From Plumapathes pennacea (taxonomy: Eukaryota > Cnidaria > Anthozoa > Antipatharia > Myriopathidae), in the NCBI GenBank assembly GCA_964036295.1, contig OZ038471.1, positions 14,278,184-14,342,183 of the forward strand: a stretch of DNA of 64,000 nt. The letters run 5' to 3'. Every line of letters starts with the position of its first letter. The stretch's first letter is position 1. This document shows, in pieces, positions 1 through 64,000 of this stretch. The translations under genes were made by a program, and so were the position numbers. The notes beneath the pieces are model-generated. The model was given only the letters and a program-made list of their open reading frames with translations. It made no database searches and was not told the DNA's origin.

Positions 1-226
1 GATAGATCAAGCAAATGTATTGCAAAAAGTCTTGTTATAGTCCCAGAAAAGTTTCCTGAAAGTTTCATGCGATTCTGAGATGATCGAAAAATGATCGGAT
101 TTTGACAAAATACTAAGACTATAGCACAGGGTTTTTTTGTCAAAAATTAAAAAGTCTTGAAACTTTCAGGAACTTTTCCTTATACGATAATAGGACTTTT
201 TTCAATACATTTGCTTAATCGATCTT
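1..226. repeat. Palindromic core of the flanking repeat (hairpin of about 65-bp arms)
   Basis: Positions about 1-70 are an imperfect reverse complement of about 152-226. For example GCAAATGTATTG at 11 pairs with CAATACATTTGC near 203, and TTCCTGAAAGTTTC near 53 pairs with GAAACTTTCAGGAA near 156. A second nested pair, TTTTGACAAAA and TTTTGTCAAAA, lies inside. The same arrangement recurs in the other flanking units, so the flanking repeat probably began as a MITE-like hairpin element. That origin is inference. Confidence 0.75.
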
Positions 227-760
227 CTTCCCCTGGCGAGATATAGCAGCTTAAATTTGGCGATTTTGCTCGAAAGGTGTGATGTTTTAATTAGCGCATG
301 ATTTGCTCTAATTTCTCACGACGCGCGGGCTAAAAGTTTGCAGAAACCGTCGGCATAGTCCCACGAACGTTTCCTGAAAGTTTCGAGCGATTCTGAGAAG
401 GTCGAAAAATGATCGGATTTTGACAAAATACTAAGACTATAGCACAGGGTTTTTTTGTCAAAAATTAAAAAGTCTTGAAACTTTCAGGAAATTTTCCTTA
501 TACAATAATAAGACTTTTTTCAATACATTTGCTTAATCGATCTTCTTCCCTTGGCGAGATATAGCAGCTTAAATATAGCTATTTTGCTTGAAAGGTGTGA
601 TATTTTAATTAGCGCATGATTTGCTCTAATTTCTCACGACGCGTGGGCTAAAAGTTTAAAAAAGCTATGCAAAAACCATCGGCATAGTCCCTGAAACATT
701 TCCTGAAAGTTTCATGCGATTCTGAGAAAATAAAAAAATGACCGGACTTTCACAAAATAC
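1..760. repeat. Left flanking tandem repeat, period about 318-329 bp
   Basis: The motif TTTCCTGAAAGTTTC recurs at 52, 370 and 699, and the sequence between recurrences is similar (landmarks: GGCGATTTTGCTCGAAAGG, ATTAGCGCATGATTTGC, GTCGGCATAGTCCC). The repeat continues beyond the left edge of the window. It is unrelated in sequence to the 775/816-bp satellite that starts at about 761, where the repeat breaks off within its own unit after CACAAAATAC. The same family resumes at about 30,092 on the far side of the satellite. No gene is visible in it. Confidence 0.9.
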
Positions 761-3700
761 TCGCTCAATTCTTTGCCGACAAACTGATTGATATTCATTA
801 AGCGTCTTATAAGTGTTCTTTCCAGAAAGTCTGCGCTCTTGTGGTTTCCTGTTAGTGGCGCTACATAGTAGAGAAAACGTACACTTAAAAGAAACTTGCG
901 TAATATTATGTAAATGTGAACTATAAGAGCTTACTATGGAGCGAAAGTAGATTGATTATATCTCGGCGGAAACTTGACCTTTTTAATCGTGGTTTCTTTC
1001 CTTGTGTACATCGTTGAGAGATACATCTTTCCTGTAAAGCACTTTGCATGAGACGCACTGAGAGCCTCAGAAACAACGATTGTTTTTTCAAACAATAGGA
1101 ATTCGATAATAAGGTAGCTGGAGGGTCAAAAATTTTGGTACTTTATAATTTTCAAAATTTCTTGTATCCCTCAAAATTATTTTTTCCAAGAGATTTTACA
1201 AAACGTTGGGCAAGCTAAAGAGACGTGCGAGGAAAGAATCCGCGATTAAATCGGTCACGTTTCGGCCAAATTATAACCAAATTTGTATTCCCCTCCACTC
1301 TAAGCTATTATAGCTCAGGAACGCATAAAATAAGCTCATTAACGCGCCAAAGTCCGTGCTGCACCTCTATGCAGCGCCGCTCACAAGTAACCTCAAGAAC
1401 GCAGACTTTCATGGAAGAATACTATTGATATTCTAAGTGAATGACAGAAGTTTTACGCCTGTTGCTTCCGAACAAGAAGAGTAGTGCGCAAAATTGTTCT
1501 AACTACCCAATTGAAAGCGCCCGAAACATTGAACTTTTTCTTTGCTAATAGACGAAAATAGCGAATAGTTCGTTTCTCGCTCAATTCTTTGCCGACAAAC
1601 TGATTGTCATTCATTAAGCGTCTTATAGGTGTTCTTTCCTGAAAGTCTGCGCTCTTGTGGTTTCCTGTGAGTGGCGCTACATAGTAGAGGAAACGTACAC
1701 TTAAAAGAAACTTGCGTAATATTATGTAAATGTGAGCTAAAAGAGCTTACTATGGAGCGAAAGTAGATTGATTATATCTCGGTGGAAACTTGACCTTTTT
1801 AATCGTGGTTTCTTTCCTTGTGTACATCGTTGAGAGATACATCTTTCCTGTAAAGCACTTTGCATGAGACGCACTGAGAGCTTCAGGAACAACGATTGTT
1901 TTTTCAAACAATAGGAAGTCGATAATAAGGTAGCTGGAGGGTCAAAAATTTTGGTACTTTATAATTTTCAAAATTTCTTGTATCCCTCAAAATTATTTTT
2001 TCCAAGAGATTTTACAAAACGTTGGGCAAGCTAAAGAGACGTGCGAGGAAAGAATCCGCGATTAAATCGGTCACGTTTCGGCCAAATTATAACCAAATTT
2101 GTATTCCCCTCCACTCTAAGCTCTTATAGCTCAGGAACGCATAAAATCAGCTCATTAACGCGCCAAAGTCCGTGCTGTACCTCTATGCAGCGTCGCTCAC
2201 AAGTAACCTCAAGAACGCAGACTTTCATGGAAGAAAACTATTGATATTCTAAGTGAATGACAGAAGTTTTACGTCTGTTGCTTCCGTACAAGAAGAGTAG
2301 TGCGCAAAATTGTTCTAACTACCCAATTGAAAATAGCGAATAGTTCGTTTCTCGCTCAATTCTTTGCCGACAAACTGATTGTCATTCATTAAGCGTCTTA
2401 TAGGTGTTCTTTCCAGAAAGTCTGCGCTCTTGTGGTTTCCTGTGAGTGGCGCTACATACTAGAGAAAGCGTACACTTAAAAGAAACTTGCGTAATATTAT
2501 GTAAATGTGAGCTATAAGAGCTTACTAAGGAGCGAAAGTAGATTGATTATATCTCGGTGGAAACTTGACCTTTTTAATAGTGGTTTCTTTCCTTGTGTAC
2601 ATCGTTGAGAGATACATCTTTCCTGTAAAGCACTTTGCATGAGACGCACTGAGAGCTACAGAAACAACGATTGTTTTTTCAAACAATAGGAATTCGATAA
2701 TAAGGTAACTAGAGGGTCAAAAATTTTGGTACTTTATAATTTTCAAAATTTCTTGTATCCCTCAAAATTATTTTTTCCAAGAGATTTTACAAAACGTTGC
2801 GCAAGCTAAAGAGGCGTGCGAGGAAAGAATCCGCGATTAAATCGGTCACGTTTGGGCCAAATTATAACCAAATTTGTATTCCCCTCCACTCTAAGCTCTT
2901 ATAGTTCAGGAACGCATAAAATCAGCTCATTAACGCGCCAAAGTCCGTGCTGTACCTCTATGCAGCGTCGCTCACAAGTAACCTCAAGAACGCAGACTTT
3001 CATGGAAGAAAACTATTGATATTCTAAGTGAATGACAGAAGTTTTACGTCTGTTGCTTCCGTACAAGAAGAGTAGTGCGCAAAATTGTTCTAACTACCCA
3101 ATTGAAAATAGCGAATAGTTCGTTTCTCGCTCAATTCTTTGCCGACAAACTGATTGTCATTCATTAAGCGTCTTATAGGTGTTCTTTCCTGAAAGTCTGC
3201 GCTCTTGTGGTTTCCTGTGAGTGGCGCTACATAGTAGAGGAAACGTACACTTAAAAGAAACTTGCGTAATATTATGTAAATGTGAGCTATAAGAGCTTAC
3301 TATGGAGCGAAAGTAGATTGATTATATCTCGGCGGAAACTTGACCTTTTTAATCGTGGTTTCTTTCCTTGTGTACATCGTTGAGAGATACATCTTTCCTG
3401 TAAAGCACTTTTCATGAGACGCACTCAGAGCCTCAGGAACAACGATTGTTTTTTCAAACAATAGGAATTCGATAATAAGGTAGCTGGAGGGTCAAAAATT
3501 TTGGTACTTTTTAATTTTCAAAATTTCTTGTATCCCTCAAAATTATTTTTTCCAAGAGATTTTACAGAATTTTCGGAAAGCTAAAGAGACGTGCGAGGAA
3601 AGAATCCGCGATTAAATCGGTCACGTTTCGGCCAAATTATAACCAAATTTGTATTCCCCTCCACTCTAAGCTCTTATAGCTCAGGAACGCATAAAATCAG

Positions 3701-6700
3701 CTCATTAACGCGCCAAAGTCCGTGCTGCACCTCTATGCAGCGCCGCTCACAAGTAACCTCAAGAACGCAGACTTTCATGGAAGAAAACTATTGATATTCT
3801 AAGTGAATGACAGAAGTTTTACGTATGTTGCTTCCGTACAAGAAGAGTAGTGCGCATAATTGTTCTAACTACCCAATTGAGAGCGCCCGAAACATTGAAC
3901 TTTTTCTTTGCTAATAGACGAAAATAGCGAATAGTTCGTTTCTCGCTCAATTCTTTGCCGACAAACTGATTGTCATTCATTAAGCGTCTTATAGGTGTTC
4001 TTTCCTGAAAGTCTGCGCTCTTGTGGTTTCCTGTGAGTGGCGCTACATAGTAGAGGAAACGTACACTTAAAAGAAACTTGCGTAATATTATGTAAATGTG
4101 AGCTATAAGAGCTTACTATGGAGCGAAAGTAGATTGATTATATCTCGGCGGAAACTTGACCTTTTTAATCGTGGTTTCTTTCCTTGTGTACATCGTTGAG
4201 AGATACATCTTTCCTGTAAAGCACTTTGCATGAGACGCACTGAGAGCTTCAGGAACAACGATTATTTTTTCAAACAATAGGAATTCGATAATAAGGTAGC
4301 TGGAGGGTCAAAAATTTTGGTACTTTTTAATTTTCAAAATTTCTTGTATCCCTCAAAATTATTTTTTCCAAGAGATTTTACAAAACGTTGGGCAAGCTAA
4401 AGAGACGTGCGAGGAAAGAATCCGCGATTAAATCGGTCACGTTTCGGCCAAATTATAACCAAATTTGTATTCCCCTCCACTCTAAGCTCTTATAACTCAG
4501 GAACGCATAAAATCAGCTCATTAACGCGCCAAAGTCCGTGCTGCACCTCTATGCAGCGCCGCTCACAAGTAACCTCAAGAACGCAGAATTTCATGGAAGA
4601 ATACTATTGATATTCTAAGTGAATGACAGAAGTTTTACGTCTGTTGCTTCCGTACAAGAAGAGTAGTGCGCAGAATTGTTCTAACTACCCAAATGAAAAT
4701 AGCGAATAGTTCGTTTCTCGCTCAATTCTTTGCCGACAAACTGATTGTCATTCATTAAGCGTCTTATAGGTGTTCTTTCCTGAAAGTCTGCGCTCTTGTG
4801 GTTTCCTGTGAGTGGCGCTACATAGTAGAGGAAACGTACACTTAAAAGAAACTTGCGTAATATTATGTAAATGTGAGCTATAAGAGCTTACTATGGAGCG
4901 AAAGTAGATTGATTATATCTCGGTGGAAACTTGACCTTTTTAATCGTGGTTTCTTTCCTTGTGTACATCGTTGAGATACATCTTTCCTGTAAAGCACTTT
5001 GCATGAGACGCACTGAGAGCTTCAGGAACAACGATTATTTTTTCAAACAATAAGAATTCGATAATAAGGTAGCTGGAGGGTCAAAAATTTTGGTACTTTT
5101 TAATTTTCAAAATTTCTTGTATCCCTCAAAATTATTTTTTCCAAGAGATTTTTCAAAACGTTGGGCAAGCTAAAGAGACGTGCGAGGAAAGAATCCGCGA
5201 TTAAATCGGTCACGTTTCGGCCAAATTATAACCAAATTTGTATTCCCCTCCACTCTAAGCTCTTATAGCTCAGGAACGCATAAAATCAGCTCATTAACGC
5301 GCCAAAGTCCGTGCTGCACCTCTATGCAGCGCCGCTCACAAGTAACCTCAAGAACGCAGAATTTCATGGAAGAATACTATTGATATTCTAAGTGAATGAC
5401 AGAAGTTTTACGTCTGTTGCTTCCGTACAAGAAGAGTAGTGCGCAAAATTGTTCTAACTACCCAATTGAAAATAGCGAATAGTTCGTTTCTCGCTCAATT
5501 CTTTGCCGAGAAACTGATTGTCATTCATTAAGCGTCTTATAGGTGTTCTTTCCAGAAAGTCTACGCTCTTGTGGTTTCCTGTGAGTGGCGCTACATAGTA
5601 GAGGAAACGTACACTTAAAAGAAACTTGCGTAATATTATGTAAATGTGAGCTATAAGAGCTTACTATGGAGCGAAAGTAGATTGATTATATCTCGGCGGA
5701 AACTTGACCTTTTTAATCGTGGTTTCTTTCCTTGTGTACATCGTTGAGAGATACATCTTTCCTGTAAAGCACTTTGCATGAGACGTACTGAGAGCTTCAG
5801 GAACAACGATTGTTTTTTCAAACAATAGGAATTCGATAATAAGGTAGCTGGAGGGTCAAAAATTTTGGTACTTTTTAATTTTCAATATTTTTTGCATCCC
5901 TCAAAATTATTTTTTCCAAGAGATTTTACAAAACGTTGGGCAAGCTAAAGAGACGTGCGAGGAAAGAATCCGCGATTAAATCGGTCACGTTTCGGCCAAA
6001 TTATAACCAAATTTGTATTCCCCTCCACTCTAAGCTCTTATAGCTCAGGAACGCATAAAATCAGCTCATTAACACGCCAAAGACCGTGCTGCACCTCTAT
6101 GCAGCGCCGCTCACAAGTAACCTCAAGAACGCAGACTTTCATGAAAGAATACTATTGATATTCTAAGTGAATGACAGAAGTTTTACGTATGTTGCTTCTG
6201 AACAAGAAGAGTAGTGCGCAAAATTGTTCTAACTACCCAATTGAAAATAGCGAATAGTTCGTTTCTCGCTCAATACTTTGCCGACAAACTGATTGTCATT
6301 CATTAAGCGTCTTATAGGTGTTCTTTCCTGAATGTCTTCGCTCTTGTGGTTTCCTGTGAGTGGCGCTACATACTAGAGAAAGCGTACACTTAAAAGAAAC
6401 TTGCGTAATATTATGTAAATGTGAGCTATAAGAGCTTATTATGGAGCGAAAGTAGATTGATTATATCTCGGCGGAAACTTGACCTTTTTAATCGTGGTTT
6501 CTTTTCTTGTGTACATCGTTGAGAGATACATCTTTCCTGTAAAGCACTTTGCATGAGACGTACTGAGAGCCTCAGAAACAACGATTGTTTTTTCAAACAA
6601 TAGGAATTCGATAATAAGGTAGCTGGAGGGTCAAAAATTTTGGTACTTTATAATTTCCAAAATTTCTTGTATCCCTCAAAATTATTTTTTCCAAGAGATT

Positions 6701-6729
6701 TTACAAAACGTTGGGCAAGCTAAAGAGAC

Positions 6730-9700
6730 GTGCGAGGAAAGAATCCGCGATTAAATCGGTCACGTTTCGGCCAAATTATAACCAAATTTGTATTCCCCTC
6801 CACTCTAAGCTCTTATAGCTCAGGAACGCATAAAATCAGCTCATTAACGCGCCAAAGACCGTGCTGCACCTCTATGCAGCGCCGCTCACAAGTAACCTCA
6901 AGAACGCAGACTTTCATTTAAGAATATTATTCATATTCTAAGTGAATGACAGAAGTTTTACGCCTGTTGCTTCCGTACAAGAAGAGTAGTGCGCAAAATT
7001 GTTCTAACTACCCAATTAAGAGCGCCCGAAACATTGAACTTTTTCTTTGCTAATAGACGAAAATAGCGAATAGTTCGTTTCTCGCTCAATTCTTTGCCGA
7101 CAAACTGATTGTCATTCATTAAGCGTCTTATAGGTGTTCTTTCCTGAAAGTCTGCGCTCTTGTGGTTTCCTGTGAGTGAAGCTACATAGTAGAGGAAACG
7201 TACACTTAAAAGAAACTTGCGTAATATTATGTAAATGTGAGCTATAAGAGCTTACTATGGAGCGAAAGTAGATTGATTATATCTCGGCGGAAACTTGACC
7301 TTTTTAATCGTGGTTTCTTTCCTTGTGTACATCGTTGAGAGATACATCTTTCCTGTAAAGCACTTTGCATGAGACGCACTGAGAGCTCCAGAAACAACGA
7401 TTGTTTTTTCAAACAATAGGATTTCGATAATAAAATAGCTGGAGGGTCAAAAATTTTGGTACTTTATAATTTTCAAAATTTCTTGTATCCCTCAAAATTA
7501 TTTTTTCCAAGAGATTTTACAAAACGTTGGGCAAGCTAAAGAGACGTGCGAGGAAAGAATCCGCGATTAAATCGGTCACGTTTCGGCCAAATTATAACCA
7601 AATTTGTATTCCCCTCCACTCTAAGCTCTTATAGCTCAGGAACGCATAAAATCAGCTCATTAACGCGCCAAAGTCCGTGCTGCACCTCTATGCAGCGCCG
7701 CTCACAAGTAACCTCAAGAACGCAGAATTTCATGGAAGAATACTATTGATATTCTAAGTGAATGACAGAAGTTTTACGTCTGTTGCTTCCGTACAAGAAG
7801 AGTAGTGCGCAAAATTGTTCTAACTACCCAATTGAAAATAGCGAATAGTTCGTTTCTCGCTCAATTCTTTGCCGACAACTGATTGTCATTCATTAAGCGT
7901 CTTATAGGTGTTCTTTCCAGAAAGTCTGCGCTCTTGTGGTTTCCTGTGAGTGGCGCTACATAGTAGAGGAAACGTACACTTAAAAGAAACTTGCGTAATA
8001 TTATGTAAATGTGAGCTATAAGAGCTTATTATGGAGCGAAAGTAGATTGATTATATCTCGGCGGAAACTTGACCTTTTTAATCGTGGTTTCTTTCCTTGT
8101 GTACATCGTTGAGAGATACATCTTTCCTGTAAAGCACTTTGCATGAGACGTACTGAGAGCTTCAGAAACAACGATTGTTTTTTCAAACAATAGGAATTCG
8201 ATAATAAGGTAGCTGGAGGGTCAAAAATTTTGGTACTTTATAATTTCCAAAATTTCTTGTATCCCTCAAAATTATTTTTTCCAAGAGATTTTACAAAACG
8301 TTGGGCAAGCTAAAGAGACGTGCGAGGAAAGAATCCGCGATTAAATCGGTCACGTTTCGGCCAAATTATAACCAAATTTGTATTCCCCTCTACTCTAAGC
8401 TCTTATAGTTCAGGAACGCATAAAATCAGCTCATTAACGCGCCAAAGACCGTGCTGCACCTCTATGCAGCGCCGCTCACAAGTAACCTCAAGAACGCAGA
8501 CTTTCATTTAAGAATATTATTCATATTCTAAGTGAATGACAGAAGTTTTACGCCTGTTGCTTCCGTACAAGAAGAGTAGTGCGCAAAATTGTTCTAACTA
8601 CCCAATTGAGAGCGCCCGAAACATTGAACTTTTTCTTTGCTAATAGACGAAAATAGAGAATAGTTCCTTTCTCGTTCAATTCTTTGCCGACAAACTGATT
8701 GTCATTCATTAAGCGTCTTATAGGTGTTCTTTCCTGAAAGTCTGCGCTCTTGTGGTTTCCTGTGAGTGGCGCTACATAGTAGAGGAAACGTACACTTAAA
8801 AGAAACTTGCGTAATATTATGTAAATGTGAGCTATAAGAGCTTACTATGGAGCGAAAGTAGATTGATTATATCTCGGCGGAAACTTGACCTTTTTAATCG
8901 TGGTTTCTTTCCTTGTGTACATCGTTGAGAGATACATCTTTCCTGTAAAGCACTTTGCATGAGACGCACTGAGAGCTTCAGGAACAACGATTATTTTTTC
9001 AAACAATAGGAATTCGATAATAAGGTAGCTGGAGGGTCAAAAATTTTGGTACTTTATAATTTTCAAAATTTCTTGTATCCCTCAAAATTATTTTTTCCAA
9101 GAGATTTTACAAAACGTTGGCCAAGCTAAAGAGACGTGCGAGGAAAGAATCCGCGATTAAATCGGTCACGTTTCGGCCAAATTATAACCAAATTTGTATT
9201 CCCCTCCACTCTAAGCTCTTATAGCTCAGGAACGCATAAAATCAGCTCATTAACGCGCCAAAGTCCGTGCTGCACCTCTATGCAGCGCCGCTCACAAGTA
9301 ACCTCAAGAACGCAGAATTTCATGGAAGAATACTATTGATATTCTAAGTGAATGACAGAAGTTTTACGTCTGTTGCTTCCGTACAAGAAGAGTAGTGCGC
9401 AAAATTGTTCTAACTACCCAATTGAAAATAGCGAATAGTTCGTTTCTCGCTCAATACTTTGCCGACAAACTGATTGTCATTCATTAAGCGTCTTATAGGT
9501 GTTCTTTCCTGAAAGTCTACGCTCTTGTGGTTTCCTGTGAGTGGCGCTACATACTAGAGAAAGCGTACACTTAAAAGAAACTTGCGCAATATTATGTAAA
9601 TGTGAGCTATAAGAGCTTACTATGGAGCGAAAGTAGATTGATTATATCTCGGCGGAAACTTGACCTTTTTAATCGTGGTTTCTTTCCTTGTGTACATCGT

Positions 9701-9910
9701 TGAGAGATACATCTTTCCTGTAAAGCACTTTGCATGAGACGTACTGAGAGCTTCAGAAACAACGATTGTTTTTTAGAACAATAGGAAATCGATAATAAGG
9801 TAGCTGGAGGGTCAAAAATTTTGGTACTTTATAATTTTCAAAATTTCTTGTATCCCTCAAAATTATTTTTTCCAAGAGATTTTACAAAACGTTGGGCAAG
9901 CTAAAGAGAC
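6730..9910. repeat. Local dimer duplication in the array (about 1,590 bp, two copies)
   Basis: The pair of monomers starting at 6730 and 7546 is repeated by the pair starting at 8320 and 9136 (spacing 816, 774, 816, 775). The first member of each pair shares a private early stop (CTTTCATTTAAG instead of CATGGAAG). The second member of each pair shares AATTTCATGG. This is a younger duplication within the array. Confidence 0.75.
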
Positions 9911-10603
9911 GTGCGAGGAAAGAATCCGCGATTAAATCGGTCACCTTTGGGCCAAATTATAACCAAATTTGTATTCCCCTCCACTCTAAGCTCTTATAGC
10001 TCAGGAACGCATAAAATCAGCTCATTAACGCGCCAAAGTCCGTTCTGCACCTCTATGCAGCGCCGCTCACAAGTAACCTCAAGAACGCAGACTTTCATGG
10101 AAGAATACTATTGATATTATAAGTGAATGAAAGAAGTTTTACGTCTGTTGCTTCCGTACAAGAAGAGTAGTGCGCAAAATTGTTCTAACTACCCAATTGA
10201 AAATAGCGAATAGTTCGTTTCTCGCTCAATACTTTGCCGACAAACTGATTGTCATTCATTAAGCGTCTTATAGGTGTTCTTTCCTGAAAGTCTACGCTCT
10301 TGTGGTTTCCTGTGAGTGGCGCTACATACTAGAGAAAGCGTACACTTAAAAGAAACTTGCGCAATATTATGTAAATGTGAGCTATAAGAGCTTACTATGG
10401 AGCGAAAGTAGATTGATTATATCTCGGCGGAAACTTGACCTTTTTAATCGTGGTTTCTTTCCTTGTGTACATCGTTGAGAGATACATCTTTCCTGTAAAG
10501 CACTTTGCATGAGACGTACTGAGAGCTTCAGAAACAACGATTGTTTTTTAGAACAATAGGAATTCGATAATAAGGTAGCTGGAGGGTCAAAAATTTTGGT
10601 ACT

Positions 10604-11378
10604 TTATAATTTTCAAAATTTCTTGTATCCCTCAAAATTATTTTTTCCAAGAGATTTTACAAAACGTTGGGCAAGCTAAAGAGACGTGCGAGGAAAGAAT
10701 CCGCGATTAAATCGGTCACCTTTGGGCCAAATTATAACCAAATTTGTATTCCCCTCCACTCTAAGCTCTTATAGCTCAGGAACGCATAAAATCAGCTCAT
10801 TAACGCGCCAAAGTCCGTTCTGCACCTCTATGCAGCGCCGCTCACAAGTAACCTCAAGAACGCAGACTTTCATGGAAGAATACTATTGATATTATAAGTG
10901 AATGAAAGAAGTTTTACGTCTGTTGCTTCCGTACAAGAAGAGTAGTGCGCAAAATTGTTCTAACTACCCAATTGAAAATAGCGAATAGTTCGTTTCTCGC
11001 TCAATTCTTTGCCGAGAAACTGATTGTCATTCATTAAGCGTCTTATAGGTGTTCTTTCCTGAAAGTCTGCGCTCTTGTGGTTTCTTGTGAGTGGCGCTAC
11101 ATACTAGAGAAAGCGTACACTTAAAAGAAACTTGCGTAATATTATGTAAATGTGAGCTATAAGAGCTTACTATGGAGCGAAAGTAGATTGATTATATCTC
11201 GGCGGAAACTTGACCTTTTTAATCGTGGTTTCTTTCCTTGTGTACATCGTTGAGAGATACATCTTTCCTGTAAAGCACTTTGCATGAGACGTACTGAGAG
11301 CTTCAGAAACAACGATTGTTTTTTAGAACAATAGGAATTCGATAATAAGGTAGCTGGAGGGTCAAAAATTTTGGTACT
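10604..11378. repeat. Representative satellite monomer, a diverged inverted dimer
   Basis: Within the monomer one half resembles the reverse complement of the other. A perfect 16-bp pair, TAAGCTCTTATAGCTC (10762-10777) and GAGCTATAAGAGCTTA (10379-10394 and 11154-11169), alternates in orientation every 383-392 bp. Around it the halves align over most of their length. AGCGCCGCTCACAAGTAACC matches AGCGCCACTCACAGGAAACC on the other strand. CGCGATTAAATCGGTCACG matches CACGATTAAAAAGGTCAAG. AGTGAATGACAGAAGTTT matches TAATGAATGACAATCAGTTT. One symmetry axis lies near 10,604 and the other near 10,990. I read this as an ancestral unit of about 390-410 bp duplicated in inverted orientation and then amplified as a pair. 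Confidence 0.85.
10685..10889 (+). other. Open 67-codon frame present in every satellite monomer, probably not a gene
   Basis: One frame stays open for 63-71 codons in all 37 monomers, beginning at a GTG codon (residues after it RGKNPRLNRS) and normally ending at a TGA. The copy at 10,686 is given as the example. No in-frame ATG opens it, it resembles no family I know, and the monomers are so alike that shared openness is expected without selection. Two monomers (6730, 8320) stop early at TAA and one (14561) reads through, so length is not strictly kept. Confidence 0.15.
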
Positions 11379-11399
11379 TTATAATTTTCAAAATTTCTT

Positions 11400-14300
11400 G
11401 TATCCCTCAAAATTACTTTTTCCAAGAGATTTTACAAAACGTTGGGCAAGCTAAAGAGACGTGCGAGGAAAGAATCCGCGATTAAATCGGTCACGTTTCG
11501 GCCAAATTATAACCAAATTTGTATTCCCCTCCACTCTAAGCTCTTATAGCTCAGGAACGCATAAAATCAGCTCATTAACGCGCCAAAGTCCGTGCTGCAC
11601 CTCTATGCAGCGCCGCTCACAAGTAACCTCAAGAACGCAGAATTTCATGGAAGAATACTATTGATATTATAAGTGAATGACAGAAGTTTTACGTCTGTTG
11701 CTTCCGTACAAGAAGAGTAGTGCGCAAAATTGTTCTAACTACCCAATTGAAAATAGCGAATAGTTCGTTTCTCGCTCAATTCTTTGCCGACAAACTGATT
11801 GTCATTCATTAAGCGTCTTATAGGTGTTCTTTCCTGAAAGTCTGCGCTCTTGTGGTTTCCTGTGAGTGAAGCTACATAGTAGAGAAAACGTACACTTAAA
11901 AGAAACTTGCGTAATATTATATAAATGTGAGCTATAAGAGCTTACTATGGAGCGAAAGTAGATTGATTATATCTCGGCGGAAACTTGACCTTTTTAATCG
12001 TGGTTTCTTTCCTTGTGTACATCGTTGAGAGATACATCTTTCCTGTAAAGCACTTTGCATGAGACGCACTGAGAGCCTCAGAAACAACGATTGATTTTTC
12101 AAACAATAGGAATTCGATAATAAGGTAGCTGGAGGGTCAAAAATTTTGGTACTTTATAATTTTCAAAATTTCTTGTATCCCTCAAAATTATTTTTTCCAA
12201 GAGATTTTACAAAACGTTGGGCAAGCTAAAGAGACGTGCGAGGAAAGAATCCGCGATTAAATCGGTCACGTTTCGGCCAAATTATAACCAAATTTGTATT
12301 CCCCTCCACTCTAAGCTCTTATAGCTCAGGAACGCATAAAATCAGCTCATTAACGCGCCAAAGTCCGTGCTGCACCTCTATGCAGCGCCGCTCACAAGTA
12401 ACCTCAAGAACGCAGAATTTCATGGAAGAATACTATTGATATTATAAGTGAATGACAGAAGTTTTACGTCTGTTGCTTCCGTACAAGAAGAGTAGTGCGC
12501 AAAATTGTTCTAACTACCCAATTGAAAATAGCGAATAGTTCGTTTCTCGCTCAATTCTTTGCCGACAAACTGATTGTCATTCATTAAGCGTCTTATAGGT
12601 GTTCTTTCCTGAAAGTCTGCGCTCTTGTGGTTTCCTGTGAGTGGCGCTACATACTAGAGAAAGCGTACACTTAAAAGAAACTTGCGTAATATTATGTAAA
12701 TGTGAGCTATAAGAGCTTACTATGGAGCGAAAGTAGATTGATTATATCTCGGCGGAAACTTGACCTTTTTAATCGTGGTTTCTTTCCTTGTGTACATCGT
12801 TGAGAGATACATCTTTCCTGTAAAGCACTTTGCATGAGACGTACTGAGAGCTTCAGAAACAACGATTGTTTTTTAGAACAATAGGAATTCGATAATAAGG
12901 TAGCTGGAGGGTCAAAAATTTTGGTACTTTATAATTTTCAAAATTTCTTGTATCCCTCAAAATTATTTTTTCCAAGAGATTTTACAAAACGTTGGGCAAG
13001 CTAAAGAGACGTGCGAGGAAAGAATCCGCGATTAAATCGGTCACGTTTCGGCCAAATTATAACCAAATTTGTATTCCCCTCCACTCTAAGGTCTTATAGC
13101 TCAGGAACGCATAAAATCAGCTCATTAACGCGCCAAAGTCCGTGCTGCACCTCTATGCAGCGCCGCTCACAAGTAACATCAAGAACGCAGAACTTCATGG
13201 AAGAATACTATTGATATTCTAAGTGAATGACAGAAGTTTTACGTCTGTTGCTTCCGTACAAGAAGAGTAGTGCGCAAAATTGTTCTAACTACCCAATTGA
13301 AAATAGCGAATAGTTCGTTTCTCGCTCAATACTTTGCCGACAAACTGATTGTCATTCATTAAGCGTCTTATAGCTGTTCTTTCCTGAAAGTCTGCGCTCT
13401 TGTGGTTTCCTGTGAGTGGCGTTACATACTAGAGAAAGCGTACACTTAAAAGAAACTTGCGTAATATTATGTAAATGTGAGCTATAAGAGCTTACTTTGG
13501 AGCGAAAGTAGATTGATTATATCTCGGCGGAAACTTGACCTTTTTAATCGTGGTTTCTTTCCTTGTGTACATCGTTGAGAGATACATCTTTCCTGTAAAG
13601 CACTTTGCATGAGACGTACTGAGAGCTTTAGAAACAACGACTGTTTTTTAAAACAATAGGAATTCGATAATAAGGTAGCTGGAGGGTCAAAAATTTTGGT
13701 ACTTTATAATTTTCAAAATTTCTTGTATCCCTCAAAATTATTTTTTCCAAGAGATTTTACAAAACGTTGGGCAAGCTAAAGAGACGTGCGAGGAAAGAAT
13801 CCGCGATTAAATCGGTCACGTTTCGGCCAAATTATAACCAAATTTGTATTCCCCTCCACTCTAAGCTCTTATAGCTCAGGAACGCATAAAATCAGTTCAT
13901 TAACGCGCCAAAGTCCGTTCTGCACCTCTATGCAGCGCCGCTCACAAGTAACCTCAAGAACGCAGAATTTCATGGAAGAATACTATTGATATTATAAGTG
14001 AATGACAGAAGTTTTACGTCTGTTGCTTCCGTACAAGAAGAGTAGTGCGCAAAATTGTTCTAACTACCCAATTGAAAATAGCGAATAGTTCGTTTCTCGC
14101 TCAATTCTTTGCCGACAAACTGATTGTCATTCATTAAGCGTCTTATAGGTGTTCTTTCCTGAAAGTCTGCGCTCTTGTGGTTTCCTGTGAGTGGCGCTAC
14201 ATACTAGAGAAAGCGTACACTTAAAAGAAACTTGCGTAATATTATGTAAATGTGAGCTATAAGAGCTTACTATGGAGCGAAAGTAGATTGATTATATCTC

Positions 14301-17300
14301 GGCAGAAACTTGACCTTTTTAATCGTGGTTTCTTTCCTTGTGTACATCGTTGAGAGATACATCTTTCCTGTAAAGCACTTTGCATGAGACGTACTGAGAG
14401 CTTCAGAAACAACGATTGTTTTTTAGAACAATAGGAATTCGATAATAAGGTAGCTGGAGGGTCAAAAATTTTGGTACTTTATAATTTTCAAAATTTCTTG
14501 TATCCCTCAAAATTATTTTTTCCAAGAGATTTTACAAAACGTTGGGCAAGCTAAAGAGACGTGCGAGGAAAGAATCCGCGATTAAATCGGTCACCTTTGG
14601 GCCAAATTATAACCAAATCTGTATTCCCCTCCACTCTAAGCTCTTATAGCTCAGGAACGCATAAAATCAGCTCATTAACGCGCCAAAGTCCGTTCTGCAC
14701 CTCTATGCAGCGCCGCTCACAAGTAACCTCAAGAACGCAGAATTTCATGGAAGAATACTATTTATATTCTAAGTGAATGACAGAAGTTTTACGTCTGTTG
14801 CTTCCGTACAAGAAGAGTAGTGCGCAAAATTGTTCTAACTACCCAATTGAAAATAGCGAATAGTTCGTTTCTCGCTCAATTCTTTGCCGACAAACTGATT
14901 GTCATTCATTAAGCGTCTTATAGGTGTTCTTTCCTGAAAGTCTGCGCTCTTGTGGTTTCCTGTGAGTGGCGCTACATACTAGAGAAAGCGTACACTTAAA
15001 AGAAACTTGCGTAATATTATGTAAATGTGAGCTATAAGAGCTTACTATGGAGCGAAAGTAGATTGATTATATCTCGGCGGAAACTTGACCTTTTTAATCG
15101 TGGTTTCTTTCCTTGTGTACATCGTTGAGAGATACATCTTTCCTGTAAAGCACTTTGCATGAGACGTACTGAGAGCTTCAGAAACAACGATTGTTTTTTA
15201 GAACAATAGGAATTCGATAATAAGGTAGCTGGAGGGTCAAAAATTTTGGTACTTTATAATTTTCAAAATTTCTTGTATCCCTCAAAATTACTTTTTCCAA
15301 GAGATTTTACAAAACGTTGGGCAAGCTAAAGAGACGTGCGAGGAAAGAATCCGCGATTAAATCGGTCACGTTTCGGCCAAATTATAACCAAATTTGTATT
15401 CCCCTCCACTCTAAGCTCTTATAGCTCAGGAACGCATAAAATCAGCTCATTAACGCGCCAAAGTCCGTTCTGCACCTCTATGCAGCGCCGCTCACAAGTA
15501 ACCTCAAGAACGCAGAATTTCATGGAAGAATACTATTGATATTCTAAGTGAATGACAGAAGTTTTACGTCTGTTGCTTCCGTACAAGAAGAGTAGTGCGC
15601 AAAATTGTTCTAACTACCCAATTGAGAGCGCCCGAAACATTGAACTTTTTCTTTGCTAATAGACGAAAATAGCGAATAGTTCGTTTCTCGCTCAATTCTT
15701 TGCCGACAAACTGATTGTCATTCATTAAGCGTCTTATAGGTGTTCTTTCCTGAAAGTCTGCGCTCTTGTGGTTTCCTGTGAGTGAAGCTACATAGTAGAG
15801 AAAACGTACACTTAAAAGAAACTTGCGTAATATTATGTAAATGTGAGCTATAAGAGCTTACTATGGAGCGAAAGTAGATTGATTATATCTCGGCGGAAAC
15901 TTGACCTTTTTAATCGTGGTTTCTTTCCTTGTGTACATCGTTGAGAGATACATCTTTCCTGTAAAGCACTTTGCATGAGACGCACTGAGAGCCTCAGAAA
16001 CAACGATTGATTTTTCAAACAATAGGAATTCGATAATAAGGTAGCTGGAGGGTCAAAAATTTTGGTACTTTATAATTTTCAAAATTTCTTGTATCCCTCA
16101 AAATTATTTTTTCCAAGAGATTTTACAAAACGTTGGGCAAGCTAAAGAGACGTGCGAGGAAAGAATTCGCGTTTAAATCGGTCACGTTTCGGCCAAATTA
16201 TAACCAAATTTGTATTCCCCTCCACTCTAAGCTCTTATAGCTCAGGAACGCATAAAATCAGCTCATTAACGCGCCAAAGTCCGTTCTGCACCTCTATGCA
16301 GCGCCGCTCACAAGTAACCTCAAGAACGCAGAATTTCATGGAAGAATACTATTGATATTCTAAGTGAATGACAGAAGTTTTACGTCTGTTGCTTCCGTAC
16401 AAGAAGAGTAGTGCGCAAAATTGTTCTAACTACCCAATTGAAAATAGCGAATAGTTCGTTTCTCGCTCAATTCTTTGCCGACAAACTGATTGTCATTCAT
16501 TAAGCGTCTTATAGGTGTTCTTTCCTGAAAGTCTGCGCTCTTGTGGTTTCCTGTGAGTGGCGCTACATACTAGAGAAAGCGTACACTTAAAAGAAACTTG
16601 CGTAATATTATGTAAATGTGAGCTATAAGAGCTTACTATGGAGCGAAAGTAGATTGATTATATCTCGGCGGAAACTTGACCTTTTTAATCGTGGTTTCTT
16701 TCCTTGTGTACATCGTTGAGAGATACATCTTTCCTGTAAAGCACTTTGCATGAGACGTACTGAGAGCTTCAGAAACAACGATTGTTTTTTAGAACAATAG
16801 GAATTCGATAATAAGGTAGCTGGAGGGTCAAAAATTTTGGTACTTTATAATTTTCAAAATTTCTTGTATCCCTCAAAATTATTTTTTCCAAGAGATTTTA
16901 CAAAACGTTGGGCAAGCTAAAGAGACGTGCGAGGAAAGAATTCGCGTTTAAATCGGTCACGTTTCGGCCAAATTATAACCAAATTTGTATTCCCCTCCAC
17001 TCTAAGCTCTTATAGCTCAGGAACGCATAAAATCAGCTCATTAACGCGCCAAAGTCCGTTCTGCACCTCTATGCAGCGCCGCTCACAAGTAACCTCAAGA
17101 ACGCAGAATTTCATGGAAGAATACTATTGATATTCTAAGTGAATGACAGAAGTTTTACGTCTGTTGCTTCCGTACAAGAAGAGTAGTGCGCAAAATTGTT
17201 CTAACTACCCAATTGAGAGCGCCCGAAACATTGAACTTTTTCTTTGCTAATAGACGAAAATAGCGAATAGTTCGTTTCTCGCTCAATTCTTTGCCGACAA

Positions 17301-20300
17301 ACTGATTGTCATTCATTAAGCGTCTTATAGGTGTTCTTTCCTGAAAGTCTGCGCTCTTGTGGTTTCCTGTGAGTGAAGCTACATAGTAGAGAAAACGTAC
17401 ACTTAAAAGAAACTTGCGTAATATTATGTAAATGTGAGCTATAAGAGCTTACTATGGAGCGAAAGTAGATTGATTATATCTCGGCGGAAACTTGACCTTT
17501 TTAATCGTGGTTTCTTTCCTTGTGTACATCGTTGAGAGATACATCTTTCCTGTAAAGCACTTTGCATGAGACGCACTGAGAGCCTCAGAAACAACGATTG
17601 ATTTTTCAAACAATAGGAATTCGATAATAAGGTAGCTGGAGGGTCAAAAATTTTGGTACTTTATAATTTTCAAAATTTCTTGTATCCCTCAAAATTATTT
17701 TTTCCAAGAGATTTTACAAAACGTTGGGCAAGCTAAAGAGACGTGCGAGGAAAGAATTCGCGTTTAAATCGGTCACGTTTCGGCCAAATTATAACCAAAT
17801 TTGTATTCCCCTCCACTCTAAGCTCTTATAGCTCAGGAACGCATAAAATCAGCTCATTAACGCGCCAAAGTCCGTTCTGCACCTCTATGCAGCGCCGCTC
17901 ACAAGTAACCTCAAGAACGCAGAATTTCATGGAAGAATACTATTGATATTCTAAGTGAATGACAGAAGTTTTACGTCTGTTGCTTCCGTACAAGAAGAGT
18001 AGTGCGCAAAATTGTTCTAACTACCCAATTGAAAATAGCGAATAGTTCGTTTCTCGCTCAATTCTTTGCCGACAAACTGATTGTCATTCATTAAGCGTCT
18101 TATAGGTGTTCTTTCCTGAAAGTCTGCGCTCTTGTGGTTTCCTGTGAGTGGCGCTACATACTAGAGAAAGCGTACACTTAAAAGAAACTTGCGTAATATT
18201 ATGTAAATGTGAGCTATAAGAGCTTACTATGGAGCGAAAGTAGATTGATTATATCTCGGCGGAAACTTGACCTTTTTAATCGTGGTTTCTTTCCTTGTGT
18301 ACATCGTTGAGAGATACATCTTTCCTGTAAAGCACTTTGCATGAGACGTACTGAGAGCTTCAGAAACAACGATTGTTTTTTAGAACAATAGGAATTCGAT
18401 AATAAGGTAGCTGGAGGGTCAAAAATTTTGGTACTTTATAATTTTCAAAATTTCTTGTATCCCTCAAAATTATTTTTTCCAAGAGATTTTACAAAACGTT
18501 GGGCAAGCTAAAGAGACGTGCGAGGAAAGAATTCGCGTTTAAATCGGTCACGTTTCGGCCAAATTATAACCAAATTTGTATTCCCCTCCACTCTAAGCTC
18601 TTATAGCTCAGGAACGCATAAAATCAGCTCATTAACGCGCCAAAGTCCGTTCTGCACCTCTATGCAGCGCCGCTCACAAGTAACCTCAAGAACGCAGAAT
18701 TTCATGGAAGAATACTATTGATATTCTAAGTGAATGACAGAAGTTTTACGTCTGTTGCTTCCGTACAAGAAGAGTAGTGCGCAAAATTGTTCTAACTACC
18801 CAATTGAGAGCGCCCGAAACATTGAACTTTTTCTTTGCTAATAGACGAAAATAGCGAATAGTTCGTTTCTCGCTCAATTCTTTGCCGACAAACTGATTGT
18901 CATTCATTAAGCGTCTTATAGGTGTTCTTTCCTGAAAGTCTGCGCTCTTGTGGTTTCCTGTGAGTGAAGCTACATAGTAGAGAAAACGTACACTTAAAAG
19001 AAACTTGCGTAATATTATGTAAATGTGAGCTATAAGAGCTTACTATGGAGCGAAAGTAGATTGATTATATCTCGGCGGAAACTTGACCTTTTTAATCGTG
19101 GTTTCTTTCCTTGTGTACATCGTTGAGAGATACATCTTTCCTGTAAAGCACTTTGCATGAGACGCACTGAGAGCCTCAGAAACAACGATTGATTTTTCAA
19201 ACAATAGGAATTCGATAATAAGGTAGCTGGAGGGTCAAAAATTTTGGTACTTTATAATTTTCAAAATTTCTTGTATCCCTCAAAATTATTTTTTCCAAGA
19301 GATTTTACAAAACGTTGGGCAAGCTAAAGAGACGTGCGAGGAAAGAATTCGCGTTTAAATCGGTCACGTTTCGGCCAAATTATAACCAAATTTGTATTCC
19401 CCTCCACTCTAAGCTCTTATAGCTCAGGAACGCATAAAATCAGCTCATTAACGCGCCAAAGTCCGTTCTGCACCTCTATGCAGCGCCGCTCACAAGTAAC
19501 CTCAAGAACGCAGAATTTCATGGAAGAATACTATTGATATTCTAAGTGAATGACAGAAGTTTTACGTCTGTTGCTTCCGTACAAGAAGAGTAGTGCGCAA
19601 AATTGTTCTAACTACCCAATTGAAAATAGCGAATAGTTCGTTTCTCGCTCAATTCTTTGCCGACAAACTGATTGTCATTCATTAAGCGTCTTATAGGTGT
19701 TCTTTCCTGAAAGTCTGCGCTCTTGTGGTTTCCTGTGAGTGGCGCTACATACTAGAGAAAGCGTACACTTAAAAGAAACTTGCGTAATATTATGTAAATG
19801 TGAGCTATAAGAGCTTACTATGGAGCGAAAGTAGATTGATTATATCTCGGCGGAAACTTGACCTTTTTAATCGTGGTTTCTTTCCTTGTGTACATCGTTG
19901 AGAGATACATCTTTCCTGTAAAGCACTTTGCATGAGACGTACTGAGAGCTTCAGAAACAACGATTGTTTTTTAGAACAATAGGAATTCGATAATAAGGTA
20001 GCTGGAGGGTCAAAAATTTTGGTACTTTATAATTTTCAAAATTTCTTGTATCCCTCAAAATTATTTTTTCCAAGAGATTTTACAAAACGTTGGGCAAGCT
20101 AAAGAGACGTGCGAGGAAAGAATTCGCGTTTAAATCGGTCACGTTTCGGCCAAATTATAACCAAATTTGTATTCCCCTCCACTCTAAGCTCTTATAGCTC
20201 AGGAACGCATAAAATCAGCTCATTAACGCGCCAAAGTCCGTTCTGCACCTCTATGCAGCGCCGCTCACAAGTAACCTCAAGAACGCAGAATTTCATGGAA

Positions 20301-23300
20301 GAATACTATTGATATTCTAAGTGAATGACAGAAGTTTTACGTCTGTTGCTTCCGTACAAGAAGAGTAGTGCGCAAAATTGTTCTAACTACCCAATTGAGA
20401 GCGCCCGAAACATTGAACTTTTTCTTTGCTAATAGACGAAAATAGCGAATAGTTCGTTTCTCGCTCAATTCTTTGCCGACAAACTGATTGTCATTCATTA
20501 AGCGTCTTATAGGTGTTCTTTCCTGAAAGTCTGCGCTCTTGTGGTTTCCTGTGAGTGAAGCTACATAGTAGAGAAAACGTACACTTAAAAGAAACTTGCG
20601 CAATATTATGTAAATTTGAGCTATAAGAGCTTACTATGGAGCGAAAGTAGATTGATTATATCTCGGCGGAAACTTGACCTTTTTAATCGTGGTTTCTTTC
20701 CTTGTGTACATCGTTGAGAGATACATCTTTCCTGTAAAGCACTTTGCATGAGACGCACTGAGAGCCTCAGAAACAACGATTGATTTTTCAAACAATAGGA
20801 ATTCGATAATAAGGTAGCTGGAGGGTCAAAAATTTTGGTACTTTATAATTTTCAAAATTTCTTGTATCCCTCAAAATTATTTTTTCCAAGAGATTTTACA
20901 AAACGTTGGGCAAGCTAAAGAGACGTGCGAGGAAAGAATTCGCGTTTAAATCGGTCACGTTTCGGCCAAATTATAACCAAATTTGTATTCCCCTCCACTC
21001 TAAGCTCTTATAGCTCAGGAACGCATAAAATCAGCTCATTAACGCGCCAAAGTCCGTTCTGCACCTCTATGCAGCGCCGCTCACAAGTAACCTCAAGAAC
21101 GCAGAATTTCATGGAAGAATACTATTGATATTCTAAGTGAATGACAGAAGTTTTACGTCTGTTGCTTCCGTACAAGAAGAGTAGTGCGCAAAATTGTTCT
21201 AACTACCCAATTGAAAATAGCGAATAGTTCGTTTCTCGCTCAATTCTTTGCCGACAAACTGATTGTCATTCATTAAGCGTCTTATAGGTGTTCTTTCCTG
21301 AAAGTCTGCGCTCTTGTGGTTTCCTGTGAGTGGCGCTACATACTAGAGAAAGCGTACACTTAAAAGAAACTTGCGTAATATTATGTAAATGTGAGCTATA
21401 AGAGCTTACTATGGAGCGAAAGTAGATTGATTATATCTCGGCGGAAACTTGACCTTTTTAATCGTGGTTTCTTTCCTTGTGTACATCGTTGAGAGATACA
21501 TCTTTCCTGTAAAGCACTTTGCATGAGACGTACTGAGAGCTTCAGAAACAACGATTGTTTTTTAGAACAATAGGAATTCGATAATAAGGTAGCTGGAGGG
21601 TCAAAAATTTTGGTACTTTATAATTTTCAAAATTTCTTGTATCCCTCAAAATTACTTTTTCCAAGAGATTTTACAAAACGTTGGGCAAGCTAAAGAGACG
21701 TGCGAGGAAAGAATCCGCGATTAAATCGGTCACGTTTCGGCCAAATTATAACCAAATTTGTATTCCCCTCCACTCTAAGCTCTTATAGCTCAGGAACGCA
21801 TAAAATCAGCTCATTAACGCGCCAAAGTCCGTGCTGCACCTCTATGCAGCGCCGCTCACAAGTAACCTCAAGAACGCAGAATTTCATGGAAGAATACTAT
21901 TGATATTATAAGTGAATGACAGAAGTTTTACGTCTGTTGCTTCCGTACAAGAAGAGTAGTGCGCAAAATTGTTCTAACTACCCAATTGAAAATAGCGAAT
22001 AGTTCGTTTCTCGCTCAATTCTTTGCCGACAAACTGATTGTCATTCATTAAGCGTCTTATAGGTGTTCTTTCCTGAAAGTCTGCGCTCTTGTGGTTTCCT
22101 GTGAGTGAAGCTACATAGTAGAGAAAACGTACACTTAAAAGAAACTTGCGTAATATTATGTAAATGTGAGCTATAAGAGCTTACTATGGAGCGAAAGTAG
22201 ATTGATTATATCTCGGCGGAAACTTGACCTTTTTAATCGTGGTTTCTTTCCTTGTGTACATCGTTGAGAGATACATCTTTCCTGTAAAGCACTTTGCATG
22301 AGACGCACTGAGAGCCTCAGAAACAACGATTGATTTTTCAAACAATAGGAATTCGATAATAAGGTAGCTGGAGGGTCAAAAATTTTGGTACTTTATAATT
22401 TTCAAAATTTCTTGTATCCCTCAAAATTATTTTTTCCAAGAGATTTTACAAAACGTTGGGCAAGCTAAAGAGACGTGCGAGGAAAGAATCCGCGATTAAA
22501 TCGGTCACGTTTCGGCCAAATTATAACCAAATTTGTATTCCCCTCCACTCTAAGCTCTTATAGCTCAGGAACGCATAAAATCAGCTCATTAACGCGCCAA
22601 AGTCCGTGCTGCACCTCTATGCAGCGCCGCTCACAAGTAACCTCAAGAACGCAGAATTTCATGGAAGAATACTATTGATATTCTAAGTGAATGACAGAAG
22701 TTTTACGTCTGTTGCTTCCGTACAAGAAGAGTAGTGCGCAAAATTGTTCTTACTACCCAATTGAAAATAGCAAATAGTTCGTTTCTCGCTCAATTCTTTG
22801 CCGACAAACTGATTGTCATTCATTAAGCGTCTTATAGGTGTTCTTTCCTGAAAGTCTGCGCTCTTGTGGTTTCCTGTGAGTGGCGCTACATACTAGAGAA
22901 AGCGTACACTTAAAAGAAACTTGCGTAATATTATGTAAATGTGAGCTATAAGAGCTTACTATGGAGCGAAAGTAGATTGATTATATCTCGGCGGAAACTT
23001 GACCTTTTTAATCGTGGTTTCTTTCCTTGTGTACATCGTTGAGAGATACATCTTTCCTGTAAAGCACTTTGCATGAGACGTACTGAGAGCTTCAGAAACA
23101 ACGATTGTTTTTTAGAACAATAGGAATTCGATAATAAGGTAGCTGGAGGGTCAAAAATTTTGGTACTTTATAATTTTCAAAATTTCTTGTATCCCTCAAA
23201 ATTATTTTTTCCAAGAGATTTTACAAAACGTTGGGCAAGCTAAAGAGACGTGCGAGGAAAGAATCCGCGATTAAATCGGTCACGTTTCGGCCAAATTATA

Positions 23301-26300
23301 ACCAAATTTGTATTCCCCTCCACTCTAAGCTCTTATAGCTCAGGAACGCATAAAATCAGCTCATTAACGCGCCAAAGTCCGTGCTGCACCTCTATGCAGC
23401 GCCGCTCACAAGTAACATCAAGAACGCAGAACTTCATGGAAGAATACTATTGATATTCTAAGTGAATGACAGAAGTTTTACGTCTGTTGCTTCCGTACAA
23501 GAAGAGTAGTGCGCAAAATTGTTCTAACTACCCAATTGAAAATAGCGAATAGTTCGTTTCTCGCTCAATACTTTGCCGACAAACTGATTGTCATTCATTA
23601 AGCGTCTTATAGGTGTTCTTTCCTGAAAGTCTGCGCTCTTGTGGTTTCCTGTGAGTGGCGTTACATACTAGAGAAAGCGTACACTTAAAAGAAACTTGCG
23701 TAATATTATGTAAATGTGAGCTATAAGAGCTTACTTTGGAGCGAAAGTAGATTGATTATATCTCGGCGGAAACTTGACCTTTTTAATCGTGGTTTCTTTC
23801 CTTGTGTACATCGTTGAGAGATACATCTTTCCTGTAAAGCACTTTGCATGAGACGTACTGAGAGCTTTAGAAACAACGACTGTTTTTTAAAACAATAGGA
23901 ATTCGATAATAAGGTAGCTGGAGGGTCAAAAATTTTGGTACTTTATAATTTCCAAAATTTTTTGTATCCCTCAAAATTATTTTTTCCAAGAGATTTTACA
24001 AAACGTTGGCCAAGCTAAAGAGACGTGCGAGGAAAGAATCCGCGATTAAATCGGTCACGTTTCGGCCAAATTATAACCAAATTTGTATTCCCCTCCACTC
24101 TAAGCTCTTATAGCTCAGGAACGCATAAAATCAGCTCATTAACGCGCCAAAGTCCGTTCTGCACCTCTATGCAGCGCCGCTCACAAGTAACCTCAAGAAC
24201 GCAGAATTTCATGGAAGAATACTATTGATATTATAAGTGAATGACAGAAGTTTTACGTCTGTTGCTTCCGTACAAGAAGAGTAGTGCGCAAAATTGTTCT
24301 AACTACCCAATTGAAAATAGCGAATAGTTCGTTTCTCGCTCAATTCTTTGCCGACAAACTGATTGTCATTCATTAAGCGTCTTATAGGTGTTCTTTCCTG
24401 AAAGTCTGCGCTCTTGTGGTTTCCTGTGAGTGGCGCTACATACTAGAGAAAGCGTACACTTAAAAGAAACTTGCGTAATATTATGTAAATGTGAGCTATA
24501 AGAGCTTACTATGGAGCGAAAGTAGATTGATTATATCTCGGCGGAAACTTGACCTTTTTAATCGTGGTTTCTTTCCTTGTGTACATCGTTGAGAGATACA
24601 TCTTTCCTGTAAAGCACTTTGCATGAGACGTACTGAGAGCTTCAGAAACAACGATTGTTTTTTAGAACAATAGGAATTCGATAATAAGGTAGCTGGAGGG
24701 TCAAAAATTTTGGTACTTTATAATTTTCAAAATTTCTTGTATCCCTCAAAATTATTTTTTCCAAGAGATTTTACAAAACGTTGGGCAAGCTAAAGAGACG
24801 TGCGAGGAAAGAATCCGCGATTAAATCGGTCACCTTTGGGCCAAATTATAACCAAATTTGTATTCCCCTCCACTCTAAGCTCTTATAGCTCAGGAACGCA
24901 TAAAATCAGCTCATTAACGCGCCAAAGTCCGTTCTGCACCTCTATGCAGCGCCGCTCACAAGTAACCTCAAGAACGCAGAATTTCATGGAAGAATACTAT
25001 TGATATTCTAAGTGAATGACAGAAGTTTTACGTCTGTTGCTTCCGTACAAGAAGAGTAGTGCGCAAAATTGTTCTAACTACCCAATTGAAAATAGCGAAT
25101 AGTTCGTTTCTCGCTCAATTCTTTGCCGACAAACTGATTGTCATTCATTAAGCGTCTTATAGGTGTTCTTTCCTGAAAGTCTGCGCTCTTGTGGTTTCCT
25201 GTGAGTGGCGCTACATACTAGAGAAAGCGTACACTTAAAAGAAACTTGCGTAATATTATGTAAATGTGAGCTATAAGAGCTTACTATGGAGCGAAAGTAG
25301 ATTGATTATATCTCGGCGGAAACTTGACCTTTTTAATCGTGGTTTCTTTCCTTGTGTACATCGTTGAGAGATACATCTTTCCTGTAAAGCACTTCGCATG
25401 AGACGTACTGAGAGCTTCAGAAACAACGATTGTTTTTTAGAACAATAGGAATTCGATAATAAGGTAGCTGGAGGGTCAAAAATTTTGGTACTTTATAATT
25501 TTCAAAATTTCTTGTATCCCTCAAAATTACTTTTTCCAAGAGATTTTACAAAACGTTGGGCAAGCTAAAGAGACGTGCGAGGAAAGAATCCGCGATTAAA
25601 TCGGTCACGTTTCGGCCAAATTATAACCAAATTTGTATTCCCCTCCACTCTAAGCTCTTATAGCTCAGGAACGCATAAAATCAGCTCATTAACGCGCCAA
25701 AGTCCGTTCTGCACCTCTATGCAGCGCCGCTCACAAGTAACCTCAAGAACGCAGAATTTCATGGAAGAATACTATTGATATTCTAAGTGAATGACAGAAG
25801 TTTTACGTCTGTTGCTTCCGTACAAGAAGAGTAGTGCGCAAAATTGTTCTAACTACCCAATTGAGAGCGCCCGAAACATTGAACTTTTTCTTTGCTAATA
25901 GACGAAAATAGCGAATAGTTCGTTTCTCGCTCAATTCTTTGCCGACAAACTGATTGTCATTCATTAAGCGTCTTATAGGTGTTCTTTCCTGAAAGTCTGC
26001 GCTCTTGTGGTTTCCTGTGAGTGAAGCTACATAGTAGAGAAAACGTACACTTAAAAGAAACTTGCGTAATATTATGTAAATTTGAGCTATAAGAGCTTAC
26101 TATGGAGCGAAAGTAGATTGATTATATCTCGGCGGAAACTTGACCTTTTTAATCGTGGTTTCTTTCCTTGTGTACATCGTTGAGAGATACATCTTTCCTG
26201 TAAAGCACTTTGCATGAGACGCACTGAGAGCCTCAGAAACAACGATTGATTTTTCAAACAATAGGAATTCGATAATAAGGTAGCTGGAGGGTCAAAAATT

Positions 26301-27100
26301 TTGGTACTTTATAATTTTCAAAATTTCTTGTATCCCTCAAAATTATTTTTTCCAAGAGATTTTACAAAACGTTGGGCAAGCTAAAGAGACGTGCGAGGAA
26401 AGAATTCGCGTTTAAATCGGTCACGTTTCGGCCAAATTATAACCAAATTTGTATTCCCCTCCACTCTAAGCTCTTATAGCTCAGGAACGCATAAAATCAG
26501 CTCATTAACGCGCCAAAGTCCGTTCTGCACCTCTATGCAGCGCCGCTCACAAGTAACCTCAAGAACGCAGAATTTCATGGAAGAATACTATTGATATTCT
26601 AAGTGAATGACAGAAGTTTTACGTCTGTTGCTTCCGTACAAGAAGAGTAGTGCGCAAAATTGTTCTAACTACCCAATTGAAAATAGCGAATAGTTCGTTT
26701 CTCGCTCAATTCTTTGCCGACAAACTGATTGTCATTCATTAAGCGTCTTATAGGTGTTCTTTCCTGAAAGTCTGCGCTCTTGTGGTTTCCTGTGAGTGGC
26801 GCTACATACTAGAGAAAGCGTACACTTAAAAGAAACTTGCGTAATATTATGTAAATGTGAGCTATAAGAGCTTACTATGGAGCGAAAGTAGATTGATTAT
26901 ATCTCGGCGGAAACTTGACCTTTTTAATCGTGGTTTCTTTCCTTGTGTACATCGTTGAGAGATACATCTTTCCTGTAAAGCACTTTGCATGAGACGTACT
27001 GAGAGCTTCAGAAACAACGATTGTTTTTTAGAACAATAGGAATTCGATAATAAGGTAGCTGGAGGGTCAAAAATTTTGGTACTTTATAATTTTCAAAATT
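11400..27100. repeat. Super-repeat: two blocks related by a 10,239-bp (13-monomer) period
   Basis: Monomers starting at 11461, 12236, 13011, 13786, 14561, 15336 and 16152 correspond one to one, at exactly +10,239 bp, to 21700, 22475, 23250, 24025, 24800, 25575 and 26391. Shared private variants confirm this. Examples are AACATCAAGAACGCAGAAC (13175/23414), GGCGTTACATACTAG (13420/23659), CTTACTTTGGAGCG (13494/23733) and AAATTACTTTTTCC (15287/25526), plus the 41-bp segment in the same monomer. The correspondence begins between about 11,100 and 11,413 and fades at about 26,900-27,170. Confidence 0.85.
15336..21699. repeat. Higher-order repeat: 1,591-bp dimer (816+775), four copies
   Basis: Monomer lengths alternate strictly 816, 775, 816, 775 over eight monomers, so the true period is 1,591 bp (starts 15336, 16927, 18518, 20109, next at 21700). 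The 816-bp members share GAGTGAAGCTACATAGTAGAG and ATTGATTTTTCAAAC, while the 775-bp members share GAGTGGCGCTACATACTAGAG and ATTGTTTTTTAGAAC. This is a classical dimeric higher-order repeat. Confidence 0.92.
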
Positions 27101-30091
27101 TCTTGTATCCCTCAAAATTATTTTTTCCAAGAGATTTTACAAAACGTTGGGCAAGCTAAAGAGACGTGCGAGGAAAGAATCCGCGATTAAATCGGTCACC
27201 TTTGGGCCAAATTATAACCAAATTTGTATTCCCCTCCACTCTAAGCTCTTATAGCTCAGGAACGCATAAAATCAGCTCATTAACGCGCCAAAGTCCGTTC
27301 TGCACCTCTATGCAGCGCCGCTCACAAGTAACCTCAAGAACGCAGAATTTCATGGAAGAATACTATTGATATTCTAAGTGAATGACAGAAGTTTTACGTC
27401 TGTTGCTTCCGTACAAGAAGAGTAGTGCGCAAAATTGTTCTAACTACCCAATTGAAAATAGCGAATAGTTCGTTTCTCGCTCAATTCTTTGCCGACAAAC
27501 TGATTGTCATTCATTAAGCGTCTTATAGGTGTTCTTTCCTGAAAGTCTGCGCTCTTGTGGTTTCCTGTGAGTGGCGCTACATACTAGAGAAAGCGTACAC
27601 TTAAAAGAAACTTGCGTAATATTATGTAAATGTGAGCTATAAGAGCTTACTATGGAGCGAAAGTAGATTGATTATATCTCGGCGGAAACTTGACCTTTTT
27701 AATCGTGGTTTCTTTCCTTGCGTACATCGTTGAGAGATACATCTTTCCTGTAAAGCACTTTGCATGAGACGTACTGAGAGTTTCAGAAACAACGATTGTT
27801 TTTTAGAACAATAGGAATTCGGTAATAAGGTAGCTTGAGGGTCAAAAATTTTGGTACTTTATAATTTTCAAACTTTCTTGTATCCCTCAAAATTATTTTT
27901 TCCAAGAGATTTTACAAAACGTTGGGCAAGCTAAAGAGACGTGCGAGGAAAGAATCCGCGATTAAATCGGTCACGTTTCGGCCAAATTATAACCAAATTT
28001 GTATTCCCCTCCACTCTAAGCTCTTATAGCTCAGGAACGCATAAAATCAGCTCATTAACGCGCCAAAGTCCGTTCTGCACCTCTATGCAGCGCCGCTCAC
28101 AAGTAACCTCAAGAACGCAGAATTTCATGGAAGAATACTATTGATATTCTAAGTGAATGACAGAAGTTTTACGTCTGTTGCTTCCGTACAAGAAGAGTAG
28201 TGCGCAAAATTGTTCTAACTACCCAATTGAAAATAGCGAATAGTTCGTTTCTCGCTCAATTCTTTGCCGACAAACTGATTGTCATTCATTAAGCGTCTTA
28301 TAGGTGTTCTTTCCTGAAAGTCTGCGCTCTTGTGGTTTCCTGTGAGTGAAGCTACATACTAGAGAAAGCGTACACTTAAAAGAAACTTGCGTAATATTAT
28401 GTAAATGTGAGCTATAAGAGCTTACTATGGAGCGAAAGTAGATTGATTATATCTCGGTGGAAACTTGACCTTTTTAATAGTGGTTTCTTTCCTTGTGTAC
28501 ATCGTTGAGAGATACATCTTTCCTGTAAAGCACTTTGCATGAGACGTACTGAGAGCTTCAGAAACAACGATTGTCTTTTAGAACAATAGGAATTCGATAA
28601 TAAGGTAGCTGGAGGGTCAAAAATTTTGGTACTTTATAATTTTCAAAATTTCTTGTATCCCTCAAAATTATTTTTTCCAAGAGATTTTACAAAACGTTGG
28701 GCAAGCTAAAGAGACGTGCGAGGAAAGAATCCGCGATTAAATCGGTCACGTTTCGGCCAAATTATAACCAAATTTGTATTCCCCTCCACTCTAAGCTCTT
28801 ATAGCTCAGGAACGCATAAAATCAGCTCATTAACGCGCCAAAGTCCGTGCTGCACCTCTATGCAGCGCCGCTCACAAGTAACCTCAAGAACGCAGAATTT
28901 CATGGAAGAATACTATTGATATTCTAAGTGAATGACAGAAGTTTTACGTCTGTTGCTTCCGTACAAGAAGAGTAGTGCGCAAAATTGTTCTAACTACCCA
29001 ATTGAAAATAGCGAATAGTTCGTTTCTCGCTCAATTCTTTGCCGACAAACTGATTGTCATTCATTAAGCGTCTTATAGGTGTTCTTTCCTGAAAGTCTGC
29101 GCTCTTGTGGTTTCCTGTGAGTGGCGCTACATACTAGAGAAAGCGTACACTTAAAAGAAACTTGCGTAATATTATGTAAATGTGAGCTATAAGAGCTTAC
29201 TATGGAGCGAAAGTAGATTGATTATATCTCGGTGGAAACTTGACCTTTTTAATAGTGGTTTCTTTCCTTGTGTACATCGTTGAGAGATACATCTTTCCTG
29301 TGAAGCACTTTGCATGAGACGTACTGAGAGCTTCAGAAACAACGACTGTTTTTTAGAACAATAGGAATTCGATAATAAGGTAGCTGGAGGGTCAAAAATT
29401 TTGGTACTTTATAATTTTCAAAATTTCTTGTATCCCTCAAAATTATTTTTTCCAAGAGATTTTACAAAACGTTGGGCAAGCTAAAGAGACGTGCGAGGAA
29501 AGATTCCGCGATTAAATCGGTCACCTTTGGGCCAAATTATAACCAAATTTGTATTCCCCTCCACTCTAAGCTCTTATAGCTCAGGAACGCATAAAATCAG
29601 CTCATTAACGCGCCAAAGTCCGTGCTGCACCTCTATGCAGCGCCGCTCACAAGTAACCTCAAGAACGCAGAATTTCATGGAAGAATACTATTGATATTCT
29701 AAGTGAATGACAGAAGTTTTACGTCTGTTGCTTCTGAACAAGAAGAGTAGTGCGCAAAATTGTTCTAACTACCCAATTGAAAATAGCGAATAGTTCGTTT
29801 CTCGCTCAATTCTTTGCCGACAAACTGATTGTCATTCATTAAGCGTCTTATAGGTATTCTTTCCTGAAAGTCTGCGCTCTTGTGGTTTCCTGTGAGTGGC
29901 GCTACATAGTAGAGGAAACGTACACTTAAAAGAAACTTGCGTAATATTATGTAAATGTGAGCTATAAGAGCTTACTATGGAGCGAAAGTAGATTGATTAT
30001 ATCTCGGCGGAAACTTGACCTTTTTAATCGTGGTTTCTTTCCTTGTGTACATCGTTGAGAGATACATCTTTCCTGTAAAGCACTTTGCATA

Positions 30092-30650
30092 AGACTATCA
30101 GAAGACTTTTCGCAATACATTTGCTTTATCGATCTTCATCCGTTGCCGAGATATTGGAGCTTAAATTTGGCGATTTTGCTCGAAAGGTGTGATGTTTTAA
30201 TTAGCGCATGATTTGCTCTAATTTGCTCTAATTTCGCACGAAGCGCGGGCTAAAAGTTTACAAAAACTATGCAGAAACCGTCGGCATAGTCCCACGAACG
30301 TTTCCTGAAAGTTTCGAGCGATTCTGAGAAGGTCGAAAAATGGCCGGATTTTGACAAAATACTAAGGCTATAGCACAGGTTTTTTTGTCAAAAATTGAAA
30401 ACCCTTGAAACTTTCAGGAAACTTTCTTTGGACTATAAGAAGACTTTTCGCAATACATTTGCTTTATCGATCTTCATCCGTTGCCGAGATATTGCAGCTT
30501 AAATTTGGCGATTTTGCTCGAAAGGTGTGATGTTTTAATTAGCGCATGATTTGCTCTAATTTGCTCTAATTTCGCACGACGCGCGGGCTAAAAGTTTAGA
30601 AAAACTATGCAAAAACTGTCGGCATAGTCCCACAAACGTTTCTTGAATAC
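30092..30650. repeat. Right flanking tandem repeat, same family as 1-760
   Basis: After the satellite stops at CACTTTGCAT, the flanking family resumes mid-unit (GAAGACTTTTCGCAATACAT). It then runs for nearly two units (TTTCCTGAAAGTTTCG at 30301, decayed TTTCTTGAATAC at 30639). Compared with a complete flanking unit, about 75 bp around the hairpin loop is absent between the left and right breakpoints. This makes the satellite look like an insertion into, or replacement within, an older repeat array. Confidence 0.85.
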
Positions 30651-31130
30651 ACACCAACGACCATCGAAGATATGAAAATGACCCGCTGATTTGTCACGTT
30701 TGGGTTTATTTCTTGGTCGAAGAATGGTCAATTGAAAATGATTACATAATTGCTCAACACAATATATTTACGAAGAGGTTTAAGGGGCCGATCAGTGACT
30801 AGGAACAAATGGTAATGAACGATTTGGGAGATACGTACCAACGTTTCCGGGCAGTACGAGATTGATTTGACTAGGATCCTTAAGGTAATTCCGTTCAATG
30901 TAGTGGACACGACGCGATCACGAAAACAACAACCTTTTTCTCAATTAGCGAAAACCTATTAACTGATTGAGAAATATCAACGGGAGGTATGAAGAGGAAA
31001 TCGCTAACAGTTAGAAAAGTAAAAGTTTCTGTACTCAAAGTACAAGACTCTAAACTCTAAGTAAGTCTTTTTTTGTTGGACAGAACTGCACCACTTGATG
31101 AGCTGCCGCCGCTGCTGTAAAGAAACAGAG
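30651..31130. other. No gene seen
   Basis: Low-complexity, AT-rich unique-looking sequence. Short open frames exist on both strands, but none resembles a protein family and no exon with convincing splice sites was found. Confidence 0.5.
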
Positions 31131-31362
31131 TCATTGATAAACTCAGTTAGAACTTTCATATTTGAGTGGTTACACGTTTGGGTTTCGTTTGACAGTAGTG
31201 AACTCTGCTATCAGAATGCACTCGTTGAGAAATTTCATTTGAATTGTGACACCTTTAGGTTTCATTTAACAGTTCAGGAGTTGAAGTGAACACTGTTTTT
31301 AGAATGTACTCATTGAGAGCGTTTATTAGAGTGAGGTTTAAATTGACAGTTCAGGAGTTTTC
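31131..31362. repeat. Short divergent tandem repeats (about 80-90 bp), cluster 1
   Basis: About three diverged units share the motifs TCATTGAGA, TTTCATTTGA, CACCTTTAGGTTTCATTT and ACAGTTCAGGAGTTGAAG, ending in GTGAACACTG and AGAATGTACTCATT. The same family forms a second cluster at about 45,187-45,512, and a single diverged unit lies at about 57,176. No coding potential is evident. Confidence 0.7.
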
Positions 31363-31383
31363 TAGGTCGAGTCAAATGCAATA

Positions 31384-31787
31384 CAATCAACTCTCTCTAA
31401 AGCGGACATCTGTTCAAGGCAGACAGCATACGGATTTGATCCTTGCCAATTTTGACTTCTTTCTCTGTAACTGAACTCTCTCTAAGGCGGAAACTATATC
31501 TAGTCCCGAAGGTGTCCGCCTTTAAGAGAGATTGCTGTACATTAACAATGCGAAAACCATCAACTCCAATTCCACTTGACACTCTTATTGGCATGTTTTA
31601 ATATTATGATATCCCCAAGTTTCTAAGGGCGGGTTCGATTGGGTTTACAGTAAACTCTCTCTCTCTGAGGCGGACACCCTCGGTACTAGATTTAGTGTCC
31701 GCATTGGAGAGAGTTCAGTTACAGAGAAACAAGTGAAAATTGGCAAGGACCAAATCTGCATGCTGTCCGCTTAGAGAAAGTTGACTG
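31384..31787. mobile_element. pogo/Tigger-like MITE (404 bp) with TA target-site duplication
   Basis: The ends CAATCAACTCTCTCTAAAGC and the reverse complement of GCTTAGAGAAAGTTGACTG form terminal inverted repeats. Inverted homology extends about 100 bp inward on each side (left arm to about 31,488, right arm from about 31,710). Each end is flanked by TA (31382-31383 and 31788-31789). A second inner pair of GGCGGACAC-type motifs sits around 31,480-31,700. CAGT-type termini with TA duplication are typical of Tc1/mariner-pogo elements. There is no transposase, so it is non-autonomous. Confidence 0.8.
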
Positions 31788-32337
31788 TATTCCGGGAAAG
31801 GAATAGAAGTCGTGATCAGTAGAATTCTTTGGTTTGGAGCTGACTTGGTTAGAAATGCATCGAGAGCTGTAGTTCAAAATACCAGTGTGGACACAATTTT
31901 CAAACAAAATCTCTCCCGCAACAAGCAACACTTTGGGTCATTTTAGCTATATTCCTATTCCGGAACAGACTCAATCAAACGCGCCCTAGCCTGTATACTC
32001 TTTTACGACTCGTGAATTCATTAGGCAGGTCGTACGATCCTTACGGACGGACAACTCACTTCAACGAGTCAATACAAGTCGACTATATTAGACCACCCTC
32101 CTTAGTCACAAGTAATTGTTGAAGATGAAAATTGTTAGTACCCCGCCCGGCCAACACTAAGAGCTGCCTATCATTCCAAAACCAACCAAAGTGGCGATAA
32201 CCTGCGGTCATGCGCATTAGCTTCTATTGTAAACCCAACATGGCCGCAATGTATGTGGATTCCAATTCTCTAGACCTCAGTTCATAGCATCAAAAGCAAG
32301 ACAATGAACACTACACAAACACAAGAACGTCGCTTAC
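31788..32337. other. No gene seen
   Basis: Unique-looking sequence on the downstream side of the Argonaute remnant. I looked here for the exon expected to follow (the conserved stretch after YLCS) on the minus strand and did not find it. The word CACTAAGAGCTGCC at about 32,155 recurs at about 32,504, which suggests a small local duplication. Confidence 0.4.
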
Positions 32338-32407
32338 TTGACTGCCAGCTACAGAGATAGAAGTCGAACTCGGTTGGGTGTGTCACGCCAGTATCAACTG
32401 TAGTGCC

Positions 32408-32427
32408 GGGGGGGGGGGGGGGGGGGG
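32408..32427. repeat. Poly-G run (20 bases) inside the Argonaute-like exon
   Basis: Twenty guanines on the plus strand sit exactly where the coding strand should encode the P-A-G of the conserved NxPAGTTVD segment. The length puts the two sides of the exon one base out of frame. Homopolymers of this size are prone to both replication slippage and sequencing error. Confidence 0.9.
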
Positions 32428-32813
32428 ACATTTCCACCTTTTCCACACTGAAACAACAACAACAACAACAACAACACGACAATGATAAAACGCACACAAA
32501 TGGACACTAAGAGCTGCCAATAACACTTTCGTGGTCAATTGTTAAGTACTCGTGTGCCTAGTCTCGACGTCTGAAAATTAACTTACCCAATGACCAGAGC
32601 ATTGCTTAAATTCAAACCAAAGTTCTTTATATGTTTCAGTCGCTCCGGACTGGGTGCCAGTCTGAATCCGATCACTGACCCTGGTCAACCCGTCTTCAGT
32701 CGATCTTCTGTAAGACGCGTTTACACGAAGAAAGCTCTTTTCAAAGGCTTACAGAAGATTGGCTGGCCCGGTTCTCATGACATCGCATAATCGTTTTTCA
32801 GTGTTTCACTCAC

Positions 32814-32974
32814 CGATACCGATAACTCGGCAAACCCGGGCCAGCCTGCCTCGTGTATTCAGGTAGTCCAACTCCGAGTGATAATTCCACAGACAAGTTC
32901 CGAAGGGACTGCCATCTCCGTAAACTATAACCACAATTGAGAATCCCACAACCAAGATCCAAATGAACTTCTCT
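32814..32974 (-). other. Possible orphan exon with a hydrophobic segment, not recognised
   Basis: A 161-bp stretch lies between a good acceptor (CCTGTGCAG) and a donor (CGGTGAGTG) on the minus strand. It has an open frame whose start (EKFIWILVVGFSIVVIVYG) could be a membrane helix, followed by a polar stretch with two cysteines. It falls between the two Argonaute-like exons but is not Argonaute in any frame I tried. It may be chance; no other exon of the same gene is evident. Confidence 0.2.
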
Positions 32975-33219
32975 CTGCACAGGACCGAACAAGAGCCCGG
33001 CACGAGACAAAGGAGATGTAATCACGAATATACTTAGGAGTTTGATGAGTAAACGCTGTTAAACTCTAGATGCAGTCTACTTCAACTCACATGTTTAAAT
33101 TGTCCTTCGCTGACACCGTCGCAGTAAAATATAATTCTCTGAGGCTTGTGTCGCGTCGATTTGTAGAACTGTACCAGCAGCTCACGCACCATGGCAGCCA
33201 GCTCGCCGATTATCTCCTG

Positions 33220-33310
33220 GAAAGAAATAAAACAAACAAACAAACAAAAAAACAAAAAACAAAAAAGCAAAAAACAAAGAAAACAAACAAACAAACAAAC
33301 ACAAACACAA
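33220..33310. repeat. A-rich low-complexity tract (AAAC)n
   Basis: Runs of AAAC/AAAAAC units directly upstream (in coding sense) of the Argonaute-like exon. The tract contributes a pyrimidine-rich stretch on the minus strand next to the acceptor. Confidence 0.8.
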
Positions 33311-33578
33311 AATTAATAACCGATTATATCCTGACACAAAAAAGGACGAACGATTTGTTGATCACAGAAAAGCGCCGAGAAACAGCAGTCTAACGAGCAG
33401 CACAAATAAAGAAGTAAAAACATTGACTTTATGACCTGGAGGAAGGCGCTTGAAGCAGCAGTCAAACGAGGGGCACGCAACTCAAATAAAGTTAATACGT
33501 GAAGAAGTGTTTTTGACGCATGCGTGCATCGGTGTTGATGTATGTCTGTCAATTTTACACCACGTATGTATTGTACTT

Positions 33579-33677
33579 AATAAATTTCCACTGGTTTGCC
33601 GTAGTGTGGACTCTTAGTTACCACGATTTACGTCATCACATGGTCAAAATGTTGTGGACTCACGAGGCGCTTCGCCA
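33579..33677. mobile_element. MITE family 2, left half only
   Basis: Begins TAAATTTCCACTGGTTTGCC and ends at the loop side (GACTCACGAGGCGC). The complete palindromic copy at 55,718-55,903 shows this to be one arm of a hairpin element. The second arm is missing here. Confidence 0.75.
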
Positions 33678-34435
33678 GAGTAGATTTGCAGCTGTAAACC
33701 CTGTCAGACGGTTCTTTGTGGCACGAAAATGTCTGCCAATATCTCACCTGCCATTTGACAAATTTAAACGCTAAATCTCTCCTCGGGTAGCTGTATTCCT
33801 AACGATTCTTAGGTCTAGCGCTCTAAAGCGAGAAATACGGTGAATTGTGTGAAGGGGCGTATTTTTAAGGAATGAATTGGCGTTTTAGATCTGTCAAACA
33901 GCACGCGATAAATCGGTGAGGTTCCGTCCGCCCCACTCTGTTTCTATATATTAAATCTCATAACAGTATAGAGAAAGCGTATTTTGTGCGATGTCTTGCC
34001 TTCTTTTTTACTTTTTTGCCTTTTACAATAGCTTTTATTACCCTTAAGTACATACAGGTATTATCAATCAGAAGTAATATGGTACTATATTTAGGTAATT
34101 GTAGCCCAGAATAACTAAAAAGCTAATCGAGCTGGGCCACTTAAATAGGTTCTATTTGATCGTTTAAATTGGCACTCTATTGTTGATTTCCAGGCTGGAA
34201 AACATAAAGGATTAGTTTTACGGCAAAAGCCTGTCCTTGATAAGAATAGTACGCGATCTTTGTATCAGCGCTAAGAAAAATATCATATACAAAAGAGAAC
34301 TTGGCTTTTTTTTCATACCCTGTTCAAACGGAATCTGGTTGAATTATCAAATCCTGCTACGCCACTCATACGTTTCTTCCTAAAAGGTTGGGAGAATCTG
34401 CATTTTCAGTTTAGGAGTAAGAAGCTTAATAATTT
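33678..34435. other. Spacer downstream of the SLC7 gene, no gene seen
   Basis: AT-rich sequence 3' of the minus-strand transporter. No exon-like open frame with splice sites and no recognisable repeat other than the MITE half to its left. Confidence 0.5.
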
Positions 34436-34445
34436 TTTATTTATT
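34436..34445 (-). promoter_or_regulatory. Poly(A) signals overlapping the SLC7 stop codon
   Basis: The coding end reads ACC AAT AAA TAA, giving two overlapping AATAAA hexamers (34445-34440 and 34441-34436). The second includes the stop codon. If used, the transcript would have a 3' UTR of only a few tens of bases. Copies 2 and 3 also have AATAAA at or just after the stop. Confidence 0.5.
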
Positions 34446-36023
34446 GGTTACCAGTCCTCTCACAGGCTTTTCAACATTACACCAGCGCTGAAAACAATTG
34501 GTTATTCTTCTGTTAAAAATTAACAGACATTGCGGAATACACTTTTTCACAATAAAAATATAATAGACGGGTACACCTGTTGCCATGACAGCCAAACCAT
34601 AACACGCTTCGAGAGGTTTCGTCAGAAAAGGAACGACCGCCAAATATCCAGATATAAGCGCCATGGCAACTGGAATTACGATATTCACTTTATACCCACG
34701 TGGTAGGCCGGGCTTTGTGAATCTTAGCATTATCAATGCGGAAAAAATTGCAAAACATGTTAACCAGTCAATGAACAGAAGCCAGTTTAACAGAGTTTCT
34801 ATACCAGATGGAAGTAAAAAAAGAGACGTTAGCGTTCGAAACACTAGTGCAGGAATAGGTGTTTGAGTTTTGCGATGGACATAGCAAAAAAGGTCCGGGA
34901 CTTGTTTCTCCATTGCCATCGCCGCTAACATCCTACAGCTGTAGAAAACGTCCGTGTTTAAGGATCCCAGACACGATAAAGCGACCACTAACGGCATGAT
35001 CAGCCCAAACGTGTAGTTTAACTTAGAGCCAAATGTCACCACAACTGCAGCGGATGATAAATACTCCGATGGACTCAAAACGCTGAAGAAAGCGGCGTTG
35101 ATTAGGATATAACAAATCGCTATAAACGGCATAGACAACCATACCGCGCGAGGGAAATTTTTCTCTGGGTTACGGACCTCTTCTGTGACTGCGCCAAGGT
35201 CGGTCCAACCTCTATAGGCAAACATTACGCTGTAGAACGCATGCCCAATTAGACCAGGCGACTTCGTACTGCTTTTGAACGGTTCTTGAAAGTTATCATT
35301 GTAACCCTCCACAACACGAGTTAATCCAACGCCGATTATTACTACAATAGCGAGCAGCTTTGCAGTGGTGAAAATGCTTTGAGCTATAAGGGCGGTGCGA
35401 GCACTGATGGCGTTTATGATACCGATGAAACAGAGTAGACACGCAGCGACGACCTTGATAAGCCAGTCCGGTGGACTGCCGCTATTAGTTCCATAGATCA
35501 TCTGATAGAAAGGCTCTGTGGCATACAAGGCACAGGCAATGCTTGCCAAAGCTTTATAGCCTGGGGCGGTAAACCAAACATCGAGCATTGTGTACAGAAA
35601 CGCCACGAGGTCGCCAAACATAAATTTTAAGTATACGTATGTCCCACCGGACGAAGGAATTGTATTCGCCAGTTCAGCGTAGCATAACCCACCAAACAGG
35701 GCAATCAACCCGCCGAGCATCCACACCAGTAGGGTTAAGCCGACAGACTGGCAGTCCTTTAGGACAAAATTCGGTGAAATAAAGACTCCGGAGCCAATGA
35801 TTCCGCCGATCACCATTGCAATGGCGTGTGGAAGCGCAATTTTACGTTTGAGTACAAGACCGCCTGTTTCTAGCTCCGTGCCTCCATCTTCCAGAAGATG
35901 ACTTCTATCATCATTGGGCACGACGACGTCTAGTGACTCATGCATTGCATTTTGTTGGTTGTTTACGGCTCCTTTACCCGGCTCGTCTTCAACACAAACC
36001 AAAGGGGAATATTTGGTTTCCAT
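34437..36023 (-). CDS. SLC7-family (LAT-type) amino-acid transporter, copy 1, intronless
   Basis: A single open frame of 528 codons encodes a 12-TM APC-superfamily permease of the SLC7 light-chain branch, which exchanges or takes up amino acids at the plasma membrane. The hydrophilic N-terminus (about 1-60) leads into TM1 with the signature GGIIGSGVFISP (73-84), the unwound substrate-binding helix of this family. TM6 carries FAYRGW (268-273) followed by VTEEVRNPEKNFP, another family hallmark. The C-terminus ends with a short cytoplasmic tail. Length fits the family (about 500-535). Two oddities stand out. Residue 271 in the TM6 binding segment is Arg where relatives have a small residue or Asp. 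The extracellular loop between TM3 and TM4 (about 168-190) has no Cys, so the usual disulfide to an SLC3 heavy chain is not possible there. The start ATG is followed by a region conserved with copies 2 and 3 (NNQQNAM). It is divergent to copy 2. Substrate is unknown; the family assignment is firm. Confidence 0.93.
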   Translation of the reverse strand: METKYSPLVCVEDEPGKGAVNNQQNAMHESLDVVVPNDDRSHLLEDGGTELETGGLVLKRKIALPHAIAMVIGGIIGSGVFISPNFVLKDCQSVGLTLLVWMLGGLIALFGGLCYAELANTIPSSGGTYVYLKFMFGDLVAFLYTMLDVWFTAPGYKALASIACALYATEPFYQMIYGTNSGSPPDWLIKVVAACLLCFIGIINAISARTALIAQSIFTTAKLLAIVVIIGVGLTRVVEGYNDNFQEPFKSSTKSPGLIGHAFYSVMFAYRGWTDLGAVTEEVRNPEKNFPRAVWLSMPFIAICYILINAAFFSVLSPSEYLSSAAVVVTFGSKLNYTFGLIMPLVVALSCLGSLNTDVFYSCRMLAAMAMEKQVPDLFCYVHRKTQTPIPALVFRTLTSLFLLPSGIETLLNWLLFIDWLTCFAIFSALIMLRFTKPGLPRGYKVNIVIPVAMALISGYLAVVPFLTKPLEACYGLAVMATGVPVYYIFIVKKCIPQCLLIFNRRITNCFQRWCNVEKPVRGLVTNK

Positions 36024-37038
36024 TCTCTGCTGTGATCGCCGCTCGAGATTCGATCAGTGAATTCTAGCCTCTGGCCTTTGAGCGCCCTCAAATCGCCTGT
36101 CACGGAACAGTTCACGGGCTGTGAATATATTTGTTTTGTTCTTCTATTTTGCATAAGACCGATTTATCCACAATTTGATTCCAATGAGCAGGCAATATGG
36201 AAAGGCAATAACTATTAAAGAGTTTCAACAAAAGATCAGTCACTCCCGGCCCCTATAAATTATCTGGTGGCCACTACAATTAAGAAACGTTGACAGTATC
36301 TTTCCATTCAAGCACATAAGGCTCCGATCGCACTTGTAATTCTGACGACATTTATATCAACACTTGCATCATTTGAAGTGAAAACAGGGCTTGTCACCAA
36401 AAATATATGTCAGAAAGTTGCTACCAAGCACTGAAGAAGCCGTCGTATTGCCCTCAATGCTGCGGTTATTATCGACTAAACTTCCTAGTGCGACCGGGCC
36501 CTAACTATCAAAACGGCTCGAAAATAGTGTTGGCCGACAATATACGAACACTAAGCCCTTCGTCACAGACTCATTTCGTATAATTATAAATAAATTATAA
36601 TAATCCTATAACAACCGCCCGGGCACTTATTAATTTTAAAGAGACAGGGCGCTAATTTAACTTTCAAGAGGAACATTGTAGTACAATGGAACCTTCCTGA
36701 GAGACCCCTACATGACCATGACCGATTGTTCCCTCAGTCAAATTTCTATTAGTGAAACCTCTCGTAAGCGACCGCGACCACCTTGAGGTTCACTATTATA
36801 TTAATTCTACCCCTATAAAGCGAATAAATGTCAATACGCCACTGCTGCAAGGCTCAAATCATTATTCTGCATGCAGATATTTGATTACGAATATTATCTT
36901 ATCGTTCAAATCCACACATTGTAGTATTACAATAAAACCAAAGGCTGGGTGGTGCAACGTAACACTGTTCAATTTTAAGGCAAAATAATTGATCATACCC
37001 GATAAACGAATATTTTGGTCGTTTTCTCACAAATTCGT
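36024..37038. other. Shared upstream region of the head-to-head SLC7 pair
   Basis: With the minisatellite to its right, this 1.5-kb interval separates two divergent transporter starts and must hold both promoters. I see no coding exon here and no single convincing TATA element to assign. Part of it is AT-rich (for example 36,580-36,610). Confidence 0.4.
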
Positions 37039-37209
37039 TATACCGGGGTTCCCGATATAACGAACCCCTGATATAACAAACCCCCGATATAGCGAACCCC
37101 CGATATAACGAACACCCAATATAGCGAGCTCCCGATATAACGAACCCCCGATACAACGAACACCCAATATAACGAGCTCCCGATATAACGAACCACCGAT
37201 ATAACAAAC
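37039..37209. repeat. Minisatellite of about 17 bp (CCCGATATAACGAACCC type)
   Basis: About ten imperfect copies of a unit like CCCCGATATAACGAAC run up to about 300 bp before the copy 2 start. The unit resembles the terminal sequence common in pogo-like transposons (CTCGATATAACG), so it may have grown from a transposon end; that is inference. The sequence just after it (ATATAACAAACACATTTT, 37,200 on) recurs at 40,159 upstream of copy 3. Confidence 0.9.
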
Positions 37210-37524
37210 ACATTTTCCCAGTCCTTTGGCATTTCTATATCGGGGTTCCCCGGCCTAAACAGGCATTGAACAGGTGACGGAGAACTCAAACCAGATTTAA
37301 CAACACTGTTTGACCGGGACCTCGAGAGTTTCAAAATTTCAGATGGAACTCTCAATGTTTCATACCTGAGACCGAGAACGAAAAGAAAGAAGAAACCGGG
37401 AATTGTGAATAAAACAGGAAACCAGATTCTCAGTTTCCCGTTCCGGGTTCCAGATTTTAAATGGGTTAATAATTTGAATATTGTTCGCGTGTCAGACACG
37501 GGCGTCACGGGCGTCACAGGCACA

Positions 37525-39099
37525 ATGGACAAATGTGCACCTTTGGATTACAATGAAGACAATTCGAATACAGGAGCCGTTTGCAACCAGCAAAATGCAA
37601 TGAAAGATTCACAAGACGTCGTAGTCAATGATGATGGAAGTCTACTAAAAGATGGAGACATACAAACAGACGCTCTTGTGCTCAAACGTAAAATCGGGCT
37701 TCCACACGCCATTGCAATGGTGATCGGCGGAATCATTGGCTCCGGAGTCTTTATTTCGCCGAGTTTCGTCCTAAAGGACTGCCATTCTGTCGGCTTGACC
37801 CTACTGGTGTGGATGCTCGGCGGGTTGATTGCACTGTTTGGTGGGTTGTGTTGCGCTGAACTGGCGAATACAGTTCCTTTGTCCGGTGGCACATATGTAT
37901 ACCTCAAATTTATGTTTGGCGACCTCGTGGCGTTTCTCTTCACCTGGATTGATGTTTGGTTCATCTCCCCAGGCTATAAAGCTTTGTCAAGCATTGCCTT
38001 TGCCTTGTATGCCACAGAGCCTTTTTATCATATGATCTATGGAACTAATAGCGGCAGTCCACCGGACTGGCTTATCAAGGTCGTCGCTGCATGTCTACTC
38101 TGTTTCATCGGTATCATAAACGCCATCAGTGCTCGCACCGCCCTCATAGCTCAAAGCATTTTCACCACTGCAAAGCTGCTCGCTATTGTAGTAATAATCG
38201 GCGTTGGATTAGCTCGTGTTGTGGAGGGTTACAATGATAACTTTCAAGAACCGTTCAAAAGCAGTACGAAGTCGCCTGGTCTAATTGGGCATGCGTTCTA
38301 CAGCGTAATGTTTGCGTATAGTGGGTGGGGGGAACTGGGATCAGTCACAGAAGAGGTTCTTAACCCAGAGAAAAATTTCCCTCGCACGGTATGGTTGTCT
38401 CTGCCGTTTGTTACGCTTTGTTATATCCTGATCAACGCCGCCTTCTTCAGTGTTTTGAGTCCAGCGGAGTATTTATCATCCCCTGTAGTAGTGGTGACAT
38501 TTGGCTCCAAGTTGAACTACACGTTTGGGCTGATCATGCCGTTAGTGGTCGCTTTATCGTGTCTGGGATCCTTAAACACGGGCATTTTCTGCAGCTGTAG
38601 GATGTTAGCTGCAATGGCAATGGAGAAACAAGTCCCCGACCTTTTTTGCTATGTCCATAGCAAAACTCAAACACCTATTCCTGCACTGGTGTTTCGAATG
38701 CTAACGTCTCTTTTTTTACTTCCTTCTGGTATAGAAACTCTGTTAAACTGGCTTCAGTTCATTAACTGGTTAGCATCTTTTGCTCTTTTTTCCGCATTGA
38801 TAGTCCTAAGATTCACAAAACCCTGCCTACCACGTGGGTATAAGGTGAATATCGTAATTCTAGTTGTCATGACGCTTGTAACTGCATATTTGGTGGTCGT
38901 TCCTTTTCTGACAAAACCTCTCGAAGCGTGTTATGGTTTGGCTGTCATGGCAACAGGTGTGCCCGTCTATTATATTTTTATTGTGAAAAAGTGTATTCCG
39001 CAATGTCTGTTAATTTTTAACAGAAAAATAACTAGTTGGTTTCAGCGCTGCTGCAATCTTGAAAAGCCTGTGAGGGGACTGGTAACCAGGGATAAATAA
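37525..39099 (+). CDS. SLC7-family (LAT-type) amino-acid transporter, copy 2, intronless
   Basis: Encodes 524 residues when started at the ATG at 37,525. An in-frame ATG lies 120 bases upstream, but its extra 40 residues are not shared with copies 1 and 3, so I prefer the internal start. The protein is closely similar to copy 1 along its whole length: TM1 GGIIGSGVFISP, TM6 FAYSGW then VTEEVLNPEKNFP, and the SRTALIAQSIFTTAKLLA-like stretch (here ISARTALIAQS). Ser replaces the Arg seen in copy 1 at the TM6 position. As in copy 1, the TM3-TM4 loop lacks the heavy-chain cysteine. It has no introns. AATAAA (39,095-39,100) overlaps the stop codon. A 12-TM plasma-membrane amino-acid exchanger or uniporter is expected; substrate cannot be read from sequence. 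It is head to head with copy 1 and in tandem with pseudogene copy 3. Confidence 0.93.
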   Translation: MDKCAPLDYNEDNSNTGAVCNQQNAMKDSQDVVVNDDGSLLKDGDIQTDALVLKRKIGLPHAIAMVIGGIIGSGVFISPSFVLKDCHSVGLTLLVWMLGGLIALFGGLCCAELANTVPLSGGTYVYLKFMFGDLVAFLFTWIDVWFISPGYKALSSIAFALYATEPFYHMIYGTNSGSPPDWLIKVVAACLLCFIGIINAISARTALIAQSIFTTAKLLAIVVIIGVGLARVVEGYNDNFQEPFKSSTKSPGLIGHAFYSVMFAYSGWGELGSVTEEVLNPEKNFPRTVWLSLPFVTLCYILINAAFFSVLSPAEYLSSPVVVVTFGSKLNYTFGLIMPLVVALSCLGSLNTGIFCSCRMLAAMAMEKQVPDLFCYVHSKTQTPIPALVFRMLTSLFLLPSGIETLLNWLQFINWLASFALFSALIVLRFTKPCLPRGYKVNIVILVVMTLVTAYLVVVPFLTKPLEACYGLAVMATGVPVYYIFIVKKCIPQCLLIFNRKITSWFQRCCNLEKPVRGLVTRDK

Positions 39100-39560
39100 A
39101 TCACTATAAACTGCAGCCCAGTCTATCAACCGTACAACTTATTAATGAATTTGTTGAAGATGAGAAGAAGAATAAACATGATAAGAAATACATTATTTGC
39201 AAATGTGAACGGCTGTCAGCTTCCAGCAGCTGCAACTTGGAGACATGTGAACATATCGAACAAAATGTCTCCTATCCACCCTTCCCTCCCAAAAGTATTT
39301 GGGCAAGGCCGAACGACTGCCTCCCCGGCCCACGATAAAATGCGCCCCTCGGGCCCAAAATGACCGCTTATAATAAGGTATTCTCAGTGCAACGGAGAAC
39401 ACAGAGGCAATGGCCGACTCACGGATAGATTTTTCGATACACAGCTCCAAAACCCAAATATTTGCCCCAAAATTACCAATTATAACTGAACTGTAACGTG
39501 CGCAACAAGCAAGAATGTTCGAGTGCGTGATATAAGGGTTCTTTGTTGACTGTCGGCAAT
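39100..39560. repeat. 3' flank shared with copy 3 (segmental duplication)
   Basis: Sequence after the copy 2 stop matches that after the copy 3 stop. AATGTGAACGGCTGTC occurs at about 39,202 and 43,246, and TTCGAGTGCGTGA at about 39,518 and 43,346. The duplicated segment therefore extends several hundred bases past the coding region, so copy 3 arose by DNA-level tandem duplication rather than a separate retroposition. Confidence 0.75.
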
Positions 39561-39620
39561 ATTTATCGTTGCGACATAATGTATATTTTTCACTTAATGT
39601 CTGCGTTTGTGAATGAGTGT

Positions 39621-39857
39621 CCAGGGGCCAATTCAATAAAACATTTACAAGTGTATTTTACAAGTTGGGCCAATTTCCCTCACGTTAAAACACATTTTAA
39701 TCCAATACCAATACCAGATCAGTTCCAGTTATACAGTTGAGACCTGTATCTGTAATGTTTTACATACTTTTTTCCGATTGGAGTTCGTTTAGTGGCGTTT
39801 GAATAATGGTCCAACTTGTAAAATACATGTGTAAATGTTTATTGAATTGGCCCCTGG
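39621..39857. mobile_element. MITE family 1 (237 bp)
   Basis: Starts CCAGGGGCCAATTCAATAAA and ends with its near reverse complement TTTATTGAATTGGCCCCTGG. The subterminal motifs TTTACAAGTGTATTTTACAAG and CTTGTAAAATACATGTGTAAA (shown in part) are also inverted. Two further copies lie at 49,046-49,282 and about 49,275-49,485. No coding capacity. Confidence 0.85.
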
Positions 39858-39965
39858 TTTGGTTAGAGCTACGTTCGACTATCAAAAACACCTCTTTTAA
39901 CGCGGTGTATTTTAGACCAGTGGGGGACACTTTGGTCTTTGTCTGAAATGTCTGGCCAAATGTTC

Positions 39966-40130
39966 CGGGATGGGGCTAAGGATATAGCCATAAAGGTATG
40001 TGCCGCCCCAAAGGGTATCGTTTAGCCATATAGGTATGTGCCGCCCCAAAGGGTATCGTTTTCAAGTATTTTATTCTGAAATAGGGTATAAATTTTGCCT
40101 TTTGGCGAACGAATAGAAAAGTAGATTTTG
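39966..40130. repeat. Dispersed repeat with GGTATGTGCCGCCCC motif
   Basis: Two tandem units contain GGTATGTGCCGCCCCAAAGG (39,997 and 40,032), followed by TTTTATTCTGAAATAGGGTA. The opposite-strand form (GGGGCGGCACATAC) occurs at about 51,002 next to a CCCTATTTCAGACC minisatellite, so the two loci are copies of one repeat family in opposite orientation. Confidence 0.7.
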
Positions 40131-40259
40131 CATTTTTTGTGTTTTGTGTTTTTCTTTTATATAACAAACACATTTTTTCAATCTCGTGGCACTTCGTTGT
40201 GTAGACAATACACTGAACATTGAAATGGTAACGGAGAACTCAACCAGGTCTTCTCAAGA

Positions 40260-41500
40260 ATCAGATTACTCAAAGTAGTAAATTTGGCATTTTTTTAAAA
40301 AGGAGAATCCGACTGCATGTGTCAACTCACTGCGTCCAGTGATTTTGAACAAGGCGTTCAGAAATTTTCAGATGAAACCGCAAAGGCTATGTTAAAAAAA
40401 TAGGCACCTGAGGTGCATGTGTCTACTGCATTTGTTCTTCTATTTTTTGTATGAAGAAATTGCACCACAAAATGATTTGTGACGTATTTCCGTTATCTTG
40501 AATCAGCTGGCCCGCTGCCAGTCGCATTTGTGTTTACGCTAAAACTGTTCTATAAGAAACGATTCTTTTCTGGGAAACTGGGAAAATTTAAGAATTGGGA
40601 AAACGCACACACTTAATGCAGGAACAGAGAAGGATACCCAGATATTGAAGGCATTTCACAGATCGAAACTCGGATCAGCACAAAGAAGCACTTGCGTTAC
40701 ACCTCGACTCCAAGAGCGTCGCGAGGCGAAACTGACTCACTGGAGAAATATAGGTTCCCCAAGATGAAGATGCAGTAACCATTGCTAGGAAATATGCCTA
40801 TTCAGTTGCCATTGACGGTTTTTGTAACCAGTTAACTTCACAGCCGTCACGCCCAAATCAAATCAGTAACGACAAGCACAACTAGGCTCAAATGAAGTAT
40901 ATATTTATTTATACTCATACGCGAATAACAAATGGAAGATTCATAGATGCTTTACATTTTACTGTACTCTCTCTGCCGACCGAAACATCGACAAAAAATA
41001 ATGACTGGTTGATTTACGTACCGTTGCAATGTGTTGTCATACTGTACACAGTTCGTCAGGAAAATCGGGCGATGCATAGTACTCGCCAGAACCTTTCATT
41101 CGAGCGTTTTCGGCACACATATTTTCAAAAGCTGCGATTTGAGGCAAACTCAACAAGCGCTCGCTGCTTTCCCTCGGCAAGGAATCTCGTCGCTCTAACT
41201 CCGTATCTGTTCATTTCGCGCCAAGTTCATCGATTCGCTACACTGAAGTAACCTTTCGTTTGACACACAAAACTGAAATTTTCCGAAACCTGATCGCCTC
41301 GCTGAAAACCCTGTGACTCATGAGTTTCTCGTGATCACAGTCATTGTTTCCTCGACCAATAGCGAAGTTCGTGTACAATCGGCAATCCAGTCCTTCCTTT
41401 CGTTGGTTCCGAATATAAACGCGCGACCATTTATCGATTCTTACCTCACGCAGACGATGACATGTGTCTACTTCGAAGCAGTAGACACAAAAATGAATCC
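40260..41500. other. Extra sequence upstream of copy 3, no gene seen
   Basis: Upstream homology between copies 2 and 3 is split. The block at 37,200-37,290 matches 40,159-40,250, and the block just before the start codons matches 41,500-41,708. The 1.2 kb between them has no counterpart upstream of copy 2 and looks like an insertion. It contains short open frames without family resemblance. Confidence 0.45.
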
Positions 41501-41708
41501 GGAAAAGAGAAATTGAGAATTCCGGAACGTGAAACTGAAAACTGACAACTGTGAATCAGGACCAGAAACCGCCTACCCGGTTCCTCGTTCCCAGATTCCC
41601 GATTCCAGGTTCTAAATTATAAAGAGATGAAATAATTCAATAGTAAACACGAACGCCGCAGGCTTTAGAACTCTGATCAAACCACGAGTGGCGACCCCAC
41701 AACACAAA

Positions 41709-43148
41709 ATGGAAAATTGTTCCCCTTCGGACTGTGCTGAAGACGACCCGAATAAACGAGCCGTGAGCAACCAACAAAATGCAATGCACGAGTCACTACG
41801 CGCCGTCGTGGCCAATTATGATGAAAGAAGTCGTCTTCTCGAAGATGGAGACGCGGAACTAGAAACAGACGCTCTTGTACTCAAACGTAAAATGTTGCGT
41901 TGCGTTGTGTTACGCTGAACTGGCGAATACAATTCCTTCGTCCGGTGGCACATACGTGTACTTAAAATTTGCGTATGGCGACTTAGTGGGGTTTCTGTAC
42001 ACAATGCTCGATGTATGTTTTACCTCCTCTGGCTATCAAGCTTTGGCAAGCATTGCCTTCGCATTGTATGCCACAGAGCCTTTCTATCATATGATCTATG
42101 GAACTAATAGCGACAGTCCACCGGACTGGCTTATCAAGGTCGTCGCTGCGTGTCTACTCTGTTTCATCGGTATCATAAACGCCATCAGTGCTCGCACCGC
42201 CCTTATAGCTCAAAGCATTTTCACCACTGCAAAGCTGCTCGCTATTGTAGTAATAATCGGCGTTGGATTAACTCGTGTTGTGGAGGGTTACACTGACAAC
42301 TTTCAAGAACCGTTTAAAGGCAGTACGAAGTCGCCTGGTCTAATTGGGCATGCGTTGTACAGCGTAATGTATTCTTATAGTGGTTGGACCGACCTTGGCG
42401 CAGTCACAGAAGAGGTCCGTAACCCAGAGAAAATTTTCCCTTGCACGATATGGTTGTCTATGCCGTTTATAGCGATTTGTTATATCTTAATCAACGCCGC
42501 TTTCTTCAGTGTTTTGAGCGGTCCAGCGGAGTATTTATCATCCGCTGCAGTCGTGGTGACATTTGGCTCTAAGTTGAACTACACGTTTGGGCTGATCATG
42601 CCGTTAGTGGTCGCTTTATCGTATCTGGGAACCTTAAATACAAACGTGTTCATCAGCTGTAGGATGTTAGCGGCGATGGCAATGGAGAAACAAGTCCCCG
42701 ACCTTTTTTGCTATGTCCATAGCAAAACTCAAACACCTCTTCCTGCACTGGTGTTTCGAACGCTAACGTCTCTTTTATTGCTTCCATCCGGTATAGAAAT
42801 TCTCTTAAACTGGCTTCTGGTCATTGACTGGTTAACATGTTTTGCACTTTTTTCCGCATTGATAATGCTAAGATTCACAAAGCCCGGCCTACCACGTGGG
42901 TGAATATCGTAATTCCAGTTGCCATGGCGCTTATATCTGGATATTTGGCGGTCGTTCCTTTTCTGACGAAACCTCTCGAAGCGTGTTATGGTTTGGCTGT
43001 CATGGCAACAGGTGTACCCGTCTATTATATTTTTATTGTGAAAAAGTATATCCCGCAATGTCTGTTAATTTTTAACAGAAGAATAACTAGTTGGTTTCAG
43101 CGCCACTGTAATCTTGAAAAACCTGTGAGGACTGGTAACCAGGGATGA
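41709..43148 (+). pseudogene. SLC7-family transporter, copy 3, disrupted
   Basis: The start (MENCSPSDCAEDD) and the common N-terminus (SNQQNAMHES, then LKRK) match copies 1 and 2. About 150 bases equivalent to the end of the N-tail, TM1 and much of TM2 are then missing at about 41,893, replaced by a short GTTGCGTTGC filler. The deletion removes the GGIIGSGVF motif and shifts the frame, giving a stop at about 41,918. From CYAELANT onward the transporter reads well in another frame (TM3 to TM10, including YSYSGWTDL). A 7-base deletion at about 42,902 (TATAAGG lost) then makes a stop, and the last helices continue in a third frame to 43,148. A 2-base deletion near 43,129 alters the tail. AATAAA follows at 43,148. 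Loss of TM1 alone should abolish transport. Confidence 0.9.
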
Positions 43149-43153
43149 ATAAA

Positions 43154-43620
43154 TCGCTGTAAAACTCTGACGAAGTTGTTGAAGACAAGGAATAATAATT
43201 ATGATAATAAATATAGTTATAAAATACCAACTTGTTTATTTACGAATGTGAACGGCTGTCGGCTTTCAGCAACTGCAACTTAGAGATATGTAAACACATC
43301 GATAAAGATGCCTCTAAAAGCACAAACGTTTACACCAAAAAATATTCGAGTGCGTGACTTAGGGGTTCTTCGTTGATGAGTTACTAATTGGATTGGGGCA
43401 AAGTTCACATCACAGACCCTTAGGATATTGATTGTGATATCACTTACTGTTGAAGACAGCTTGATTCTGCTCATGTGATTAAGAGGCCCGGGTAAGCGGG
43501 TCCCAACTCCTTTGGCGTTCTGTTAAAGTTGGCGGCACATGCAGAATACTGAACAGAACCTATCTGACCGTTCTTATAAATATTCAGTTGGCTGCTGACC
43601 ATCATGAAATAAAGATAGGC
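43154..43620. other. Spacer after copy 3, partly duplicated flank
   Basis: Up to about 43,385 this matches the 3' flank of copy 2. Beyond that it is unique-looking. No gene seen. Confidence 0.5.
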
Positions 43621-43623
43621 TTA

Positions 43624-43743
43624 GGCCCAGTTCAGACGTCGCTCTTTTCTTGCGCCGAACTCAATGCAAATGAGCAAAAGCCATTTTTCGAGCTAATTTG
43701 CATTGAGTTCGGCGCATGAAAAGAACGACGTCTGAGCTGGGCC
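43624..43743. mobile_element. Harbinger-like MITE (120 bp) with TTA target-site duplication
   Basis: A nearly complete hairpin. The first about 52 bases (GGCCCAGTTCAGACGTCGCT and on) are the reverse complement of the last about 52 with few mismatches. Both ends are flanked by TTA (43621-43623, 43744-43746), the three-base duplication typical of PIF/Harbinger elements. No coding capacity. Confidence 0.85.
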
Positions 43744-43776
43744 TTAGGCACTGAGCCAAAAAGGTAACTCACACAG

Positions 43777-43801
43777 TGAGTGAGTGAGTGAGTGAATGAG
43801 C
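43777..43801. repeat. (GTGA)n microsatellite
   Basis: Short run of GTGA/GAGT units beside the Harbinger-like MITE. Confidence 0.85.
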
Positions 43802-44680
43802 AATAGATTGTGGCACGACTCCCAGATATGCTATAGATACCAGTGGGGGGACTCCCACATAAAAATGACGGGGATGCCCGTCAGAAATTTTGGTTTTTTT
43901 AAATTTTCGTACTAAAACGGGCGTGGCTCAAGCTTATTTTAACCCCTAAAGGGTACAAATAAAAGCATACCAAGAAATTTAAGTTTGGATGTCTTTCATT
44001 GCTATAAAGATAACATCATGAAGCACTTTATCCCTCGCTGTTTTCAAACCAAAAAAGTTTATTCGACTGACACCCGACCCCTAAACGGTACCACGTCACA
44101 TAAAATGTCAGCGTTTGATGTTGAGGACCCTAAGTGGTACCAAAACCCGTGATTTTAGACCCCTAGAAACTAGTACACTTGCCTCCCCAAAAATCAAACA
44201 AAAAAACAACAACAACAAAAACGAGAAATGAAACACCAGTCTTCAAAGAAGCACAAAATAAAGGAAAAACAATTGAAGCAACACAAAAACAGTGTTATGC
44301 CACTGACGAGGCTTTATTGCTTTTTTCCCCGTCAAACGCCACAAACAGTGATTTCTCTAGAAAAATAACAAATGCTTAAAAATATTCGACTTACATTAAT
44401 CGACTATTATACTTTGTAGATATAGAATACATTTTTTTTATTTGGAAAAATAACTTTCTTCATCAATTGCACCAATGGAACATTCCTGTAATATGCCAGA
44501 AATCCCAGTATTTTTAAAAGCAATAATATTTATATGTTCTATGCTCGAGGCCTTGGAGAAGACCAGAGACAGTTTATAATTAGGTTGTCAAAGATTTAAA
44601 GTGGTTTTTAGTGTTTTAGAAAATTTCCAAAATAATTTGGGCTTACAGACTTTTAAAATGCCAAAGATTTTAGTAACTTG
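43802..44680. other. Spacer, no gene seen
   Basis: Contains an unclassified stretch with repeated phrases such as CCCCTAAAGGGTAC, CCCCTAAACGGTACC and CCTAAGTGGTACC (43,940-44,140), which looks like a decayed dispersed repeat. This is also the expected 3' UTR side of the minus-strand P4HA gene. TTTATT (AATAAA on the minus strand) occurs near 44,311 and 44,437, but I cannot choose between them. Confidence 0.4.
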
Positions 44681-44683
44681 CAC

Positions 44684-44710
44684 TAAGGTAAATAAAGACT
44701 GATTGATTGG

Positions 44711-44748
<38 letters not shown>

Positions 44749-44752
44749 AACT
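44684..44752 (+). mobile_element. Likely non-LTR retrotransposon or SINE tail ending in (TTGA)n
   Basis: GGTAAATAAAGACTGATTGA followed by about ten TTGA units. A polyadenylation-like AATAAA followed by a short tandem tail is the usual 3' end of CR1/L2-like elements. Only the tail is recognisable, so the class is inference. Confidence 0.45.
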
Positions 44753-44983
44753 TTCAGAAACAAGCTATGTAAAACTTGTTTAGGTTACTGCAGCGATAAA
44801 CCGTACAGAAACTAACACCACAAAAGAGACTTGTGCTGCCATGTGAAGTTACTGAGCGCGCAAAGCATTATGGTTGATGCACATTAAGATAATTCGTGTT
44901 AACTTATGCTGACAAGCAACCTCTCGCTCTGTGTGTTCCGTTTGTAAGGCGAGGTTCGTGGCAGTTTAACAGGCGCCGTGGCT

Positions 44984-47900
44984 TCATTCCTTGCGATTCC
45001 TACTGCAAGGTCTGCGGAACTCTTGATTCTTCTCGTGAATCCATTTGTTTGCCACTGAAACGACCCCACAAAGTTTTCTCAGAATAAAATCACTGTCACA
45101 AAAATGCAAGAGCAGGAAAGAAATGCAGAAATGCAAGAGAGGTTTACCTTGTTAAAGACTGTCATATTTCTTTGTACAAATGAAAAACACTGCTTTTAGC
45201 CGGAATGTACTCATTGGAAGCTTTCATTTGAATGATCACACCATTAGGTTTCACTTGGCAGTTCAGGAGTTGGAAGTAAACACTGCCATTGAGAGCTTTC
45301 ACTTGAGAGCGGTCGCAGCTTTAGGATTCATTTGACAATTCGGGAGTTGTAAGTGAACACTGTTATTAGAATGTACTCATTGAGAACTTTAACTTGATTG
45401 GCAACACCTTTCAGCTTCATTAACAGTTCGCGAGTGAACACAGAGTACTCACTGAGAGCTTTCCATTTCAGTGGTCACACTTTTAGATTTCGTTTGACCG
45501 ACAGCTCAGCAGTTTTACGTTTTTAAGTTCGGCAGCAAAATGGTAACGATTGGACATTTCTTTTATCGAACACAGTATATATAACGGACTAGAAGTTGTA
45601 CGGGAAACATTTTAAGTTCCTGGGTAATCTGTGAAGCAGTTTCTTTCCAGCACGTGCCCTTCATGGGGTTAAGCGGAGCATAAAGCATAAGGAGGAGGGG
45701 GGGGGGGAAGGAACATGTCATTGAGGCTACCGGCCCATCATCTAATCTAGTCACTTGGTTAATAATTAATTGGAAACTACAGTTTGAGTGTAATATTCGA
45801 GAAGTGTCTGCGAATATGTTATTAGCCCAATAATTGATTATTGTGTGGTTTCCCATGTCCTTGGCGTTATGAAGTGCAGCAGAACACAGCGTGTCTCAAT
45901 TATTAAAGTGCGCCCTGCTGACACTGTGTCAGGTATTTGTTAATACGTTCTCAAAACTTTACATGTCCACGTGGTGTATAAATATATAAAAAAAATATTG
46001 GTTTCCTTTGTTACCAAGAGGTACTCACCCCATTTATTTCCCACCAGCACGGGGCAAGCGGCATGACGGGTACTATCATCACCGTCTCCACTTTTCTTAA
46101 GATTGTACCAGAAAGCAGCGTCACCCTGGAAAACAAACAAACAATAACGAAAATAGATGGAAAAAGAGATACATGGATGGATGGAGTGATCTGAAAGACT
46201 CGGCGAAGCGCCTCGTGAGTCCACAACATTTTGACCATGTGATGACGTAAATCGTGGTAAATAAGAGTCCACACCACGGCAAACCAGTGGAAATTTATTA
46301 ATTCGATATTCGGCATTGTGTTTGTCTCTCACCTTTTTTGGGAAAATGACAGTCCCAACATTAACAAAAGCTGTCCCTCCACCTGCCTCGACATCGGATA
46401 ACTAGCACACAAATAGAAAATAACAGAAAGTAGGATTAGTTGTGGTACAGTAGTAAACAAGACTATTACAGGAAATCATATTTTATTAGGTCTGCCGAAC
46501 TGTGGAACACTCTGCCGTCTATTACTAAGTCTTGCAAACTCACTGCCTATATTCAAATCTAGCCTTCTTAATATATATGCCTCAAAACGAGTAGCTTACA
46601 GTCCTCCAGGCTAGTGTAAATCTGCTCCTTTCTACTTAATTATTAGTGTATAATACCATTATAGTTTTTCTTATTCTATTTTAGTATAAAGGGGTTAAGT
46701 TGCAATTGGGACGCAAGTTCTGTTCTTTTCCCCAGTCACACCCTTAATTTCTTTGTTCCATGTGCTTGTAAATTGTGTGCCTTTGTACGTTATTCTACTT
46801 GTAATTTGTAAAGGTGGCGAATTCATTAAACTAAACTAAACTAAAGTAGTAGTAGTAGCAGTAATTGTTGTCCCTGTTGTTATGATGGTGGCGGTGTCTA
46901 GTTGCAGGTAAATACTAAACACCATGATCAAATTTATTCAAAATTATTCACACATAATAAATCTTTTGCTTGAACTACAAAACGCTATTTTTATACTTAC
47001 ATATGTGAGCCAGGTTGCAATCCTGTTTCCAGTCCCTAGAGACGTAAACTTGTCCTCACGGTTCTGTTACAAGAGTGAAAACACGCTCAAACCTTAAGCT
47101 TGTTCAACTAATAGAACAGATAATAGATGTAAAAACCTGCCTTATCTAAGGCCCCACCCACACTAATCCGCTTTCGTTTGAAAACGCATACTTGTTTTCG
47201 TTTTCCGTCCACACTAGAAAGATGACATGAAAACGGAGCCCAAAGTGTAAACTTTCGAAAACGGAAGCGTTTTTAAATGAAACCGAATTAGTGTGGACGG
47301 GCGACTCGAAAATGAAGGATTAGTGTGGAAGGGCGAAAACGGAGCTTTCCGAAAACGTGTGTAAACGTAACCTATCGCCCCAAACCCTGCCCCCCTCCCC
47401 TCCCCTCCTGTGTTCCTGATCTAAATGCCTCATGGGGAGGGGGAGAGGTATTCATACTCATTCTAGCAAAGTCATGAGGCTCATAGTGTCCATCCCCCAC
47501 CCCCCACCTCCTGTGTTCCTGATCTGAATGCCTCATGGGGAGGGGGAGAGGTATTCATACTCACTCTAGCAAAGTCATAATGAGGCTCATAGTGTCCATC
47601 CCCCACCCCCACCCCTCCCCTCCTGTGTTCCTGATCTAAATGCCTCATGGGGAGGGGGAGAGGTATTCATACTCACTCTAGCAAAGTCATAATGAGGCTC
47701 ATAGTGTCCACCTATTCCATAGTTCGCCACCTGAAACAGTTGAAAACGAATCTGGTGAGTGGATGAAATGTAATCATGCTCATACCATTGCTTATGTGAC
47801 AGAGATCTTATTTGTATGTATTGGGGTAGTCCCTGGAAACAGCAAAACGATGAAAATTGTGCACTGTCAGTTCACCAATCTACATGTACTTGAGCTTACC

Positions 47901-49754
47901 GAGCTTTTGGTCCAAGCAATGGTTAAGACAAGTGACGAAAACACAAGTGCGAGGATAAGAGATGCGCTTTCACTAAAAGTCGTCGTATTCAGTTCGACTC
48001 AAAGACTTAACAATTCAAGGATTTCTGACACACTCACGTCAGATATGGACTTCGAAAATAGTAAGACAAATTTATAACGCCATTTCCGTTTTTATAGCGA
48101 TATTTGCAATGGAAGGATTTCTGACACACTCAAGTCAGATATGGACTTCGAAAATAGTAAGACAAATTTATAACGCCATTTCCGTTTTTGTAGCGATATT
48201 TGCGTCGTACCTGTAACTCTTCCGCCGTGCTCATGTCAAGACCTGTTATGTCTTGGATTCTCTGACTGTACCGGCGAACAACTTCGTCATCTTCGTCCTT
48301 TAGCCAGCCACTGAGTGTAAATTAGACAAATATTTAGTATCTTAGAGAGATTTTGTATTCTAATGAGGGACAGAGAGACTAATAAAGCATCATAGTTGAA
48401 CTCGAGGGAGGTTCAGGGTCTGTACAACATTTTCAATCAAAGGACTTCTCAAGGACAATTTTTATTTTTCAAGGATTGGAAATTACCTGTTGCCTGAGAA
48501 AAGAACTTAGCATTCTTTGAACGTTTTCAGTTTCTCATAAACTTCTTTTCAACTGAGTACAACTGAACAGTCTTCCATGCTGTTTGACTTGGTGGTCAAA
48601 TTGCCAGTCCATAAATTTCTGAATTGATTCAATCTCTTATGGTTAACTATTACCTAGAAATTCGTGACCTTTTCAAGGACTTCTGTCCGGATTCAAGATC
48701 TTTTCAAGGTGTCATACAAATTTAAAGACTTTTCAAGAATAGAAAATTCAAATTCAAGGGCTTTTCAAGATTGCACAAACCCTGAAAATTATTTACGTAA
48801 GAAAGTAAGAGTAGAACGAATCACATGGTCTAAATAACGCAGGTTGAATACAGCTGGGTGGGGGGTGGGGAAATGAGTGATGTAATGCGTTCACGTTACA
48901 ATGGTCTGACAGAGTGAGTTTATACAAAAACGGACGTTTTGTATTGGTCTTGCTTTAAAATGACACTATCGTTGATTATTGTGGGTTTATAAAAAAAATA
49001 AGCCAAAGTTTACCATTACAGCTTTACCAAGCTATTTAAGGTAGCCCGGGGCCAATTCAATAAACATTTACACGTGTATTTTACAAGTTGAACCATTATT
49101 CAAACACCACTAAACGGACTCTACTCCAGCAAAGTCTGTACAATATTACAGTTACAGGTCCCCAGTGCACAACCACAACAGTATTTGTCCATTGTATTGG
49201 ATTAAAGTGTGTTTTAACGTGTGGAAAAATTGGTCCAACTTGTAAAACACACTTGTAAATGCTTTACTGTATTAGCCTCTGGGGTCCTAAAAATTGCAAG
49301 TGCAAATGTACAAGTTCAATCAACTTCCCTTCACTTATAAACACATCTTTTAATCCAATGCAATGGACAAACACTGTTGCAGCTTTTCACTGATTTGAGA
49401 CCTGTATTCGTACATTTGTACAGTTTTATTAGTTGTGGTCCAACTTGTACAATACACGTGTGTATTTTGATTGAATTGGCCCCTGTATTCATTTCATTAA
49501 CAATGTTAAAAGTTTACACCTTCCATAACGCTATATCACTAAAGAAAATATGATATTATGGTATCATCCTCATCTTTGTTTTAATTTAAGAAGTTTTAAC
49601 TTTTATTTATTTGTTTCAATGTGTCCGCCAGTACCCAGGTCTCCTGAGCTCCTCAACCTGCAGCCTCTCACTGGGCACAAGAGGAGCTCTGGGAACTAGG
49701 GTAGACCGGCAGCCAATTTTATGAGCGCCTAAAACTTACAATCAGGAATTAAAA

Positions 49755-49797
<43 letters not shown>

Positions 49798-52700
49798 AAC
49801 ATATTTCAATCCATATAATAGGGAAACATGTATTTATATATTTGCTTAAATGTTAAATATTTATTTTGAATAGGTTAAAGTAATTACGCTACTGCTTTAA
49901 CGATCTTACCCAACAAGAATTCCATCTCATGAGAGCGTGCGTTCGATCTAAGTGAAGACAAGTTCTATACAATCAAGTTTTATAGAGTCATATCGAGAGT
50001 GTAACGCTTTTAAGGCCCGGTTTATATAGCAATTAAATTCCTCATATCCAGACGAATACAACGCCTGATATGCGTGTTCATTCAAAGCTTTAATTTTGAG
50101 TGGCAAGGTTTTATTGATAGTTTACTTTAGGAGTTGAAAGTTGTCTAGGTTTACTCAAACTCAACTTTTTTCAGCGAATGAGCGAATGACAACTTATTCA
50201 TGCTGCAGTTAAAACAATTACCATTATAAAAGAAGAGAAGAACTCAGCCGTGCTTTATTCTTTAATATATTACACTTATTTGTGAGTGTGTTTATTATGT
50301 CTTATTATTATTTTACATGGTAATTGTGTGCACAGCAAGCTCAGTGACGTCATGGCAGCCATGTTGGATGAACTTTAACAAAAGATTGCTCATTAGCTTT
50401 AAGTGAACTCGAAACCAACATGGTCTCCACGTCTTTGTATTTTGAATCTCCAAAGATTGATTGCAACCCAAGAATATTACCTACAGCATAAAACTACACA
50501 AAGTGCAATCGCACAACACAAATAATGACAGCAATAACAACAACAACAACAACAACACACCTTTTGCTGACGCGGTATGTAGCAAACTCTAGCTTCCCTG
50601 TAACGGGGTGCTGAATAGTCGCTCTTCTCAGCTGATTACGAACAACAATGACGTAATTAATGACACGCAATTGTCACTTGCCAATCAAGGGTTACGAATT
50701 AGCCCCCGGGGGTGGGGGGGGGTTACCCTTCAAAACCCTTACTCTATTTCAAACCAAAATTTGCGATTTAAGACCCTATTTCAGACCAACATGTGCAATT
50801 TTCGACCGTTTTCAAACCAAAATTTGCGATTTAAGACCCTATTTCAGACCAACATGTGCAATTTTCGACCGTTTTCAGACCGAAATTTGCAATTTTCGAC
50901 CCTATTTCACACCAAATATCAAAATATCCTACCCTATTTCAGACCGAAGGCTTAACATCGATACCCTATTTTAGACTAAAATGCTGAAAATAATACCCTA
51001 TGGGGCGGCACATACATATATGGCTCATATATGGAGTACCCCCAACCCCTTGGGCGAATTAGTGATTAGAAATATCAGTCACCCAAAGTGACGTCAGGCA
51101 ATTGTAACGGAAAGTGCTGTTGCTGCAAGGTCGCAGAAATGCAAAAATTATCTTTCGACCTTCTGGGCCCCCAAAAATGGCGGATCAATAAATTGTAATC
51201 CATTTTCATCCGTCTCGTCTGATTAGATTCTTTTGACCTGAAAGTGCTGCAGCAATAACCTATTTTTCTTTTAATCATTTACGTCCTTTCGTACAGGCAA
51301 CCAAATTTAGCCTTCGATTTTTCAGACGTAAAGAAAAATACTAAATTGGCCGAGAGGGCCTCTTTAATGAATGACATCCCGATTACCCAAGTGGCAGTTC
51401 CTGGTCGTTATTTCGATTGGTTCATCGTCCTAACCGGACGATAAATGTTGACAAACGACCCCGCTCACCCTTGGGTTTAAACAATTTATAGTCTTACTTC
51501 ATACTATTTGAAAGATTACTGCATAAAAACTGAGATTAGCTTGAGGGTTAGAAACACAAAATGATACAATTACATTCAGTCGTACGTATAGACTGTTTAT
51601 GACTGGCTGATAAAGTGGTTACTTTCTTACAGTACGACACAAGTAAAGAAACATTGTTACAGTTTTGCTGATAAAAATTAGAAAAAAAAACACCATAGTA
51701 AATAATAACATTTGTTACTTTGTATGTTCATAATGAACGGGGATCTCCTTAAAAAAGCTGAACCGAGCTGGTAGAGATCTCCTGCTATTAGATATTACGT
51801 GATAAGATTAGGCAAACGGTTGTAAATAGGTGGCAAATAAAGATTGATTTATTGACACATGCTACGAAAACTCCATGTGAACAGCTTCATTAGCCATTGC
51901 AGTTAAGCAGCTTGTAGGTTGGTTGTGATTGTCCAGGTTAGAGTAGTCTCCAGAAAGACTGTTGTTGGTGACTGACGTTTCGACTACCTGAGCGGAAGTC
52001 ATCTTCAGAGCTTGTGCTGATCAGTTTGATGTGAAATTAATATTGCTCTGGGATTATTTATATGAAATTATTTTGGATTATAAATGATTATAAATGATGT
52101 TGTAAGTAAAGAGAATTGCTTATTACTCAACCTGCATTATTTATCACATATTAGCAGATAATATTAATTTTAAAAAATGCAAATCCTCAGGGCACCACGT
52201 AATGTAATGCGATGGTATTTTTCTGGTCGGTTGGGGTTAGTGGGTTGGTTGGTTGGTTGGTTAGCTGTTTGCATGTTACAGTAGTTCATCGGGTTAGTTG
52301 TTGGTTGTGATTCAGAATGCCCCTTTAATGATTATCATTAACCCTTTTACTCCCAAGATTGATCAACTTCAATTTTCTCTTTCAGTTTCTCATCAGAGAT
52401 ATATCGAGACTATGCATTTTTATCTTGGGAGTGAAAGGGTTAAGCTCGTCAAACCTTTTGCTTATTCTGTACTCAGCCACCTCAAGAGAGCCGTCGTCAT
52501 TTGTAACTGCGGCTCGGTCAAGCTATTAGGCGATGATACAAAGCAGCATTAGTATGATAAGAGTTTAGTTTTAGTAAAATTAAACGCACCCTACAATCCG
52601 CACAACCGAGTTAAAGGATGGATTGCGTGGACTGGCCCAAAACATAGAATGTTGTTGTTGATGTGATTATGCTGAAATCCGTCTGATGTTTCAAGTCATC

Positions 52701-53944
52701 AATTCTTGCTTCGTATCAGTCATAATTTTCATTATTGAAAGAGTAAAAGAATCTGCATTTACCAGTTACTGTTTGTATTATTGAAAAACATGTTTTACTC
52801 TTTCTTTTTTCAATGTAAATAATATTTATGTTCGCAACAATAAAACTAGTCTTGTTTACTGATTATTCGTACTGTTTAGTTCTTTGCATTTTTAGCTCCT
52901 TTAGCTCAAAACTTATTAGCTGCTTTATTACTGTATTCCAATATTTTACTGTCTATCGACTATGGTTTTCCCTTTTTCCATTTTGATTGATTTTAAACAG
53001 TTTATGTATTATTATACAGGAGGAAGTATTTTATCTGGACAGGGAAAGTTCAAATCGTCTTCAGTTGAACATTAGCTTGTAAGTTATTTTACTAAGCTTC
53101 AAATAAACCGAAAGTAGTTTCACAAACTCGACACTACTCGCTGACAAAGGAATGGTGGAACAAAATATAGAACGTTTGCATGTGAACAACTGAATGGCGT
53201 TGGATTTGATTCTAGAGTTCTTTCGATAGTACCTTTTGCTTACTCTATAGTGAGCATGTTGAAGTTTTCCAGTTAATCTATTTTTAACTGTGGCCCGTCG
53301 AAGCTGATTGGGAAAAATGAATGATTGACAGTCATTTTGGTCGCAATGCAGCATAGAAAATGTAAGCACCAACCAACCATGTCACATACAGTATTACAAT
53401 TTATATAGACATCAAGAGGCATGCACATCTTGGCGGAAACTAAACACAAAATTAGTCGTACACAATGTACATACCATACGCTAACACCTCAGTAATATTA
53501 CAATTGCATTTTAGTAACATAATCACAGCTAAAAGCTCACAACGACATTAATTTGCTTCAGAATTCAAATATAATAATAAAAATTCAAACAGACTTACCC
53601 TTGGCGAGACCAATTCTTGGACCTTCCTTATCTCCGCGTCTGAGATGATTTCATGATAAATCAGCAGCTCAGGTTTGACAAATATCCTCTCCACTTTAGC
53701 AGGTTTGATCAGATACCGAAGATGCCCAGTGAAATACCAGCACTTCATCTGGTTTAGTTCCCATTTTGTCTGCCATTGAACAACAGATAAAAACAAGCTG
53801 ACCTCATAAATTTTTTGCATGCATTTTTTGCTCACCGCCATTTCCGGTGGCCAAACATATTTTTTGCATCTGTATTCTAAACAAAATGAGGACCCTTGCA
53901 AAAAGCACCTGCAGATCATGAGGCCTTCCTCATTAAAAATGTTA

Positions 53945-54009
<65 letters not shown>

Positions 54010-54031
54010 TATTATCATTATCATTATCATC

Positions 54032-54062
<31 letters not shown>

Positions 54063-57000
54063 ATTATTATTACTATTACTATTACTATTACTATTATTAA
54101 AACCTAGTGTTCTCAAGCCTTGGTTTTTAATGCAAGCACCCAAGCACAAGCTGGATGGATCAAAATAATTTGATTATTGTACTTACACTTAGTAATAATA
54201 ACTATTTTAATTATTAAGAACTATAAGCATAAAGAAAAGCTTTAAAATAATTTAGCAAAACAAAGACACTTAATCACAATAAATTATTATTGAAGTTGTT
54301 TTTTAACTCAGAATACTATACATTATGTACTATCAATATTCTTACAATCAAGTCCCTCTAAGACAGATACCCTCAGGACCCGCTCCATCCACCAAGGGGT
54401 TGGCTATTAATCCAATTTTTTTAATAGTTAGCCATCTATATATTATTTATAGTATCCAAGTGACTTAAAGCACCACTACATGAAATTTCAGAAGAATAGC
54501 TATTTTTGTACGGGAGAAAGAATTTTCTAATTGATTTTCCGAAAAACATCCAAATTTGCCAGGGCAAATACCCTAAAGAAAGTTAAGTTAGAGTAAATGA
54601 CTGTGGCAAGGACTGCTCCTTCCAAAAATCTGTCTTAAAGAAGTTCATCTTAGAGAGGAGTCCATGAGTCTATATAAAATTATAATCATAAATCAGGTGA
54701 ATGAACCAACATGAAAACTTACCAGGTTTCTCACTTCACCGCGGCAGAGTTTCTCGTAATTCTGGAAAGCTAATGTCTGGTGTAGCGAATCTCTCTCATC
54801 GACCGGTTTCACAGATGAATCAGGTAACACTGCTGAGTCTCCTTTCTCTCCAGTGATTTTGTATTTCTTCAGTTGATCCCCAAAGTAAATTACATTATCT
54901 TGGGCTCTCTCGTGGGTTGGATCTAAAAAAGAGATGTTATTATTATTATAAATTGTACACTGTAAATAATCTGTAAACTGTGACACATCCAGGCTTGCTC
55001 ATTAGTACACAAAATACCAAAATGAATCTTAACATTTACTTTTGCTCAAAGAGGGCCTAGATGGGGTTACTGTTAAGTGTTCTGAAGCCAAATTATTATG
55101 AATTATGAATTAATGTAAGTGATGTAAAAAAATACAGTTAAGCGTTACAAGACTAGATATTAGATAAAACAAGACAAGAGGGCCTAGATGGGGTTTACTG
55201 TTAAGTGTAATGGGCCTGAATTTTTTCACTAGTGTTATGCAGACCCTATGCTGTATGGCAATGTAGCTGAATATTCTGAGAGGAAACTTAACCCTTAACT
55301 GTCAGTTTATGTTTTTCACTTACCAATCTGGATCATTTCCAAAGAATAGTTTAAGGCTTTCTTGAAGTTTCCTCTCTGAAATAAGAAAGCAAAATTAATG
55401 TGAGCTGATCTTGCTTGCAGGTTCAAAATGGTCAGACTGGCAATTCTCCCAGGTAAGAGGGTGTTGACAGGACTGCTGTACTTTATGAAATAAAAACCGA
55501 GGCATGCATTTGAATGCTGATTTGTTCACTTACCACTGGTATTTTGGATGCTAAACCTTATTTTTACCACAACACACTAGTTTCTCGCTCTCTGATTGGT
55601 CGATTTACCATGGTAAATAAGAGTCCAGACAACGATGCTGACGCTAGCATGTCACGTTTTGCAGCAAAATACAACGAAAGTTTCCTGTATATAATTCTAA
55701 ATGTTGTGGTAAAAAACAAATTTCCACTGGTTTGCCGTGGTGTGGACTCTTATTTACCATGATTTACGTCATCACATGGTCAAAATTAGTTGTGGACTCA
55801 CTTGGCAAAGCACCTCGTGAGTCCACAACATTTTGACCATGTGATGACGTAAATCGTGGTAAATAAGAGTCCACACCACGGCAAACCAGTGGAAATTTAT
55901 TAAATATTTGAGGGGGGCTACATTAATTATTGGACAATTTTTTTGTATGCTACACCTCCCCCCCTCCCCTCCCCTTCCCCTTAACCCTTTCACTCCTGAG
56001 CTCATAATACAAATTCTCCCAACCATTCGAGAAGAAAATGTATGAGTGATGTAATGAGAATTGATTGGCCAATCAGCTTTCATCTGAGCAAACTATCAAG
56101 TAGCAAATTCTCCATACAGTATGATACATCTCTCCCGAAAAACTGATAGGAGAAAATTGAAGCTGATCACCCCTAGGAGTGAAAGGGTTATGAAGGGACT
56201 GATATTCAGGGTAATAATGTATGGATGGGCTTATATTTGTGAGGGCCTATTTTAGGGGTGGGAAGGGGGACATATTTTCTATGGAATTTTATGGTACTTT
56301 GGGATTTAAAGGGTCAATGATTTGAATCTAAAAGGGAATGGCATAGAAGCAATTACTTGGAATACACAGAGAGCAGTAACATCTCACCTGGTATTCCGAG
56401 AAAGACAAATGGTCAAAAACATCAAATGGTTCCACATTTTCAATCTCTTCTTCCCTCCTGATTTTTCTGAGTGTCTCTTCCATCCAGACTTTAGTGTAAA
56501 ACATGTCTTGGTTTAAGTATGCTTGTCGTCCCACATCATAAGAGTCACCAACACTCATCCTGGGCGATAACTTAACACCAGGCAGTCTGCCCATTGCCAA
56601 AGCGCGGCTGGACAGGCGGTAGGTATCTTGGAGGCGCAGTAGACCAGTGATAGCTCCCTCGTAATCCTCTCTTGTAGGAAAGGCTTCCTTATGCTTTGAT
56701 ATCGCATCAACCAGTGCTATATGGTAATAATGGGAAAATACAATATTGAAACAACAGACATGTGGTGCCATGTGGATAGTACCAGCCATCTCCCAGATGG
56801 ATAACGTATCATGACATAATGTTCATCGGAAACATGTACCTAAACGCTACCTTGACTGAAATTGATAAAAATTAACTACATGGTCAAAGTGAAAAAAGAG
56901 TTTGCAATAATTAAACCTCCCCTCCACACCCCCAACCCCCCCTCCTTCTCTTCTCACTTTCTAAGGAACTTTTCAATGTGGTTACAAATCCCCTCGGTAA

Positions 57001-58000
57001 AGGAACAACCCAATGAATCTCCCACTCTTTTCTTATTAAAATTGCAAATTCCCTGCCTTCTGGCCAACCAGGTCAGACAAATTCCTCAAGACTTAAGGGG
57101 AGGGGGAGGGGGAATATGTACAACATAACATGCCAACATGATTGAATTTAACTGAACTTTGCAATTTTGCTCAACATTGACAATAGCTCTCATTTGAGAG
57201 GCTACACTGATAGGTTTCCGTTGAAAGTTCGACAGCTGTTACTTCTCTTTGCTCCTTTCGGCAAACCGGAAGTGAGGTATTATATTTCTTCTCAGACTTT
57301 CTGACACGTAATTTTTCATGTGTAAAATTGGTCGACGTGTAATTTATGACTTGGCATGGAAACGTCCAGACGAAGATTGTTCCGATCCTGTCAACGTTTT
57401 CGCGAAAGGCATACGAGGAAGTTGTTTGGCAATTAAATGCCTTTACAAACTGTATTGAATGATTAATCGACCGATTTGCACACCGCAACTGTTCGGCCAT
57501 GAAAGAATTCCTTCATGAACCCAAAGCCGCTATCCTTCACGGAAGGAGAGCATTCTTATTGCTTCCAGAAGCCTTCCAAAAACTGACAATTAAAATTAGA
57601 AGTATTAAAAAGAAAATATATATGTGAAGATTCGCACGTATATAATTTTTAGCATACCTTCTGTGTTGTCTTGTTGGACTAATTCCTCAATTTCAGGCCA
57701 TTCCTTGAAATATCGTCTGATGATAAGATAGGAATTGACCGGGTGACCTAAAAACCGGGCTATATCATCCCCAACTAAGTTGTGATTTTCTTCCATCTTC
57801 GCATAGATTCCCTTGATACGGTCAAGTCTGACCTCTTCCATGGCTATGTAGCTTCGCAAAGACGCTTTCATTTCGCGTTCCCTGTACACCAAGTCTTGTA
57901 AATCCACTATAGCTGTGAATAGCTCTCCATTGGAGAAGGATACGCTTAAGGAAAGCAGTAAAGCAAGCACAGAAAGTCTACAGTACGCCACAGGCGCCAT
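44984..58000 (-). CDS. Collagen prolyl 4-hydroxylase alpha subunit, gene A (12 exons, complete)
   Basis: Makes 4-hydroxyproline in X-Pro-Gly collagen repeats in the ER, using Fe(II), 2-oxoglutarate, O2 and ascorbate, as a tetramer with protein disulfide isomerase. Exons (high to low): 58000-57658, 56716-56388, 55375-55324, 54922-54723, 53769-53599, 53303-53233, 48310-48211, 47730-47677, 47063-47001, 46401-46333, 46125-46029, 45054-44984. All joints are GT/AG and in phase, and total 1,620 bases (539 residues plus stop; vertebrate proteins are about 530-550). Residues 1-25 are a signal peptide (MAPVAYCRLSVLALLL...). The dimerisation region runs to about 115, then the peptide-binding region (LLRLQDTY, VLSF-like SFSEYQ/RGNFKKAL). 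The catalytic domain has HYEPHYDF (His435, Asp437), STRHAACPVLVGNKW (His505, Lys515) and the ending ANKWIHEKNQEFRRPC. The 71-bp exon 6 (LRRATVKNRLTGKL) corresponds to the exon that is duplicated and mutually exclusive in vertebrate P4HA1; I find only one here. An upstream in-frame ATG (58,138) lacks a signal peptide and is not preferred. It is divergent to gene B. Confidence 0.95.
45187..45512. repeat. Short divergent tandem repeats, cluster 2
   Basis: About four or five units of 70-95 bp with the same words as 31,131-31,362 (ACTCATTGAGA, TTTCATTTGA, CACACCATTAGGTTTCA, AGTTCAGGAGTTG, GTGAACACTG). It lies in the last intron of P4HA gene A. Confidence 0.7.
46201..46300. mobile_element. MITE family 2, right half only
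   Basis: Begins at the loop side (CGGCGAAGCGCCTCGTGAGT) and ends CCAGTGGAAATTTATTA. It matches the second arm of the full copy at 55,718-55,903 and is the reverse complement of the half copy at 33,579. It lies between exons 10 and 11 of P4HA gene A. Confidence 0.75.
46440..46848 (+). mobile_element. 5'-truncated non-LTR retrotransposon, 3' end
   Basis: An open stretch reads YYRKSYFIRSAELWNTLP then SITKSCKLTAYIQI and a stop. This is the typical C-terminal tail after the reverse transcriptase of CR1/L2-like elements (R-S-x-x-LWN-x-LP). A 3' UTR of about 240 bp follows, ending in a short tandem tail (ATTAAACTAAACTAAACTAAAG). It is inserted in intron 9 of P4HA gene A, in the opposite orientation to the gene. 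Most of the element is missing. Confidence 0.75.
47151..47302. mobile_element. Hairpin MITE (152 bp) with CCCACACTAATCCG ends
   Basis: GCCCCACCCACACTAATCCG at the left pairs with CGAATTAGTGTGGACGGGC at the right, with about 35-bp arms. A related fragment (GGATTAGTGTGGAAGGGCG) follows at about 47,319, so it may be two nested or partial copies. It lies in intron 8 of P4HA gene A. Class not assigned. Confidence 0.65.
47406..47730. repeat. Tandem repeat (103-112 bp) containing P4HA exon 8 and two partial exon copies
   Basis: TCCTGTGTTCCTGATCT recurs at 47,406, 47,509 and 47,621. Each unit ends with the 3' part of exon 8 read on the minus strand: GGACACTATGAGCCTCATTA and on, encoding GHYEPHYDFAR, followed by the donor GTGAGT. 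The true exon is in the right-most unit (47,730-47,677) and has its own acceptor. The other two units lack the first seven codons and the acceptor; C-rich sequence lies there instead. The left-most unit has lost 3 bases (CATAATGAGG to CATGAGG) and has ATTCTAG in place of ACTCTAG, which changes its donor from GTGAGT to ATGAGT. Confidence 0.9.
48017..48208. repeat. 96-bp direct duplication beside the exon 7 donor
   Basis: AAGGATTTCTGACACACTCA (48,017) is repeated at 48,113 and the similarity runs through to TAGCGATATTTGC, ending just before the exon 7 boundary at 48,211. The two copies differ by only a few bases. It lies at the start of intron 7 of P4HA gene A. Confidence 0.9.
49046..49282. mobile_element. 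MITE family 1, second copy
   Basis: CCCGGGGCCAATTCAATAAA at the left end and CAACTTGTAAAACACACTTG near the right end match the copy at 39,621. The right terminus is decayed (GTATTAGCCTCTGGGG). It lies in intron 6 of P4HA gene A. Confidence 0.75.
49275..49485. mobile_element. MITE family 1, third copy
   Basis: Abuts the second copy. The right end is well preserved (TTGATTGAATTGGCCCCTG), and the internal CTTTTAATCCAATGCAATGG is like the other copies. The left end is decayed, so the boundary with the previous copy is approximate. Confidence 0.65.
49607..49800 (+). mobile_element. SINE-like or LINE-end element with (AAAT)n tail
   Basis: About 140 bp containing a small hairpin (CTCCTGAGCTCCTC / GAGGAGCTCTGGGA) ends in a run of about twelve AAAT units (49,753-49,799). 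A simple-sequence tail on one side is typical of retroposed elements. I cannot identify a tRNA-derived promoter with confidence. Confidence 0.35.
50735..51050. repeat. Minisatellite of CCCTATTTCAGACC units (about 33/66 bp)
   Basis: Phrases AAACCAAAATTTGCGATTTA and AGACCCTATTTCAGACCAAC alternate for about seven units, then give way to TGGGGCGGCACATACATATA. The last part matches the repeat at 39,966-40,130 on the other strand. It lies in intron 6 of P4HA gene A. Confidence 0.85.
51974..52008 (-). ncRNA. Hammerhead-ribozyme-like motif, possibly from a Penelope-like element
   Basis: Read on the minus strand, the core words occur in order: CTGAAGA (fits CUGANGA), a segment able to form a short GAC/GTC stem with a loop, then GAAAC and GTC, a valid cleavage triplet. 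Hammerhead motifs of this compact kind are known in Penelope-like retroelements, whose ends carry similar words. One unpaired T between the core and stem II, and weak outer stems, make activity doubtful. Confidence 0.35.
52233..52263. repeat. (GGTT)n microsatellite
   Basis: Short run of GGTT units in intron 6 of P4HA gene A. Confidence 0.85.
52339..52443. mobile_element. MITE family 3, internally deleted copy
   Basis: TTAACCCTTTTACTCCCAAG and its reverse complement CTTGGGAGTGAAAGGGTTAA form the two ends of a 105-bp element. Longer copies are at 55,981 and 61,659. Confidence 0.85.
53944..54100. repeat. (ATT)n microsatellite
   Basis: About 150 bp of ATT with some ATC and ACT units, in intron 4 of P4HA gene A, about 175 bases from exon 5. 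Frames through it give runs of Ile or Tyr only and are not coding. Confidence 0.95.
55718..55903. mobile_element. MITE family 2, complete palindrome (186 bp)
   Basis: AAATTTCCACTGGTTTGCC at the left and its reverse complement at the right, with arms of about 85 bp nearly identical through GACTCTTATTTACCA, TTTACGTCATCACATGGTCA and GTTGTGGACTCAC. Half copies are at 33,579 and 46,201. It lies in intron 2 of P4HA gene A. Confidence 0.9.
55981..56190. mobile_element. MITE family 3, long copy (210 bp)
   Basis: TTAACCCTTTCACTCCTGAG at the left and AGGAGTGAAAGGGTTA at the right, internally very similar to 61,659-61,869. It lies in intron 2 of P4HA gene A. Confidence 0.88.
57176..57242. repeat. Single diverged unit of the 31,131 / 45,187 repeat family
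   Basis: TAGCTCTCATTTGAGAGGCT, then TAGGTTTCCGTTGAAAGTTC, resembles one unit of the two clusters. It lies in intron 1 of P4HA gene A. Confidence 0.4.
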
Positions 58001-58353
58001 GGCTGAGTGAAATCGCCCAGGTACCCGAACGGGACGAAATAAACATTGATCACACATCCTGCAAGGTGCGGAGAATTCAATTATTGATCTGATACAAACC
58101 GAAAATATGTAGCTTAAAATTTTCGCGAAATGTAACATTTTGATAGATTTTCTTATGACTTTTAATTAACTAACTTAAGCGGAAATGTAAATGCATGTTT
58201 TATTTCGCTTCTGGGGATTTTAGGGGGCATGTTTTTTCGCAGCAAAACTTGATCATTTGCCAAAATCTCTCCGCGCCGCGCGGTCACAGATGAATGGGCC
58301 ATTCATGGCTCATTTCTCGTAGATAGGGGGGAGGGGTGGGGGAGGCGGTGGTT

Positions 58354-59717
58354 GGCGTTTCGCTGCGGACAAAACTATATGTAACCGTACAAAAAAGTCG
58401 AGATTTGTGAATCATAAGTATAGATGTGTAATAATTGGTCCAGATTTTCAAGAAACGAGTCGAGGTGTGTGAAAAATCAAAACACGAGTCCAGATTAGTG
58501 AAATTTTAGTCGAGAATTTTGCATGGTGTGCGAGTCAAGGTACGCTGACTAGTTTTAACGCTGTCTCATCCGCTTGCCGCGCTGGCTGCCAAACGTGGGT
58601 GATTTTCTTCTTTTCATTGGCAATATTTACAGAGACTTTGGAGACAGTTAAGTTCTGCATCTTATAATGACATTTCAGAGTTCTTAATTCGTCGCCTTGA
58701 TGAATACGAGAGGACGCTGTCGATATTGTTAATATCAAGGGTTGTGGAGACGCGAGCTAGAGAGTTTGTATGGGAAATTACGAATGACCTGAATATTCGC
58801 TAAAAGTGCTGAAATACAATTATAAAAGTGCTTACTTACCCGCTTTTTGTGCGCGTGATTTCTTGTGTTACTGGGTCGTTTTGGGCCGGGAGATATCACA
58901 GTGAGTTTTATATAAGAAAAGAGGGATGGAGTCAGCTGCAATTTTGCGGCCGCTTGCTCAATCTTGCTGTATCAATATTGATTTCAGCTGATATCATCCC
59001 CCATGCATTTGTGATTACAAATGTCTCATTTTCTGCAAATTCCTCATCCCCGGAAAGATCCTGGCAAATCACCACCCGCGGAATGATGGGAGATGATATC
59101 AGCTGAAATCAATATTGATGTACAGCCAGATTGAGCAAGCGGCCGCAAAATTGCGCTTTATAGCCTTTATACTTGATTAAATAAGTCGAGACGTACATTG
59201 AAAATGTCGGGAAATTACCGGGAAAGCAGAATATCAAAGGTAAATCGATGTGTTTTGATCCGTTCGCTATTTTCGGCGGTTTAAATCTTGACCAGCTGAC
59301 GTAGTTTCCATCATTCATGCTTAATTGTCTCTCCGAGGTCTCTATAAGTCTTGCTAATGAAAAGAAGAAATCACCCACGTTTGGCAGTGACAGCGCGTCG
59401 CCAATTTCCTTTTGCACAGTTCTTGTACGCATGCGGATGAGACAGTGTTACAAATGGTCAGCGTATCTCGACTCACACCGTGCAAAGCGACTCACACACC
59501 GTGCAAAATTCTCGACTCAAGTTTCACTAATCTGGACTCGTGTTTTGTAAATCTCAACTAGCTCATTTTTTACTCATGCTTTGCAAATCTGAACTAGTGT
59601 TTACACATCTCGACTCATGTTTTGCAAATCTGGACTAATGTTTACACATCTGGAATCATGTTTCGCAAATTTCGACTTTTGTACGGTTTCATATAGGTTT
59701 GTCCGCAGCAAAACGCC
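58354..59717. mobile_element. Foldback-type element (1,364 bp) between the two P4HA genes
   Basis: The ends GGCGTTTCGCTGCGGACAAA and TTTGTCCGCAGCAAAACGCC are inverted. Inverted similarity then continues inward for about 370 bp (to about 58,730 on the left and from about 59,310 on the right). Shared words include CCAAACGTGGGTGATTT / AAATCACCCACGTTTGG. The subterminal part has short direct repeats built on CTGGACT, TTTGCAAAT and ACACATCTCGACTC. This layout (long inverted arms with internal direct repeats) is that of foldback elements. No transposase frame is seen. Target-site duplication is unclear. Confidence 0.8.
58938..59154. repeat. Inner palindrome of the foldback element
   Basis: GCAATTTTGCGGCCGCTTGC at the left end pairs with GCAAGCGGCCGCAAAATTGC at the right. 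TCAATATTGATTTCAGCTGA and TCAGCTGAAATCAATATTGA lie inside it. The loop is about 80 bp. It may be a separate hairpin element nested in the larger one. Confidence 0.85.
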
Positions 59718-60366
59718 ATACCTCTCTCTTTCTCTTCATTATTTTCTTTTTGTCATTGCAAAACGGTTTCTTTAACCTTTCCGATCTCGAACCAATATTT
59801 TCGTTTTGGCCTTGGAGGTTAGAGCTATTGGGATTTCTCTGTGCCCGGAAGTCAACTGTTGACGCAGGTTCATTTTCATTGCATTCTGGCAGTTTTTGGA
59901 ATACACACTAACAGTCTATTACACCCTTCCAAAGTTAGAAGTAATTTTCTCAGTGAGCAAAAAGGTCAAATTTCTCACCCGAACCTGGCGAGTACAAGAA
60001 ATTCTCACATTAGAGTGACGTCACTTCCGCAAATCGCCTGACAAATATGTTACCCGTCATGCACCTGTCGAAGCACATGGTTGGTTTATCAGCTGGAAAA
60101 AATGACAAAGGCCGAGTTTGAAGCTTTCGGATAGAAATCTGTCCAAAACAGTGTAAAAACGCGGCTAGAAAGTCATCAATCACCACGTTTATGCAAGAGC
60201 TGATGAATACGATAAGGAAGATATTCACAAACGTGCTAACCCACACGCAGTAGAAATATTGACCGTTCGTAAATTATTAAAGAAAGAATGTTTTTTGATT
60301 TAAAAAAAAAAAAAACATGTGAACCAACGGTTTTACTGTGTTACAGCTGTGGTTGCGAGGTCCGTG
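59718..60366. other. Upstream region of P4HA gene B, no gene seen
   Basis: Lies between the foldback element and the gene B start. It contains a short A run at 60,302. No exon or recognisable repeat was identified, and the promoter of gene B is expected here. Confidence 0.4.
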
Positions 60367-63300
60367 ATGATCGCTAAACGTTTTCTACTTTTCTTCATAC
60401 TTTTCATATGCAGTGCCCCGCGCAGAAGACTTTTCGCCAGAGGTGATATTTTCGCCGCGTTGACTCAACTGCGAGATTTAATTTCACTCGAAGAACAATT
60501 GGGAGAAAGTTTAGATATTTACATCGAGGCAGAGAGGGCACGCTTGGAGAAGATAAAGACGTTTTCTAAAATAGTCAAAGATGCTTCACAAAAAGTGAAA
60601 CTCGCTGGAGGAGGGGAACACCTGATTAATAACCCTGGAAACTCTTATGGAGTTATAAAGCGGTTTGTCTCAGGATGGAGTAAGCTACAAAATCTCCTTG
60701 AGCAAGACTACACTGCAGGTAAGTATTTAGTGAACTTATGAATACTATAGCGTATAAGTATTGGCCGCGACCAGAATCTTGTGAACCATTTTCCCCTCTC
60801 CTGTATGCAATAAGTATTATACCACTAAAATGGGGAATGGGAAATTAGGTCAGAGAAGTCGCGTAGGGTTAGGATTAGATGTTTTGATGTCTAACCATAA
60901 ACCTAACCATAAAACTAACCCTAACCCAACGCGAATTAGCTCTGTTGGTTTCTATGGTCTCATTCCCCATTCTCCCACCGGCATTTTTCTGTACTCACAC
61001 CAACTGTGGCACTACAAATAAGATAACAACAGCCTGTCGAATATAATTATCGATAATTCATTCGCTTCCAATAAAACCTGAACAGGTTGTTCCACAAGCG
61101 ACGCTAGTACAAGATTCTTATGGCTCGACGCCCAAGCATTCTGATCATGTTGGATATATCTTGATAGTGTGGTTATAAAGCTCCACGAAGGTTCCGTGAT
61201 TCATCTTTTTTTTTTTTTCTTTTTCTTTTTTTTTTTGATAACACAGCTTAATTGGCGACAGAAAAAATCGAATCGATATCATGTCCGCTGTATATTTGTG
61301 GGTGTTTTTTTGTTCAGCGTTATTCAAATTATCAATTTTTAATCGTTTCGTAAATCCATCTTGCTAAATTTTTGCAATCATAACATTACTGTAAAGCAAT
61401 TATGCTCGAAAATATATCTCTTACTCTCTTATTTCATGCACATGCAGTTACAAAACCAAACTTTCCACTAATATTGAAACGATTGGGCTACAATTTTGTC
61501 CTAAATCTACCGTAAGTTAAAAAATGTGTGAAGCCAAAACATCCTCAAACTGGACTCATAAGTACATTCATTCAACAACAATTTCATGAACCAAATTATA
61601 AAAATATTAAATTATGTGTCTCACTGTGTTGCCGTCAATTGGTAAATGTCTGCTTCGTTTAACCCTTTCACTCCCAAGCTCAAAATACAAATTCTCCCAA
61701 CCATAAAATAAGAAAATGTAAGAGTGATGAAATGAGAATTGATGTTTTAATCAGTTGTCATTTGAGCAAGGTATCAAATGCTGAATTCTCCATACTGTAT
61801 GATATATCTGTGGTGGGAGACTGAAAAGAGAAAATTGAAGTTGATCACTCCTGGAAGTGAAAGGGTTAAATTCACCAACATGGTAGCTAAAACAAATTCT
61901 CCAGCAAAAGTGCTTGGTGACGTTATAACCGTGACTACGTATCAGCGTAACTGATACAGACTAATTACACGTCATCTAAACCATGAATTCCGTCTATAAG
62001 CCACTTTTATAATCATTCGCAGTAGCAAATCGCAAACTTTTACTCCCCAAATAAGCGAGTGTCTGTTGAATAAATCTCTCGTTGAGCTTGCTTTTCTAGT
62101 TATATAATTACATTATCAACAAAGAATCAGTGTGTCCACTCTGCTCGCCAAGTTTTATTATCAAGTGGCCCGCGAGAGCATCTGCGCTTCACGAACTGCG
62201 CATGATTGCGAAAGTGGCTAATTCCATGAAAATATAACATAACTATACACAGAATACTTATTTCCCGGCTGGAGTTCTCAAGTCCCTCTCTAGCTTCGCG
62301 GCTGTCTCTACAACTCAAGCTCGACAAGTTTGATTTGTGATCTATATCATGTTCTTGCAGACCTTAGGAACCAGATCATATTGAACGAGGCCAGGTTCCC
62401 TAACTACAAAGAGGACTTAATAGGTGCAGTGGCGGCCTTAATAAGACTGCAGGATACGTACAACTTGACGGCCAGGGAATTAGTGGAGGGACGCATGAAA
62501 GGTTAGGGTCAGGTTATGTAATTGTTACGGAGCAGATTTTAGGGACTCGCTTCTGTACTCGATGACTTCTTTATTCGTGAAACTGCTGAGCTCTAGAGCC
62601 TCGAGACTAACGGAGAGCTCGGGCTCCAAGTCACAACTCTAACTCAACTCAACTCAACTCTACAAACTAGCCGTTAAGTATGCTCAGGGAGCACGTACAG
62701 CGATACCAAACTTCCGTTTGGGTAGACAACTAAATTGGATAGCAAATCCACAATGAGATTAGACCGGAAAGGAATGGACGGAATTTCCACGGCATAGGCG
62801 ACTACAAAGACTCCTAAGGTGTCTGTGCATCACGATGCCGAGCAACCACTTGGCAGCTTAGCTCAAATCGTGCAGGTAAAGCTTACCGACAGGCACATTC
62901 GTAGCAAACCTGGCGCCATGCCTTTCCTGCGGTTTGTGCTGCACACGCAAATGCTTCGCTGACCTCGTTTATGAACTATGCTCCTAAAGGCTACTGCAAA
63001 CCTAAGTCCGAAGGTCAAATGTGAGTCCTTCCGTTTGCAAATACAAGTTCGCTCCAGGATAGCCGAAATATTATTCTTTATAATAAACTTCCAAATTGTT
63101 CCGAATTGTCCCTTGACATAATCATACAACATCATCATCATCATCATCATCGTCATCGTCATCATCATCGTCATCATCGTCATCGTCATTGTCATCGTCA
63201 TCATCGTCATCGTCATCGTCATCGTCATCATCATCGTCATCGTCATCGTCATCATCATCGTCAGCATCATCATCATTGCAATTATCAAACTCTATGCCAT

Positions 63301-63679
63301 AATATTGTTTCGAGTTACGTAGCCTAAGTTTCAATTAGCCTCATCAAAAATCATCAACATTATCATCACCATCACTATCATAATCATCACCATCACCATA
63401 ATCACCATTACCATCACCAATTTATCCACCACCTTGTCAAATTAATCTCTCTTATGATAACTATGTCAAATATCGCGTTTTGCAGGATGTTCCGAAACTG
63501 CTGTGAGTATGGCAGCCGAAGATTGTTTCGAGATCTCCACACTCGCTTACAACGCAGGCCGACTGGGACATTTCTACAGTTGGGTGAACGAGGCGTTGAG
63601 GTTGCTAAGAGACGGTCACCATGATGGCACCCTTAAAATGGTCGAGGTATTAGAGCACGCGGCCTGGGCCGAGTACCTG
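60367..63679 (+). CDS. Collagen prolyl 4-hydroxylase alpha subunit, gene B (partial, first three exons)
   Basis: Exons 60367-60718, 62361-62501 and 63486-63679 join in phase (352+141+194 = 687 bases, 229 codons). The gene runs off the right edge at a phase-0 donor, so the catalytic domain is not visible. The start ATG at 60,367 gives a signal peptide (MIAKRFLLFFILFICSAP). An ATG 48 bases upstream is in frame but breaks the hydrophobic start. The product follows gene A through the dimerisation region (DIFAALTQLRDLISLEEQLG), the peptide-binding entry (AALIRLQDTYNL) and the AAEDCFEISTLAYNAG stretch characteristic of P4HA. Gene B has an intron at residue about 165 (between MKG and CSETA) that gene A lacks in its fused exon 2. 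All other shared boundaries have the same phase. It probably hydroxylates collagens like gene A. It is transcribed away from gene A. Confidence 0.92.
60820..60985. repeat. Imperfect hairpin with CTAACCCTAACCC
   Basis: GCGTAGGGTTAGGATTAG pairs with CTAACCCTAACCCAACGC about 65 bases later, and AATGGGGAATGGG pairs with CATTCCCCATTC further out. It looks like a decayed hairpin element. The telomere-like words are only two units and lie in intron 1 of P4HA gene B. Confidence 0.5.
61659..61869. mobile_element. MITE family 3, long copy (211 bp)
   Basis: TTAACCCTTTCACTCCCAAG at the left and GAAGTGAAAGGGTTAA at the right, with an interior like the copy at 55,981. It lies in intron 1 of P4HA gene B. 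Confidence 0.9.
63129..63275. repeat. (ATC/GTC)n trinucleotide microsatellite
   Basis: About 145 bp of CAT and CGT units in intron 2 of P4HA gene B, ending about 210 bases before exon 3. It opens long poly-Asp, poly-His and Met/Thr frames that have no other coding signal. A second, looser ATC-rich cluster is at 63,345-63,420. Confidence 0.95.
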
Positions 63680-63791
63680 GTGAGTAAATTACTTCTCATT
63701 TAACCGGAATCGGAATTTGTTTAATTTGGACCATTCTTTTGGGAGAACTTCCAGTGTGGTCGCCTTGTGACTCAAATACTTAAGAAATGTA

Positions 63792-63959
63792 TAACGCGTT
63801 CCCGTGTAATATAGCCTGATCTAAACACGCGGGAAGTTGGGAGAACACTCGAGTAGCGTAAGGAAACCACTCGGCGGCCTCGTGGCTTCCGGCGCTACTC
63901 GAGTGTTCTCCCAACTTCCCAAGTGTTTAGACCAGGCTATATTACACGGGAACGCGTTA
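63792..63959. mobile_element. Near-perfect hairpin MITE (168 bp)
   Basis: TAACGCGTTCCCGTGTAATA at the left and its exact reverse complement at the right, with about 67-bp arms that differ at only a few positions (for example ACACGCGGG against CCCAAGTGT). The loop is about 35 bp. It lies in intron 3 of P4HA gene B. Class not assigned. Confidence 0.9.
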
Positions 63960-64000
63960 AATATTTATTTTATAAAATAATTAGTCAAGTAAAATACAAC

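Follow-up and report, generated by a model that had tools for sequence, protein, structure and literature searches.

The repeat unit of a 29-kb satellite array in Plumapathes pennacea is a diverged inverted dimer with dispersed relatives

The 775/816-bp unit of a satellite array in the antipatharian Plumapathes pennacea is a diverged inverted dimer: it consists of two homologous segments in opposite orientation, apart from one non-symmetric stretch. We suggest, as the probable history of this unit, that an old, single inverted duplication was followed by dispersal and then by recent local amplification, with the palindromes carried along as baggage. The array lies in the window, by which we mean the whole 64,000-bp stretch that was analyzed (C10:14278184-14342183). 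The genome that was searched comprised 290 Mb in 24 contigs.

The array occupied positions 760 to 30095 of the window (plus strand) and contained 36 complete units, which were 775 bp (25 units), 816 bp (nine units), 774 bp (one unit), or 773 bp (one unit) long. The mean pairwise identity of these units was 98.1% and the minimum was 96.1%. Thus, the array had the properties of satellite DNA, namely, a long head-to-tail arrangement of near-identical, putatively non-coding units. Between positions 15412 and 21001, 816-bp and 775-bp units were in strict alternation for four rounds and formed a short run of a 1591-bp higher-order repeat. An Rfam scan of the window yielded no families at the gathering score, and a tRNA search of the window yielded no tRNAs.

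A 16-bp word, TAAGCTCTTATAGCTC, and its reverse complement marked the units. When sites with at most 2 mismatches were counted, 37 plus-oriented words (for example, 9212 to 9227) and 38 minus-oriented words (for example, 9604 to 9619, minus strand) were found in the array, and these 75 sites alternated in orientation without a break. The spacing from minus to plus words was 383 bp, with one case of 381 bp, and the spacing from plus to minus words was 392 bp (one case of 391 bp) or 433 bp (nine cases). The first-pass annotation had been assigned to positions 10379 to 11378, an interval that covers one monomer plus a bit of the much longer array. Its description of a 29-kb chain of about 74 half-units with a word that alternates in orientation agreed well with these counts, and the 433-bp spacing can be added to the spacings of 383 to 392 bp that it gave.

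The alternating words divided each unit into two different palindromes in series: palindrome A (408 or 449 bp), which spans the word to the inverted word, and palindrome B (about 399 bp), which spans the inverted word to the word. A and B were unrelated to each other beyond the 16-bp word. Examples on the plus strand are the short form of A at 9212 to 9619 (408 bp), the long form of A at 8396 to 8844 (449 bp), which has a 41-bp piece near the center of A that the short form lacks, and B at 9604 to 10002 (399 bp), in which only the outer 87 bp or so on each side aligned with the reverse complement. As measured by local alignment to their own reverse complements, A scored 61 and B scored 64, and the shuffle maxima were 36 and 37 with 300 mononucleotide shuffles and 48 and 49 with 500 dinucleotide shuffles. 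With the words trimmed, A still scored 61 versus a shuffle maximum of 50, so the symmetry of A was not confined to the word. In the case of B, the scores without words were borderline (42 versus 43 with one scoring scheme and 38 versus 35 with the other), and hence the symmetry of B rests on the outer 87 bp or so in register with the word.

Cutting at the palindrome centers instead of at the words yielded the half-units, as illustrated by the 388-bp segment from the center of A to the center of B at 9416 to 9803 (plus strand) and its reverse-complement homologue, the 387-bp segment from the center of B to the center of A at 9804 to 10190 (minus strand). The end-to-end reverse-complement alignment of these two halves scored 157, versus a shuffle maximum of 61 (n = 500). 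In this alignment, 252 of the 314 aligned bases were identical, but it was rich in gaps (461 columns), and the BLAST identity of 69% is the safer figure. Specifically, half-unit 9416 to 9803 aligned through its bases 60 to 273 with the opposite strand of the window array (69% identity, E = 3.1e-11). For half-unit 9020 to 9415, opposite-strand matches were found in the window array (bases 122 to 315, 68% identity, E = 4.7e-9) and in an array on C12 (bases 122 to 337, 69% identity, E = 6.3e-14). The inverted homology between halves therefore had an identity of about 69%, covered about 215 bp around the word, and reached well past the word itself, which bears out the earlier proposal that the two halves of the monomer are homologous on opposite strands. 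The symmetric part made up roughly 290 of the 388 to 408 bp in each half; for the middle 200 bp or so of B, neither self-alignment nor half-versus-half alignment to the reverse complement identified an alignable inverted counterpart.

Searches of the genome with each half identified A-B arrays, A-only arrays, and shorter pieces among the matches listed. Diverged copies with the same structure were present on other contigs, such as copies with 80% identity on C7, 76% on C4, and 85% on C9. This finding bears on the idea that the symmetry is chance self-similarity or an assembly artifact, for which one could cite the borderline scores of the B arms without the word and the asymmetry of the middle of B. 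Since the scores were far above those of shuffles and diverged copies elsewhere had the same structure, we regard this idea as very improbable.

The dispersed copies came in several settings. On C9, the unit was embedded in a repeat that two loci had in common over about 6.8 kb, with 96 to 99% identity in the main pieces, and the flank of this repeat was found with at least 97% identity at five C9 places besides the query (two of them partial and one of them the second 6.8-kb locus). On C12, a run of 15 complete A-only units, each about 404 bp long, was found at 1.896 to 1.902 Mb in a single orientation with no flips, the word was degraded in the A-only arrays, and a further cluster of A-B and A-only units at 642 to 654 kb was represented by search matches. 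The 41-bp piece of long A occurred in A-only units of C12 and in three copies on C9 as well, and, because it is shared in this way, the 816-bp form looks like the older one. Other repeats were also observed. C12:3283000-3299000 (L067 and L068) contained a large palindrome with 3.6-kb inner arms that were 98.8% alike and tandem repeats of about 640 bp at both outer ends, and it was one of seven inverted pairs of one flank sequence on C12, the members of which were 11 to 14 kb apart. A C9 locus (L061:44-3663) carried a short-period tandem array whose minus strand was open over several stretches with MHLPYM-like repeats.

The ends of the dispersed copies are relevant to an alternative origin, in which a foldback or MITE-type DNA transposon gave rise to the unit. 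In this case, the arms would be long terminal inverted repeats, the middle of B (or of A) would be the spacer, and satellite arrays would have arisen later by amplification of mobile copies, as for Tetris in Drosophila virilis. Long, diverged inverted arms do flank a non-symmetric center, dispersed copies are present on many contigs, and Tetris provides a precedent for foldback repeats that turn into satellites, as described in PMC4079207. The aligned copies, however, stopped at many different places rather than at recurrent, precise ends; the only edge that recurred was the one at unit position 405, which was shared by A-only arrays and by copies on C4 and C9 and is a point in favor of a transposon. 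An element ending near unit position 213 was also considered and discarded: the ends that recurred there were an artifact of a 775-bp BLAST query, which lacks the 41-bp piece, and they vanished with the 816-bp consensus. In addition, the unit appears to lack coding sequence. On balance, a transposon origin seems rather unlikely. The first-pass annotation had suggested that a smaller palindromic element was captured and amplified, and this part of it found no support because the dispersed copies did not have common ends. What was amplified is a unit that was already inverted and already dispersed.

To place the inverted duplication relative to dispersal, we used alignments of arms from 28 fetched loci (L001 to L008 and L039 to L058). 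In the A-arm tree, which contained 55 arms thinned from 132 and represented the consensus from the window together with loci on C3, C4, C5, C7, C8, C9, C10, and C12, the 30 left arms were completely separated from the 25 right arms (support 100/99; 200 of 200 bootstrap trees). The B-arm tree, for which 42 of 54 rows were kept, separated 23 right arms from 19 left arms fully, with support of 100/100. No arm among the rows of these trees branched between the left and right sides. Every tested arm was thus a left or a right arm, so the search for single half-units revealed no pre-duplication half-unit among the 28 aligned loci; the best 36 to 37 candidates were scored per search, and an older half-unit may be missed at that depth. 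The simplest reading of the arm trees is that one inverted duplication preceded dispersal, with the qualification that the trees are unrooted and contain near-copies and that one-sidedness does not prove a single origin. The separation of left and right sides could alternatively have been produced by conversion among arms of the same side.

The array is much younger than the structure of its units, which were 98.1% alike compared with about 69% identity between halves, and, judged by this contrast, the inverted duplication appears to predate the array by far. In the history that we favor, a segment with a length of at least some 290 bp, and perhaps the whole half-unit of about 400 bp, would have been duplicated in inverted orientation long ago, presumably once, which would have produced a unit with mirror-image flanks. 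The unit, either complete or truncated, would then have reached at least eight contigs, in some cases as part of larger repeats. Much later, local amplification, which might have occurred by unequal exchange or rolling-circle copying, would have generated the head-to-tail arrays on C10 and C12. Because the unit that was amplified head to tail was already inverted, each A-B array would automatically be a chain of alternating half-units, and the palindromes may have been inherited as baggage instead of being maintained by selection.

Diverged dispersed copies made it possible to ask whether the satellite palindromes are selected or relics. In single-strand DNA folds, the z-scores relative to shuffles were -7.53 for A, -7.26 for B, and -6.69 for long A, and none of 100 shuffles folded as well in any of the three cases, which is in line with the earlier statement that each half-unit is able to pair with its neighbor. 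Stability this far above that of shuffles would also be expected of a selected structure and counts against the baggage view. Selection might keep the alternating palindromes as hairpins or cruciforms, or through a protein that binds the 16-bp word, for example at centromeres; PMC13081366 mentions proposals of this type for the satellites of Tribolium. Folds that were 7.5, 7.3, and 6.7 standard deviations better than those of shuffles fit this proposal, as does the identity of the word in both arms of the array consensus. However, an arm did not prefer its own partner (mean score of 42.4 versus 41.8 across loci), a comparison that is weak because few of the 16 copies are independent. The conservation of the word was also ordinary. 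In the array, 517 of 801 16-bp windows were as conserved as the less conserved of the two word copies. At 13 dispersed loci that were not fetched via the word, the plus word was 80% conserved compared with 82.5% overall, and 449 of 766 windows were better conserved than the plus word; coverage of the minus word was too low there. On the basis of this ordinary conservation in the array and at the 13 loci, we rejected the word as a protein-binding box. A pattern like that of a CENP-B box, in which a short motif is conserved above the rest, was absent from the array and, for the plus word, from the dispersed copies. With no own-partner preference and no unusual conservation of the word, there was no sign of maintained pairing. 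Given also the degraded word of the C12 A-only arrays, we consider selection an improbable explanation, and the evidence leans toward palindromes that are relics.

Both edges of the array adjoined a 318-bp satellite (s318), which was located at positions 1 to 759 and 30093 to 30647 of the window (plus strand in both cases). The right joint between the window array and s318 was the same as the left joint of a second A-B array on C10, and this shared joint suggests that the two C10 arrays probably have a common ancestor that included the s318 flank. The s318 family had at least 178 matches genome-wide (the best 40 of 1355 candidates were scored), and the contigs among the matches listed were C1, C2, C3, C4, C6, C7, C9, and C10. 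Copies of s318 flanked or interrupted A-B copies on C7, C9, C10, and C12. A similar stretch at the word prompted a comparison of s318 with the unit. With one scoring scheme, all four comparisons scored 24, which was below the shuffle maxima of 30 to 35; with a second scheme, two comparisons were above the shuffles (34 versus 23 and 26 versus 23) and two were below (20 versus 26 and 22 versus 25).

Beyond the array, the window contained three similar open frames at 34437 to 36053 (minus strand), 37270 to 39099 (plus strand), and 41863 to 42903 (plus strand), which, judging from their translations, may be paralogous amino-acid transporters. Two open frames on opposite strands, at 56328 to 58165 (minus) and 60304 to 60741 (plus), may encode N-terminal parts of prolyl 4-hydroxylase alpha subunits, which their translations resemble. 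Elsewhere in the genome, C3:25-481 contained TTAGGG repeats that switch from the minus to the plus strand and so form an inverted telomere repeat near the contig start. The telomere repeat of Tribolium is TCAGG.

Related loci contained changes in the orientation of whole units. The second A-B array on C10 (13.549 to 13.564 Mb) showed three flips in 15 kb, and C12 loci near 0.89 and 2.59 Mb showed four and two flips, respectively. Both edges of all nine flips were inside A (unit positions 60 to 405). The window array had no flips; two apparent ones were a single weak 68% match produced by the unit's own inverted homology, and they were discarded because the word alternation was unbroken there. 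Given the resemblance between the two C12 loci, the nine flips cannot be counted as nine separate events. For this reason, and because more than half of the unit is A, their concentration in A is no more than suggestive. We tentatively raise the possibility that palindromic A is a built-in switch point, at which the mirror symmetry of the unit would allow strand jumps in copying or repair, and that repeated flips in A would build macro-dyad arrays. Such arrays are described in PMC13081366 as so far documented only in Tribolium. If A does act as a switch point, the family would be a macro-dyad case in a genome unrelated to Tribolium and would indicate how such arrays start, and, if the flips truly concentrate in the palindrome, it would be a small model for the beginnings of macro-dyad arrays.

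Several known systems resemble parts of what we observed. In the Pacific oyster, Cg_HINE comprises Helentron-borne, satellite-like repeats that, in the account in PMC7492417, occur throughout the genome and have links to longer arrays, as do the repeats described here. Tetris of D. virilis is a foldback element whose terminal inverted repeats hold internal 220-bp tandem repeats related to the TIR-220 satellite (PMC4079207). As in Tetris, inverted repeats here are associated with a dispersed repeat and have been expanded into satellite-like arrays; unlike in Tetris as described there, defined termini were not found among the copies aligned. TmSat2 of Tribolium madens has an imperfect palindrome of about 600 bp in a 704-bp monomer, subunits of about 110 bp, and highly abundant arrays that change orientation, with thousands of conserved inversion sites (PMC13081366). 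Palindromes A and B and the nine flips at three related loci are reminiscent of TmSat2 and macro-dyad arrays as presented in that source, but the arrays here are short and the flip edges are variable. The closest likeness in architecture is to the major satellite of Tribolium brevicornis (Mravinac et al. 2005, cited in PMC13081366 and also in the references of PMC4107277), which has a 1061-bp monomer with inverted segments of about 470 bp and is called the most prominent intra-monomer dyad reported in PMC13081366. The unit described here is likewise a long monomer of long inverted segments (775/816 bp, with halves of 388 to 408 bp). By architecture alone, and not by sequence kinship, the array can be assigned to the inverted-subunit satellites of the T. 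brevicornis type, an uncommon but already known kind. As the first-pass annotation pointed out, a plain head-to-tail description of a satellite of about 775 bp misses this inverted symmetry. By comparison, the array here is 29 kb long, and dispersed diverged copies and A-only arrays occur alongside it in the genome. The less usual feature is that these diverged copies have been retained, so that the order of events, from old inverted duplication through dispersal to recent local amplification, may be read from them.
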